A model generated the notes under the pieces. It was not told where the DNA came from. It made no database searches and saw only the letters and a program-made list of their open reading frames with translations. Of a stretch of 48,260 nt of DNA, positions 1-48,260 are shown one piece after another. The stretch is taken from positions 1 through 48,260 of the forward strand of contig CAMDBI010000027.1 in assembly GCA_945889005.1 (NCBI GenBank), in the 5' to 3' direction. Source of the stretch: Bacteroides fragilis (GTDB taxonomy: Bacteria; Bacteroidota; Bacteroidia; Bacteroidales; DTGW01). The position numbers and the translations under genes are program-made. How positions within the stretch are numbered: the first letter of the stretch is position 1; each line of letters begins with the position of its first letter.

Positions 1-82
1 AATATATATATATATATAATACTAAAATTAAGCACATTAACAATGATAAAAAAATAATTATCTGTCAACTCGAAAAATAGAT

Positions 83-90
83 TAAATTTG
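83..90 (+). promoter_or_regulatory. Putative -7 box of nusB
   Basis: TAAATTTG matches the Bacteroidota -7 consensus TAnnTTTG and lies about 28 nt before the nusB ATG. I see no good -33 TTG at the right distance, so the call rests on one box. Confidence 0.45.
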
Positions 91-118
91 CAAACTCAAA
101 AAATTGTTCTTTTTACAA

Positions 119-1072
119 ATGATAAGCAGACGACTTCTCAGAATCAAAGTACTTCAAGTTCTTTACGCCAACTACCATTCCACAACCAGCTCTATTTCGC
201 AATCAGAAAAGGAGTTGTTTCAAAGTATCCAGAAAACATACGATTTGTATCATTATATAATGCTACTTCTTATAGAATTGGTTAAATATGGCGAAGAACG
301 AATCGAAATGGGTAAGGAAAAACATTTACCAACAGTAGAAGAACAAAACCCCAATAAACGATTTGTTGCAAATAAAATAATCGATCAGCTTCGAAACAAC
401 AATCCGCTCAACAGATACATCCACCAAAATAAAATAAATTGGTCGGGTCAAAGTGAAATTATAAAAACGATTTTCAATCAATTTAAAGACAAAGAGTATT
501 TTTTGGACTACATGAAAAGCGACGAAGGCGACTATAAAGCCGATAAACGTGTTGTCGAGAAAATACTGACTGAAGAAATACCAGGCTTAGAGCAACTCGA
601 TCAATTACTCGAAGAACAAAATATTTTCTGGAACAACGACCTTGAATTTGTTATTAGCATGATTATTAAAACAATAAAAGGTTTTAAAGAAAACGATTCG
701 AGAGATCAAGACATGATGCCATTGTTTAAAAACGATGAAGACCGCGACTTTTCAAAAATTATACTACGAAAAGTACTAATAAACCACGAAGAATACAATC
801 AATTAATTAAAAACTTTTCGCAGAATTGGGAATTCGACCGTATAGCCATAATGGATATTATATTGATGCAAATGGCTATTGCCGAGTTTACAGAAATAGT
901 ATCGGTACCTACAAAAGTAAGTCTAAACGAATATATTGAAATAGCCAAATATTACAGCACCACTGGTAGCAGCAACTTTATCAATGGCATTCTCGACAAA
1001 ATTATATCACACCTGAAAAAAGAAAATAAAATAAACAAACAAGGTCGAGGACTTATTGGAGAAGCTGAATAA
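119..1072 (+). CDS. nusB: Transcription antitermination protein NusB
   Basis: NusB binds boxA RNA with S10 (NusE) in rRNA antitermination complexes. The protein is about 317 aa, the long form usual in Bacteroidota, which carries a central insertion relative to the ~140-aa E. coli protein. The N-terminus ISRRLLRIKVLQVLYANYHS is the family signature, and the C-terminal NusB fold is visible around residues 220-300 (ILRKVLINHEEYNQLIK, then ILMQMAIAEF and SSNFINGILDKI). An upstream in-frame TTG at 104 exists, but the ATG at 119 gives the family N-terminus. The nusB-yajC-ybbR-coaE order that follows is common in Bacteroidales. Confidence 0.95.
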   Translation: MISRRLLRIKVLQVLYANYHSTTSSISQSEKELFQSIQKTYDLYHYIMLLLIELVKYGEERIEMGKEKHLPTVEEQNPNKRFVANKIIDQLRNNNPLNRYIHQNKINWSGQSEIIKTIFNQFKDKEYFLDYMKSDEGDYKADKRVVEKILTEEIPGLEQLDQLLEEQNIFWNNDLEFVISMIIKTIKGFKENDSRDQDMMPLFKNDEDRDFSKIILRKVLINHEEYNQLIKNFSQNWEFDRIAIMDIILMQMAIAEFTEIVSVPTKVSLNEYIEIAKYYSTTGSSNFINGILDKIISHLKKENKINKQGRGLIGEAE

Positions 1073-1077
1073 CACTT

Positions 1078-1108
1078 TTGGCTATGTTATGAAATTGTAT
1101 TAAATTTG
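1078..1108 (+). promoter_or_regulatory. Bacteroidota-type promoter of yajC
   Basis: TTG at 1078-1080, a 20-nt spacer and TAAATTTG at 1101-1108 make a full -33/-7 promoter just after the nusB stop. The yajC ATG is 28 nt downstream, so yajC can be transcribed independently of nusB. Confidence 0.65.
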
Positions 1109-1136
1109 TAATGTATAATTTAATATTTCAAAAACG

Positions 1137-1454
1137 ATGAACAATTTATTAAGCATTTTTTTACAAGCAGCAGCAGGCGGACAAAATCCACTAATGTCAT
1201 TCTTGCCAATAGTTTTAATTATCGTGGTATTTTATTTTTTCATGATCAGACCTCAAATGAAACGTCAGAAAGAACTAACTAAGTTTCGTAACGATTTGAA
1301 AAAAGGCGATAAAATAGTAACTACAGGAGGAATTTATGGTAAAATCGATGAAATCGGTGATACTACTATTATTATTGAAGTAGAAGATAAAATGAAACTC
1401 AAAATAGACAAGGCTGCTGTATTGAAAGATGCAAGCGACCTTGCTAGCAAGTAA
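1137..1454 (+). CDS. yajC: Sec translocon accessory protein YajC
   Basis: YajC is a small single-span membrane protein that joins SecDF in the preprotein translocase. At 105 aa it has the family's usual size. A Gly/Ala-rich N-terminus (AAAGGQNPLMSF) is followed by one membrane segment at about residues 20-37 and the conserved FYFFMIRPQMKRQKE stretch. The C-terminal cytosolic domain contains the typical GDKIVTTGGIYGKI loop. It has its own promoter and is followed by a hairpin. Confidence 0.95.
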   Translation: MNNLLSIFLQAAAGGQNPLMSFLPIVLIIVVFYFFMIRPQMKRQKELTKFRNDLKKGDKIVTTGGIYGKIDEIGDTTIIIEVEDKMKLKIDKAAVLKDASDLASK

Positions 1455-1466
1455 TAAATTAATATA

Positions 1467-1517
1467 AAAGCAGTAAAGACGTTAAAAAACAAAGTATTTT
1501 TGCGTTTTTACTGCTTT
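1467..1517 (+). terminator. Hairpin after yajC, likely terminator
   Basis: The arm AAAGCAGTAAAGACG (1467-1481) pairs with CGTTTTTACTGCTTT (1503-1517) with one mismatch, around a T/A-rich loop of about 21 nt. It starts 12 nt after the yajC stop. There is no strong T-run, so processing or attenuation is also possible. Confidence 0.5.
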
Positions 1518-1538
1518 ACGTTTAAATATTTTTCTTTA

Positions 1539-1707
1539 GGGCATCTCTAAAAACTGCTTTTTAGCTACGCTGAGCCCTTCGGGGTTCTTTGTTGGACTTC
1601 ATTTTTAAACTCCTCACTTCGGTTGTCGCTCAGTGTAACACATTTACAGAAGTAAACTCCGGGTTTAAAAATTCGTCCGCCTCAAAAAATCGAGTTTTTA
1701 GAGACGC
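1539..1707. mobile_element. MITE-like repeat, copy 1
   Basis: About 169 bp nearly identical to 5221-5390. The left end GGGCATCTCTAAAAACTG and the right end CGAGTTTTTAGAGACGC are imperfect terminal inverted repeats. A CTTTA flanks both sides (1534-1538 and 1709-1713), a possible target duplication. It has no convincing gene of its own. It lies directly upstream of the YbbR-like gene and adds an artificial open frame to its 5' end. Confidence 0.8.
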
Positions 1708-1747
1708 ACTTTACTTCCGAAGCCAACCACCCAATATAAATTTTACC

Positions 1748-2746
1748 TTGGAAGAAAAATCAATAGATAAATTAAGCCCTCGCCGAAAATTTAACTTCAG
1801 GAAATTTTATCGAAATTTCCTGGTTTACCTTATATTTCTTTCTATATCGTTGATATTTTGGGTACTCAATACCCTAAACAATAATTTCTCGACCAATCTA
1901 AACCTTCCTATAAAGTATATCCACCAATTGCCCGACAAAAGGCTAGTTGGAAACATCCCTCAATCAATAACTGTAAATTCAACAGCTCACGGCTATACCC
2001 TACTTAAATATATCATATATTTCAGACAAAACCCAGTTTTAATAAGCTTAGCAACATCCTCACTTACTGAATACTCCGATAAAGGATCGAACAAATATCT
2101 TTTACTTACAAAAAATATAAAAGAAAAAATTCAACGGCAATTCTCTGAACTAAATATAAACTACTTATTGCCCGATACTTTGTTTTTCGAAATGTCTGAT
2201 GTTGTTAAGCAATACAAGAAAGTTAAACCCAATTTGGATATTGATTTCGAAAAGCAATACACCCTTTCGAACCGAATAATATGTGTGCCAGATAGTGTAG
2301 AGCTTACCGGACCCAAAGCAGTACTTGACACAATCAAATATGCCGAAACAAAAGATCTTATTTACAAAAAGGTCAATAAAATATTTCAGGTAAAAATGAA
2401 CTTAAAATTGATTCCTGATATAGCATATAACCATAATATAGTTACCGTAGTTGTTCCGGTCGATAAATATACAGAATCTGAAATACATATTGCTGTAATA
2501 CACCGAAATGTACCATCGAACTTTAAAATGAAAACATTTCCGGCAAAAATAAAAGTAACATACAAAGTATCTCTCGACAATTACAAGTACATAAACGAAA
2601 ATCAGTTTTTACTAACGGTAAACTATAACGAAATAAACAATTCAATAAATAATAAAATAAAGCTCAATCTCGAACAAACACCATATATCATTTGGGACGT
2701 TAATTATAAACCCAAAACCGTTGAATTTATTCTCGAACGACGATGA
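1748..2746 (+). CDS. YbbR/CdaR-like domain protein
   Basis: A membrane-anchored protein of about 333 aa with YbbR-type beta domains on the outer side of the membrane. In Firmicutes a YbbR protein (CdaR) regulates the diadenylate cyclase; the role in Bacteroidota is not established. There is an N-terminal membrane segment (NFLVYLIFLSISLIFWVLNT), then beta-rich sequence with the motif VPDSVELTGPKAVLDTIKYA around residues 175-200. The frame stays open upstream to a TTG at 1589, but that part lies inside the repeat at 1539-1707, so I choose the TTG at 1748, the only standard start after it. It overlaps coaE by 4 nt (ATGA), indicating translational coupling. Position between yajC and coaE supports the family call. 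Confidence 0.8.
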   Translation: MEEKSIDKLSPRRKFNFRKFYRNFLVYLIFLSISLIFWVLNTLNNNFSTNLNLPIKYIHQLPDKRLVGNIPQSITVNSTAHGYTLLKYIIYFRQNPVLISLATSSLTEYSDKGSNKYLLLTKNIKEKIQRQFSELNINYLLPDTLFFEMSDVVKQYKKVKPNLDIDFEKQYTLSNRIICVPDSVELTGPKAVLDTIKYAETKDLIYKKVNKIFQVKMNLKLIPDIAYNHNIVTVVVPVDKYTESEIHIAVIHRNVPSNFKMKTFPAKIKVTYKVSLDNYKYINENQFLLTVNYNEINNSINNKIKLNLEQTPYIIWDVNYKPKTVEFILERR

Positions 2747-3324
2747 AAACAATTGGATTGACCGGTGGTATTGGAAGCGGCAAAAGCACTGTGTCGAAAA
2801 TATTTAAGACACTTGGTGTTCCTGTTTTTAATACGGATCTCGAAGCTCGCAAATTATTTTCGGACTACGAGGTTAAAAACGAAATTGTACAACAATTTGG
2901 AAAAGAAGTATTTGTTAACAACACGTTCGACCGTTCAAAAATGGCAGCCTTAGTTTTCAACAACAAAAGTGCATTGGAGAAACTCAATGCCATTGTGCAT
3001 CCAAGAGTAGCTAAGCAATTTGAAAAATGGGCTTCTACACATTCAAAATTGGATTATATAATCAAAGAATCTGCCATAATTTTCGAATACAACATAGACA
3101 AAAGTCTCGACTCAACTATTCTTGTATTAGCTCCAATTGAAGTGCGTATTAGACGAGTGATGCAACGCGACAATATGCCAGAACAGTCGATACGTGATCG
3201 AATAAACAACCAAATGCCAGACCAAGAAAAAATAAAACGTGCCAGTTACATAATCAACAACAACAATCAAATGCTTATTCCACAAGTAATTGAAATTAAT
3301 TCAAACATCAAAAAACAAAAATAA
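2743..3324 (+). CDS. coaE: Dephospho-CoA kinase
   Basis: CoaE phosphorylates the 3'-hydroxyl of dephospho-CoA, the last step of coenzyme A synthesis. The protein has 193 aa, the usual size. The P-loop is GGIGSGKS at residues 8-15. The conserved VFNTDLEAR follows at about residues 28-36, and the CoA-binding region contains KESAIIFEYNIDKSLD. An arginine-rich lid (RIRRVMQRD) is visible near residues 134-142. The gene overlaps the preceding YbbR-like gene by 4 nt and shares a base with the following gldB start (TAATG), so the three are translationally coupled. Confidence 0.95.
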   Translation: MKTIGLTGGIGSGKSTVSKIFKTLGVPVFNTDLEARKLFSDYEVKNEIVQQFGKEVFVNNTFDRSKMAALVFNNKSALEKLNAIVHPRVAKQFEKWASTHSKLDYIIKESAIIFEYNIDKSLDSTILVLAPIEVRIRRVMQRDNMPEQSIRDRINNQMPDQEKIKRASYIINNNNQMLIPQVIEINSNIKKQK

Positions 3325-4334
3325 TGAAACTGAAATTTGTACCCTTAGCATTTGTTCTTACAGTCGTATTAATTTTTAGCTCTTGCAACAAAAAAGATAC
3401 AAATCTCAATTTTAACAATCCAACAATACATATTACAATAAATCGCTTTGAACAAGATCTTTTCAAATCGGATTTTGAACATCTGAAAGATTCTATTCCA
3501 TTTTTCGAGAAAAAATATGGTGATTTTTTCGAAATATTTACTTACAAGATTATTGCAATAGGAGGAACAAAAAATCCGGTATTTTCTGAATACCTCAAGG
3601 GTTTTGTGACCGACTATTCGATAAACGAAGTATATACAACCGTTACAAACGATTTTACAGACCTATCAGATTTAGAACAAGACTTGAGTTTTGGTTTTAG
3701 TGCTTTTCTAAATTATTTTCCCCAAGTTCCAACACCTCGATTCTATACATTTATTTCGGGGTTCAACCAAAGCATTGTTACTTCCGACAGTATAATAGGT
3801 ATAGGTCTCGACAAGTATCTTGGTCTCACAAGTTCATTTTACCAACAGATGAACCTGCCTTTATATATGAGATACCTCATGAACAAAGAAAGAATTACTT
3901 CCGATTGTTTAAAAGCTTGGCTCAATACAAATTTTGAAATGATTGGCGATAAAAATCTTCTGAACAATATGATTTATCAAGGTAAAATTACATGGTGCAT
4001 GAGCAAACTAATGCCAGAAGCACACGACAGTCTACTTTTAGGAATTGAACCAAATAAAATAAAATGGTGCAAAAGCAATGAAGAGAAGATGTGGACTTAT
4101 TTGGTTGAATATAAGAAACTATATTCGACCGATATATTGACTATCAGTAAATTTATAAATGAAGGGCCATTTACCAAAGATTTTTCGACCGAATCGCCAG
4201 CAAAAGCAGCAGTTTGGATTGGATACAGAATTGTAGATGGATTTATGAATAGAGAAAAAAACATAAGTCCAGACTCATTAATGAAGATAAACGACTATCA
4301 GGAAATACTTAGAAAATCGAAATACAATCCATAA
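3324..4334 (+). CDS. gldB: GldB-like lipoprotein
   Basis: 336 aa. A lipoprotein signal peptide ends in a lipobox (VLIFSSC, Cys at about residue 21), so the protein is a membrane-anchored lipoprotein. The body resembles GldB: NRFEQDLFKSD near the N-terminus, the central SIIGIGLDKYLG, and the C-terminal MWTYLVEYKKLYSTD followed by PAKAAVWIGYRIVDGFM. GldB was defined in Flavobacterium as a gliding protein, but homologues are found in non-gliding Bacteroidota, and here the gene sits beside coaE as in many of them. It therefore need not imply motility. Assignment to the family is firm; function is inferred. Confidence 0.85.
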   Translation: MKLKFVPLAFVLTVVLIFSSCNKKDTNLNFNNPTIHITINRFEQDLFKSDFEHLKDSIPFFEKKYGDFFEIFTYKIIAIGGTKNPVFSEYLKGFVTDYSINEVYTTVTNDFTDLSDLEQDLSFGFSAFLNYFPQVPTPRFYTFISGFNQSIVTSDSIIGIGLDKYLGLTSSFYQQMNLPLYMRYLMNKERITSDCLKAWLNTNFEMIGDKNLLNNMIYQGKITWCMSKLMPEAHDSLLLGIEPNKIKWCKSNEEKMWTYLVEYKKLYSTDILTISKFINEGPFTKDFSTESPAKAAVWIGYRIVDGFMNREKNISPDSLMKINDYQEILRKSKYNP

Positions 4335-4337
4335 AAA

Positions 4338-4393
4338 AACGCTAAGTTTCAAATTTGCAAACTATTAAATTTACAACTTTGCTACTTAGCGTT
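4338..4393. terminator. Bidirectional terminator-like hairpin between gldB and ferredoxin
   Basis: AACGCTAAGT (4338-4347) pairs perfectly with ACTTAGCGTT (4384-4393). It sits between convergent genes whose stops are at 4334 and 4416. Runs of A before and T after allow termination from either side. Confidence 0.6.
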
Positions 4394-4415
4394 GCTTCTT
4401 AATAATAAAATTCTA

Positions 4416-4583
4416 TTAAGCAGGGTGAATTGCTTCTGTAGGACAAACATCTGCACAAGCACCACAATCTGTGCATACTTCTGCATCTATTTTATAGATA
4501 TCGCCTTCTGATATTGCTTCTACAGGACATTCGTTAATACAAGTACCACATGCGGTACAATCGTTGCTAATTTTGTATGCCAT
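4416..4583 (-). CDS. 2[4Fe-4S] bacterial-type ferredoxin
   Basis: A 55-aa electron carrier with two 4Fe-4S motifs: CTACGTCINECP in the first half and CTDCGACADVCP in the second, each CxxCxxCxxxCP. It is the standard small clostridial-type ferredoxin and may feed electrons to many oxidoreductases, possibly also nitrogenase reductase, although it lies 21 kb away. The ATG at 4583 (MAYKISND) is chosen because the longer frame, opening at 4616, starts inside the promoter box at 4614-4621. Confidence 0.95.
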   Translation of the reverse strand: MAYKISNDCTACGTCINECPVEAISEGDIYKIDAEVCTDCGACADVCPTEAIHPA

Positions 4584-4613
4584 CTTTTTAAGTTTTTTTT
4601 GATGATTATGATG

Positions 4614-4642
4614 CAAATTTACTTGAAAATATTTTTCTCCAA
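4614..4642 (-). promoter_or_regulatory. Promoter of the ferredoxin gene
   Basis: On the minus strand TTG (4642-4640), an 18-nt spacer and TAAATTTG (4621-4614) give a full Bacteroidota promoter. Its position excludes the upstream in-frame ATG at 4616 as the start of the ferredoxin. Confidence 0.65.
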
Positions 4643-4835
4643 AAAAGTTTTTTAATTTAATTATTATTTGAAAAGGTTATAAATTAGCTTTTCTGGTAAA
4701 AAATATATGAGATTTCTCCCTCCGGTCTAAATGACGTGGTTTTCGGTGTATTGTCGGTCCGAACGACTTGTTCTGAGCGCAGCCGAAGTAAGTGATGACG
4801 CCCATTATAAAATTAATTTGCTAGATAATATTGAA

Positions 4836-5207
4836 TTACTTATTAAAAAAAATTTTGAGGCTAATTAGAAATAGTAACACAGCAAAGCTCTTTTGCAGCA
4901 TTTTTTCAGAAATATTTAAAGTTACCAATGAACCAAAATAACTACCAACGACAAATGCGGCTACCAAAATCCAGGCATACTTAAAATTGACATAACCCTG
5001 TTTGGCATAATTCATTACAGCAAAAATACCAACTGGCACAACTAAAACCATTAGGCTTGTTCCTTGAGCCTGATGTTGGGTAAGTCCAAGAAAAAGTAAA
5101 AACGGAATTAAAATAATGGCCCCTCCTACTCCAAAGAAACCCGAAACAAAACCCGCGGCAGCACCGGCAGCCAAAAGTATTAATACTTGATAAAGTGTCA
5201 TTTGCAA
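4836..5207 (-). CDS. Half-size TauE/SafE family membrane protein
   Basis: 123 aa with four predicted membrane segments. The N-terminal GAAAGFVSGFFGVGGAIILIP carries the GxxxGxxGxGG signature of the TauE/SafE (DUF81) sulfite/anion exporter family. Full-length members have about 250 aa and two such halves; this protein contains one half only and would have to work as a dimer. It ends cleanly, so I read it as a natural short form rather than a truncation. Start alternatives are 5207 (MQMTLYQ) and 5201 (MTLYQ). The substrate cannot be told from sequence. The second MITE-like copy lies 13 nt upstream. Confidence 0.75.
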   Translation of the reverse strand: MQMTLYQVLILLAAGAAAGFVSGFFGVGGAIILIPFLLFLGLTQHQAQGTSLMVLVVPVGIFAVMNYAKQGYVNFKYAWILVAAFVVGSYFGSLVTLNISEKMLQKSFAVLLFLISLKIFFNK

Positions 5208-5220
5208 AGAATTTTCTTAA

Positions 5221-5390
5221 GGGCATCTCTAAAAACTGCTTTTTTAGCTACACTGAGCCATTCGGGGTTCTTTGTTGGACTTCATTTTTAAACTCCTCAC
5301 TTCGGCTTTCGCTCAGTGTAACACATTTACAGTAGCAAACTCCGGGTTTAAAAATTCGTCTGCCACAAAAAATCGAGTTTTTAGACGCCC
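5221..5390. mobile_element. MITE-like repeat, copy 2
   Basis: 170 bp closely matching 1539-1707, in the same orientation. Ends are GGGCATCTCT and AGACGCCC, with the inverted TCTAAAAAC core. It lies between the divergently transcribed TauE/SafE and DUF1573 genes. No target duplication is evident here. It has no coding capacity and presumably would need a transposase supplied elsewhere. Confidence 0.8.
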
Positions 5391-5455
5391 ATAATATTTT
5401 CGAAAGGTAAAAAAATAAATTTTAAAATTATAATATCAAAAAACATAATAAACCA

Positions 5456-5463
5456 TAAATTTG
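5456..5463 (+). promoter_or_regulatory. Putative -7 box of the DUF1573 gene
   Basis: TAAATTTG, 27 nt before the ATG at 5490, matches TAnnTTTG. No clear -33 TTG is seen. Confidence 0.45.
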
Positions 5464-5489
5464 TTTTTAAAATTTAAAAACTATTCAAA

Positions 5490-6569
5490 ATGAAGTTTTT
5501 CGATAAAATTATAATTATTGCATTATTTTTTCAATTCTATTGCGTTCAAGCTCAACAAAAAACAGCAAGTATTTCATTTGAGTCCATATCATACAATTTT
5601 GGACAGATCAAAGAATCTGACGGTCCGGTAAGTCATCGATTTACATTTACCAACATAGGAGCAATACCATTGATTATTCAAAATGCGCAACCCAGCTGTG
5701 GTTGTACTACACCCGACTGGTCGCGCAACCCAGTAACTCCCGGAGCAAAAGGTTTTATAGATGCTACCTTCGATCCAAAAGGTAGGCCTGGAAAATTTAA
5801 CAAAACCATTACAGTAAATTACAACGGAACCCCATCTTCGATCGTTGTTACTTTTTACGGTGAGGTTCTTGCCAAAAAACTCGGCATTGAAGATATATAT
5901 CCTTACCAATTTGGCAATTTACGTGGCAAAGCGCCTCAGTTAAGTTATGGCAACATATATTTAGGTCAACAAAAAACCGAAAAATTCGAATTAATAAACC
6001 CAACTCAAAGTGCAATTACAATTGATTGTTACAATATACCAGCTCACATTAAGATCTTGAACAATCCATTATCTTTAGAAGCTGGAAAAGCAGGTTTTTT
6101 AGAAATATCGTACGATGCTAAAGTAAAGAATGACTATGGATTCGTGTTCGATAATTTCATGATGCGATTCAATAATGCCGAAAATGGTATTAACTTTATG
6201 CTAAGTGCTAATTTGTTAGAAGATTTTTCAAAACTCACTGAAAATGAAATACAAAATGGTCCAAAAGCCTTATTTACCAATACCGAATTCAAATTTGGAA
6301 CCTTAAAATCGGGCGATAAAATTGGACATAAGTATATTTTGAAGAATGTTGGAAAAAGTCAGTTGTTAATACGTAAAGTAATACCTAGTTGTGGATGTAC
6401 AACAATTAATCCCCCTACAAATTCCATTTCACCAGGCGATTCGATCGCCATTCCGATTGAATTCAACTCGGCAGGAAAGTCGGGCGAGCAAAATAAAACC
6501 ATACAAGTATACACAAACGACCCTACAAACCCAAGATCTGTACTTTGGATAAAAGGGATGATTCAATAA
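5490..6569 (+). CDS. Secreted protein with two DUF1573 domains
   Basis: 359 aa with an N-terminal signal peptide ending at about residue 21 (FYCVQAQQ). DUF1573 is an Ig-like beta-sandwich abundant in exported Bacteroidota proteins. The hallmark PSCGCTT occurs twice, at about residues 68-74 and 299-305, each followed by a PG-turn (VTPGAKGFIDATFDP and ISPGDSIAIPIEF) and a KTI/V strand. The middle part (130-250) is a more diverged Ig-like domain. No enzymatic residues are evident; a structural or binding role in the envelope is likely. It stands alone, followed by a short heptamer array and a nitroreductase. Confidence 0.85.
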   Translation: MKFFDKIIIIALFFQFYCVQAQQKTASISFESISYNFGQIKESDGPVSHRFTFTNIGAIPLIIQNAQPSCGCTTPDWSRNPVTPGAKGFIDATFDPKGRPGKFNKTITVNYNGTPSSIVVTFYGEVLAKKLGIEDIYPYQFGNLRGKAPQLSYGNIYLGQQKTEKFELINPTQSAITIDCYNIPAHIKILNNPLSLEAGKAGFLEISYDAKVKNDYGFVFDNFMMRFNNAENGINFMLSANLLEDFSKLTENEIQNGPKALFTNTEFKFGTLKSGDKIGHKYILKNVGKSQLLIRKVIPSCGCTTINPPTNSISPGDSIAIPIEFNSAGKSGEQNKTIQVYTNDPTNPRSVLWIKGMIQ

Positions 6570-6570
6570 T

Positions 6571-6606
6571 AGATATGAGACAGTAAGACATAAGAAGTAA
6601 GATATG
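6571..6606 (+). repeat. Heptamer array before the nitroreductase gene
   Basis: Five units of consensus AGAnrTA follow each other with spacing 7, 8, 7, 7. The first and last units are both AGATATG. The ATG in the last unit is the nitroreductase start codon, so the array reaches into the gene. Same construction as the arrays of the nif spacers. Confidence 0.6.
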
Positions 6607-7353
6607 CTAAACACAATATTTAACCATAGGAGTATCAGGAAATTTAAAAATAACCCTATTGCTCAAGATGTTTTGCAAGAAATACTCGAAGCAGGCATAA
6701 GAGCCTCAAATACAGGCAATATGCAAGCATATAGTATTGTAGTTACACATAATCAAGGCTTGAAAGAACAACTATGGGAAGCCCATTTTAAACAGGATAT
6801 GGTAAAACAAGCGCCTGTTGTCATTACATTTTGTGCCGATTTCAATCGCATAACTCGTTGGTGCTCTATAAATAAAGCACAACCTGGCTTCGACAATTTT
6901 CAATCGTTTACTGCTGCTGCTATAGATGCTTTGTTAGCTTCTCAAAACATTGCATTAGCTGCCGAAGAAAAAGGGCTTGGTATTTGTTATTTAGGAACTA
7001 CAACCTATATGACTAGTAAAATAATAGAAATACTATCGTTACCAAAATTAGTTGTACCCATTACAAGTATAGTTGTTGGGTACGCCGAAGAAATCCCTGA
7101 TCTGACAGACCGCTTGCCTTTGAATAGTGTAGTTCATAACGAAACATATACCGACTATTCCGATTCTGATATACGATATATGTATAAAGACAAAGAAAAT
7201 CTCGATTTCTATAAAAATATAGTCAGAATAAGCAACAAAGAATCATTGGCACAAGTGTTTACCGATAATAGATACAAAAAAGCTGACAATCAATTTTTTT
7301 CAAAAACATTCATTGAAGCCCTTACACAACAAGGCTTTATGAACAACGACTAA
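6604..7353 (+). CDS. Nitroreductase-family flavoprotein (NfsA/FRP type)
   Basis: 249 aa, the size of NADPH-dependent FMN oxidoreductases of the NfsA/Frp branch. The N-terminal RSIRKFKNNP (about residues 9-18) is the FMN-phosphate-binding motif and ASNTGNMQAYSIVV follows. The central AAIDALLASQNIALAAEEKGLGICYLG and the dimer-arm C-terminus are also typical. Such enzymes reduce nitroaromatics, quinones or flavins; the natural substrate here is unknown. The ATG at 6604 lies in a repeat unit. The next gene starts 3 nt after its stop, so the two are co-transcribed. Confidence 0.85.
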   Translation: MLNTIFNHRSIRKFKNNPIAQDVLQEILEAGIRASNTGNMQAYSIVVTHNQGLKEQLWEAHFKQDMVKQAPVVITFCADFNRITRWCSINKAQPGFDNFQSFTAAAIDALLASQNIALAAEEKGLGICYLGTTTYMTSKIIEILSLPKLVVPITSIVVGYAEEIPDLTDRLPLNSVVHNETYTDYSDSDIRYMYKDKENLDFYKNIVRISNKESLAQVFTDNRYKKADNQFFSKTFIEALTQQGFMNND

Positions 7354-7356
7354 TAC

Positions 7357-8400
7357 ATGAACCATTTAGCTATCGAAGAATGCTTTTATATATTAGGTCA
7401 GAAAATATCTAATTTCCTTGAACAATACCAATTGCCTCAAGACGATATTTGGATTGATTTTAAAGCTAATATTAAAAGACAACATAGCATTAATGCTTGG
7501 CATACAGAAGAAAATATTAAGAAAAGCCTCGAAATTCTTTGTCAAACCCTCACTAGGCAACCACTCGAAAAATATAAAAGTGTTTTACCTGTTAATAATG
7601 GAAAATCCAACATAATATTCTTACGAAGTATAGACCAGTGGCCATTAAGCCAATGTCAATACCTTATATCAATACTACTTTCAGGTAATAAAATCATCTT
7701 TAACGAGGAACAATGCACAGATAAACCCTTTGTGGCATTATGTAAGATACTTTTCCTTATAAATAGATCATTTTCGGAATACATTGTATTTGGAAACAGT
7801 CGCGAATTGAAGTACGATGCTTTAGTAATTGAGAAAAACGATATTGATATTGCTTCTACTGATTCATATTTATCGAAACGCAATGCCTTTATAGCATACA
7901 AAAATACCTCTGTAGCTATTCTCGATGGGACCGAAACTCAAGAAAATTTAAAAGATTTGAGTGAACAAATATTTCGTTTTTTTGGTATGTCGCCACACAA
8001 TATCAAAAAAATATTTGTTCCAGAACACTACGAACTAACAAAGTTTTTAGATGCTTGTGAAAGTCAATACAACATCATAAATCACAACAAATACGCCAAC
8101 AATTACCAATATCACCAATCGGTTTACCTCATGAATCGAATCGAACACCTCGACAATGGCTTTTTGTTGCTAACACAGAACAAGCAAACAATAGCTCCAA
8201 CAGGAGTAGTTTATTTTGAATACTATCAGGACTATAATAATACTATTGAAATACAAAGCAAAAACAAGCAACTTACAGATATTTACACCGTATTTGACAA
8301 CTCCAATAAAACTTGTAACATAAAGTCATTTAATGAAAAGCTCTTTTTTCCACAAACTACATTTATAGATTTTCTCAATAGTTTGCAAAATGGAAAATAA
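7357..8400 (+). CDS. Acyl-CoA reductase (LuxC-like) family protein
   Basis: 347 aa. It matches a Bacteroidota family annotated as acyl-CoA reductase, distantly related to LuxC and aldehyde dehydrogenases. Recognisable stretches are YKNTSVAILDGTETQENL (about 185-202), then EQIFRFFGMSPHNIKKIFVP (about 208-227) and a C-terminal PTGVVYFEYYQD. A catalytic cysteine is not obvious, so activity is uncertain. The neighbours do not reveal a pathway: it is tightly linked to the nitroreductase upstream and overlaps miaA by 11 nt downstream. Confidence 0.7.
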   Translation: MNHLAIEECFYILGQKISNFLEQYQLPQDDIWIDFKANIKRQHSINAWHTEENIKKSLEILCQTLTRQPLEKYKSVLPVNNGKSNIIFLRSIDQWPLSQCQYLISILLSGNKIIFNEEQCTDKPFVALCKILFLINRSFSEYIVFGNSRELKYDALVIEKNDIDIASTDSYLSKRNAFIAYKNTSVAILDGTETQENLKDLSEQIFRFFGMSPHNIKKIFVPEHYELTKFLDACESQYNIINHNKYANNYQYHQSVYLMNRIEHLDNGFLLLTQNKQTIAPTGVVYFEYYQDYNNTIEIQSKNKQLTDIYTVFDNSNKTCNIKSFNEKLFFPQTTFIDFLNSLQNGK

Positions 8401-9319
8401 AGCAAATAAAGGATTACTGGTTATTATTGTCGGTCCCACAGCAGTAGGCAAAACCGATATAAGCATAAATCTAGCCAAGTCTTTTAGAACAGAGATCATA
8501 TCGGCCGATTCGCGCCAAATGTACCACGAAATGCAAATAGGTACAGCCCGCCCATCGGAACTGCAAATGCAAGAAGTTAAACACCATTTCGTTGCAAATA
8601 TTTCGATAAACGATTACTACAATGCCAGTATGTACGAATTTGAATGTATATCGTTGCTCGAAAAATTATTTCAAAAACATGAAATAGTTGTTTTGACCGG
8701 AGGTTCTGGGCTATACATAGATGCTATTACCAAAGGTATTGACGATTTGCCCACGATAGACCCCGAAGTTAGAAGTAACATGCTTAGTCTATTTGAAAAT
8801 GAAGGAATCGAAGGACTTCGCAATCGACTCAAAATAGTTGACCCCGAATACTATTCAAAAGCCGATCTGATGAATCATAAAAGGCTGCTTAAGGCATTAG
8901 AAGTGGCTACTATGACCGGTATGCCGTACTCTACTTTTCTAACCTATCAAAAAAAAGAACGCTCGTTCGATATGTTGAAGATATGCTTACATACCGATCG
9001 TGAGCTTTTATACAAGCGAATAAACCAACGAGTCGACAATATGTTGGAACAAGGTTTACTAGAAGAAGTAAAATCGCTACTACCCTACAGAAGCCTAAAC
9101 GCCTTGAATACTGTTGGTTACAAAGAACTTTTCGATTATTTTGACCAAAAAATAACACTCGAAACAGCAATAGAACTCATAAAAAGAGATTCCCGTCGAT
9201 ATGCAAAGCGACAATTAACATGGTTTTCGAAAGAAAAAAATGAATACAACTGGATAGAAACTACTGAAAAAGAAAAAATTTTGGAACTAATTGAGGCGTA
9301 TATAATAAAAAACGGGTAA
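8390..9319 (+). CDS. miaA: tRNA dimethylallyltransferase
   Basis: MiaA transfers a dimethylallyl group to N6 of A37 in tRNAs reading UNN codons. The 309-aa protein has the P-loop GPTAVGKT at residues 15-22, the SADSRQMY motif with the general-base Asp near residue 40, and IGTARPS. The family block TGGSGLYIDAI near residues 103-113 is followed by NHKRLLKALEV. The C-terminal region has YAKRQLTWF and ends within the SRP RNA locus on the other strand. Start ATG at 8390 overlaps the previous gene by 11 nt. Confidence 0.95.
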   Translation: MENKANKGLLVIIVGPTAVGKTDISINLAKSFRTEIISADSRQMYHEMQIGTARPSELQMQEVKHHFVANISINDYYNASMYEFECISLLEKLFQKHEIVVLTGGSGLYIDAITKGIDDLPTIDPEVRSNMLSLFENEGIEGLRNRLKIVDPEYYSKADLMNHKRLLKALEVATMTGMPYSTFLTYQKKERSFDMLKICLHTDRELLYKRINQRVDNMLEQGLLEEVKSLLPYRSLNALNTVGYKELFDYFDQKITLETAIELIKRDSRRYAKRQLTWFSKEKNEYNWIETTEKEKILELIEAYIIKNG

Positions 9320-9410
9320 GCTACTTATATCGCACCGCTACAACCGTTTACCCTTGCTTCCTTCCGAACCTGGGGGAGTTAAACAGGAGCTGGTCGTATA
9401 AGACTTACCC
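9314..9410 (-). ncRNA. ffs: Signal recognition particle RNA (4.5S-type, small)
   Basis: Read on the minus strand the locus begins GGGTAAG and ends CTTACCC, closing one long stem of about 97 nt. Near the apex lies GTTCGGAAGGAAGC, the conserved SRP RNA core bound by Ffh (consensus GGUCCGGAAGGAAGC). It has no Alu domain, as in most Gram-negative bacteria. It is preceded at 8 nt by a full promoter. Its 3' end overlaps the stop codon of the convergent miaA gene (TAA at 9317-9319). Confidence 0.92.
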
Positions 9411-9417
9411 GAGGGCG

Positions 9418-9447
9418 CAAAATTAGATAAATTTAATTCACACACAA
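9418..9447 (-). promoter_or_regulatory. Promoter of the SRP RNA gene
   Basis: On the minus strand TTG (9447-9445), a 19-nt spacer and TAATTTTG (9425-9418) match the Bacteroidota consensus. The RNA 5' end at 9410 lies 7 nt after the box, as expected for the transcription start. Confidence 0.75.
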
Positions 9448-9496
9448 ACATTTTTTTCATGTAGGTTCAAAAACTTATAAAATTGTGAAAAAACAA

Positions 9497-9504
9497 TATC
9501 TTTG
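9497..9504 (+). promoter_or_regulatory. Putative -7 box of the DUF4199 gene
   Basis: TATCTTTG fits TAnnTTTG and lies 18 nt before the ATG at 9523. No properly spaced TTG is seen upstream. Confidence 0.45.
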
Positions 9505-9522
9505 CGCCTATAAAAAAAAATT

Positions 9523-10107
9523 ATGGAGGAGAAAAAAAATATCCATATCGGAGCAGCAATGAATTATGGCTTAATTATGGGATTGGGTTTGATTTTATTT
9601 ACATTCCTTACAAAAACTGCAAACAATGGCGATCCATTAAATAGCACAATCACATTTATTGGCTTTTTAACCATTCTTTTTTACATCTTTGGCATATATT
9701 ACTTTACCAAACGCTTTAGAACCCGCCACCTAAATGGTTTTATGACTTATGGTATGGGCTTAAAATTTGGCATCCTCATTATTCTTTTTGCCTCAATTAT
9801 TTTAGGCTTTTACAAATATATCGATTCAGTGTTTATCGACCCCGAGTTATTTGAACGAACCATAAAAGAACAAAAAGATATGGTTGCTCAATTATATTAT
9901 AAAATGGGAGTTTCAGAATCGACGATTGAAGAAGCACTTAAAACCTACGATGAAAGCTCAAACACTCCTGCACTACTTGCATTCAGTACTATTCTGAACA
10001 ATGTTTTTTGGGGATTCATTATATCGCTCGTTACAGCAGGTATGTTGAAAAAACAGCCAAACCCTTTTGAACAATCGACAAACAACAACTCTGAAACTAA
10101 CAAATAA
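9523..10107 (+). CDS. DUF4199 membrane protein
   Basis: 194 aa with four predicted membrane segments (about residues 12-28, 42-62, 80-102 and 158-178) and a charged loop between the third and fourth (residues 105-150). The pattern and the N-terminal NYGLIMGLGLILFTF match DUF4199, a family confined largely to Bacteroidota. Function is unknown. It is typically found just before a polyisoprenyl-phosphate glycosyltransferase, as here: its TAA shares a base with the next ATG (TAATGG at 10105-10110), which suggests a joint role at the membrane. Confidence 0.8.
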   Translation: MEEKKNIHIGAAMNYGLIMGLGLILFTFLTKTANNGDPLNSTITFIGFLTILFYIFGIYYFTKRFRTRHLNGFMTYGMGLKFGILIILFASIILGFYKYIDSVFIDPELFERTIKEQKDMVAQLYYKMGVSESTIEEALKTYDESSNTPALLAFSTILNNVFWGFIISLVTAGMLKKQPNPFEQSTNNNSETNK

Positions 10108-11054
10108 TGGATTTATCAGTCATAGTTCCTGTATATAACGAAGAAGAATCGCTACCTGAGCTCCTAAGCTGGATCGATAGAGTAGTAAAAGCTAATAACA
10201 TAAGCACCGAAGTTATATTGATCGACGATGGAAGTCGCGACAACTCGTGGGACGTCATTAGAGATTTATCGAAACAATATTCTATTATTCGAGCCATTCG
10301 TTTCCGGCGCAATTACGGCAAAGCAGCAGCACTTTATTGCGGATTCGACGCTGCAAAAGGAAAAGTTGTAATCACCATGGATGCAGACCTTCAGGATAGC
10401 CCCGACGAAATTCCTGAACTTTGCAAGATGATTATCGACGATGGTTTCGACGTAGTTTCGGGTTGGAAACGTAAAAGATACGACCCAATTACAAAAACAC
10501 TTCCCAGCAAACTATACAATGGCATTGTTCGCTGGTTTACAGGAATAAGATTACACGATTTTAATTGTGGATTAAAAGCATACAAAAACAAAGTTGTAAA
10601 AAGTATTGAAGTATATGGGGATATGCACCGGTACATCCCTGTATTGGCGAAAAAATCTGGGTTTAAGAAAATTGGTGAAAAAGAAGTTCAGCACTATAAA
10701 AGGAAATTTGGAGTAAGCAAATATGGCTGGGGACGTATGAAAGGAATGCTCGACATCCTATCTATATTGTTTATCTCGAAATATGGTAAAAAACCCATGC
10801 ATCTCTTTGGAAGTATTGGAACCCTTATGTTTTTACTAGGTTTTACAGCTGCATTTGCACTTGGGGCAAGAAAACTGTATTTTTTAGCCCAACATATTAC
10901 AGTCGAAAAGGTTACCGACAATGCACTGTTCTATATTTCTCTTGCAGCAATGATTATTGGCACACAACTATTTACATCGGGCTTTATAGGCGAACTTGTT
11001 ACACGCAACTCAGCAGAAAGAAACCTTTATTTAATAGACGAAAAAATTAACTAA
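10107..11054 (+). CDS. Family 2 glycosyltransferase, dolichyl/undecaprenyl-phosphate sugar synthase type
   Basis: 315 aa. The GT-A domain (residues 1-225) has VPVYNEEESLPELL at the start, IDDGSRDNSWDVI, and MDADLQDSPDEI containing the metal-binding DxD. The KRKFGVSKYGWGRM motif near residue 200 is typical of DPM1/GtrB-like enzymes, which load a sugar onto a polyprenyl phosphate. Two membrane helices at about 235-255 and 275-300 anchor the protein. Donor and acceptor cannot be told. It is part of a four-gene run with DUF4199, the GT4 gene and rluD. Confidence 0.85.
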   Translation: MDLSVIVPVYNEEESLPELLSWIDRVVKANNISTEVILIDDGSRDNSWDVIRDLSKQYSIIRAIRFRRNYGKAAALYCGFDAAKGKVVITMDADLQDSPDEIPELCKMIIDDGFDVVSGWKRKRYDPITKTLPSKLYNGIVRWFTGIRLHDFNCGLKAYKNKVVKSIEVYGDMHRYIPVLAKKSGFKKIGEKEVQHYKRKFGVSKYGWGRMKGMLDILSILFISKYGKKPMHLFGSIGTLMFLLGFTAAFALGARKLYFLAQHITVEKVTDNALFYISLAAMIIGTQLFTSGFIGELVTRNSAERNLYLIDEKIN

Positions 11055-11055
11055 T

Positions 11056-12183
11056 TTGAAAGTAATATTAGTAGGACCTGCACACCCTTTCAGAGGTGGG
11101 ATCGCGAATTTCAACGAGTCGTTGTGTAGCGCTTTAATAAAAGCTGGACACAATTGCGAAATAATTACGTTTTATTTCCAATACCCCCGGTTTTTATTTC
11201 CTGGAAAAACACAACATTCGGAAGATAAAGCTCCACAAGGCTTAAAAATAAAAATGCTGATTAGTTCTATAAATCCATTCTCGTGGTTCAGAACCGCCCG
11301 ATATATAAACAAGCAAGAGGCTGATCTTGTAATATTTCAATACTGGTTGCCATTTATGGCTCCCGCACATGGTTCAATAGCACGCCAAATTGACAAGAAA
11401 GATACCGCATTGCTTGCCATCGTTCACAATGCTATACCTCACGAAAAGAAGTTAACAGACACTGTACTTAGTAAATTTTTTATTAAACCTATTCAAGGTT
11501 TTGTTTGTCTTTCGAAACAAGTAATGAATGATTTGAACCACCTTACCCTGAACCGCAACAAACACCTCACACACCATCCTGTTTACGAAATATTTGGTCA
11601 TGAGATAAGTAAAACTGAAGCCCGCCAAGCACTTGGACTTTCCGAAAACGATAAATATATTTTATTTTTCGGTTTAATACGAAAATACAAAGGTTTAGAA
11701 CTTTTAATCAGGTCAATGTCGCTCGAAATATTAAAAAAACACAATATAAAAATACTTGTAGCTGGTGAATTTTACGAAAACAAAAAAACATACAACGATC
11801 TGATTTCAGATTTAGGACTTGCAGACCAAGTCGTATTGTTCGACCAATTTATACCCAACGAAGAAGTAAAACATTTTTTTTGTGCTTGCGATTTAATAGT
11901 TCAGCCCTATATAAGTGCCACACAAAGTGGTGTAACTCAGGTTGCTTATCATTTTGGACGCCCCATGTTGGTTACCAATGTTGGAGGACTCCCAGAAATA
12001 GTTCATCACGAGAAAACCGGCTATGTATGCGAAGTGAACGAATATGCAATAGCCAATGCAATAGACGATTTCTATACCAATAATAGAGAGAAAGAAATGG
12101 AAGAAAACGTGAAGCTCGAAAAGCATCGTTTCTCGTGGGAGAATTTTGTCGATGTAGTTATAACCGCCTACAGACAAGTGTAA
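11056..12183 (+). CDS. Family 4 glycosyltransferase
   Basis: 375 aa with a GT-B fold. The N-terminal GPAHPFRGGIANFNESL (residues 6-22) fits the acceptor domain. The C-terminal nucleotide-sugar domain shows ILFFGLIRKYKGLELLI near residue 204 and GRPMLVTNVGGLPEIVHHEKTG near residue 300, with the E of the EX7E motif. The start is a TTG one base after the stop of the GT2 gene; no ATG fits better. Likely acts in surface polysaccharide or lipid-linked sugar assembly; the substrate is unknown. Confidence 0.85.
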   Translation: MKVILVGPAHPFRGGIANFNESLCSALIKAGHNCEIITFYFQYPRFLFPGKTQHSEDKAPQGLKIKMLISSINPFSWFRTARYINKQEADLVIFQYWLPFMAPAHGSIARQIDKKDTALLAIVHNAIPHEKKLTDTVLSKFFIKPIQGFVCLSKQVMNDLNHLTLNRNKHLTHHPVYEIFGHEISKTEARQALGLSENDKYILFFGLIRKYKGLELLIRSMSLEILKKHNIKILVAGEFYENKKTYNDLISDLGLADQVVLFDQFIPNEEVKHFFCACDLIVQPYISATQSGVTQVAYHFGRPMLVTNVGGLPEIVHHEKTGYVCEVNEYAIANAIDDFYTNNREKEMEENVKLEKHRFSWENFVDVVITAYRQV

Positions 12184-12191
12184 AAAAACCT

Positions 12192-13223
12192 ATGGAACAC
12201 GAAATTCAGGAACAACAAGAACTATTTGAACATTACAGGTTTGAAGTAGACAAAAAACAACGTCTTTTAAGAATAGACAAATACCTCAACAACTATATCG
12301 AGAACTCTACCCGTACCAAGATTCAGGCAGTTGCAGATGCTGGCAATATATTGGTCAACGGAAAGTCTGTAAAATCGAGTTACAAAGTTAAACCCAGCGA
12401 TGTAATATCGGTCGTGATGGCTCAGGAACCGCGCGAAATAGAGCTTATACCACAAGATATTCCAATCAATATTGTATACGAAGACGACGATTTGCTAATA
12501 GTAAACAAAAATCCGGGAATGGTTGTGCATCCGGCATTTGGGCATTATACAGATACATTGGTCAATGCCATTGCTTGGCGACTCAAAGACTTACCACTTT
12601 TCAAATCGGGCGAAATGCGCCCTGGGCTTGTTCACCGTATCGACAAAAATACATCGGGTATTATGGTTATTGCCAAAAACGAAGTAGCACTCAATAAACT
12701 GGGCAAACAATTTTTCGACCGCACCATAGAACGTCGCTATTGGGCAATTGCATGGGGTGCGCTGAAAGAAGACCAAGGCACCATTACCGGTCATATAGGT
12801 CGCAACCTTGCAGACCGGAAAGTAATGGCAGTGTTTCCAGATGGTTCGCATGGCAAACATGCCGTAACACACTATAAAGTATTAGAAAAATTGGGCTATG
12901 TAAGCCTTGTTGAGTGCAAACTCGAAACAGGACGCACGCACCAAATCAGAGCTCATTTCAAATATATTGGACATCCGCTATTTGCCGACGACGAATATGG
13001 TGGCGACAAAATATTAAAAGGTACTACTTCTTCGAAATACAAAAATTTTGTCGAAAATTGTTTTGCAATTTGTCCACGACAAGCTCTGCATGCAAAATCG
13101 CTAGCATTTACACATCCTTCGACTGGTGAGTGGATTAGCTTCGACTCTGAACTGCCCAACGATATGCAAACTTTGCTCGACAAATGGAAACACTATGTCG
13201 AGTATAGAAATGAATTTGAATAA
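12192..13223 (+). CDS. rluD: Ribosomal large-subunit pseudouridine synthase, RluA family (RluD-like)
   Basis: 343 aa from the ATG at 12192; the frame is open further upstream into the GT4 gene, but the N-terminus there is not conserved. An S4 RNA-binding domain occupies about residues 25-85 (RIDKYLNNYIENSTRTKIQ, ILVNGKSVKSSYKV). The catalytic domain has VVHPAFGH and the RluA signature GLVHRIDKNTSGIMV with the catalytic Asp at about residue 152. The late GRTHQIRAHFKYIGHPLFAD motif is also present. By resemblance to RluD it should modify the helix 69 loop of 23S rRNA, but paralogues with other targets exist. Confidence 0.85.
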   Translation: MEHEIQEQQELFEHYRFEVDKKQRLLRIDKYLNNYIENSTRTKIQAVADAGNILVNGKSVKSSYKVKPSDVISVVMAQEPREIELIPQDIPINIVYEDDDLLIVNKNPGMVVHPAFGHYTDTLVNAIAWRLKDLPLFKSGEMRPGLVHRIDKNTSGIMVIAKNEVALNKLGKQFFDRTIERRYWAIAWGALKEDQGTITGHIGRNLADRKVMAVFPDGSHGKHAVTHYKVLEKLGYVSLVECKLETGRTHQIRAHFKYIGHPLFADDEYGGDKILKGTTSSKYKNFVENCFAICPRQALHAKSLAFTHPSTGEWISFDSELPNDMQTLLDKWKHYVEYRNEFE

Positions 13224-13327
13224 AATCTACAATTAATTCGAACAATCATCATTGTACATCATAAATAGTATGACTTTAAAATTAAAAATCATTTGATATT
13301 TAACTTTTTAAATGGATTGTATTTTTT

Positions 13328-13335
13328 TATTTTTG
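13328..13335 (+). promoter_or_regulatory. Putative -7 box before the first PQQ-propeller gene
   Basis: TATTTTTG, 36 nt before the ATG at 13372, fits TAnnTTTG. No correctly spaced -33 element is seen in this AT-rich stretch. Confidence 0.35.
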
Positions 13336-13371
13336 TTAAACTAAGTAAATAAAATAAATAAATATAAAAAA

Positions 13372-14580
13372 ATGAGAACAATACTTCTACTTACCGCAAT
13401 TATTTTTACGAGTTTAGAGTTAACAATATCTCAAGAACCCACCAAATGGAGAGGACCAGAGGCTAATGGAATATTTCCTGCAAAAGAAGAGATAAAAGAT
13501 TGGACTGCTCAAGGACCAATTGTATTATGGAGCTACGATGAACTTGGTAAAGGTTATTCTTCACCAGCTATTGCTAATGGCAATATCTATTTAACCGGTA
13601 TGGAAGAGAAAACTGGGTTTATTTATGTTTTATCTATTGATGGAAAATTTCAATACAAATTTGCTTATGGAAATGAATTTGACGAAAGCTATCCCGGATC
13701 TAGATCTACTCCTACCATTGTAGGAAATTTAGCGTACATATTAAGCGGGTATGGCATTCTGGCTTGTTTTGACCTTGAAACTCAAAAGATGAAATGGATG
13801 AAAAAACTTCTGTCGGACTTTGATGGCGAAAATATACGTTGGGGAGTTACAGAAACTATTGTTGTAGACGGCGATAAACTATATTGCACTCCTGGCGGAA
13901 AAAACAATAATGTACTGGCACTTAATAGACTCTCAGGAGAATTAATATGGTCGTGTGCTGGGAAAAGTGAATTATCGGCATATTGTACTCCTTTAATGAT
14001 AGATTTGCCTAGTAGAAAACTACTTGTAACACACACAGGAAGTCACATATTAGGTATTGACAGACAAAACGGTCAATTACTTTGGTCGCACGAACAACCC
14101 AATCAATGGTCGGTTCACGCAAATACTCCTGTATATTCTAATGGTAGCCTGTACTACATAAGTGGATACGGCAGAGGATCAGGCAGATTAGACATTTCGG
14201 AAGATGGAAGCAAAGTAACCCCTGTATGGTTTAACCAACAACACGACAATAGAATGGGAGGTGCTGTTGTTATTGACAATTACGTTTATGCTTCTGGCGA
14301 TAAATATCGTAAGTTGTTTTGCCTCGATTTTAAGACAGGTAAAGAAATGTGGAATTCAGGAGAAACAGGCATTGGTGTAACTATTGCGTCAAATGGTATG
14401 TTAATTTGTTATTCAGACAAAGGCGAACTTTCGCTTGTAAAGGCATCGCCTGATAGCTTTCAGATAAAAGGCAAAACAAAAGTTACTTTAGGCTCGGAGC
14501 AACACTGGTCGCACCCTGTTATTTACGAAGGAATTTTATATCTTAGACACGGAAAGTCATTGATTGCTTATAAGTTGTAA
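13372..14580 (+). CDS. Exported PQQ-type beta-propeller protein
   Basis: 402 aa with a signal peptide (residues 1-20, LLLTAIIFTSLELTISQE). The body consists of WD-like/PQQ-like blades: the repeated pattern is a glycine turn, a tryptophan and an xxLYxxxG strand (for example NGNIYLTGMEEKTGF, GDKLYCTPGGKNNNVLALNRLSG and NYVYASGDKYRKLFCLDFKTGKEMW). The catalytic residues of PQQ dehydrogenases are absent and no disulphide ring is seen, so this is probably not a quinoprotein enzyme but an outer or periplasmic scaffold or sugar-binding protein. A paralogue follows 105 bp downstream. Confidence 0.75.
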   Translation: MRTILLLTAIIFTSLELTISQEPTKWRGPEANGIFPAKEEIKDWTAQGPIVLWSYDELGKGYSSPAIANGNIYLTGMEEKTGFIYVLSIDGKFQYKFAYGNEFDESYPGSRSTPTIVGNLAYILSGYGILACFDLETQKMKWMKKLLSDFDGENIRWGVTETIVVDGDKLYCTPGGKNNNVLALNRLSGELIWSCAGKSELSAYCTPLMIDLPSRKLLVTHTGSHILGIDRQNGQLLWSHEQPNQWSVHANTPVYSNGSLYYISGYGRGSGRLDISEDGSKVTPVWFNQQHDNRMGGAVVIDNYVYASGDKYRKLFCLDFKTGKEMWNSGETGIGVTIASNGMLICYSDKGELSLVKASPDSFQIKGKTKVTLGSEQHWSHPVIYEGILYLRHGKSLIAYKL

Positions 14581-14590
14581 TACCCAAACA

Positions 14591-14626
14591 CTCCTAAAGG
14601 AGCTATATTTAAGTCTCCTTTAGGAG
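14591..14626. terminator. Hairpin between the two propeller genes
   Basis: CTCCTAAAGGAG (14591-14602) and CTCCTTTAGGAG (14615-14626) are perfect reverse complements, and each is nearly palindromic in itself. The stem is extended by TACCC and GGGGTA further out. It starts 10 nt after the stop codon and could terminate transcription or stabilise the 3' end. A similar spelling (CCCCTT/AAGGGG) recurs after nifK. Confidence 0.55.
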
Positions 14627-14685
14627 ATTTAGGGGTATTTCAAACACATACAAAAATGCATTTCCTAAATATCTTTTTTATTTAA

Positions 14686-16113
14686 ATGCTAAGAATCAGT
14701 TCAAAAATCATAATCCCCGTTACAACTATACTGCTTTTCACAATAGTTGTGGCTTGGTGGTTGTTTTATAATAACACATCCGACTTAACTCCTAGCCTTC
14801 CCGGTGCACCTGGATCTGAAGAAGGTAATACATTGCAAAACGAAGATGTTAAAATTGGCGAGTTCTTTAAATGTTCGAATAAAAGTTATGAACCCCTACT
14901 TGAAACTTGGCCTCGTTTTAGAGGAGAGAACTTTGATAATATTAGCACTTCAAAAATAAAACTTACCTCAAATCTTAGCAATGCAATAAAGCCACTTTGG
15001 TCTATTAGACTTGGCGAAGGTCATGCCGGAGCTGCTATTTGGAAGGGCATGGTATATGTGCTCGATTATGATGAAGAAATAAGAGCCGATGTACTTAAAT
15101 GTCTGAATCTTAAAACAGGTGATGAAATGTGGCGAAGGTGGTACAAGGTCAATATCAAACGAAACCACGGAATGTCAAGAACTGTGCCGGCAGTAACAGA
15201 AAAATATATAATTACAATTGGTCCAATGTGCCACGCAATGTGCTTAGACCGCGAAACTGGCAATTTACTATGGGGCGTAGATATTTCAAAGGAATACAAT
15301 AGCGAAGTTCCGCTTTGGTACACTGGTCAATGCCCCATTATTTATAACAATGTAGCAGTAATAGCCACTGGAGGCTCTGCACTCATGGTTGGTTACGACT
15401 GTGCTACTGGTAAAAAACTCTGGGAGACACCTAATCCCGATAATTGGAAAATGTCGCATTCATCGATAATGCCTTTTGCATTTGAAAACACCAAAATGTT
15501 TGTTTATGCTGCAATTGGTGGTATTTGCGGTATAGCAGCCGAAGGTGCTGATAGAGGCAAAGTATTGTGGAAAACAAAAGAATGGAACACCACTGTAATA
15601 GCACCATCTGCACTTTGTTTGCCCGATGGCAAAATATATGTAACAGCTGGTTATGGTGCAGGAGCTATAATGTTTCAACTAACAAAAGAGAATAATACAT
15701 TTAAAATAAAAGTAAAAGACAAATATAAACCAAGCGAAGGATTGGCTTGTGAACAGCAAACTCCAATATATTTCAATGGTCATTTATTTGGGATAATGCC
15801 TAAAGATGGTGGTTCAGCTCGCAATCAATTTGTATGTGTAAGCCCCGACAATACACGTAAATTTGTATGGACAAGCGGAAAAACCGAACGATTTGGTTTG
15901 GGACCATACATTATTGCTGACGGAAAATTTTATATGCTTAATGACGATGGTACTCTGTTTGTGATAAAAGCATCAACCCAAAGTTATAAAGAACTTAGCC
16001 GGTTGAAAATAATTGACGGTCACGATGCTTGGGCTCCACTTGCTGTTGCTGATGGCTATATGGTGCTACGTGATGCAACTAATATGGTATGTATTAAAAT
16101 TTTAGCATTGTAA
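14686..16113 (+). CDS. Membrane-anchored PQQ-type beta-propeller protein
   Basis: 475 aa. One N-terminal membrane segment (IIPVTTILLFTIVVAWWLFY, about residues 9-28) anchors it, followed by a low-complexity linker and the propeller from about residue 65. It opens with ETWPRFRGENFDNIS, similar to the start of the mature upstream protein (WRGPEANGI), so the two are paralogues. Blade signatures include CLNLKTGDEMWRRWY, CLDRETGNLLWGVD and CATGKKLWETPNPDNW. No enzyme residues are apparent. Likely works with its neighbour at the periplasmic side; function not known. Confidence 0.75.
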   Translation: MLRISSKIIIPVTTILLFTIVVAWWLFYNNTSDLTPSLPGAPGSEEGNTLQNEDVKIGEFFKCSNKSYEPLLETWPRFRGENFDNISTSKIKLTSNLSNAIKPLWSIRLGEGHAGAAIWKGMVYVLDYDEEIRADVLKCLNLKTGDEMWRRWYKVNIKRNHGMSRTVPAVTEKYIITIGPMCHAMCLDRETGNLLWGVDISKEYNSEVPLWYTGQCPIIYNNVAVIATGGSALMVGYDCATGKKLWETPNPDNWKMSHSSIMPFAFENTKMFVYAAIGGICGIAAEGADRGKVLWKTKEWNTTVIAPSALCLPDGKIYVTAGYGAGAIMFQLTKENNTFKIKVKDKYKPSEGLACEQQTPIYFNGHLFGIMPKDGGSARNQFVCVSPDNTRKFVWTSGKTERFGLGPYIIADGKFYMLNDDGTLFVIKASTQSYKELSRLKIIDGHDAWAPLAVADGYMVLRDATNMVCIKILAL

Positions 16114-16158
16114 TAAAACGAATATCTTTTTCACATTATGAAATGCGAAAATCGTTCC

Positions 16159-18840
16159 TTAAAAACTCAAACTTACAAATACATTCAGCACCCTGCCTAT
16201 TCCATAAATTTCCGAATTTTCAAATACGTATTGATTAGTTTTAAATAGTTCAACATAATCTTCCGAAAGACTTTGTTTCACATCTTTTACATTCTTAACA
16301 TTGAACAAATTGCAGATATTAAGCCCTGTTTTAAAAACAATTTTATCAGCAACAAGTGTATAAGTTGCCCCAACATCTGTTCTCCAATATGATGGAAAAC
16401 GGTGACTTATTATTTCGCGGTTGAGAAAAACTTTTTGATTGTTGACAATTACTGCTTCGTTCCATGTTTTGCCCGATCCATAAATTATAGATGATGAGAG
16501 GCTCCAGCTCATCAATTTAAAAACACCAAACGCTTTAACTTCGTGTAATTGATCATCGTAACTAGGAAAACTATTACCATTATTAATTTTTTCATATACA
16601 TTCGTGCTCTTACTCAGCGTATATGCCAACCATAGTTGATGTAGCCCAATACTATTTCTTAGTAAAACATCCATTCCTGTAACCCTGTTTTTGCCCGAAA
16701 AATACGCCATTTCTTGCGTATAGGAATTGTTATTTCTTTTATAAAAAGTATATACCGACATTAAATTGCCTGTTTCACGTTTATAAAATTCAATATCGAG
16801 ACTTGAATTGTCAAGTACCTTATAATTAAAACCAAGCATATATGAACTCGATGTTACAACTTTATAATTATCGTTGTCGGCTACTACCCAAGCCGAACGA
16901 TAATCCATATTTTTGATAAGTGCTATTTTATTGGCAAGTTGGTGATATTGTCCGTAAGAAGCTTTAAAAAGAAGTTTACCTGTTGGTTTAAAACTTGATT
17001 GAAATCTAACTTCTGGATAAAACATATTTTTTTTCGAATAATGGTTCAAACGGAAACCACTTTTAAACATCAAGCGATTATTGTCGTAACTATGCTGCAA
17101 ATACGCTCCGGTTAATAACGAATTTTTATTATAGTCGCGTGTAGTATCGTTCTTTTCAATATTTCTCGACTTAAAATCATTGAAATACAAGTAAGTAGAA
17201 TGAAAATAATTTGCAAAAGCACCCAACTGCAAGGAGTTTTTAGTATTGAATTGATATGATATATTATAATTTAATGAATTGTCGACAATATTATTTCTTA
17301 AATCATAATTTTTACTAATGGTATCTGTCGGTATTCTTTTAAATCTATATGTTTTGAGCAAAGTATCGGCATGGTCAAAATTGTTGTGCATAAACGAACG
17401 CCCCACAACAAAATCGCTTTGTAAGCGACAACCCAAATTTCCTATCCAACGAAAACTATAGCCTTCAGTTCCCCAATTGCTATGCTCCTGAACAGATGGA
17501 TAATATAATTGTTGGTTTAAAACCATATTGTCGATACTTTTCAAGTAACTCAACGAAAACACTTGATTTTCTAGGGGCTTGAATGTAAGCTTCGATTGCA
17601 CATCGTAAAAATAGTAAGAGGGATCGTTTTCGTCGTTTTTAAATGCAGAAGGGTATGTTTTATAGTATTCTTCAAAATCGTATCGGACGTTTCGAAACAG
17701 ATCGATATACAAAGGTGTTTTAAGCGCATCGGTGTAGGCACGGCGTCCTGCCAACACAAACGAAAGTTTGTCTTTAACAATAGGCAGTTCGAGCTTCGCA
17801 TCGGCAGCTAGCATATCGGAGCCAATTTCGAACGATGGTTTATACATATTGCCCGATTTTCCTGTAATTTCGATAACGCCACCTACCCTTCCACCGTTTC
17901 GAGCATCGAAGTCGCCTTTATATACCTGAATATCTTTTATAGCCTTGTTGTTGAACGAACTAAACGAACCAAAAAAATGATCGATTTGGTAAATAGCAAA
18001 TCCATCGTAGAGGATTAAATTTTTATCTGCAGCCGATTTTCGAATCAAGAAACCCGACGAAGTTTCGGTACTGCCATCGATTCCGGGCATAAGCTGTAGA
18101 GGTGCCGAAATATCTAACTCCGACAACGATGGCATTTCGGCCAATCGACTAGTGCTAAACTTGAGTTTTGTAGGTTCTCCCGAAATAGCATTGTCGATCA
18201 TTTCGGCTTTATTTACAACTAACACTTCATCCAAAATTTCGGACTCGCTATTGACAAGAATGGTAATAAGCTTGGGGTCTCCCTGAGCCAAAGCCCTTAT
18301 TTTTTGAAGCTTATAGCCTATATAACTTACTACAATATCGGTCGAATCGCACTGTCGGGTTATAAGATTGAAAAAACCTGCCGATGATGTGGAAGTTCCT
18401 GTATTTGTACCCGGAATATATACACTCGCGTAGGGCAATTGCTCGCCCGACTTCTGGTCTTTAACTATTCCACTAATTTGGCATGTTTGCTTAGATATGT
18501 CAGGCGCTGGTAAAGCTTCTTTCGATTTTTTTATTTTTTCAATTTCGGGAAAAAGAACTATAACATTGTCGTTTCTTCTATACGAAAGAGTGGTTTTAGA
18601 CAATAGCAAGTCCAAAGCCTCATCGATAGTCGTATTCGAAATATTCGTTCTAACGATAATATTGTCGGTAAGGGCATTGTCGTAGGCAAAAGTAAAGCGA
18701 TAGTTGTCGCTTAAGCTAATAAGTGCCTTTGTAAGCGTAACTTCTTTGAATTGTATAGAAATATTTTGCCCATAAAGCTGAATAACTTCAAAAACAAATA
18801 TTATAGTTAAATAAAACCTTAAGACTTTGAAAGTATGCAT
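16159..18840 (-). CDS. TonB-dependent outer-membrane receptor with N-terminal STN signalling domain
   Basis: 893 aa. After the signal peptide there is an STN (secretin/TonB N-terminal) domain at residues 25-100 (KALISLSDNYRFTFAYDN, ISNTTIDEALDLLLSKT), then a carboxypeptidase-like domain at 120-205 (SGIVKDQKSGEQLPYASVYIPGT), the plug (LSELDISAPLQLMPGID, 245-340) and a 22-strand barrel ending in an aromatic residue (NVFVSLSF). STN domains pass substrate binding to a FecR-type regulator, and fecR and the ECF sigma gene lie directly upstream. The ligand is unknown: neither SusD nor siderophore genes adjoin. Its start shares a base with the fecR stop (TAATG). Confidence 0.9.
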   Translation of the reverse strand: MHTFKVLRFYLTIIFVFEVIQLYGQNISIQFKEVTLTKALISLSDNYRFTFAYDNALTDNIIVRTNISNTTIDEALDLLLSKTTLSYRRNDNVIVLFPEIEKIKKSKEALPAPDISKQTCQISGIVKDQKSGEQLPYASVYIPGTNTGTSTSSAGFFNLITRQCDSTDIVVSYIGYKLQKIRALAQGDPKLITILVNSESEILDEVLVVNKAEMIDNAISGEPTKLKFSTSRLAEMPSLSELDISAPLQLMPGIDGSTETSSGFLIRKSAADKNLILYDGFAIYQIDHFFGSFSSFNNKAIKDIQVYKGDFDARNGGRVGGVIEITGKSGNMYKPSFEIGSDMLAADAKLELPIVKDKLSFVLAGRRAYTDALKTPLYIDLFRNVRYDFEEYYKTYPSAFKNDENDPSYYFYDVQSKLTFKPLENQVFSLSYLKSIDNMVLNQQLYYPSVQEHSNWGTEGYSFRWIGNLGCRLQSDFVVGRSFMHNNFDHADTLLKTYRFKRIPTDTISKNYDLRNNIVDNSLNYNISYQFNTKNSLQLGAFANYFHSTYLYFNDFKSRNIEKNDTTRDYNKNSLLTGAYLQHSYDNNRLMFKSGFRLNHYSKKNMFYPEVRFQSSFKPTGKLLFKASYGQYHQLANKIALIKNMDYRSAWVVADNDNYKVVTSSSYMLGFNYKVLDNSSLDIEFYKRETGNLMSVYTFYKRNNNSYTQEMAYFSGKNRVTGMDVLLRNSIGLHQLWLAYTLSKSTNVYEKINNGNSFPSYDDQLHEVKAFGVFKLMSWSLSSSIIYGSGKTWNEAVIVNNQKVFLNREIISHRFPSYWRTDVGATYTLVADKIVFKTGLNICNLFNVKNVKDVKQSLSEDYVELFKTNQYVFENSEIYGIGRVLNVFVSLSF

Positions 18841-19721
18841 TATTCGGTTTTAATAACTACATTGGTCGAATCAATAATAGTGTATTTGATACCCATTGGC
18901 AAACACACGTTTTGAAGGGCCTCGTCGAGGTTCGTGTTTTTGAAATAGCCTGAATAAAATCGTTTGCCAAGATCGGGAGTATGTATAGCAACATTGAACT
19001 GGCGTTCCAACTCTTCGAATACTGTTTTTAATTCTTTACGATCGAAATAATACTCGCCACTTCTCCAACGCGCAGCCTGAGCAGTATCGAATGAAATTGT
19101 GCTGTATTCACCAGTATCTTTTGACAATACCACAGCATCGCCTTTGACTAATACCACAGAGTCGGTGTTTCGTATATTAACTTTAACTTTTCCACTAAAA
19201 CAAAACACTTCGAACCGGTCGTTTCGCGAATATACATTAAAACCAGTACCCAAAACAGTTATTTTATTGCCATTGCTCTCAACAACAAATGGCTTACCTT
19301 TCTTTACTTCGAAAAAAGCTTCTCCGGTAAGCTTTACATGCCTATTGCTGTTCCAATTAAACCTTGAATATTGGATCGAAGAAGCAGAATTGAGCTTAAC
19401 CACAGACTGGTCGGGCAGTTCGATTTGAACAGTAGTTCCATTGGGAACCGAAATAAGCTTCGCATCGAACCAATGATATAAAAACCAGCCTGCAATAAGA
19501 ATCAAAACTGTAGCTGCAAGCGACATTATTGCCTTTATTGGAAAAAGTATGGTACGAGGCTTGCCATTCAATTGAGTATTCTCGATTTTTTGGACAATAG
19601 AATCCCATGCAAGCTCTTTCGAACGACCTTGGGGAACAGCATACAATTCCAACTCAGCCAAAAAGCGTTCGAGGTTCTTGTCTGTTATGTTATCGTTTTC
19701 TATTTCAGATATTTTCGACAT
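18840..19721 (-). CDS. FecR-family anti-sigma factor
   Basis: 293 aa. The cytoplasmic N-terminal part (1-65) should hold the ECF sigma factor, one membrane helix lies at about 68-86 (MSLAATVLILIAGWFLYHW), and the periplasmic FecR domain follows (VPNGTTVQIELPDQSVVKLN, then GEAFFEVKKGKPFVVE). The C-terminal DUF4974-like part contains ELERQFNVAI and SGYFKNTNLDEALQNVC, the STN-like fold that meets the receptor. It lies between the sigma gene (12 nt upstream) and the receptor, the usual order of such cell-surface signalling units in Bacteroidota. Confidence 0.92.
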   Translation of the reverse strand: MSKISEIENDNITDKNLERFLAELELYAVPQGRSKELAWDSIVQKIENTQLNGKPRTILFPIKAIMSLAATVLILIAGWFLYHWFDAKLISVPNGTTVQIELPDQSVVKLNSASSIQYSRFNWNSNRHVKLTGEAFFEVKKGKPFVVESNGNKITVLGTGFNVYSRNDRFEVFCFSGKVKVNIRNTDSVVLVKGDAVVLSKDTGEYSTISFDTAQAARWRSGEYYFDRKELKTVFEELERQFNVAIHTPDLGKRFYSGYFKNTNLDEALQNVCLPMGIKYTIIDSTNVVIKTE

Positions 19722-19733
19722 TTTATCGAAATA

Positions 19734-20258
19734 TTATATTTTGTAACTGATATTTTTCCTAATAATTCCCAATGCTTCGTGCATACGTTTTTCAATTGTT
19801 TTAACACTTAAGCCCAACCGTTCGGCTATATGGTTGTACGACAAGTCGTCGATACGGTTCATCAAAAAAACCTCACGGCTTTTCTCTGGTATTTTCTCCA
19901 TTACAGCATTTAACTTTTGGTTAAATTCTTCTTGTTCTATATTGAAATCGGCAGATTCAGTGCCACTGTCGATCTTTGTTTGTTTTTTTTCAAAACCATA
20001 CACCACTTTTTGATGCTTTATATGATTGCGCAAGAGGTTGAGTGCAATGGTATATAATAAAGGTTTTACAAGATCGGGCTTTAGCGATTGGCGCATTTCC
20101 CAAAGCTTCACAAACACTTCCTGTACCAAATCGTCGGCAAGGTCGTTGCTGCCCGATTTAAAGTAAATATAACTCCTTATACTATTGTAGTACAAGTCGA
20201 AATACTGCCGAAACACCTTTAGCTCGTCTGTTGTGTGTGTGCCTTCTGTAAAAGCCAT
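19734..20258 (-). CDS. ECF RNA polymerase sigma factor (sigma-70 family)
   Basis: 174 aa. Region 2 is at about residues 20-85, with SNDLADDLVQEVFVKLWEMR (the -10-binding and core-binding helix). Region 4 is at about 110-165, with the HTH DDLSYNHIAERLGLSVKTIEKRMHEALG. There is no region 1 or 3, as in ECF factors. It should be held by the FecR protein encoded next and direct transcription of the receptor operon or of the divergent lipoprotein gene at 20479. The target promoter cannot be recognised from one site. Confidence 0.92.
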   Translation of the reverse strand: MAFTEGTHTTDELKVFRQYFDLYYNSIRSYIYFKSGSNDLADDLVQEVFVKLWEMRQSLKPDLVKPLLYTIALNLLRNHIKHQKVVYGFEKKQTKIDSGTESADFNIEQEEFNQKLNAVMEKIPEKSREVFLMNRIDDLSYNHIAERLGLSVKTIEKRMHEALGIIRKNISYKI

Positions 20259-20478
20259 TCAAAAAAAGTTTTTTATTGCTTTTTATATATGGTACAACTA
20301 AGTATATGATTACCCTATACTTTTCGTATGGAAAATTAAATCAAACTTTTTGATAAAAAAACAAAAATTAACGTAGGGTTTTTTCTAACTTTATTGTATC
20401 ACTTACAAATCGGACAAAGTTATAGAACCCGAATAAAATTATATCAACAATAAGTTTCACTTTTAAAAAACAAAAACA

Positions 20479-21297
20479 ATGAAAAAAATTAATTTATTTA
20501 CAGCTGTAGCTCTAGTAGCTATTTTTACCTTTTCGGTATCGTGCGAAAAAATTGAAGACACTATTAGTTTACTACAACAAATAAGTGCCGAGGACGATGC
20601 CAGTGTCAATGATGATTTTGACGATATTGAAGACGAAGTCGAAGATGTATTAAACACCTTCGAATCTTCTCTTAAATCGTCTACCGAAGGCGATACTATT
20701 ACTGGTCGACAAGTTGTAAAATCAAGAAACACCGATGGTACAAGAACCATAACGATTACTTTTACAAATTATGCAAATAAAAGGCGACCCGACCGAATTA
20801 AAAATGGTGTAATTACAACACTTGCAGTAGGCGTATGGAACACAGTAGGTTACAAGCGCACCACAACATTTACAGATTTAAAAATAAACGACACCAAAAT
20901 TGAAGGCACCAAAGTAATTGAAAAAACTGCGGAAAACACTTATACCTCAATCCTAACAAATGGTAAAGTTACATTCAGCGACAGTTCAACTTATACTAGA
21001 GAATCTAATCGAACCACAGTCAAAAAAGAAGGAATTCAAACTCCAAAAAATATATGGGACGATGTATATGAAATATCTGGAACAGCTTCGGGTGTTAATG
21101 CTAAGGGATATGCATATACTCACGAAATTACTAGCCCTTTGGTAAAAAGAATGGATTATACTTTCATTGTAAAAGGTGTGGTAAAAATGGTAGTAGACAG
21201 TAAAGAATTGACCATCGACTATGGCGATGGCACCAAAGATCGTACTGCAACCATTTCTGCAAATGGACAAACAAAAACCATTACTCTAAAGAAGTAA
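20479..21297 (+). CDS. Putative lipoprotein, function unknown
   Basis: 272 aa. The signal peptide ends in a lipobox (TFSVSC, Cys at about residue 22). An acidic segment follows (EDDASVNDDFDDIEDEVEDV, about residues 38-57), then a Thr/Lys-rich, beta-strand-rich body with ITITFTNYANKRRPDRIKNG and repeated KTxT/xxGxxxT strands. I do not recognise a family. It is transcribed divergently from the ECF sigma gene with a 220-bp shared upstream region, so it is a candidate target of that sigma factor or a ligand-side partner of the receptor. A strong terminator follows. Confidence 0.65.
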   Translation: MKKINLFTAVALVAIFTFSVSCEKIEDTISLLQQISAEDDASVNDDFDDIEDEVEDVLNTFESSLKSSTEGDTITGRQVVKSRNTDGTRTITITFTNYANKRRPDRIKNGVITTLAVGVWNTVGYKRTTTFTDLKINDTKIEGTKVIEKTAENTYTSILTNGKVTFSDSSTYTRESNRTTVKKEGIQTPKNIWDDVYEISGTASGVNAKGYAYTHEITSPLVKRMDYTFIVKGVVKMVVDSKELTIDYGDGTKDRTATISANGQTKTITLKK

Positions 21298-21315
21298 AAA
21301 AAACTCTCGAACGCG

Positions 21316-21369
21316 AAGCCGCTAGGGCGCAAAGAATTAAAAACTTTGCGTGTTGGCGGCTTTTTTTTT
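21316..21369 (+). terminator. Rho-independent terminator after the lipoprotein gene
   Basis: AAGCCGC...CGCAAAG pairs with CTTTGCG...GCGGCTT around a small A-rich loop, with a five-base internal bulge, followed by nine T (21361-21369). It begins 18 nt after the stop codon. A degenerate relative (AAAGCCGCTAAG) is seen near 25587. Confidence 0.85.
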
Positions 21370-21424
21370 GTAACCAATTATCTGATGTTATACTGCGGTA
21401 AACAAATTAATTGCATACAGTGCA

Positions 21425-21928
21425 TTATTCAAATAATTTCTCTATTGTTTTCATTGGAAGAAACATCTTTCCGCTATCAGGCAACTTTATAAATCCATAC
21501 TTTTCATAAAACTTTTCAGCATCGATATCCAATGGATCAACAATAACAGCAAATGTTCCAATTGATTTAGATGTTTCATAACACCTTTTCAATGAATCAA
21601 TCAGTAGAAGTTTACCGACACCCTTACCTTGAGAGTCTTTGTCAATAGCCAATCTACCAAGAAGAACTGTTGGTATTGAAAAATAAGACTTTGGTAGCTT
21701 TTTTTTAAATGTCTCAGGGATCAAATCATTTGATATACTGCAACTAGACAGTGTATAGTATCCAGATATTTTATCAGTTTCATTATCAACTAATACAAAG
21801 CATACTGAAAGTTTTCTTTTAATATCTTGTTTTACCTGTGTCCAAAAGTAATTATCTAATAAAACTTTGCCACAACAGAAATTATCTCTGTTGTGATTAG
21901 AATCAAGCGGTTTAGTTAGAAAACTCAT
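21425..21928 (-). CDS. GNAT-type toxin of a toxin-antitoxin pair (TacT/AtaT-like)
   Basis: 167 aa with a GNAT acetyltransferase fold. The acetyl-CoA site is RLAIDKDSQGKGVGKLLL (about residues 92-109) with the QGKGVG pyrophosphate loop, and the C-terminal EKFYEKYGFIKL carries the catalytic Tyr. The N-terminal half (FCCGKVLLDNYF, KISGYYTLSSCSI) is typical of TacT-like toxins, which acetylate aminoacyl-tRNA and stop translation. It overlaps the DUF1778 antitoxin gene by 4 nt (ATGA). Function is inferred from family and pairing; the target tRNA is unknown. Confidence 0.85.
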   Translation of the reverse strand: MSFLTKPLDSNHNRDNFCCGKVLLDNYFWTQVKQDIKRKLSVCFVLVDNETDKISGYYTLSSCSISNDLIPETFKKKLPKSYFSIPTVLLGRLAIDKDSQGKGVGKLLLIDSLKRCYETSKSIGTFAVIVDPLDIDAEKFYEKYGFIKLPDSGKMFLPMKTIEKLFE

Positions 21929-22209
21929 TTAGAAATCAATTTATCATATTTTTCTTTGGCGGAAAATAAATCACTATTTGGCTCTCTAGGATTTAATAAA
22001 GAATCGAAAAATATTTCTTTGTCTTTTTGTGATGCTAATATTCTTTCACTTTCCTCAATAATCTCCTTAGCTTTACTTTGAACAGTAACAACTATAAAAT
22101 CAGTTAGGTTTCTATAGCCGCCCAATAATGCAGCTCTTTCAAAGAGTTGCTTTTGTTCAATAGGGAGTCTTGTATCAAATCTCGCTTTATTGTGTCTTAA
22201 AGTTTCCAT
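21925..22209 (-). CDS. DUF1778-family antitoxin (TacA-like)
   Basis: 94 aa from ATG 22209. The N-terminal part RFDTRLPIEQKQLFERAALLGGYRNLTDFIV is a ribbon-helix-helix domain of the DUF1778 family, and the C-terminal tail (RILASQKDKEIFFDSLLNP) should wrap the GNAT toxin. Such proteins bind DNA and repress their own operon. The frame is open up to 22308 and also offers an ATG at 22224, but the promoter box ends at 22226, which places the transcript start at or after the 22224 ATG; the second ATG at 22209 is therefore preferred. Confidence 0.85.
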   Translation of the reverse strand: METLRHNKARFDTRLPIEQKQLFERAALLGGYRNLTDFIVVTVQSKAKEIIEESERILASQKDKEIFFDSLLNPREPNSDLFSAKEKYDKLISK

Positions 22210-22225
22210 ATCTTTACTTTTCATA

Positions 22226-22256
22226 CAAATGTACGGTAGTATTCCGTATTTAACAA
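22226..22256 (-). promoter_or_regulatory. Promoter with overlapping operator of the toxin-antitoxin operon
   Basis: On the minus strand TTG (22256-22254), a 20-nt spacer and TACATTTG (22233-22226) form a good promoter. Between and overlapping the boxes is an inverted repeat TACGG-N7-CCGTA (22232-22248), a likely binding site of the ribbon-helix-helix antitoxin for self-repression. Confidence 0.65.
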
Positions 22257-22453
22257 ATAATTGTACGTAAATTTGCAGCACATACTTTTGAACAGGCATT
22301 ATGTACAACTATCAACATTTCAATATCATACATGTAATTTCTAATCTTGACATATATAAGTTAAAATATGCTAATTGTCTAAATGGCAGTAAAAAAGCCT
22401 ATTAATCACAATAGAACTATTATATAGATACATATCAAATCTATGAAAACAAG

Positions 22454-22486
22454 AAGAGCCAATCCCCCAAAGAACTGGCTCTTTTT
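22454..22486. terminator. Terminator hairpin between the antitoxin operon and the surface-protein gene
   Basis: AAGAGCCA (22454-22461) pairs with TGGCTCTT (22476-22483), loop 14 nt, followed on the plus strand by TTT. It lies 65 nt beyond the stop of the minus-strand gene ending at 22552, on whose strand the tail is CTTGTTTT. The better T-run is on the plus strand, where no gene is apparent. Confidence 0.6.
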
Positions 22487-22551
22487 GTCTAAACCCTTGC
22501 AACAAACAAAGTTTTTAGCATTTGTCTGTTGCTGTATGTAATTTGTATGAT

Positions 22552-24870
22552 CTAAAATGAACGAACTGCTCGAACATATTCTCCGCCATTTTTAGGATTT
22601 GTACCTATACTTCCACTAATAAAATATTGATCGCTAAATGATTCGGCATTTGCTTGAGATGAACTCTCATAGTAACCTGAAGTAAAACTTTGTTTTTTAG
22701 TAGCACATAAATTGACATATATTAAATTTAATTCATCCTTTGAAGGTAAAAACCAATCGGTATAACCATTCAACTCCAAATCGTCACAAAGTCTGGCAGC
22801 AATGCCTGCTTCCGAGCAATTTGCCAAAATAGTAGCCGTATTGGCAGCTCCACTACCCAAACTGGTACTTGTTGGAATCGAAGTTCCTTCGCAACCCCAT
22901 TTAGGGCTTGTGCCAATATCACTAGGCGAACATACCAAACCATGTTCGCCGGTAGCATCTAAATAAAAAACAATACCTCCGGCATACATCTGCCCAATGG
23001 CTATGCCAGATGCCCCCGACAAGGTGGTAAATTGCATTTCGGAACTATAGGCAACACCACTGCTGTTTTTGGCATAAGCCCTTACATAATAGGTATAATT
23101 GGGATATAAACCTGTAAGCGAACCCGTAAAAGTAGCTGTTGCGCCACATACCACTTTCGAATTGTTGATGGTGGGCGATGGGTATGCGCTCCAGCAAATA
23201 CCACGTTCGGTTATGGCACATCCACCATCGCTGGTTACTGTACCTCCGGCAATGGCCGATGTCAAAGTAATGGTATTGACAACCGGCGATTCGACTATGG
23301 GCAACAAGCCACTGGCTATACTAACCTGATTTCCATAGCTTGTACCATTGCTGTTGGTAGCATAAGATCGTACATAATAAGTAGTGCCACAACCAGTAAA
23401 ACTTGAAAGAGTAGAAGTAAAAGAGCCTATGCCAGTACCATCAGACGATGGATTATCACTTATAGTAGGATTTGCGGTTGTAGCCCAGCAAACACCACGA
23501 GCGGTTATGGCAGAGCCACCATCGGACGAAACAAAACCCCCGCTAGTATAGTTTGTTGAGCCTGGAATAATTGATTTTGTACCAACTACAGGCAATCCAT
23601 TAACAGGAATGGTTGCCAAGGTAGTAAAACTTACTTCTTGTCCATAAGCCGTTCCGCTGCTATTGGTGGCATAAGCCTTTACATAGTAGATCGTGTTTAA
23701 AGCCAAACCGGTAATAATGCTATTGAAGCTTCCTGCACCTGTGCCATCGAGCGACAGGCTGTTTGAAATAGTTGGTGCAGCTGCTGTGCTCCAGCAAACA
23801 CCACGTGAGGTAATAGCCGAACCACCGTCGTCGGTAATATTGCCCCCACCATTGGCACTGTTGGTCGATATACCCACAATAGTGCTCGATGTTAGCGTTG
23901 GTTTGGTCGGTGTCAAAGTCGTGAAAGTCTTTTGTGTGCCATAGCTAGTGCCTCCGACGTTGGTGGCATAAGCCCTTACATAATAAGTGGTATTGCCTGT
24001 AAGCCCTGTAATAATGGAAATAAAACTACCCAAGCCTGCACCTGCACTAAGTACTGTATTGGCAATTGTTGGGTTGGCAGTAGTGCCATAACATATACCC
24101 CTTGCTGTAACGGCATTGCCCTCGTCGGTCAATATATCGCCACCCGATATGGCACCGGTATACGAGATACTGCTTACTGCTGCCGTGTTTAATGTAGCTA
24201 ATGGAATAAAATTGGTTGTAAAAGAAATTTGAGTTCCATAACTTGTACCCACCGAATTGGTAGCATAAGCTCTTACATAATACAAGGTTCCTTGCGAGAG
24301 TCCGGTCATAGTTGCAGTAAAAGTGCCTAATCCACTACCTTCTACGACTTTACCATCGGCAATAGTCGGGTTTTCCGAAGTGCTCCAACACAAACCACGG
24401 GCTGTAATGGCATCGCCTCCATCGTTGCTAATAGTACCACCGGCTACAGCAGTTACGTTCGATATATTGTAGGCATCGCTGGTTGTTAACGTTGCTATAC
24501 TAAGCGCCTTTGTGGTAAAAGAAATTTCGGAACTATAAGCTGTACCGGCAATAGTAGTTGCATAAGCACGAGCATAATAAGTGGTAGCTGGCAAAAGGTT
24601 TGTAAGCACAGAGGTAAACGAAAGTTTACCAGCACCTTCGGTAGTCAAACTGTTTGAGGTGGTAGGGTTATGGCTGGTAGCCCAGCAAATACTCTTCATT
24701 AATATTAAATTTTCATTATCGACAAGCACTGTACCAACAACCACGGCTGTACCGCTTGCTGTGCCTTTCAGAATACTTATTCGCATTCCTACACTCTGGC
24801 TTACTACAAGTTTATTTTCGGCATTGCGAACAACTGCCTGATAGCTCATGTTTTGTGGTGCCTGAGCCAT
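22552..24870 (-). CDS. Repeat-rich surface protein with C-terminal DUF1566 domain; signal peptide interrupted
   Basis: 772 aa from ATG 24870. The N-terminus (NMSYQAVVRNAENKLVVSQS) is that of Bacteroidota exported adhesin-like proteins. Then come five full ~92-aa Ig/FN3-like repeats, each with GGDAITARGLCWST, a G-rich turn and YYVRAYATN (about residues 120-600), preceded by one partial repeat. A DUF1566-type domain closes the protein (GMYAGGIVFYLDATGEHGL-like, then DLELNGYTDWFLPSKDELNLIY). Upstream in frame, codons after 24921 encode RFFNLFVAISIAIGVMAQ, a signal peptide, but the second codon after the ATG at 24921-24919 is TAG. The protein as drawn lacks export signals, so the gene may be inactive or mis-sequenced at one base. 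Confidence 0.75.
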   Translation of the reverse strand: MAQAPQNMSYQAVVRNAENKLVVSQSVGMRISILKGTASGTAVVVGTVLVDNENLILMKSICWATSHNPTTSNSLTTEGAGKLSFTSVLTNLLPATTYYARAYATTIAGTAYSSEISFTTKALSIATLTTSDAYNISNVTAVAGGTISNDGGDAITARGLCWSTSENPTIADGKVVEGSGLGTFTATMTGLSQGTLYYVRAYATNSVGTSYGTQISFTTNFIPLATLNTAAVSSISYTGAISGGDILTDEGNAVTARGICYGTTANPTIANTVLSAGAGLGSFISIITGLTGNTTYYVRAYATNVGGTSYGTQKTFTTLTPTKPTLTSSTIVGISTNSANGGGNITDDGGSAITSRGVCWSTAAAPTISNSLSLDGTGAGSFNSIITGLALNTIYYVKAYATNSSGTAYGQEVSFTTLATIPVNGLPVVGTKSIIPGSTNYTSGGFVSSDGGSAITARGVCWATTANPTISDNPSSDGTGIGSFTSTLSSFTGCGTTYYVRSYATNSNGTSYGNQVSIASGLLPIVESPVVNTITLTSAIAGGTVTSDGGCAITERGICWSAYPSPTINNSKVVCGATATFTGSLTGLYPNYTYYVRAYAKNSSGVAYSSEMQFTTLSGASGIAIGQMYAGGIVFYLDATGEHGLVCSPSDIGTSPKWGCEGTSIPTSTSLGSGAANTATILANCSEAGIAARLCDDLELNGYTDWFLPSKDELNLIYVNLCATKKQSFTSGYYESSSQANAESFSDQYFISGSIGTNPKNGGEYVRAVRSF

Positions 24871-24927
24871 AACACCAATTGCTATCGAAATAGCTACGAA
24901 TAAATTGAAAAATCTCTACATTGAAAA

Positions 24928-25425
24928 TTATTTTTTTAGGATTTTAAATGTTTTTATTTCAGAATTATTTTTGTCCAATACTTTTAAAATATAGGCAGCA
25001 GGGGCATAACGACTCATATCGATACGAGATTCGATGGCTTCGACCTTTTTGGTTTCGAGCAAGTTGCCATTTTCGTCGAACAAGCGATACACAAATGTTT
25101 TTGATTGTTTACTATCGACTTTCAGCACCAAATAATCGGTAGTTGGGTTGGGAAATGCCACACAGTGCAAATCGACAAACTCGGCTTTACCAATGCTGTT
25201 AATAACAGTTATTTCATAGGCTTGCTGCACTCCGGGGCTTACAGAACCAGTCGAACCACTACTGCTGGTGGTGTACATAGTTTGTCCAACACTATAAGCT
25301 GCTGTACCTCCACTTCCCGAGGCGTTTCCACCACTAGCCGGTATTGCATCCTGTGCCTGTGCACCAAAGAAAAACATCGATAGCACAACTGAGGCGCAAA
25401 TAGACTTGTTCATTTTTTTTATCAT
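24928..25425 (-). CDS. Exported protein with T9SS type A sorting domain
   Basis: 165 aa. Signal peptide MNKSICASVVLSMFFFGAQAQ, then a Gly/Ser-rich segment (SGGNASGSGGTAAYSVGQTMYTTSSSG, shown here in part as SGGTAAYSVGQ), and a C-terminal sorting domain from about residue 90: FPNPTTDYLVLKV, the LFDENGNLLE strand and a YILKVLDKN...IKTFKILKK end. Such domains send proteins through the type IX secretion system to the cell surface. The stop lies 6 nt before the ATG-TAG of the next gene, so both are one operon. Start alternatives: 25425 or 25413. Confidence 0.85.
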   Translation of the reverse strand: MIKKMNKSICASVVLSMFFFGAQAQDAIPASGGNASGSGGTAAYSVGQTMYTTSSSGSTGSVSPGVQQAYEITVINSIGKAEFVDLHCVAFPNPTTDYLVLKVDSKQSKTFVYRLFDENGNLLETKKVEAIESRIDMSRYAPAAYILKVLDKNNSEIKTFKILKK

Positions 25426-25490
25426 TCGATTTTAATTATTTAAGATGGTTACAATATTTTTTTTCTAAAACATAGTGTTTTATATTCATT

Positions 25491-25519
25491 CAAAAGTACT
25501 ACACAATTTTGAAACACAA
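25491..25519 (-). promoter_or_regulatory. Promoter of the T9SS-protein operon
   Basis: On the minus strand TTG (25519-25517), an 18-nt spacer and TACTTTTG (25498-25491) fit the Bacteroidota consensus; the leader would be about 60 nt. A second box, TACATTTG at 25548-25541, lacks a spaced TTG. Confidence 0.5.
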
Positions 25520-26721
<1,202 letters not shown>

Positions 26722-26724
<3 letters not shown>

Positions 26725-26831
26725 TGACTAATGACAAATTACAAATGACTAATTAAACATACACAGCCATTTGTCTTAAGTCTAATATCTACAATCTATT
26801 ATCTTAAAGTCTAATATCTAATATCTAAAAA
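26722..26831. repeat. Heptamer arrays in the nifH-nifI1 spacer
   Basis: A forward array of five 7-nt units (TAATGAC type, 26722-26756) starts with the nifH stop codon itself. After 11 nt a second array of nine units (CTAATAT type, 26768-26831) follows, all 7 nt long except one of 8. The period is directly visible; the two arrays pair only partly (GACAAATG-like against CATTTGTC). Confidence 0.8.
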
Positions 26832-26833
26832 AT

Positions 26834-27160
26834 ATGTTACTAATACGTGCAATAGTACGCCCCGACAAAGCGGGCACAGTAATGAAAGCTATGTTCGAGG
26901 CTGGTTTTCCGGCAGTTACAAAAATATCGGTTTTCGGTCGTGGTAAACAACGCGGCTTGAAAGTAGGCGATATTACTTACGACGAGCTTCCAAAAGAACT
27001 TCTTCTTATGGCAATTAAAGATGCCGACAAAGAATTTGTGATTCAAACCATAATGGATGCAGCCCGTACTGGCGAAAAAGGAGCATTTGGCGATGGCAAA
27101 ATCTTCGTTACTCCAATTTTCGAAACTTATACAATAAGTACCGGAACCAAGGAGGCTTAA
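26834..27160 (+). CDS. nifI1: PII-like nitrogenase regulator NifI1
   Basis: 108 aa, a GlnB-family protein. The order nifH-nifI1-nifI2-nifD and the sequence (MLLIRAIVRPDKAGTVMKAM, then TKISVFGRGKQRG and ARTGEKGAFGDGKIFVTPIFE) identify NifI1. In methanogens the NifI1/NifI2 complex binds NifDK directly when 2-oxoglutarate is low and blocks its interaction with NifH (ammonia switch-off). The T-loop (KVGDITYDELPKEL) lacks the uridylylated Tyr context of GlnB. Expected here: the same role, regulating the enzyme without covalent modification. Confidence 0.93.
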   Translation: MLLIRAIVRPDKAGTVMKAMFEAGFPAVTKISVFGRGKQRGLKVGDITYDELPKELLLMAIKDADKEFVIQTIMDAARTGEKGAFGDGKIFVTPIFETYTISTGTKEA

Positions 27161-27188
27161 TCTTTTGTCTAAAATCTTAAATCTAATT
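27161..27188 (+). repeat. Heptamer array in the nifI1-nifI2 spacer
   Basis: Four 7-nt units of type TCTaAAA fill the whole spacer from directly after the nifI1 stop. The vocabulary is that of the second array of the nifH-nifI1 spacer. Confidence 0.65.
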
Positions 27189-27191
27189 TGT

Positions 27192-27572
27192 ATGAAACTA
27201 ATAATGTCCATAATAAGAATAGCTAAGATGAACGAAACCAAGAAAGCATTGTCAGATGCAGGTTTACCATCGTTCATGGCTACTAGCGTTATGGGACGAG
27301 GCATTGGCAGGGGTTTAGGCTCTTCTTACGAAAAACTAATGTCCGATCCCGGAAACAAAGAACTACTTGCTCAGATTGGAGCTGAGCCTCGTCTCAAATC
27401 GAAACGTTTTATAACCTTGGTTGTACACGACGACAAAAAAGACTTAGCTATCGAAACACTTATAAAAGCCAACCAAACCGGCAATAGCGGCGATGGGAAA
27501 ATATGGGTTACAGAGTGTTACGATGCTATACGTGTACGCACCGCTGAACGAGGCGATATAGTACTCGATTAA
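27192..27572 (+). CDS. nifI2: PII-like nitrogenase regulator NifI2
   Basis: 126 aa from ATG 27192 (an ATG at 27204 is also possible). GlnB-family: SIIRIAKMNETKKALSDAGL at the start, TSVMGRGIGRGLGSSYEKLM before the T-loop and NSGDGKIWVTECYDAIRVRTAERG at the end. The enlarged T-loop region (DPGNKELLAQIGAEPRLKSK) is characteristic of NifI2. It should form a hetero-oligomer with NifI1 that senses 2-oxoglutarate and ATP/ADP and inhibits nitrogenase. It lies between nifI1 and nifD (24-nt gap). Confidence 0.93.
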   Translation: MKLIMSIIRIAKMNETKKALSDAGLPSFMATSVMGRGIGRGLGSSYEKLMSDPGNKELLAQIGAEPRLKSKRFITLVVHDDKKDLAIETLIKANQTGNSGDGKIWVTECYDAIRVRTAERGDIVLD

Positions 27573-27596
27573 TTTATAACAGAAAAAACAATCGCT

Positions 27597-29219
27597 ATGA
27601 ACGCAAGACAAACAAAAATGGATGGAGCTCGTTGGAAGGAAGAAGTACTAAAAAAGTACCCTGCCAAGATAGCTAAAAAACGCGAGAAAGGAATATTGGT
27701 CAACGACCCCGACAATGTTAAACAAATACAAGCAAACGTACGAACCATTCCGGGTATTATAACCCAACGAGGATGTACTTATGCCGGATGTAAAGGTGTG
27801 GTACTAGGACCCACCCGCGATATCATAAACCTGGTACATGGCCCAATCGGATGTTCTTTCTACGCTTGGCTTACACGTCGTAACCAAACCAAACCACCTA
27901 CCGAACAAGATGCCAACTACATGATGTATTGTTTCTCGACAGATATGCAAGACGACAACATTGTATTCGGTGGTGAGATAAAATTAAAACAAGCCATCAG
28001 AGAAGCTTTCGAGATTTTTAAACCCAAAAACATTGGAATCTTCTCGACTTGCCCTGTAGGTCTTATAGGCGACGATGTTCATGCCGTAGCCCGCGAAATG
28101 AAAGCAGAACTTGGAATCAATATATTTGGTTTCAGTTGCGAAGGTTACAAAGGCGTAAGCCAAAGTGCAGGTCACCACATTGCCAACAACGGTGTTTTCA
28201 AACACGTAATAGGTTTGAACGACAAACCTGTTGAAGGAAAATACAAGATTAACCTTTTGGGCGAATACAACATTGGTGGCGATGCTTTCGAGATTGAACG
28301 CATATTTGAACTTTGTGGATTTACGCTTATATCGACATTCAGTGGCAACTCAACCATCGATTCGTTCGAACAAGCGCACCACGCCGATTTTAACCTGGTT
28401 ATGTGCCACCGCTCTATCAACTACTTGGCCGAAATGATGGAAAAGAAATACGGTATTCCTTGGATGAAGGTTAACTTGATAGGTGCTGGAGCTACAGCCA
28501 AGAGTTTACGCAAAATTGCAAAATATTTTGGCGATAAAGAACTGATGGATCGTGTAGAAAAAGTAATCAACGATGAGTTGCCCGCTGTTGAAGCTGTGGT
28601 AAACAGAATTCGCCCTAACACCAAAGGCAAGATGGCCATGATGTTCGTAGGTGGATCACGAGCACACCATTATCAAGAACTTTTCACCGAATTAGGAATG
28701 AGCACAATGAGTGCCGGCTACGAATTTGGTCACCGCGACGACTACGAAGGTCGCCGTGTAATACCTACAATAACAGTAGATGCAGATAGCCGAAACATTG
28801 AAGAAATTCATGTCGAAGCCGATGCTGTACTCTACAACCCACGCCGTACTCCTGAGCAAATTGCCGAACTAAAAAGCAAAATCACTGAGTTTGCCGATTA
28901 CGAAGGTATGATGAAGGAAATGGAAAAAGGTTCATTAGTAATTGATGATATCAGCCATTACGAAATGGAAAAGCTCATTGAATTCTACAAACCCGATGTA
29001 TTCTGCGCAGGTATCAAAGAAAAATACGTTGCACAGAAAATGGGTGTACCTCTCAAACAGCTACACAGCTACGATTACGGCGGCCCTTATGCCGGATTCA
29101 AAGGCGCAATCAACTTTTTCGAAGATATTGATGCAATAGTAAATACAAGTATCTGGAAATTGATTAAAGCACCTTGGGAAACCGAAGCCGTGATTGAAGC
29201 AGAAATGGCATACTCTTAA
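27597..29219 (+). CDS. nifD: Nitrogenase MoFe protein alpha chain
   Basis: 540 aa. P-cluster ligands by alignment with Azotobacter: Cys60 (RGCTYAGCKG), Cys86 (GPIGCSFYAW) and Cys152 (STCPVGLIGDD). FeMo-cofactor ligands: Cys270 (LVMCHRSINY) and His490 (KQLHSYDYGGPYAG). Between about residues 380 and 440 there is an insertion of roughly 50 residues compared with the Azotobacter protein, which is typical of Group III (Clostridium-like) NifD. All catalytic residues are present, so the enzyme should be functional as Mo-nitrogenase rather than a VnfD/AnfD variant. No vnfG/anfG follows. Confidence 0.98.
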   Translation: MNARQTKMDGARWKEEVLKKYPAKIAKKREKGILVNDPDNVKQIQANVRTIPGIITQRGCTYAGCKGVVLGPTRDIINLVHGPIGCSFYAWLTRRNQTKPPTEQDANYMMYCFSTDMQDDNIVFGGEIKLKQAIREAFEIFKPKNIGIFSTCPVGLIGDDVHAVAREMKAELGINIFGFSCEGYKGVSQSAGHHIANNGVFKHVIGLNDKPVEGKYKINLLGEYNIGGDAFEIERIFELCGFTLISTFSGNSTIDSFEQAHHADFNLVMCHRSINYLAEMMEKKYGIPWMKVNLIGAGATAKSLRKIAKYFGDKELMDRVEKVINDELPAVEAVVNRIRPNTKGKMAMMFVGGSRAHHYQELFTELGMSTMSAGYEFGHRDDYEGRRVIPTITVDADSRNIEEIHVEADAVLYNPRRTPEQIAELKSKITEFADYEGMMKEMEKGSLVIDDISHYEMEKLIEFYKPDVFCAGIKEKYVAQKMGVPLKQLHSYDYGGPYAGFKGAINFFEDIDAIVNTSIWKLIKAPWETEAVIEAEMAYS

Positions 29220-29307
29220 ATTGACTATTGAATATTGTCTATTGACGATTTAAATAGACAATATTCAATAGTCAATATTCAATTATCAATAGTCAATAGT
29301 CAATATT
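29220..29307. repeat. Heptamer arrays with a 24-bp perfect hairpin, nifD-nifK spacer
   Basis: Forward array: four units of type ATTGAnT from 29220, directly after the nifD stop. Reverse array: seven units of type CAATAnT, 29259-29307. The segments 29220-29243 and 29253-29276 are perfect reverse complements (24 bp, loop 9 nt). The fold lies between two genes whose products are needed in equal amounts. Confidence 0.88.
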
Positions 29308-29322
29308 TAAAAATTCAATATC

Positions 29323-30705
29323 ATGTTACTCAGACATACAACAGATAAAATCATAGAACGTGAAGCGCTGACAATCAACCCCGCGAAGACTTGTCAGCCA
29401 GTTGGAGCGATGTATGCTGCACTTGGCATTCATGGGTGCTTGCCGCATAGTCACGGCTCGCAAGGTTGCTGCTCGTATCACCGAAGCGCCCTCACGCGTC
29501 ACTACAAAGAGCCGGTAATGGCTGCTACAAGCTCGTTTACCGAAGGTTCTTCGGTTTTTGGTGGACAAGCAAACTTACTGCAAGCAATTTCGACAATCTT
29601 CACGGTATACAACCCCGAAGTAATTGCAGTACACTCGACTTGTTTGTCGGAAACCATTGGCGACGACCTCAACCAGATTGTTCACAAAGCATCGGAAGAC
29701 GGATTGGTTCCAAAAGGAAAATATGTAATTCACTGCAACACTCCTAGTTATGTAGGTTCACATGTTACCGGTTATGCCAATATGTTGAGCGGATTTGTCA
29801 ACTACTTCTCGACCAACTCTGGCACTAAGAAAAATCAAATAAACCTTATCTGCGGTTGGGTCGAACCAAGCGATATGCGTGAGATTAAAAAGATTGCTGC
29901 CGAAATGGGTGTAAAAATTATTCTTTTCCCCGATACTTCGGATGTGCTCGATGCACCTATGACTGGTAAGCACGAAATGTACCCAAAAGGTGGTACAACC
30001 ATAGCTGAATTGGTAAGCACAGGCGATTCTAAATTTTCGATTGGACTCGGACCTTTCTGTACCGAAGATGCAGCCATCAAACTCGAGAACAAATGCAAAG
30101 TGAAGTTCGATATCATGGACATTCCCATCGGATTGAAAGCTACCGACCGTTTTATCACAGCTATGAGTCGTGCCGGAAACGTTCGTGTGCCACAAAACAT
30201 TACCGACGATCGTGGTCGCTTGATCGATATTGTAACCGACATGCACAAATACCTGTATGGCAAACGTGTCGCCTTGTTTGGCGATCCCGATTGGTTGGCA
30301 CCTATGTGCGAATTCCTTGTAACTCTCGACATGAAACCAGTATATATTGTAAGTGGAACTCCGGGAAAGAAATTTGACTTACAAATGCAAAAAATACTTG
30401 GCGCGAAAGTTCCTGAAGCAAAATTCAAAAATGGTCCCGGCGCAGATATGTTCCTCTTGCACCAATGGATTAAACAAGAAAGCGTCGATCTGCTTATCGG
30501 AAACACTTATGGAAAGTACATTTCGCTCGATGAAAACATACCTTTCCTGCGCATGGGTTTCCCCATCGTAGACCGTGTAGGCCACAGTTACTTCCCAACA
30601 GTAGGTTATCAGGGAGCAATCAATCTGGTTACCAAGATACTAGGACTATTGCTCGACCAACAAGATAAAATGGCAGCAGAAGAAAAAGTAGAACTGGTGA
30701 TGTAA
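29323..30705 (+). CDS. nifK: Nitrogenase MoFe protein beta chain
   Basis: 460 aa. It lacks the ~50-residue N-terminal extension of Azotobacter NifK, as in other Group III proteins. P-cluster ligands: Cys24 (KTCQPVGAMYA), Cys49 of the GSQGCCSYH motif and Cys107 (HSTCLSETIGDD). The 25-residue spacing of the first two matches Azotobacter Cys70/Cys95. The conserved DMFLLHQWIKQESVDLLIGNTYGK is near the C-terminus. It pairs with NifD in the alpha2-beta2 protein. Confidence 0.98.
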   Translation: MLLRHTTDKIIEREALTINPAKTCQPVGAMYAALGIHGCLPHSHGSQGCCSYHRSALTRHYKEPVMAATSSFTEGSSVFGGQANLLQAISTIFTVYNPEVIAVHSTCLSETIGDDLNQIVHKASEDGLVPKGKYVIHCNTPSYVGSHVTGYANMLSGFVNYFSTNSGTKKNQINLICGWVEPSDMREIKKIAAEMGVKIILFPDTSDVLDAPMTGKHEMYPKGGTTIAELVSTGDSKFSIGLGPFCTEDAAIKLENKCKVKFDIMDIPIGLKATDRFITAMSRAGNVRVPQNITDDRGRLIDIVTDMHKYLYGKRVALFGDPDWLAPMCEFLVTLDMKPVYIVSGTPGKKFDLQMQKILGAKVPEAKFKNGPGADMFLLHQWIKQESVDLLIGNTYGKYISLDENIPFLRMGFPIVDRVGHSYFPTVGYQGAINLVTKILGLLLDQQDKMAAEEKVELVM

Positions 30706-30712
30706 TTAAACT

Positions 30713-30818
30713 ATTACCCCAAACCCCTTAAAAAGGGGCAATAACAGAGTAGTGAAATTTATATATTCTACTATGTTAGCCCTCCTCGGTTACTGAGCGA
30801 AGCCGAAGTAAAGGAGGG
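30713..30818. repeat. Two hairpins in the nifK-nifE spacer
   Basis: A short hairpin CCCCTTAAAAAGGGG lies near 30724-30738. A second, larger one pairs CCCTCCT (30780-30786) with AGGAGGG (30812-30818), with an inner CGG/CCG step and the loop ACTGAGCGAAG. The wording ctgagcgaag is shared with 38063 and, as a variant, with 4774. This spacer (181 nt) has no heptamer array. Confidence 0.7.
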
Positions 30819-30886
30819 TTGGGAGGTAATGTAAAAAATTTCAGTTAGTAATTTAGGTTAGTCACAACAAACGGGGGAAATGAGTT

Positions 30887-32218
30887 ATGGATGATGTATT
30901 ACGAGCCAGGGAGTTGCAGGTGCTTACCAAAGGCAAAGACAAACACAACATAAAATGTGATGTGCAAAGCACTGCCGGATCGGTAAGCCAGAGGGCATGT
31001 ACTTTTTGTGGTTCACGGGTGGTCTTGTATCCTATCTCAGATGCACTACACGTAATTCATGGCCCCGTGGGTTGCGCGGCTTATACTTGGGACATTCGCG
31101 GAGCACTTTCGTCGGGTCCACAACTACACCGCATGAGTTTTGTGACCGACCTCAAAGAACGAGACGTAATATTTGGGGGTGAAAAAAAACTTACTCATGC
31201 ACTGCGCGAACTTATTGAAACTTATAAACCAAAAGCTGCATTTGTCTATGGTACATGCATAGTTGGTGTTATTGGCGACGATCTAGAAGCTATTTGCAAA
31301 CTGGTAAGTTCAGAAACCAATATTCCTGTCATTCCTGTAGAAGCAGCAGGATTCAAAGGCACTAAAAAAGATGGTTACAAAATTGCTTGCGATGCAATAT
31401 CACGATTAGTAGGCACCTTAGACTATCCCGAAGTACCAAATAACAGTATCAATATACTTGGCGACTTCAACCTTGCCGGGGAGCTATGGACACTGCTCGA
31501 TTATTACAAAAAAATTGGTGTAAACGTAGTGGCAACCATTACAGGCGACGGGCGTGTCGACGATATCCGCCGTTCGCATACTGCTGCTCTCAATGTGGTT
31601 CAATGCTCAGGTTCTATGACCTATCTAGCTAAAGACATGAAGGAAAAGTATGGTATTCCTTTTATGAAGGTTTCGTACTTCGGGCTCGAAGATATGTCTG
31701 ACGCACTCTATGCAGTGGCTGAACATTTTAAAGATGAAACCATGCTCGCAAAAGCTCGTGAGTTGGTAACCTCTGAATATACACGCATTATCCCTGCACT
31801 TAAATTTTATCGTGAAAAATTGCAAGGCAAAAAAGCTGCAATCTATGTAGGAGGCTCATTTAAAGCCATATCGCTTATCAAAGCATTACGTTTACTAGGT
31901 ATTAAGACCGTGGTTGTAGGTTCGCAAACAGGTATCACCGAAGAATACAAGATTCTTCAGGATATTGCCGACGAAGGTACAATTATAGTCGACGATTCGA
32001 ACCCAGTTGAACTCTCGAGCTTCGTAAAACAAACGGGTGCCGACTTACTTATTGGAGGAGTGAAGGAACGACCAATAGCCTACAAGCTCGGTCTCGGATT
32101 TTGCGACCACAATCACGAACGCAAAGAAGCCCTCGCCGGATACGAAGGCATGGTCAACTTTGCAAAAGAAGTATACTCGTCGGTTATGAGTCCAGTGTGG
32201 AAATTTAAGAGTAGATGA
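30887..32218 (+). CDS. nifE: FeMo-cofactor scaffold protein NifE
   Basis: 443 aa, paralogous to NifD. With NifN it forms the NifEN scaffold on which the NifB cofactor is turned into FeMo-co. Cluster ligands: Cys38 (RACTFCGSRV), Cys63 (GPVGCAAYTWD) and Cys124 (GTCIVGVIGDD). The cofactor-region Cys of NifD is represented by VVQCSGSMTYLAKDM. The last codons (SR, stop) are already part of the octamer array that follows. Start ATG at 30887; a G-rich GGGGGAA lies 10 nt ahead, unusual here, but not needed for the call. Confidence 0.96.
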   Translation: MDDVLRARELQVLTKGKDKHNIKCDVQSTAGSVSQRACTFCGSRVVLYPISDALHVIHGPVGCAAYTWDIRGALSSGPQLHRMSFVTDLKERDVIFGGEKKLTHALRELIETYKPKAAFVYGTCIVGVIGDDLEAICKLVSSETNIPVIPVEAAGFKGTKKDGYKIACDAISRLVGTLDYPEVPNNSINILGDFNLAGELWTLLDYYKKIGVNVVATITGDGRVDDIRRSHTAALNVVQCSGSMTYLAKDMKEKYGIPFMKVSYFGLEDMSDALYAVAEHFKDETMLAKARELVTSEYTRIIPALKFYREKLQGKKAAIYVGGSFKAISLIKALRLLGIKTVVVGSQTGITEEYKILQDIADEGTIIVDDSNPVELSSFVKQTGADLLIGGVKERPIAYKLGLGFCDHNHERKEALAGYEGMVNFAKEVYSSVMSPVWKFKSR

Positions 32219-32316
32219 GTAGAAATAAAGTAGTCGAGTAGTTGAGTAGTCGAGTAGAAATAAACTACTCAGCTACTCAGCTACTAGACTACTAAGCTAC
32301 TCGACTACTCAACTAC
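32214..32316. repeat. Octamer arrays in the nifE-nifN spacer
   Basis: Period 8. Forward units of type GTAGTCGA (32230-32253, three perfectly spaced, with looser GAGTAGAT units before them in the nifE end). Reverse units of type CTACTCAG, six in a row plus CTAC, 32265-32316. Segments 32238-32257 and 32297-32316 are perfect reverse complements (20 bp). The same octamer family is used at 41839-41937. Confidence 0.88.
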
Positions 32317-32331
32317 CCAAAATTTAAAAAC

Positions 32332-33732
32332 ATGAAAGCAACATACGAATTAGACCCAACATACACTTCGACCAAAAACGCTTGCAAACTTTGCAGTCCA
32401 CTTGGCGCTAGCGTAGTTTTTAAAGGAATACGTAATTGCATTCCTCTAATACATGGTTCACAAGGATGTGCTACTTATATAAGACGCTATATGATAAGCC
32501 ACTACAAAGAGCCTGTCGACATAGCATCGTCGAACTTTAGCGAAGAAACTACCATTTTTGGAGGAAACAACAATTTCAATATTGGGATTGACAATATAAT
32601 ATCGCAATATGAACCAGAAGCTATCGGAATTTCAACTACGTGCCTGAGCGAGACAATTGGTGAGGATGTTGATGGTATGCTGCGAGAATATCAGACAGTC
32701 CGCTCAGGCCGTAAGTTGCCTGTGTTGATTACAGCTTCTACTCCAAGTTATCAAGGTTCGCATATCGATGGCTTTCACGAAACAGTACTTGCTGTTATAA
32801 AAACGCTTGCAAGCTTTGGGAAATCGAGCGAGCATATCAATATTTTTCCAGGATTTGTTTCGCCCGAAGACATTCGACATATAAAAGAAGTATTTGAAGA
32901 CTTTGGATTAAAGTATATGCTATTCCCCGACTATAGCGACACACTCGACAACCCAACATGGGACGAGTATATAAAGCTATCGCCCGGCGGTACACCTGTC
33001 GAAGAAATACGCTCCGCCGGATCGGCTCGTGCAACCCTCGAAATTGGAAATATTTTCAACAAAGGAATGATGAAAGGTCGTATCAGGAACTTTTCTCAGG
33101 CAATGACTGCCGGAAACTTTTTGGAGAATGAATTTTCTGTACCCCTCAAACAAATAAACATGCCTATTGGTGTTGGCAACAGCGATACTTTTTTCAAAAC
33201 ACTAGAAGATTTGAGTGGTATAACTACTCCCGAAAAACATACTAAAGAGCGCGGAAGACTAATCGATTCATATATAGACGGTCACAAGTATGTATTTGGA
33301 AAAAAAGCCATCATCTATGGAGAAGAGGATTTAGTAATCGCTTTGGCAGGCTTCCTAGACGAAATAGGCGTGCAGGTTGTGCTTGCAGCATCGGGTGGCG
33401 ATAGCGCACTTCTCGAAAGCGAAGTAATGAAAGCTACACCTAATCATGTCGAAAAACCAAAAGTTGGACAAGGCTGGGATTTCGACCGTATTGCCAAAGA
33501 GGCTGAAACTTTGAGACCCGATATAATCATTGGTCACAGCAAAGGCTACTATATAGCCCGTATGCTCGAAATTCCGATTGTACGCATCGGGTTCCCTATT
33601 CACGATCGAATTGGAGGACAACGCCTACTACACCTGGGCTACAAAGGTACCCAGCAACTTTTTGATAAGATTGTAAACGCCCTGCTCGAAGCCAAACAAA
33701 ACGCTTCTCCAGTAGGGTACAAGTATATGTAA
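32332..33732 (+). CDS. nifN: FeMo-cofactor scaffold protein NifN
   Basis: 466 aa, paralogous to NifK and partner of NifE. Cys18/Cys21 (NACKLCSPLGA), Cys46 (GSQGCATYIRR) and Cys104 (TTCLSETIGED) correspond to the P-cluster region; NifEN carries a 4Fe-4S cluster there. No NifX domain is fused at the C-terminus, unlike some NifN-B proteins; the NifX-like domain is attached to NifB here. The C-terminus IGGQRLLHLGYKGTQQLFDKI is typical. Confidence 0.95.
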   Translation: MKATYELDPTYTSTKNACKLCSPLGASVVFKGIRNCIPLIHGSQGCATYIRRYMISHYKEPVDIASSNFSEETTIFGGNNNFNIGIDNIISQYEPEAIGISTTCLSETIGEDVDGMLREYQTVRSGRKLPVLITASTPSYQGSHIDGFHETVLAVIKTLASFGKSSEHINIFPGFVSPEDIRHIKEVFEDFGLKYMLFPDYSDTLDNPTWDEYIKLSPGGTPVEEIRSAGSARATLEIGNIFNKGMMKGRIRNFSQAMTAGNFLENEFSVPLKQINMPIGVGNSDTFFKTLEDLSGITTPEKHTKERGRLIDSYIDGHKYVFGKKAIIYGEEDLVIALAGFLDEIGVQVVLAASGGDSALLESEVMKATPNHVEKPKVGQGWDFDRIAKEAETLRPDIIIGHSKGYYIARMLEIPIVRIGFPIHDRIGGQRLLHLGYKGTQQLFDKIVNALLEAKQNASPVGYKYM

Positions 33733-33734
33733 AT

Positions 33735-34157
33735 CGTGGACAGTGGACAGTGAACCGAAGACAGTGAACCGAAGACAGTGAACCTTGTTCAGTGATCCGT
33801 GAACCGTGAACCGTTTTTTACGGAACACGAACCACGAACCACGATTAAAAACACCCCCTCCTGCAATCCCGATATTTCGGGAAAGCACTTCCCGCCCTTC
33901 TCACGTGTTGAGAGGGGCTAGAGGAAGGAGAAAATAACGTGAACCGTGTTCCGTGTTCCGTGAATAGTGAACAGTGTCTCGTGAACAGTGAACTGTGAAC
34001 TGTGAACAGTGAACAGTGAACCGTGAACTGTTAAATAAGAGTTATTGAATATTTATTATTAATTAAACCGAATCGCTATCTACGGACTACGGACTACGGT
34101 CCACGAATCACAGACTACGGTTCACGAACTACGGTCCACGGTTCACAGATAACGGTT
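33735..34157. repeat. Heptamer arrays in the nifN-nifB spacer
   Basis: The 441-nt spacer holds no gene. Array a: 11 units of type CGTGAAC, 33735-33811, with three reverse units CACGAAC-like at 33826-33846. Array b: 13 units of type NGTGAAC, 33938-34028, exactly in phase. After an AT-rich 52-nt loop, array c: 11 units of type TACGGTY, 34081-34157, in reverse orientation to b. Arrays b and c can form an imperfect stem of about 77 bp. A different insert at 33855-33930 contains the hairpin CCCGATATTTCGGG. Confidence 0.88.
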
Positions 34158-34173
34158 CTCTAATTCAAACACC

Positions 34174-35430
34174 ATGGACACAACAAAGCACCCATGCTTC
34201 AACAAAGAAGCGAAACACAAGTACGCAAGGGTACACTTACCCGTAGCTCCTAAGTGCAATATTCAGTGCAACTATTGCGACCGAAAGTACGACTGTGTCA
34301 ACGAAAGTCGTCCTGGCGTAACTAGTGCTGTGCTTAGTCCTCAACAATCGGTTACCTACCTCGAAACACTCGATGCTAAGTTGAAGAATCTGGCTGTAAT
34401 TGGAATTGCCGGACCCGGCGACCCATTTGCAAACCCCGAAGAAACCATGGCTACACTCCGTGCTGCTAAAGAGCATTTTCCCGAAAAAATCTTATGCCTC
34501 TCGTCCAATGGACTTGGAATTGGTCCTTATATCGAGGAACTTGCACAGATGAATGTCGGTCATGTAACCATTACTATAAACGCTTTAGACCCTGAAATTT
34601 TAGCTAAAATTTATTCATGGGTAAGAGTCGATAAGCATATTTATCGCGGAGTAATGGGAGCTACTGTCCTACTTGGAAAACAACTCGAGGCCGTTCGCGA
34701 ATTGAAGAAACATGGTATTACAGTGAAAATAAACACAATTGTCCTGCCAGGAATCAACGATATGCACATTAAAAAACTGGCAAAGGAAATGGCTGCCATG
34801 GGAGCCGATTTGATGAACTGCATTCCAGTATATCCAACCAAAAACACGCCTTTCGAAACCATCGAAAAACCAACGGCAGAAATGATGACTCGCATACGCG
34901 AAGAAATATCGGAATATATTACCCCTATGACCCACTGTGCTCGTTGTAGAGCCGATGCAGCTGGTTTGCTCGGTCAAGATAGCAGCGAAGCCATGTCGAT
35001 ACTGCAAGAAATTGCAGCTGGACCAGTTAACCCCAAAGAAGACAGACCTTACGTGGCGGTTGCAACCCACGAAGGCATATTTGTAAACCAACACCTAGGA
35101 GAAGCTCGCCAACTCTACATATTCAAAGAAACTCGCAATGGTTACCATCTTGTCGAACAACGCACAATGCCCGAACCCGGAGCAGGTGATATTCGTTGGC
35201 TAAGCATGGCAAGACTTTTGAAGGATTGTCGTTCTATACTTGTATCAGGCGTAGGTCCAAACCCCAAAGAAATACTCAACAACACGGGAGTAAAAGTCAT
35301 CGAAATGTCGGGTATGATCGACGAAGGACTCGATGGTGTTTACAAAGGCAATCCCATACGCTCGGTGTCAAAATCTGCTATGACCAAATGCGGAACAGGC
35401 TGTAAAGGAAATGCACAGGGTTGCGGATGA
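34174..35430 (+). CDS. nifB: FeMo-cofactor biosynthesis protein NifB, radical SAM with fused NifX-like domain
   Basis: NifB fuses two 4Fe-4S clusters and inserts carbide to make NifB-co. 418 aa. Radical SAM motif C28-x3-C32-x2-C35 (KCNIQCNYC) with Cys8 and Cys41 (YDC) as further cluster ligands; IAGPGDPFANP is the SAM-binding GGE-like loop. Cys255 and Cys258 (THCARCRADAAG) serve the K clusters. From about residue 292 a NifX/NafY-type domain follows (YVAVATHEGIFVNQHLGEA). The end KCGTGCKGNAQGCG is a Cys-rich tail. The start ATG lies 17 nt after array c. Confidence 0.97.
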   Translation: MDTTKHPCFNKEAKHKYARVHLPVAPKCNIQCNYCDRKYDCVNESRPGVTSAVLSPQQSVTYLETLDAKLKNLAVIGIAGPGDPFANPEETMATLRAAKEHFPEKILCLSSNGLGIGPYIEELAQMNVGHVTITINALDPEILAKIYSWVRVDKHIYRGVMGATVLLGKQLEAVRELKKHGITVKINTIVLPGINDMHIKKLAKEMAAMGADLMNCIPVYPTKNTPFETIEKPTAEMMTRIREEISEYITPMTHCARCRADAAGLLGQDSSEAMSILQEIAAGPVNPKEDRPYVAVATHEGIFVNQHLGEARQLYIFKETRNGYHLVEQRTMPEPGAGDIRWLSMARLLKDCRSILVSGVGPNPKEILNNTGVKVIEMSGMIDEGLDGVYKGNPIRSVSKSAMTKCGTGCKGNAQGCG

Positions 35431-35433
35431 GAA

Positions 35434-35568
35434 TCGTGGTTCGTGGTTCGTGGACCGTGAACCGTAAAACCACGGTTCACGGTTCACGGTCCACGGTTCA
35501 CGGTTCACGGTCCACGGTCCACGGTTCACGGTCCACGGTCCACGATTTACAGTCCACAGTCCACAACA
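35434..35568. repeat. Heptamer arrays in the nifB-ferredoxin spacer
   Basis: Forward: five units of type TCGTGGN, 35434-35468. Reverse: ten consecutive CACGGTY units with only the last base varying between C and T, 35471-35540, then four more degenerate units to 35568. Segments 35449-35465 and 35479-35495 are perfect reverse complements (17 bp). This is the most regular array of the window. Confidence 0.92.
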
Positions 35569-35598
35569 AATATATTTAACACTTAATTCAATATCATC

Positions 35599-35907
35599 AT
35601 GAAAAAACCAACTTATCACATTTTGGTATGCAATTCGTACCGCGTGGCTGGCGATGCACAAGGTGCATGTAACAAGAAAGGCGCAGCTCAGTTTATCCAA
35701 TACATCAACGAAGGAGCATCGGACAGAGGCCTAGATGTAGCAGTTTCGTCGACCGCATGTCTAAACGTATGTGCACAAGGTCCTGTAATGGTTGTTCACC
35801 CTTGCAATTATTGGTATGGAGGTGTTAACGAAGAAGCCATCGACGAAATCCTCGATGCTCTTGAGAGCGACGGCGGCTCGGTAGCAAAGTATCTGATTGC
35901 AGAATAA
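35599..35907 (+). CDS. Thioredoxin-like 2Fe-2S ferredoxin
   Basis: 102 aa. The Cys pattern CNSYRVAGDAQGACNKKGA (Cys11 and Cys24) plus STACLNVCAQGPVMVVHP (Cys54 and Cys58) is that of the thioredoxin-fold 2Fe-2S ferredoxins such as the Clostridium pasteurianum 2Fe-2S protein and Azotobacter FeSI. These are repeatedly found next to nif genes and the clostridial protein contacts the MoFe protein. A role in nitrogenase electron supply, protection or assembly is likely. It lies between nifB and nifV in the same direction. Confidence 0.88.
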   Translation: MKKPTYHILVCNSYRVAGDAQGACNKKGAAQFIQYINEGASDRGLDVAVSSTACLNVCAQGPVMVVHPCNYWYGGVNEEAIDEILDALESDGGSVAKYLIAE

Positions 35908-35909
35908 AA

Positions 35910-36003
35910 TCGTGAAAAGTGGACAGTGACCCGTATACCGTGAATAGGTCTCCCACTTTTGGTTAAAATACGGTTCACGGTCCACAAATCACGGTCAACG
36001 ACA
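35910..36003. repeat. Heptamer arrays in the ferredoxin-nifV spacer
   Basis: Forward: five units of type CCGTGAA, 35910-35944. Loop of about 24 nt containing CCCACTTTTGG. Reverse: five units of type CACGGTC, 35969-36003, the last reaching the A of the nifV start codon. Vocabulary shared with the neighbouring spacers. Confidence 0.82.
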
Positions 36004-37109
36004 TGTTACATATCATAGACACTACACTTCGCGATGGCGAGCAAGCTCCCGGGGTTTCATTTAGCCGCGAAGAAAAAGTCCATATCGCCTCAATGCTCGA
36101 TTTGATTGGTATCGAAGAAATTGAAGCTGGAATTCCTGCAATGGGCGAGCGCGAGATTAAAGACCTTCGTGTACTTGGTTCGTTGGGCCTGAAATGCAGA
36201 ATTACTCCTTGGTGCAGAGCTACTATCGATGATATAAACAGTGCTGCAGCAACTGGACTTGATGCTGTTCATATTTCATTTCCTGTTACAATAGTACAAC
36301 TCGAAGCCATTGGAAAAAATAAAAAATGGGTTTTTGAAACCATGCGTAAGGTTGTAACTTATGCTCAGAACCGTTTCGGATATGTTTCGATTGGGGCACA
36401 AGATGCATCAAGAGCCGACGAACTCATGTTACGCGATTTTGCTTCCCTGGCCGACCTTTTAAAAGTTAATCGAATTAGACTAGCCGATACTGTTGGAAAA
36501 CTCAATCCAATATCGACCCAACGACTTGTACGTATGGTCAAAGACGAAGTCACCAATATTGAAATCGAGTTTCATGCCCACAACGATTTGGGAATGGCAA
36601 CAGCCAATGCTGTAACAGCCATCACGACCGGAGCTGATGCCATTAGTGTTACTATTAACGGTATTGGCGAACGCTCGGGCAATGCAGCTCTCGAAGAAGT
36701 AATTATGGCATTGAAAAAATCGTATGGTATGGAGCTGCAATACAATACCAGTTTGTTTAGTCAACTATCGGAATATGTGTACTCCGCATCGGGACGACAA
36801 ATGCCCGAGTCGAAACCCGTAACCGGTCCAATGTCCATGACTCACGAAACAGGTATTCATACACGCAGCATTATTGAAAACAATGAAGCTTACGAACTCT
36901 TTAAAGAAGGAGAAACGGGACAACACACACGATTTGTTTTCGGGAAACATTCGGGAAAAGCGGCATTGAAGCATGTACTCGACAAAAGCGGCATTTTTGC
37001 CGGCACCGAACGAATCAACCATTTACTCAATTTCATTAAAGAACAAGCATTTCGAAACAAGAAAGCCTTTTCGGAACAAGAAGTTGTTGCGATGGCGAGG
37101 AATTCGTGA
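36003..37109 (+). CDS. nifV: Homocitrate synthase
   Basis: NifV condenses acetyl-CoA and 2-oxoglutarate to homocitrate, the organic ligand of FeMo-cofactor. 368 aa. The N-terminal IIDTTLRDGEQAPGVSFS (residues 4-21) is the DRE-TIM metallolyase signature with catalytic Arg10 and metal ligand Asp11; the metal-binding HAH (His191, His193) is in IEFHAHNDLGMA. GNAALEEVIMAL and the C-terminal GKHSGKAALKHVL also match. No LeuA-type regulatory domain is present. Its last codons (NS, stop) coincide with the first heptamer unit (TCGTGAA) of the next array. Confidence 0.93.
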   Translation: MLHIIDTTLRDGEQAPGVSFSREEKVHIASMLDLIGIEEIEAGIPAMGEREIKDLRVLGSLGLKCRITPWCRATIDDINSAAATGLDAVHISFPVTIVQLEAIGKNKKWVFETMRKVVTYAQNRFGYVSIGAQDASRADELMLRDFASLADLLKVNRIRLADTVGKLNPISTQRLVRMVKDEVTNIEIEFHAHNDLGMATANAVTAITTGADAISVTINGIGERSGNAALEEVIMALKKSYGMELQYNTSLFSQLSEYVYSASGRQMPESKPVTGPMSMTHETGIHTRSIIENNEAYELFKEGETGQHTRFVFGKHSGKAALKHVLDKSGIFAGTERINHLLNFIKEQAFRNKKAFSEQEVVAMARNS

Positions 37110-37269
37110 ATAGTGGAACGTGAACAGTGAACCGTGAACCGTGGAACGTGGACAGTGAACCGTGGAACGTGGAACGTGGAACGTGGACAGTGGAACGTGA
37201 AAAGTGAATCGTATAAAGTGAATGCAAAAGTTTTATTAGTAATTAGTCATTTGTAATTAGCAATTATTT
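37104..37269. repeat. Heptamer arrays in the nifV-HEPN spacer
   Basis: Seventeen units of type ACGTGGA without a single phase break, 37104-37222, the first overlapping the nifV stop. Then five units of type ATTAGTA, 37235-37269, the reverse complement of the TAATGAC vocabulary used after nifH. The two parts do not pair with each other, unlike in the other spacers. Confidence 0.9.
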
Positions 37270-37273
37270 TATC

Positions 37274-37651
37274 ATGGAAACAATCAATCACTCAGCCCTC
37301 TACAATGAGGCAAAGCAATACACTAATACTGTAAAAGGCTTATTCAAGAAGAAAAAATTCAACAACCAAACAATTGCCAACATAGCATGTCTGGCTGCCG
37401 AGGAGTTTATGGTTGCGTACATGGCAAAAAATGGTCAAATGCCACATCATCATTCGCTCGATGCCTTGATTGACGATGTGGCCAAGATAAAAAAAGATTT
37501 ACCCCTTTCAATGACGAAAGAAGTGCTTTTTCTCGAAGAATTTCAGAACCTGTGCGTAATAGAGAATATTGGCATGAAAGTGCCAACTGATGCAGAGATG
37601 GAACGAATTATCAATACACTGGTTGGATTGGATGTAACGTTGTTTCCTTAA
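37274..37651 (+). CDS. Small HEPN-like protein at the end of the nif operon
   Basis: 125 aa, no membrane segment or signal. Predicted all-helical. The middle part IACLAAEEFMVAYMAKNGQMPHHHSLDALID (in two pieces: AAEEFMVAYMAKNG at 41-54 and PHHHSLDALI at 57-66) resembles HEPN proteins, where an AxEKxLKAxL helix is followed by P..HSL. The RX4-6H ribonuclease motif of toxic HEPNs is not present. I do not know its function. Same strand and array-filled spacing as the nif genes, so it is likely co-expressed with them. It could also be a helical nif accessory of another family. Confidence 0.5.
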   Translation: METINHSALYNEAKQYTNTVKGLFKKKKFNNQTIANIACLAAEEFMVAYMAKNGQMPHHHSLDALIDDVAKIKKDLPLSMTKEVLFLEEFQNLCVIENIGMKVPTDAEMERIINTLVGLDVTLFP

Positions 37652-37936
37652 CACCTCTTTCATTTTGATGCTTTGAATCTTACCCAAAAAAGGAAAACGC
37701 AAAAAACATCATATAATTTATAAAGGTTGACATCCTATAGATAAATATCTTCTATGATCTAACTTCGTCAGTAAATAAACTACAGAATTCTCCAAAATCT
37801 AATCAAATTAAAAGGAATATATTTTTCAGAAAGAGTAAGATCATATTTGACAAAGTATTTTCCATAATACCTTTTTAAATATCTAGAAATAATAAAAAAA
37901 ATCACTAATAACCGACTAATATTAATATTTGATATG
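37652..37936. other. AT-rich gap after the nif operon
   Basis: About 285 bases without any coding frame that I can support and without a clear hairpin. It separates the last nif gene from the nested inverted repeat at 37937. Confidence 0.5.
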
Positions 37937-38082
37937 AGATTCTTCGCTCCACTGCGTTACGCTCAGAATGACAGTTATTTAGTGTTTTAACGAGGGGGTA
38001 AGCGGCGGCTTCGCCGCCGCTTACCCCCTCGTTAACTGTTACATCCCGTAAAGACTGTCATTCTGAGCGAAGCGAAGAATCT
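37937..38082. repeat. Nested inverted repeat (large cruciform-forming element)
   Basis: Outer arm AGATTCTTCGCT (37937-37948) pairs with AGCGAAGAATCT (38071-38082). A middle arm, 37961-37975, pairs perfectly with 38054-38068. The core is a 23-bp perfect palindrome, 37987-38009 against 38013-38035, loop TTC, very GC-rich (GCGGCGGC against GCCGCCGC) in an AT-rich surrounding. It lies between the nif operon and the GT39 gene. It can serve as a terminator but has no T-run; the sequence resembles dispersed REP-like elements. Confidence 0.85.
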
Positions 38083-38204
38083 TATTCTTTTAGTCGGTCA
38101 GTAGTGAAAAAAAATAAATATAATTGTCGTTAATGTTTAAAATCTTTTATATAATTGTTTCTTCGTAAAACAATAGTTTCCAAGCAACATTCACTACAAA
38201 TCCA

Positions 38205-40274
38205 ATGAAATTAAGTAACCAAAGAATAACCAGCATTATTCTACCATTAACGGTTGTTTTTATAATTATTTTGTTCAGAATATTTGGTTTTTTTGGTCAT
38301 TATGGCTTCGACGATATGGAGTATGCACGTATGGCCTCCGATTTATTAAAAGGCACTCCCGACTTTTCTAATCATTACTTATTTCGAACAATGCTTGTCG
38401 TTCCTCTCGCTGTTTGTTATAAAATATGGGGCTTCAACGATTATGCATCTTCTGTTCCCTCCTTACTGGCATTTATTGGTATCATTTTTATTGTATACAA
38501 AATTGTTAAAACTCAACCATTCGGCATTCAGCTCATTAGCTATAGTTTAATCGTGTTCAATCCTTGGACTTTGTTCTATTCCGACAAAATCATGCCAGAT
38601 ACTCTAATCACTACTTCATTTTTGTGGATAGTATACCTTTTCTACAGCCATAGAATTAAAAATAGATTTGAGAAACCTTTATATTACGGCACACTCACAG
38701 CTATTGCTATTATATTTAGCCTATTAATAAAGGAAAGTATTATTCTGCTTATTCCTTTTTTTCTATATTTCTTTATATTTGACTTGCTACACAAAAAAAA
38801 TTATCGCTATTGGATATCATTATTAACATCAACGATTTTATTTTTTTCAATTTATCTAATCATAATTAAAATAGTAACCGGCAGCTACTTCCAACGCTTT
38901 GCAGCTCTCGAAAATGGTATGTATTATAGTTCATGTAGTTATAGTGAGTTGCCATTCAGACAAACTCTACTTCGCATTACTATTGATTTCTGGAGAATGC
39001 TTATTGATCATTCGATGATTACAAGCATTGTGTTTCTTTTGGCTTTTTTCAACTTCAAATTTCTTATTAAACCCGATGAAAACGAAAAGCATTTCTTCTA
39101 TACTGCATCAATTCTAGTTCTTATTTCGGCCGAATTTATGTCCGTTTCATACAAAGGTTACAATCCACTTTGTATTGACCCCCGACATTATCTTTTTCTA
39201 ATACCTATTGCTTCAATTGCCATTAGTAAAGATTTATACAACACCTTTTCTACAAAATCAAAAATTTTCCACTTAATTGCAGCATGGAGTATTCTATTTT
39301 TGGTGATGTTTTACGACAATAGAAAACTATATTATACCAATTATTTATTGTTTCTCATTCCAATTATACTTACATGGATAGTTCCTTTAAAAAAACATTC
39401 TGTACTTTTCATTTGCTATATTTTTGCAGCCATTAACATCTACATCACTTTACCTACTATAAAATTAGGTCAGCAATCTCATTTCGAACAACAACAGTTG
39501 GCTGTTCAACAAATAGTAAGCTCAATTAGTCCCGATAAACTTATTATTACAGACCCTGCACAAATTCGTTTCTCGCGATACTATTCGGGATTCGATAGTA
39601 CAAAAAACAAATTTCAAAACATTCTTGAATACAACAACGATACAATACCCGATACAACTGCCTTTTTTCTATTCAATCCTCATACACTTGGCTTATCGGC
39701 CATTTCAAACAGCGCTTTCCCCGAATGGATTGAATATCAAGTATTATTAGACAAACCTTTGGCTGAAACTTTTGGATGTAAACTCTTTCAAATTGACAAT
39801 TTCCCCAGCTCTATCAAATTGATTTCCGACACGTATGATGCTGAAGATACCTGCCGATACTGGAGTTATGACAAAAAAACCGAAACAGATATTCAAAAAT
39901 TTGAAGGAAAGTATTCTAATAAAGTCCATGAATATTCCGCTACTTTTGAATATAAACTTTCGTCGCCATACGATACGACTAAAATTTATATGATTAAAAC
40001 TCAATCCTATTATTTTTCAAGTCAACTGGTCGATGCAGTTATAGTATTATCTACAGATGGAGTTAAACAGACATCACAATGGCATTCTGACCCTTTACAA
40101 AATAACAATTCTGTTTTTAACAAATGGACCGAGCGTAATACAAAGCGTTTTTTGAAACTCGACTTAAAATCGGGCGACACAACTAAGCTGAAAGTATATA
40201 TTTATAACCCAACACATAAGGAACTATTTATCGACAATTTTAGTGTGAAAATTTTCGAGATGCTAGTAAAATAA
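38205..40274 (+). CDS. Integral-membrane glycosyltransferase, GT39/ArnT-like
   Basis: 689 aa with about 11-12 membrane segments in the first 420 residues and a soluble beta-rich C-terminal part (about 430-689). The first outer loop carries GHYGFDDMEYARMASDLLKG (residues 31-50) with the DD and E residues of the GT-C catalytic site of the PMT_2 family (ArnT, PMT), which transfer sugars from polyprenyl phosphate. FNPWTLFYSDKIMPDTLITT is also typical. Substrate unknown. It stands alone between the nif and mod operons, converging with modC (7-nt gap), and looks unrelated to nitrogen fixation. Confidence 0.75.
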   Translation: MKLSNQRITSIILPLTVVFIIILFRIFGFFGHYGFDDMEYARMASDLLKGTPDFSNHYLFRTMLVVPLAVCYKIWGFNDYASSVPSLLAFIGIIFIVYKIVKTQPFGIQLISYSLIVFNPWTLFYSDKIMPDTLITTSFLWIVYLFYSHRIKNRFEKPLYYGTLTAIAIIFSLLIKESIILLIPFFLYFFIFDLLHKKNYRYWISLLTSTILFFSIYLIIIKIVTGSYFQRFAALENGMYYSSCSYSELPFRQTLLRITIDFWRMLIDHSMITSIVFLLAFFNFKFLIKPDENEKHFFYTASILVLISAEFMSVSYKGYNPLCIDPRHYLFLIPIASIAISKDLYNTFSTKSKIFHLIAAWSILFLVMFYDNRKLYYTNYLLFLIPIILTWIVPLKKHSVLFICYIFAAINIYITLPTIKLGQQSHFEQQQLAVQQIVSSISPDKLIITDPAQIRFSRYYSGFDSTKNKFQNILEYNNDTIPDTTAFFLFNPHTLGLSAISNSAFPEWIEYQVLLDKPLAETFGCKLFQIDNFPSSIKLISDTYDAEDTCRYWSYDKKTETDIQKFEGKYSNKVHEYSATFEYKLSSPYDTTKIYMIKTQSYYFSSQLVDAVIVLSTDGVKQTSQWHSDPLQNNNSVFNKWTERNTKRFLKLDLKSGDTTKLKVYIYNPTHKELFIDNFSVKIFEMLVK

Positions 40275-40281
40275 AACACCA

Positions 40282-41166
40282 CTACACCTTCATCACCAAT
40301 GGATTAAACGCTTTGCTGAAAACCATCACCCTATCGCCCAATTTGATATCTGATATATCGTTTTCAAATGCTGTAACTTTTATCACCTGACTCATGCCTG
40401 TTACAACAGTTAGAAGGTAAAAAGTATCTTGCTTTTCAATTTTGACCAATTGTCCGGTTATTTGCACTTTACCACTCAACTGATTGTTAATAAATAAGCT
40501 ATCGGGAGCGCCGGTTGCAATTACCTTGCCTTTATCGATTTTAACAACAAACTGAGCCAAACGAAAAATTTCGGCCAAATCGTGGCTTACCATAATGCTT
40601 GTTGCGCCCAAAAGCTGGTGGGCACGAAGAATTTCGTCCTGCAACGTGGTTCGAATCTCTGCATCGAGCGCCGAAAGAGGTTCGTCGAGAATAAGCAATT
40701 GTGGTTTACGCGCCAAGGCTCGTGCAAGTGCAACTCGTTGCTTCTGCCCACCCGACAAATGCGACGGTTTTCGTTTTCGCAATTCCGACAAGCCAAATAT
40801 GTCGAGCAGTTCGTCCAACTGTTTCTTGTTTTTTTCGGGCTGGGCAAAACATACATTTTGCTCAACCGTCATATTGGGAAACAGAGCGTAATCTTGAAAC
40901 ATATATCCTATATTTCTGAGCTGAGGCGGTATGTTTATCCCTTTTTCGGAGTCGAACCATACGCTATTGCCCGACACAACCTTGCCTCTATCGGGCAACG
41001 TAAGTCCTGCCAATATTCGCAGTAGTGTAGTTTTCCCTGAACCCGAATTGCCATACAATGCAACCAATTCTTGTTGTTCTATATCAATATTTACAGCCAA
41101 TGTAAGGTTGCCATCGGCTGTAAGCATTTCTTTCTCTATATCGATATGTATTACATTACCTTCCAT
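40282..41166 (-). CDS. modC: Molybdate ABC transporter ATP-binding protein
   Basis: 294 aa. Walker A GNSGSGKT at residues 39-46, Q-loop QDYALFPN at 91-98, signature LSGGQKQR at 137-144, Walker B LLILDEP at 157-163 and the switch His (VSHDLAE). The C-terminal part from about 225 is a TOBE/Mop-like domain (SGKVQITGQLVKIEKQDTFYLLTV), as in ModC. It starts inside the end of modB (16-nt overlap). The linkage to modA, modB and nif genes makes molybdate the substrate rather than sulfate or spermidine. Confidence 0.93.
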   Translation of the reverse strand: MEGNVIHIDIEKEMLTADGNLTLAVNIDIEQQELVALYGNSGSGKTTLLRILAGLTLPDRGKVVSGNSVWFDSEKGINIPPQLRNIGYMFQDYALFPNMTVEQNVCFAQPEKNKKQLDELLDIFGLSELRKRKPSHLSGGQKQRVALARALARKPQLLILDEPLSALDAEIRTTLQDEILRAHQLLGATSIMVSHDLAEIFRLAQFVVKIDKGKVIATGAPDSLFINNQLSGKVQITGQLVKIEKQDTFYLLTVVTGMSQVIKVTAFENDISDIKLGDRVMVFSKAFNPLVMKV

Positions 41167-41831
41167 GTATCGTATTTTCTATTAACACTGTATATAGTCG
41201 TAAGCAACACCAACGATACTATGAAAAGTATCAAAGCATAGTTGTTGGCAGTAGCAAAATTAAGGGCTTGCACTTCGTCGTAAATTGCAATTGAAGCTAC
41301 ACGGGTTTCGCCTGGCATATTGCCTCCCACCATGAGTACGATACCGAACTCTCCGATACTATGCGCAAATGTGAGCGCTATAGCTGTGATAATCGATGGT
41401 TTTATGTTTGGAACCAGTACCCTGAAAAAAGTCTGTATTTTCGATTTCCCCAGCGTATATGATGCTTCGCGAAGGCTATCGGGTAATGCTCTTAAGCCAT
41501 TGTGTAAGGGTTGTATCATAAATGGCAAGCTAAATATAACCGATGCTATAAGCACTCCTTCGAATGTGAATGCCAATCGAACATCGAACATGTTCGATAG
41601 CCATGAACCAAACCAGTTGCGGGGACTATACAATACCAACATGTAATATCCAATAACAGAGGGAGGCAAGACCATGGGCATACTTACAAGCGCTTCTACA
41701 AAAGGCTTCAATCTGGTTTTGGTATATGCAAGCCAATAAGCAAAGGGCAAACCAATAGCAATCAGTATCAATGTAGTCGATAAAGCCAACTTAAAAGTAA
41801 TCCAAAGGGTTTGTGCAAAAGTTGAATCCAT
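41151..41831 (-). CDS. modB: Molybdate ABC transporter permease
   Basis: 226 aa with five to six membrane helices. The EAA loop near the C-terminal half (ALPDSLREASYTLGKSKIQTFFRVLVPNIKPSI, read as LREASYTLGKSKIQTFFRV) contacts ModC. PMVLPPSVIGYYML is typical for ModB/CysT-type permeases. It lies between the di-molbindin gene (91-nt array-filled spacer) and modC. Two copies in the membrane with two ModC form the importer fed by ModA. Confidence 0.93.
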   Translation of the reverse strand: MDSTFAQTLWITFKLALSTTLILIAIGLPFAYWLAYTKTRLKPFVEALVSMPMVLPPSVIGYYMLVLYSPRNWFGSWLSNMFDVRLAFTFEGVLIASVIFSLPFMIQPLHNGLRALPDSLREASYTLGKSKIQTFFRVLVPNIKPSIITAIALTFAHSIGEFGIVLMVGGNMPGETRVASIAIYDEVQALNFATANNYALILFIVSLVLLTTIYSVNRKYDTWKVM

Positions 41832-41838
41832 ATTTTTT

Positions 41839-41937
41839 GGGTATTTGAGTAGTCGAGTATTTAAGTATTTGAGCAGTCGAGTAGACGAGTAGTTTTTCTA
41901 CTCAACCACTCGTCTACTTATCTACTCATCTACTATT
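41839..41937. repeat. Octamer arrays between modB and the di-molbindin gene
   Basis: Period 8. Seven units of type GAGTAGTC on the plus strand, 41839-41894, a TTT loop, and five reverse units of type CTACTCAT, 41898-41937. The last two units lie within the 3' end of the di-molbindin gene and encode its last residues and stop. Same family as the arrays between nifE and nifN. Confidence 0.88.
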
Positions 41938-42332
41938 TTCATTAAACTTATTTCATTTGCTTTGACCAGTGCTTCTATTTCGTCACCTGTAGCAATCATA
42001 AGCGAATCAATAGCTCGAGTTGTAACAGCTGATGCTATTTTGTATTGCCCAAACCGTAAACTAACCGAACTAAGCAATTCGCCACGAACGACCCCCAAAA
42101 CAGTACATTTCATGCGGTTTCTGAGGCTTATCATTCCTGTCAACCCTTTTGCCAACGACACCTCAGTTTCCTTAAAAACAATATAAACCTCATTTCCTTC
42201 ACAAAGCCAACTTGCTTGGTTTGCTGATTCTATAAGTAAAGCCGAAAACGATTGTCCATCAACATATACATCGACAAGCATGACAGCTCCCGATACTTGT
42301 ATTTTATTGATTATTCCTGTAAGTTTGTTCAT
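41922..42332 (-). CDS. Two-domain molbindin (tandem Mop/TOBE)
   Basis: 136 aa made of two Mop (TOBE) domains in tandem: residues 1-65 (MNKLTGIINKIQVSGAVMLV, ending KETEVSLAKG) and 67-135 (NRMKCTVLGVVRGELLSSVS, ending KANEISLMKI). Each ~68-aa Mop domain is a small beta barrel that binds molybdate or tungstate at subunit interfaces. The arrangement equals the C-terminal half of E. coli ModE. As the ModE-like HTH is encoded 3 kb away in the same operon, this protein may be its molybdate-sensing half or an intracellular molybdate store. Confidence 0.85.
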   Translation of the reverse strand: MNKLTGIINKIQVSGAVMLVDVYVDGQSFSALLIESANQASWLCEGNEVYIVFKETEVSLAKGLTGMISLRNRMKCTVLGVVRGELLSSVSLRFGQYKIASAVTTRAIDSLMIATGDEIEALVKANEISLMKIVDE

Positions 42333-42347
42333 AATATTTTATTTACA

Positions 42348-42424
42348 ACATTGTCACATAGAACACATAGAACACATAGAAAAAGAAGATTTAAATTAAA
42401 ACTATGTGTTCTATGTGACAATGT
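42348..42424. repeat. Nonamer repeat and 23-bp hairpin, di-molbindin-modA spacer
   Basis: Three units of CACATAGAA (period 9) on the left, and 42348-42370 is a perfect reverse complement of 42402-42424 (23 bp, loop 31 nt, AT-rich). The spacer has the same forward-loop-reverse design as the nif spacers but another vocabulary. Confidence 0.88.
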
Positions 42425-42434
42425 GGTTATTTTT

Positions 42435-43175
42435 TCAAGGTACTATAAATCCAAATTTCTCAAAAATTGGCTTGCACTCGGCACTTAGCACAAACCTCAT
42501 AAACTTTGCCGCTTCGGGATTTGGTTTCCAGGCTTTGAGCAGTACACAAGCTTGTTCTACCGGTTTGTAGCTTTGGGCATCGAGCAAATAAAAGCTTCCT
42601 TTGCCCTGCATTTCTGGTCCAAATAATAAAGCGTATGCTATAAAAGCAAGTTCGGCATTGCCAGTTTCAGCAAACTGTGCAGCTTGAGTAATATTATCGG
42701 CATATACCAATTTTTTCTTAGATACGTCGTAAAGTCCGTAGTATTTCATGCATTGCACAGCTCGTTCACCATAAGGAGCTAATTCGGGTTTGGCTATCGA
42801 TATACGTTTTATATCAGGTTTTTTTAAAACTTCAATACCTTTACTAACATCGAGCACTGTACTCCACAATGCCAATTTACCAAAGCCATAAGTTTTGACT
42901 ACTCCTTCGGCACAACCCTGTTCTTTGAGCTTTTGAGGGAATTTAATATCGGCCGACATGAAAAAATTGAAATCGGCACCATTAATTATTTGAGTGGTAA
43001 GTGCACCCGAAGCCCCCAAAGTAACCTCTACCTTAACTTTTGGATGAGTTTCAATATATTTTGCATTTATTTCTTCGAGTATATACCTGAGGTTTGCTGC
43101 TGCAGCCACTTTTACTGTTTGCGCCTGAGCGCTTACACTGAGTGCAACTAATATGAATAGTATTATTTTTCTCAT
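42435..43175 (-). CDS. modA: Molybdate-binding periplasmic protein
   Basis: 246 aa. Signal peptide MRKIILFILVALSVSAQAQ. The mature start VKVAAAANLRYILEEINAKY and the ligand-binding GASGALTTQIINGADFNFFMSAD (Ser in GASGALT) are the ModA signature. Later, IAKPELAPYGERAVQ and FAETGNAELAFIAYALL form the second lobe. Delivers molybdate (or tungstate) to ModBC. It lies downstream of the outer-membrane barrel gene. Confidence 0.95.
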   Translation of the reverse strand: MRKIILFILVALSVSAQAQTVKVAAAANLRYILEEINAKYIETHPKVKVEVTLGASGALTTQIINGADFNFFMSADIKFPQKLKEQGCAEGVVKTYGFGKLALWSTVLDVSKGIEVLKKPDIKRISIAKPELAPYGERAVQCMKYYGLYDVSKKKLVYADNITQAAQFAETGNAELAFIAYALLFGPEMQGKGSFYLLDAQSYKPVEQACVLLKAWKPNPEAAKFMRFVLSAECKPIFEKFGFIVP

Positions 43176-43226
43176 TTTATTTTATTTTTTAAATTTCGAA
43201 TTTATCAATTGTCTATTATCATGAGT

Positions 43227-44531
43227 CTAATTCACAGGTGTTTTATACAACTGTGGCCTTATAGTCATCATCAGGTAAGCCCACTGTGGAGTATGTACAT
43301 CGACCCCACTCACTTTAAAATACTTTTCCGAAGCATCGTTGGTAAAGTATCTGCTATAACCTGCCTGAAGCATTATTTCTTTCGAAATAGTGTAATTGAC
43401 AGTCAAATCAATTTCAGACCCCAAACTCTTATCGGTTTTTTCCTTTTTATAGTAAAAATCTTCGTGAAAGCTAAATAGATGTGCATTCAAATCAAGTTTC
43501 AATTTTCCACTTAATTTTAAACCCAAGCCAAGGTTTAAATCCATAAGCCCTTGTGCAGGAAGTGTCTGAAAAAACTCCATATAACCATTGAAGGAGTGCG
43601 GAGCACCGTATAATCGTTCAAATGCTTTCGAGTCGGTCGAGTCGGCGGTATAGGGATTGCCTGAATACAACTCGGCTCCTAAGTATGGGCTAAACATATC
43701 GGTTATCTTGTACGAAACTTTTGCAGCTGCAAAAAAGGCATTTAATCCAGCAAATGTTTGTACTTTATTACTATTCTTGTATGTTTTCATTGGTGTAGCA
43801 CCCGACTGTTTATAAAATGTGAGGGTTACACCTAAACTACTCGAATCGCTCGCGTAAAAAAAGTTGCCACCAAAGGTATATCTGGGGTAAAGTGTATTCG
43901 CTTTTTTTGTGTTTTGAAATTGATCGCAAACCCCGATGAGCGAAATTTTTGCAGCTGGGAACAATTCCCTTTCAACCCATATATAATTCAGTGTTTTATA
44001 GTTTTGTTTGGCACTAAAGCTGTAGGCAATATCCGACAAGGTATCTTTTGCATTGTTGTAAGACATACCTGAATGAATATTAATTCCATAAAGCTGGTAT
44101 TTAACCACTAATGCATCGTGCGCCATACCCGTATTGCTCCAAGTTGGCGATGAAAACAACCGACGATCGTCGTAATTGATTGCCTGGCGTCCAAACTGTG
44201 TCGATAGCCCTGTCATAATAAGGTATTCGGCCCAAGCTTCGTTCAATTCAATCTTGGAAGTATTGGTTTTCAGGTCGCTTGCCCCCCAAACCCGCGCATC
44301 TTGTAGGCTAATATAAGTGCTTAATACTTTGCTCTTGTACATTGCATTCAAACGTGTACGCTGAAAAGTAATGAATCCGGCTTTCAACGAATCGGCCAAT
44401 GGTTTTCTGAACCCCTGCCTAAACTCTGTACGTGGTCTGAATTCAGCATCGATTGTTGTTTGAGAATATAATACCAAATCAAAAAAGTTAATAAAAAATA
44501 TGATTCCTAAACATTTAATTATTTTTCTCAT
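43227..44531 (-). CDS. Outer-membrane beta-barrel protein in the mod operon (alginate-export-like)
   Basis: 434 aa. Signal peptide of about 23 residues, then FRPRTEFRQGFRKPL and FQRTRLNAMYKS, which resemble the first strands of alginate-export/porin-like barrels of Bacteroidota, followed by alternating strands and GRQAINYDDRRLFS. It is between trmO and modA on the same strand with short gaps (53 and 51 nt). The position suggests a channel for molybdate across the outer membrane, but nothing in the sequence itself proves the substrate. Confidence 0.7.
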   Translation of the reverse strand: MRKIIKCLGIIFFINFFDLVLYSQTTIDAEFRPRTEFRQGFRKPLADSLKAGFITFQRTRLNAMYKSKVLSTYISLQDARVWGASDLKTNTSKIELNEAWAEYLIMTGLSTQFGRQAINYDDRRLFSSPTWSNTGMAHDALVVKYQLYGINIHSGMSYNNAKDTLSDIAYSFSAKQNYKTLNYIWVERELFPAAKISLIGVCDQFQNTKKANTLYPRYTFGGNFFYASDSSSLGVTLTFYKQSGATPMKTYKNSNKVQTFAGLNAFFAAAKVSYKITDMFSPYLGAELYSGNPYTADSTDSKAFERLYGAPHSFNGYMEFFQTLPAQGLMDLNLGLGLKLSGKLKLDLNAHLFSFHEDFYYKKEKTDKSLGSEIDLTVNYTISKEIMLQAGYSRYFTNDASEKYFKVSGVDVHTPQWAYLMMTIRPQLYKTPVN

Positions 44532-44584
44532 CTTTTGTACTTTTAAAATGTAAATTAATTTGACTACTAACCAGAAACTTTATA

Positions 44585-45103
44585 TCACTTACAGCGATTT
44601 ATTCCTGGATTTTTCTCTTTAAAACGACTATCTGACTTTATTTTCGAGATATCAACATTATCTTTAGCCTCTAACCAACCATATTTTACATTTTCACGGT
44701 TGTCGTACTTTGGGTAAAAGGGTTTTATATCGAGCAATGGCGAACCATCGAGCATATCTACTTCCTCTATATAAAGCTCATTTCCTTTTATTCGTTTAAG
44801 TTTTACTGTTGAAATACCGATTGGATTTGGTCTTGCCGGTGCACGTGTTGCAAAAATCCCGTGAGGTTTATCGTCGATAAATGGTACCACATATAACTTA
44901 TATCCTGCAACCTTATGCAAATGATACAGCAATGTAATATGCGAAAATCCAATTAAATCGAACAAACCACCTTCAAACTCTTTATCAAGTATAATTTTTC
45001 CTTTAGCCTTTCCTGCTCCCGAAGGTTGCACTGGCATGCCATTTATTTCGACAAACGGAGTTTGAATGATTCCAATTGGTTTGTAACTTATCATATCTAT
45101 CAT
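44585..45103 (-). CDS. TrmO/TsaA-family methyltransferase
   Basis: 172 aa. E. coli TrmO methylates N6-threonylcarbamoyladenosine at position 37 of some tRNAs. Family motifs: YKPIGIIQTPF at the N-terminus, FDLIGFSHITLLYHLH, and the SAM-binding FATRAPARPNPIGISTVKL (about 83-101), plus LLDIKPFYPKYD. The C-terminal barrel of some TrmO proteins is missing. It lies within the mod operon, an association I have also seen for TsaA proteins with molybdenum genes in other lineages; whether it acts on tRNA here is open. Start: 45103 or 45094. Confidence 0.85.
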   Translation of the reverse strand: MIDMISYKPIGIIQTPFVEINGMPVQPSGAGKAKGKIILDKEFEGGLFDLIGFSHITLLYHLHKVAGYKLYVVPFIDDKPHGIFATRAPARPNPIGISTVKLKRIKGNELYIEEVDMLDGSPLLDIKPFYPKYDNRENVKYGWLEAKDNVDISKIKSDSRFKEKNPGINRCK

Positions 45104-45155
45104 CTTTTTGCTTTTTATGCGTTATCTTATTTTCAATAACGAAGAATAAAAAATT

Positions 45156-45488
45156 TTAGAGATTCACTTCCGTATTCAATTGTTTGCAGAACTTTCCGAC
45201 TTGTTGTTCAATGTAGGCGTATTCTTTTAAAATCATATTGCCATAATCCGACACAACAGCCCCACCACCACCTGTGCCTCCTCTTTGCTTTGACACCAAT
45301 GGAGATGGTGCAATTTTATTCATCCCATCTACCAACGACCATGCACTCTGGTATGAAATTGATATAGCTTTTGCAGCAGCATTCAAACTACCTGTCTGCT
45401 GCACTTTTCGCAAGAGTTCTATCCTTAGTGGGTTTATAAATTCCATCTTTTGAAACTTAATATTGATATGTAGATCAATCTCAGTCAT
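45156..45488 (-). CDS. modE: ModE-type DNA-binding protein without molybdate domain
   Basis: 110 aa. Contains only the winged-helix N-terminal half of ModE: INPLRIELLRKVQQTGSLNAAAKAISISYQSAWSLVDGMN in two pieces (NPLRIELLRKVQQTGSLNAA at 19-38, SYQSAWSLVDGMN at 45-57), then the wing region VSKQRGGTGGGGAVVSDYG. E. coli ModE has in addition two Mop domains; here those are in the separate gene at 41922-42332. Stop of the upstream molbindin gene is 2 nt away when the ATG at 45488 is used (an ATG at 45500 would overlap). Expected to bind an operator of the mod operon. Confidence 0.88.
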   Translation of the reverse strand: MTEIDLHINIKFQKMEFINPLRIELLRKVQQTGSLNAAAKAISISYQSAWSLVDGMNKIAPSPLVSKQRGGTGGGGAVVSDYGNMILKEYAYIEQQVGKFCKQLNTEVNL

Positions 45489-45490
45489 GT

Positions 45491-45733
45491 CTAATGGCAT
45501 TTACAATTGTCCCCTTTGCAATCGCATGGAATACCCACTATCACTTCAGTCGATTTGATTACAGCAAAAGCTGTATCGCCAAGTTTCAGATTGAGTTCAG
45601 AAATGGAGTCTTTGGATATGATAGAAACAATTTCGTTTCCATTACCTAGGTCTATCTTTACTTTAGCTGTAATTAGACCTTCTTCTATGGCTGTAATCTT
45701 GCCTTTGAGTTTGTTACGTGCACTTAATTTCAT
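45491..45733 (-). CDS. mop: Molbindin (Mop) with a Cys-rich C-terminal tail
   Basis: 80 aa. Residues 1-67 form one Mop domain (SARNKLKGKITAIEEGL, NEIVSIISKDSISELNLK, then FAVIKSTEVIVG), which binds molybdate as a hexamer in known molbindins. The usual protein ends there. Here a tail IPCDCKGDNCKCH follows, with Cys70, Cys72, Cys77, Cys79 and His80 (CxC-x4-CxCH), a probable metal- or thiolate-binding group. It is the first gene of the mod operon and directly precedes modE. Confidence 0.88.
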   Translation of the reverse strand: MKLSARNKLKGKITAIEEGLITAKVKIDLGNGNEIVSIISKDSISELNLKLGDTAFAVIKSTEVIVGIPCDCKGDNCKCH

Positions 45734-45781
45734 ATTCGTTTATTTTTACTTTTTTAAGGTATAATAAACATCGTGCCACAT

Positions 45782-45805
45782 AACATATATTACTGATTAC
45801 ATGTT
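45782..45805. promoter_or_regulatory. Inverted repeat upstream of the mop-modE operon, possible ModE operator
   Basis: AACATATA (45782-45789) and TACATGTT (45798-45805) are reverse complements with one mismatch, spaced by 8 nt. It lies about 50 nt ahead of the mop start. ModE-type regulators bind such two-fold sites, but the motif is not the E. coli sequence. Assignment by position only. Confidence 0.35.
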
Positions 45806-45836
45806 GTTTAATAATTAAATCAATGTTTGAAAAAAA

Positions 45837-45882
45837 ACATTATGGTAGGAAAAAGAAATAAAAAATACATTATGGTAGGAAA
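45837..45882. repeat. Direct repeat upstream of the mod operon
   Basis: ACATTATGGTAGGAAA occurs at 45837-45852 and again at 45867-45882, exactly 30 nt apart. It may be a second binding element of the mop-modE control region. Confidence 0.6.
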
Positions 45883-45904
45883 TAAATTCTTTGTGCCTCT
45901 GTGT

Positions 45905-46384
45905 TCATAAAGCCTTTGTCCAAAACCACATGGGAGGTTCGCTGTCGGCAAAGCCTAGCTCTTGGTACAATCGTTGAGCCACCATATTATCCTCACGCAC
46001 CTCCAAATTGACCTTGCAATGCCCCAATTCTTCGGCATTTCTTATAAGCTCCTCGAGCAAAGCCTTGCCAATTCCCTTACCTCTATATTCTTTATAAACA
46101 ATTATATCGTGTACATTGGTATAGGGCATCACTTTAAAAGTCGAGAAATTGATAAAACAAGTTGCCATAGCCACACATCGACCATCGACCTTGGCAAAAA
46201 GTACATACGACGATGGATGTGTCGATAAACCCTGAATCAAATCTTTTTCTTGTAAACCATCCAATGGTTTTGCATCGCCCATAGGGTCGGTCATATAAGC
46301 TCTTAGCAAAGCAACAAAATCATAACAATGCTCTCTATTAGCAAAGTTGCATTTATCAAATTGTATGCTAAGCTGGGGTATCAT
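45905..46384 (-). CDS. GNAT-family N-acetyltransferase
   Basis: 159 aa. Acetyl-CoA loop [21 protein letters not shown] with RGKGIG at about residues 100-105, followed by [22 protein letters not shown]. The substrate (amine or protein) is unknown. Its start lies inside the end of nifA (17-nt overlap), so it is translated together with the nif activator. It may modify NifA or another nif regulator, but the linkage could also be accidental. Confidence 0.8.
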
Positions 46385-47957
46385 TAGCTTTCTGTGGTTT
46401 AAAGCGTTTGGTGTCTATTTCGTACTTACTCACCCTCAGACCTAGTATACGCTCTGTTACTTTAAGTATTTCGGCCGCCTTTGTTACGTTACCTTTTGTA
46501 CTTTGCAAGGTTTCGAGTATCAATTGTTTCTCTACACGTTCAAGCATGGTGTCGAGACCCCCTTTTGCCTTGGTTCCCGACGATTGGGCTGTTTGCAAAG
46601 TAGGCGGAAGGTTATGACTTCGAATTACATTATCGACACTCATTATACAGGCCCGTTCCACACAGTTTTCCAATTCACGAATATTGCCCGGCCAATGATA
46701 CATCATAAGTATATCAATAGCAGCCGACGAAATACGTCGTATTCGTGCATTATTTTTGCGGTTATATTCACCAATAAAGTGATCGACCAAGGCTGGTATG
46801 TCGTTTATTCGCTCACGCAAGGGCGGAAGAAATACCGGAAATACATTGATACGATAATATAAATCTTCCCTAAAATCTCCTTTAGTAATGAGCTCTTCCA
46901 GGTTGCGGTTAGTGGCACACACGATTCGAACATCAATCTTTATGGGCTTGCTACTACCCAAACGCTCAAACTCCCTTTCTTGCAATATACGCAACAATTT
47001 AATCTGTGTTTGTGCAGGCAAATCTCCTATTTCGTCGAGAAAAATAGTGCCACCATCAGCCATTTCGAAGCGTCCTTTACGCATAGCCTGTGCACCGGTA
47101 AACGCGCCCTTTTCGTGACCAAACAATTCGCTCTCTATTAAACTCTCGGGCAATGCCGCACAGTTGACTTTAATAAATTCTTTATTTACTCTCGAACTAT
47201 TGAAATGTATGGCATCGGCAATCATTTCTTTACCAACCCCACTTTCTCCACGAATTAGAACTGTAGCCTGTGTTGGAGCAACACGCCCAATGAGGTCAAA
47301 CACATGCTGCATCTTTCCCGAATTACCAACTATTGACTTGTAGCGTTGCTTGTCGCGCAACTCATCTTGAAGTATATCGTTTTCGTGTTGTAGCCGTTCA
47401 ATCTCTTCTATATACTCTTGCCGCGAGCGCACTGCACCGGCAATCATCGACCCTACTAGGGTTAAAAGTCTAATATCTTCGTCATATGGAATATTTTCGT
47501 TATATACACGGTTTATACTCAATGTACCTACTATGCTATCGTCGTTTTTGACAGGCACACATATAAACGATACGTCCTGGCTGTCAATTACTGTTCTGCT
47601 TTTTGTCTTATTAAGAAAATCAGGAGCTTCCGATATTTTTGGAATAATTATATGATTGCCAGTTGCAACCACTTTCCCAATAATACCTTCTCCTACTTCG
47701 TATATTCCAAGGGCTTTTTCTTCGTCCGAAAGTCCATAACCCACTTCTATCATCAATTTACCTGTTGGTCTATTCAAAATAGTAAGTATGGCGCGGTCGG
47801 CATTTACATAATGCGCCAAAATCTTAATTATTGGGAACAAACATTCTTTTACATTGCTCGTATTATTAAGTTTATTACTTATTTCAAGTAGCAATGCCAA
47901 CTCCTTTACCCCATAACATCCACCTTCACCTGTTTTTTTGCAATGTACCGAAATCAT
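46368..47957 (-). CDS. nifA: Nif-specific sigma-54-dependent activator NifA
   Basis: 529 aa. GAF domain at about 25-180, a coiled linker ([20 protein letters not shown], 181-200), AAA+ domain at 208-440 with Walker A GESGVGK (237-243), GAFTGA (284-289, the sigma-54 contact) and Walker B GGTIFLDE (302-309), then the Fis-type HTH at 488-512. The interdomain linker (450-475) has no cysteine pair, unlike the oxygen-sensitive rhizobial NifA; two Cys (432, 437) are within the AAA+ end. Expected target: the nifH promoter at 25849. It is divergently placed 21 kb from nifH. Confidence 0.92.
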
Positions 47958-47995
47958 ATTTACAATTTATTTATATTACCCCTTTTTAAACATTA

Positions 47996-48003
47996 CAAAT
48001 ATA
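47996..48003 (-). promoter_or_regulatory. Putative -7 box of nifA
   Basis: On the minus strand TATATTTG, 38 nt before the nifA ATG, fits TAnnTTTG. No -33 TTG at 18-20 nt is visible, so the evidence is limited. No sigma-54 site is seen here. Confidence 0.35.
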
Positions 48004-48231
48004 CGATTTATTTAAGTTTTTTGTTTTAATTATAAAGTAATTTTAAACTTTTTGTTATTTTTACAAACTTTATAAGCATATTTACTTATATATTAAAATT
48101 TGATTTATACAATATATCTAGTAAATTGTTTTATAGGTATTACAATAATTACAAACATTTCAATCCTGTTAAAATATTAGTACAGAGATTTCTCACTATG
48201 TTCGGAATAACAATTAGCAATTTAAGTTTTG
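48004..48231. other. AT-rich gap upstream of nifA
   Basis: I see no gene or convincing promoter in this stretch. It is AT-rich throughout until the G-rich element that closes the window. Confidence 0.5.
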
Positions 48232-48260
48232 TAGGAGGGGGTGGTTGGCGGCCGCCAACC
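48232..48260. repeat. Left half of a GC-rich palindromic element, cut by the window end
   Basis: After TAGGAGGGGGT the last 18 bases GGTTGGCGGCCGCCAACC are a perfect palindrome. The layout (GAGGGGGT, then a GGCGGC core) parallels the core at 37987-38035 (CGAGGGGGT...GGCGGC), so a mirrored ACCCCCTC arm is expected just outside the window. Confidence 0.6.

Follow-up and report, generated by a model that had tools for sequence, protein, structure and literature searches.

Arrays of phased units in the nif spacers

What fills the gaps between the genes of this nif operon, and does the filling belong to the operon or to the genome? The preliminary description of the window (the whole stretch of 48,260 nucleotides analyzed here) placed degenerate units of exactly 7 nt in seven nif spacers and units of 8 nt in the nifE-nifN spacer, with phase kept for up to 17 units. 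We compared periods 5-12 of each spacer with 400 dinucleotide shuffles, and the period signal of the nif spacers exceeded that of the shuffled ones. Period 7 was equalled by none of the 400 shuffles in the nifH-nifI1, nifD-nifK, nifN-nifB, nifB-fdx and nifV-orf spacers, and was weaker in the nifI1-nifI2 (P = 0.007, or P = 0.035 with a later nifI2 start) and fdx-nifV (P = 0.017) spacers, which confirms all seven. Period 8 in the nifE-nifN spacer was likewise equalled by no shuffle (0/400). The nifK-nifE and nifI2-nifD spacers gave no signal at periods 5-12 against 400 shuffles. The units are indeed degenerate and of nearly fixed length.

In the nifH-nifI1 spacer, a forward array of the TAATGAC family detected by TRF (26722-26753, + strand) includes the nifH stop codon, and a second 7-nt array of TCTAATA words (26773-26828, +) is not its reverse complement. 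The nifI1-nifI2 spacer has a short TCTAAAA array (27168-27186, +; TRF). Pairing of a forward with a reverse-complementary array was looked for in these two spacers and is absent. In the nifD-nifK spacer, the array scan located a 5' arm of 7-nt ATTGACT units that begins at the stop codon (29220-29250, +), and the strand-switch scan located its reverse complement as the 3' arm, also of 7-nt units (29253-29307, -). The nifE-nifN spacer consists of a 5' arm of 8-nt AGTAGTCG units (32209-32258, +), the start of which supplies the final codons of nifE together with the TGA stop, and a 3' arm of 8-nt CTACTCAG units (32261-32316, -), both detected by TRF.

The nifN-nifB spacer carries two forward/reverse-complement pairs according to the strand-switch scan. 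The first consists of GTGGACA/GTGAACC units and then CACGAAC units (33735-33844, both orientations), and the second of about 14 in-phase GTGAAC-type units (33938-34034, +; array scan) and CTACGGA/TCACGGT units with a 35-nt block duplication (34080-34158, -; TRF). In the nifB-fdx spacer, TCGTGGT/CCGTGAA units (35434-35468, +) are followed by 13.6 CCACGGT units with a 21-nt higher-order repeat at 93% (35470-35564, -; TRF), and the fdx-nifV spacer has short degenerate arms, forward then reverse, recognized by eye (35908-36002). An array with 17 in-phase GTGGAAC/GTGAACA units (37105-37223, +; TRF, 37105-37208), lies in the nifV-orf spacer and has the nifV TGA stop within its first unit; the 3' array there belongs to a different family, ATTAGTA/ATTAGTC (37235-37266, -).

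The proposal that a forward array is followed by a reverse-complementary one in most spacers therefore holds for five of the eight array spacers, namely nifD-nifK, nifE-nifN, nifN-nifB and nifB-fdx by strand-switch scan and fdx-nifV by eye and folding. It does not hold for nifH-nifI1, nifI1-nifI2 or nifV-orf, the last of which combines two unlike words (GTGGAAC and ATTAGTC). The range first given to the arrays (26722-37269) was also too narrow, because a non-nif spacer of the window has paired 8-nt AGTAG/CTACT arrays (41836-41934, both orientations; TRF and array scan) and arrays occur throughout the genome.

Distribution in the genome and in the phylum

In 846 kb of this genome, we counted 76 intergenic period-7 segments, compared with a shuffled mean of 3.6 and 5 in coding regions, and 22 intergenic period-8 segments (shuffled mean, 4.3; coding, 7). 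Neighboring periods in the intergenic DNA were rare (period 6, 2; period 9, 4; period 10, 4). The arrays are thus genome-wide and not a system of the nif operon, as had been supposed. Genes were called with a custom script. Spacers shorter than 30 nt were excluded, as were those longer than an upper limit of 600 or 1200 nt that varied with the analysis; most analyses, but not the period tables, also dropped arrays in which a single base exceeded 58% or G+C fell below 12%. It is barely conceivable that gene calling, chance or the composition of AT-rich intergenic DNA produced the arrays as an artefact. In divergent spacers, several of the weak segments are low-complexity A/T-rich DNA, and period 2 also reached about twice its shuffled mean (19 vs 9.6), but dinucleotide-preserving shuffles yielded only 1/20 to 1/30 of the period-7 count and a reversed-pattern control gave 0 matches against 260; the shuffles refute this explanation.

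We also analyzed 72 other Bacteroidota nif loci, which remained after exclusion of eight of 80 nifB loci (L090, L095 and L097-L102) and are not 72 genomes, as L032 and L051 are one. Period 7 was found in 68 segments from 32 loci (2.2 in shuffles) and period 8 in 30 segments from 18 loci (1.2 in shuffles), and each remaining period from 2 to 13 gave at most 6 segments. The words differ between the loci, while periods 7 and 8 recur.

Arrays are enriched in nif gaps relative to other tandem gaps, both in relatives (49/272 vs 5/102) and in this genome (6/9 vs 50/318), which leaves room for a function. They are rare between divergent genes of this genome (6/91 spacers vs 56/327 tandem spacers, P = 0.012). 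Away from nif, 20 Bacteroidia genomes gave 8 period-7 and 4 period-8 segments in 48 kb, and 24 genomes from other classes of the phylum gave 7 of period 7, none of period 8 and 5 of period 9 in 49 kb. Among individual samples away from nif, genome G001 had 1 period-7 and 2 period-8 segments in 11.6 kb, G028 had 6 period-7 segments in 9.0 kb, and G035 had no segment of either period in 8.3 kb. Density in the other genomes is mostly lower, so that the density in this genome is atypical of the phylum.

Polarity at gene borders

The arrays of this genome adjoin stop and start codons, and the outward strand bears a TGA/TGG word at both borders. Of 45 cases, 17 have the array extending into the stop codon and 13 have it reaching at least 3 nt into the end of the coding sequence. 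Of 68 array spacers, 32 contain both orientations and 26 of these switch only once; the corresponding numbers in relatives are 29 of 56, with 17 switching once. The TGA/TGG word pointed outward in 52 spacers and inward in one, with 15 ties (n = 68). The rule was formed on a first sample, with GTAG later removed from the word set, and in the second 400 kb, which was held out, we found 18 outward, none inward and 9 ties. In relatives the rule fails (18 outward, 20 inward and 20 ties; n = 58), and for this reason we do not attribute a stop-codon function to the arrays. TGA was not significantly enriched among array-adjoining stops (6/45 vs 24/399, P = 0.11), and TAA was somewhat rarer there (29/45 vs 314/399, P = 0.04).

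When words were matched between spacers, the same polarity prevailed over the opposite in this genome (stop-stop, 315 vs 74; start-stop, 367 vs 223; start-start, 137 vs 104) and in relatives (13 vs 3, 16 vs 6 and 5 vs 2, respectively), although such pair counts, like those for turnover and hairpin co-occurrence below, share loci and are not independent. Double units of AATGAC/GTCATT obeyed the polarity in 24 cases here and opposed it in 7, all at starts; in G001, from the same family, the numbers were 10 and 3.

A comparison of whole spacer halves in inverted and direct order was uninformative (inverted better in 29 and direct in 33 of 68 spacers) because arrays often cross the spacer midpoint; strand-switch classification took its place and the swapped-halves control was retained. 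A G-rich 5' arm was rejected as a universal rule (18 vs 4 with 10 ties in this genome, P = 0.004; 12 vs 7 with 10 ties in relatives, P = 0.36) and is retained as a mere tendency. Note that a cruder polarity test scored 22 arrays as inward, many of them segments spanning both arms, and that the TAG stop at C5:44879 sits in an inward array.

RNA folding of the spacers

Transcripts of the arrays had been expected to form long hairpins. Several pairs do so in RNA folding, with z-scores of -9.5 for nifE-nifN (its hairpin, -9.1 to -9.5), -6.7 for nifD-nifK, -6.8 for nifN-nifB, -6.0 for nifB-fdx (its hairpin, -68.8 kcal/mol and -6.6) and -3.0 for fdx-nifV (-3.0 to -4.4). The halves of nifN-nifB folded apart gave -3.8 (33733-33845) and -3.6 (33933-34173). 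The array spacers nifH-nifI1 (z = -0.6) and nifV-orf (z = +1.1) form no hairpin, and the expectation does not extend to every array spacer.

Selection for intercistronic hairpins that act in processing, stability or stoichiometry of nif mRNA, for which any folding sequence would suffice, is a rather unlikely origin of the arrays. Besides the strong hairpins of the four spacers from nifD-nifK to nifB-fdx, it accounts for the excess of hairpins (z of -2 or lower) in relatives (102/187 nif-nif spacers vs 17/63 other tandem spacers, P = 0.00015) and for the 602 6-mers shared by arms of one spacer, compared with a mean of 281 and a maximum of 405 for swapped arms (200 permutations). Against it, besides the two array spacers that do not fold, orthologous nif spacers of unrelated sequence both had a hairpin in 50 of 159 pairs, where chance predicts 55 (in an independent subset, 12 of 41 against a prediction of 13.5), and conservation of the hairpins by position was rejected on this chance-level co-occurrence. 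Tandem spacers of this genome outside nif were structured hardly more often with arrays (19/44) than without (74/213). Rfam gave no match at the gathering score across 25000-42500, and none of 12 terminator-like sites (GC stem and T run) lies in a nif spacer. Mirrored unit order, as from copying of whole hairpins or quasi-palindrome correction, was not general when unit-shuffled spacers were folded: at most one of 25 shuffles folded as well in 3 of 23 hairpins here and in 9 of 19 in relatives. Arrays do not seem to exist for the sake of the hairpin, which looks like a consequence that is tolerated or exploited in individual cases; a regulatory role in the nif operon is possible.

Signs of unit copying and array turnover

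Selection or a copying mechanism had been suggested to conserve the period, and the evidence favors copying. In 21 arrays, unit identity at lags of 7 to 35 nt was 0.777, 0.767, 0.734, 0.732 and 0.700 (z = 8.5, 7.2, 2.6, 2.1 and -0.7), compared with about 0.70 when unit order was shuffled. Adjacent units are thus more alike than distant ones, a signature of local duplication in steps of 7n. Exact block duplications, a signal that runs of identical units also produce, were present in 13 of the 21 arrays but in only one of six tested arrays of the window.

Turnover is fast. Among 97 pairs of orthologous spacers whose flanking proteins share 90% identity or more, 31 had an array in one member only, 6 in both and 60 in neither, where a weak array below the threshold was scored as absent. 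Proteins 93-99% identical flank an array-free spacer of 19 nt or a filled one of 111-113 nt, and orthologous spacers of relatives mostly hold unrelated filler. Unrelated, unphased spacers in relatives had been named as a refutation of the first proposal, and in part they do refute it: related species mostly do not keep the arrays in place, although the period beats shuffles and recurs at many other loci.

Mobile elements and templated addition as possible sources

REP and REPIN elements are small intergenic palindromes at gene ends. The arrays resemble them in being intergenic and at gene ends, and differ in having no fixed ends or length and in not lying beside Y1 matches. If a Y1/RAYT or other transposase inserted whole hairpins, the arms of which then decayed, outward polarity would be automatic, as it is found at starts, at stops and between spacers. 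Consistent with such an element are an AGTAG family of 8-nt units, seen in nine of the spacers sampled and with both arms in five of them, a 37-nt hairpin present in one and absent from the other of two otherwise matching spacers (L077 and L069), and three PF01797 (Y1) matches in this genome. Yet none of these Y1 matches has a heptad or octad array within 3 kb, as far as the sampled stretches extend, whereas other palindromes do lie near them. G035 has 35 GTGAAC triple-word matches and no Y1 match, G002-G004 have Y1 matches and no GTGAAC triple word, and the AGTAG spacers vary in loop, length and arm number, with no shared ends or target duplications by eye. We therefore consider a mobile palindromic element clearly improbable.

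Outward, often G-rich arrays meeting head to head also resemble fused telomeres, and some words are telomere-like (AGGGTAA/CCCTTTA in L071), as if a reverse transcriptase or telomerase-like enzyme had added them to DNA ends at gene borders. Such templated addition is highly improbable: the arrays contain internal duplication, and outward G>C skew is only a tendency (46 vs 21 here, 34 vs 18 in relatives). An RVT_1 enzyme as the source is largely refuted, since no RVT_1 match was found in this 99.4% complete genome or in G001 and G035, which bear heptad words.

Proposed origin

With moderate confidence, we explain the arrays as lineage-specific intergenic satellites of 7-8 nt that are enriched in nif gaps and correspond, in Bacteroidota, to the paired GGGAATC arrays known from Xanthomonas. 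They resemble an unusual satellite of the genome more than they do a switch devoted to nitrogen fixation. Short degenerate words lie at gene borders, with arms outward from the flanking genes and both orientations in about half of the spacers. Arrays would grow and shrink by local duplication of whole units (unequal exchange or slippage, the latter being the presumed enzymatic cause), which would keep the period while point mutations alter the words. They would persist mainly in gaps free of promoters, so that most of them would be found in tandem gaps within operons, nif operons among them. Where both arms belong to one word family, the transcript would form a long hairpin, which may modulate stability or translation of the cistrons. 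If slippage acted alone, both orientations should be seeded; the polarity is nevertheless nearly fixed within the genome, suggesting that a rule of copying or retention is missing from this scheme; copying between spacers may underlie the shared polarity. The polymerase footprint is a published guess for a sharp limit to 7-8 nt, although period 9 nearly equals period 7 in the sample from other classes (5 vs 7 segments).

Words change between lineages while period 7/8 stays, and the outward polarity at codon borders stays within a lineage. Orthologous nif gaps turn over while their flanking proteins remain 90-99% identical, which cautions against treating hairpins of nif operons as conserved regulators. 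Why 7 is an old question, made testable by strain collections and slippage assays.

Comparison with known repeat systems

Cyanobacterial heptanucleotide repeats are known as STRR, and their use as an analogue was fair: ATTNGTC, a common word, occurs 126 times here, 1046 times in a Coleofasciculus genome and 103 times in Pleurocapsales. In the few cyanobacterial arrays examined the polarity is opposite, with GTCATT outward in all 13 double units, from five spacers. Three heptanucleotides have been mentioned in Calothrix, and inverted array pairs are few in Nostoc (PMC4692102). Passages on prokaryote satellites in a further paper name heptamer families but no Bacteroidetes (PMC6749651).

The preliminary description knew of no Bacteroidota system with paired inverted arrays. 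This was too strong, given the pairs in Xanthomonas (PMC4692102) and the TAACTGA direct repeats reported from Beggiatoaceae, Cyanobacteria and five Bacteroidetes (MacGregor 2015, PMC4679880). Among the matches listed in the open-licence literature, the latter was the only report of heptad arrays in Bacteroidota, and no other match described arrays in Bacteroidota or in nif spacers. TAACTGA repeats resemble ours as intergenic heptads at codon borders with a strong orientation bias, with other heptads mixed in (in Bacteroidetes) and a patchy distribution across phyla. They have been suggested to bind a regulator of translation at positions upstream of the start codon. They differ in favoring one word and in having 169 direct sets vs one inverted in the BOGUAY genome.

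A close likeness is to the GGGAATC arrays of Xanthomonas, with 70 (Xcc) and 75 (Xac) paired inverted arrays per genome (Rehm et al. 2015, PMC4692102). That study treats one G-quadruplex word type per genome, and the papers examined describe heptad arrays mostly one word at a time, whereas many non-quadruplex families coexist here; no GGG run occurs in the main words GTGAAC, TAATGAC, ATTGAC and AGTAGTCG. G-tracts characterize the word type that has been published and are no general trait of heptad arrays. Compared with the Xanthomonas and Nostoc heptads as described there, the present arrays also include an 8-nt class, lineage-specific words and enrichment within nif operons. As a wider, speculative proposal, palindromic arrays might be seeded at gene borders by a form of DNA copying that inherently advances by 7 (sometimes 8) nt, in Xanthomonas and Beggiatoaceae as well as in Bacteroidota and Cyanobacteria; words and polarity would be fixed by lineage, with stops and starts sharing one polarity, and would spread from spacer to spacer. 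Rehm et al. show that GGGAATC and the Nostoc word GGGGA(C/T)T, like the words here, form degenerate 7-nt intergenic arrays that point outward, are scarce between divergent genes and vary in length and sequence among close relatives, and that those of Xanthomonas, like ours, form inverted pairs (PMC4692102).

Repeat arrays in the nif spacers

The nif cluster occupies positions 25867-37651 of the window according to NCBIfam and Pfam matches, in the order nifH, nifI1, nifI2, nifD, nifK, nifE, nifN, nifB, a 2Fe-2S ferredoxin gene (fdx), nifV and a small orf, where nifI1 and nifI2 are two P-II genes. The curated NCBIfam cut-offs were exceeded by nifH, nifD, nifK, nifE and nifB, those of Pfam by nifI2 and the ferredoxin; nifI1, nifN and nifV fell below the cut-offs and were named from family matches and gene order. 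The small orf (37274-37651, 3' of nifV) gave a sub-threshold match to the HEPN domain (Pfam, E = 5e-4), and such an orf was rare at the other nif loci (three BLAST labels among 72 loci).

Each spacer was compared with 400 dinucleotide shuffles. Period 7 was the sole signal in nifH-nifI1, nifD-nifK, nifN-nifB, nifB-fdx and nifV-orf, and period 8 the sole signal in nifE-nifN (0/400 shuffles in each). The period-7 signal also exceeded the shuffles, more weakly, in nifI1-nifI2 (P = 0.007; 0.035 if the start is placed later) and fdx-nifV (P = 0.017), and no period signal was detected in nifK-nifE or nifI2-nifD. The preliminary description, which claimed degenerate 7-nt units in seven nif spacers and 8-nt units in nifE-nifN, is thus borne out, and the longest run it reported, 17 units in phase, is present at 37105-37223. 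A forward array followed by a reverse-complementary one, claimed for most of these spacers, was recognized in five of the eight (four by a strand-switch scan, fdx-nifV by eye). In nifV-orf, a GTGGAAC array is paired with an array of a different word, ATTAGTC. TRF detected a perfect 14-nt repeat at 33746-33784, and the final codons and the stop codon of nifE consist of array sequence.

Distribution of the arrays

The arrays extend beyond the nif operon. We counted self-match segments in an 846-kb sample of the present genome, which comprised 486 spacers with 94 kb of DNA, and found 76 segments of period 7 (shuffled mean 3.6; 5 in all coding DNA of the 846 kb) and 22 of period 8 (4.3 and 7, respectively). 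Periods 6, 9 and 10 gave 2, 4 and 4 segments in the spacers, period 2 gave 19 (9.6 in shuffles) and period 11 gave 9 (4.9). The triple GTGAAC word (at most two mismatches, overlapping matches included) occurred 260 times genome-wide, and the reversed control 0 times. Among spacers of up to 600 nt, arrays were present in 56/327 tandem, 6/51 convergent and 6/91 divergent gaps (tandem versus divergent, P = 0.012), and nif gaps were enriched over other tandem gaps (6/9 versus 50/318, P = 0.001).

The same periods prevailed in the nif loci of other Bacteroidota, for which 72 of 80 nifB loci (assigned from record titles) provided 498 spacers and 153 kb. Period 7 gave 68 segments in 32 loci (shuffled mean 2.2) and period 8 gave 30 in 18 loci (1.2); all remaining periods within 2-13 gave at most 6 each. 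Periods 22 (14 segments) and 30 (12) were also above the shuffles (0.6 and 0.2) in these loci, possibly reflecting mixed steps of 7 and 8. Within these loci, arrays were again commoner between nif genes (49/272 gaps) than in the remaining tandem gaps (5/102; P = 0.0008). Away from nif, most sampled genomes were far poorer in arrays, with one exception (G028).

The words themselves vary among relatives (CATAATG, TGATGTGA, GTTGATTG, AGTCGTA and others). Besides the present genome, 8 of 59 relatives contain the triple GTGAAC word, which was absent from all four same-family genomes searched. ATTNGTC matched 126 times in the present genome and 31 times in a same-family one, and two cyanobacteria gave 103 and 1046 matches (controls 0, 0, 5 and 1, in the same order); the remaining 11 of the 15 genomes searched gave 0 to 2 matches. 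In a 330-nt nif gap of one relative (L055:8229-8558), an 8-nt arm (GTTGATTG) lies opposite one of 9 nt (AATCAACTT), which shows that the step can change between arms. A Dysgonamonadaceae locus (L071:4900-5888 and 11575-11676) carries CCCTTTA/AGGGTAA arrays, which we take to resemble plant-type telomere repeats.

Growth, polarity and turnover

Identity between units dropped with distance in the 21 single-polarity arrays that have eight or more units. It was 0.777 at lag 7 but had fallen to 0.700 by lag 35 and to 0.676 by lag 49; with shuffled unit order it was about 0.70-0.71 (z = 8.5, 7.2, 2.6, 2.1, -0.7, -0.3 and -2.7 for successive lags from 7 to 49). Exact 14- or 21-nt block repeats were present in 13 of the 21 arrays, but in only one of the six of them that lie in the window. 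This pattern is expected from repeated local duplication and not from selection toward a single consensus word; of the "selection or a copying mechanism" proposed initially, copying is thus favoured.

The arrays reach closely to the genes. Arrays counted as outward start a median of 3 nt from stops and 7 nt from starts; at stops, the stop codon lies inside the array in 17/45 cases, and at least 3 nt of the coding end is covered in 13/45. In the present genome, the three units nearest the border have TGA/TGG on the strand leading away from the gene, both at stops and at starts (34 out, 1 in and 6 ties in the first sample; 18, 0 and 9 in the held-out second 400 kb). Arrays of different spacers were concordant, with shared 5-mers in same versus opposite polarity numbering 2110 versus 826 for start-stop, 1914 versus 356 for stop-stop and 782 versus 407 for start-start pairs; within loci of relatives, the corresponding counts were 130/42, 114/25 and 34/6. 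Relatives did not have the TGA word in common (18 out, 20 in and 20 ties). For the single word AATGAC/GTCATT, AATGAC was outward in 24/31 double units of the present genome and in 10/13 of a same-family genome (G001), but GTCATT in 13/13 of a Coleofasciculus genome, from five spacers only. Polarity thus seems to be set by lineage, not by chemistry or a sense-strand signal.

We compared 97 pairs of orthologous tandem spacers whose flanking proteins share at least 90% identity. Arrays occupied a single member of 31 pairs, both members of 6 and neither member of 60, and the median length difference was 55 nt. The gap equivalent to nifH-nifI1 was compared across five loci, three of them named Prolixibacteraceae (L069, L077 and L082) and two no more precisely than Bacteroidetes or Bacteroidota (L067 and L081). 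It measured 19 nt in two, 111-113 nt in two and 129 nt, with a C-rich palindrome, in one, between proteins 93-99% identical. Alternative fillers at equivalent gaps were chiefly CCCCTAAAGGGG-type palindromes. C-rich palindromes (CCCC...GGGG, CCCTCC...GGAGGG) lie in the window at 30712-30832 in the nifK-nifE gap and at 33848-33932 between the two heptad pairs of nifN-nifB. Similar CCCCTAAAGGGG palindromes occupy nif gaps in other Bacteroidota (L041, L053, L055 and L060). Of the stretches L069:9978-9997 and L077:9941-9997, one has a 37-nt hairpin, 2 bases 3' of a stop codon, that the other lacks, where the surrounding genes are 96% identical in protein.

Folding of the spacers

Long hairpins between cistrons, as first proposed, were predicted for nifB-fdx (-68.8 kcal/mol, z = -6.6), nifE-nifN (-48.3 kcal/mol, z = -9.1), nifD-nifK (z = -6.7), nifN-nifB (z = -6.8; its two pairs separately -3.8 and -3.6) and fdx-nifV (z = -3.0; -4.4 in a second run), but not for nifH-nifI1 (z = -0.6) or nifV-orf (z = +1.1). 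Hairpins (z of -2 or below) were commoner in relatives' nif gaps than in other tandem gaps (102/187 versus 17/63, P = 0.00015), with arrays (24/38) and without them (78/149). In orthologous gaps of unrelated sequence, both members had hairpins in 50 cases against 55 expected, not above chance, and outside nif in the present genome array gaps were scarcely more structured than others (19/44 versus 74/213). A search for terminator-like sites found none in a nif gap, and Rfam gave no match in 25000-42500. We regard the hairpins as a frequent by-product that may have local uses.

Candidate agents and known systems

The present genome has no RVT_1 reverse transcriptase domain and three Y1 transposase matches. 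No heptad or octad array lies within 3 kb of these three, as far as the stretches extend; other palindromes do occur there. Another sampled genome (G035) has the GTGAAC word and no Y1 match. The published guess, which PMC4692102 and PMC4679880 credit to Mrazek et al. 2007, is replication slippage that favours a step of about 7. TAACTGA heptads are described from five Bacteroidetes in MacGregor 2015 (PMC4679880).

In the open-licence literature, we found no prior description of many word families in one genome, of an 8-nt class, of lineage-varying words under a fixed period, of lineage-specific outward polarity, of array enrichment in nif operons, or of rapid filler replacement. The heptad-array architecture of Rehm et al. 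(PMC4692102) is the architecture seen here, and the arrays are therefore a variant of this already known type.
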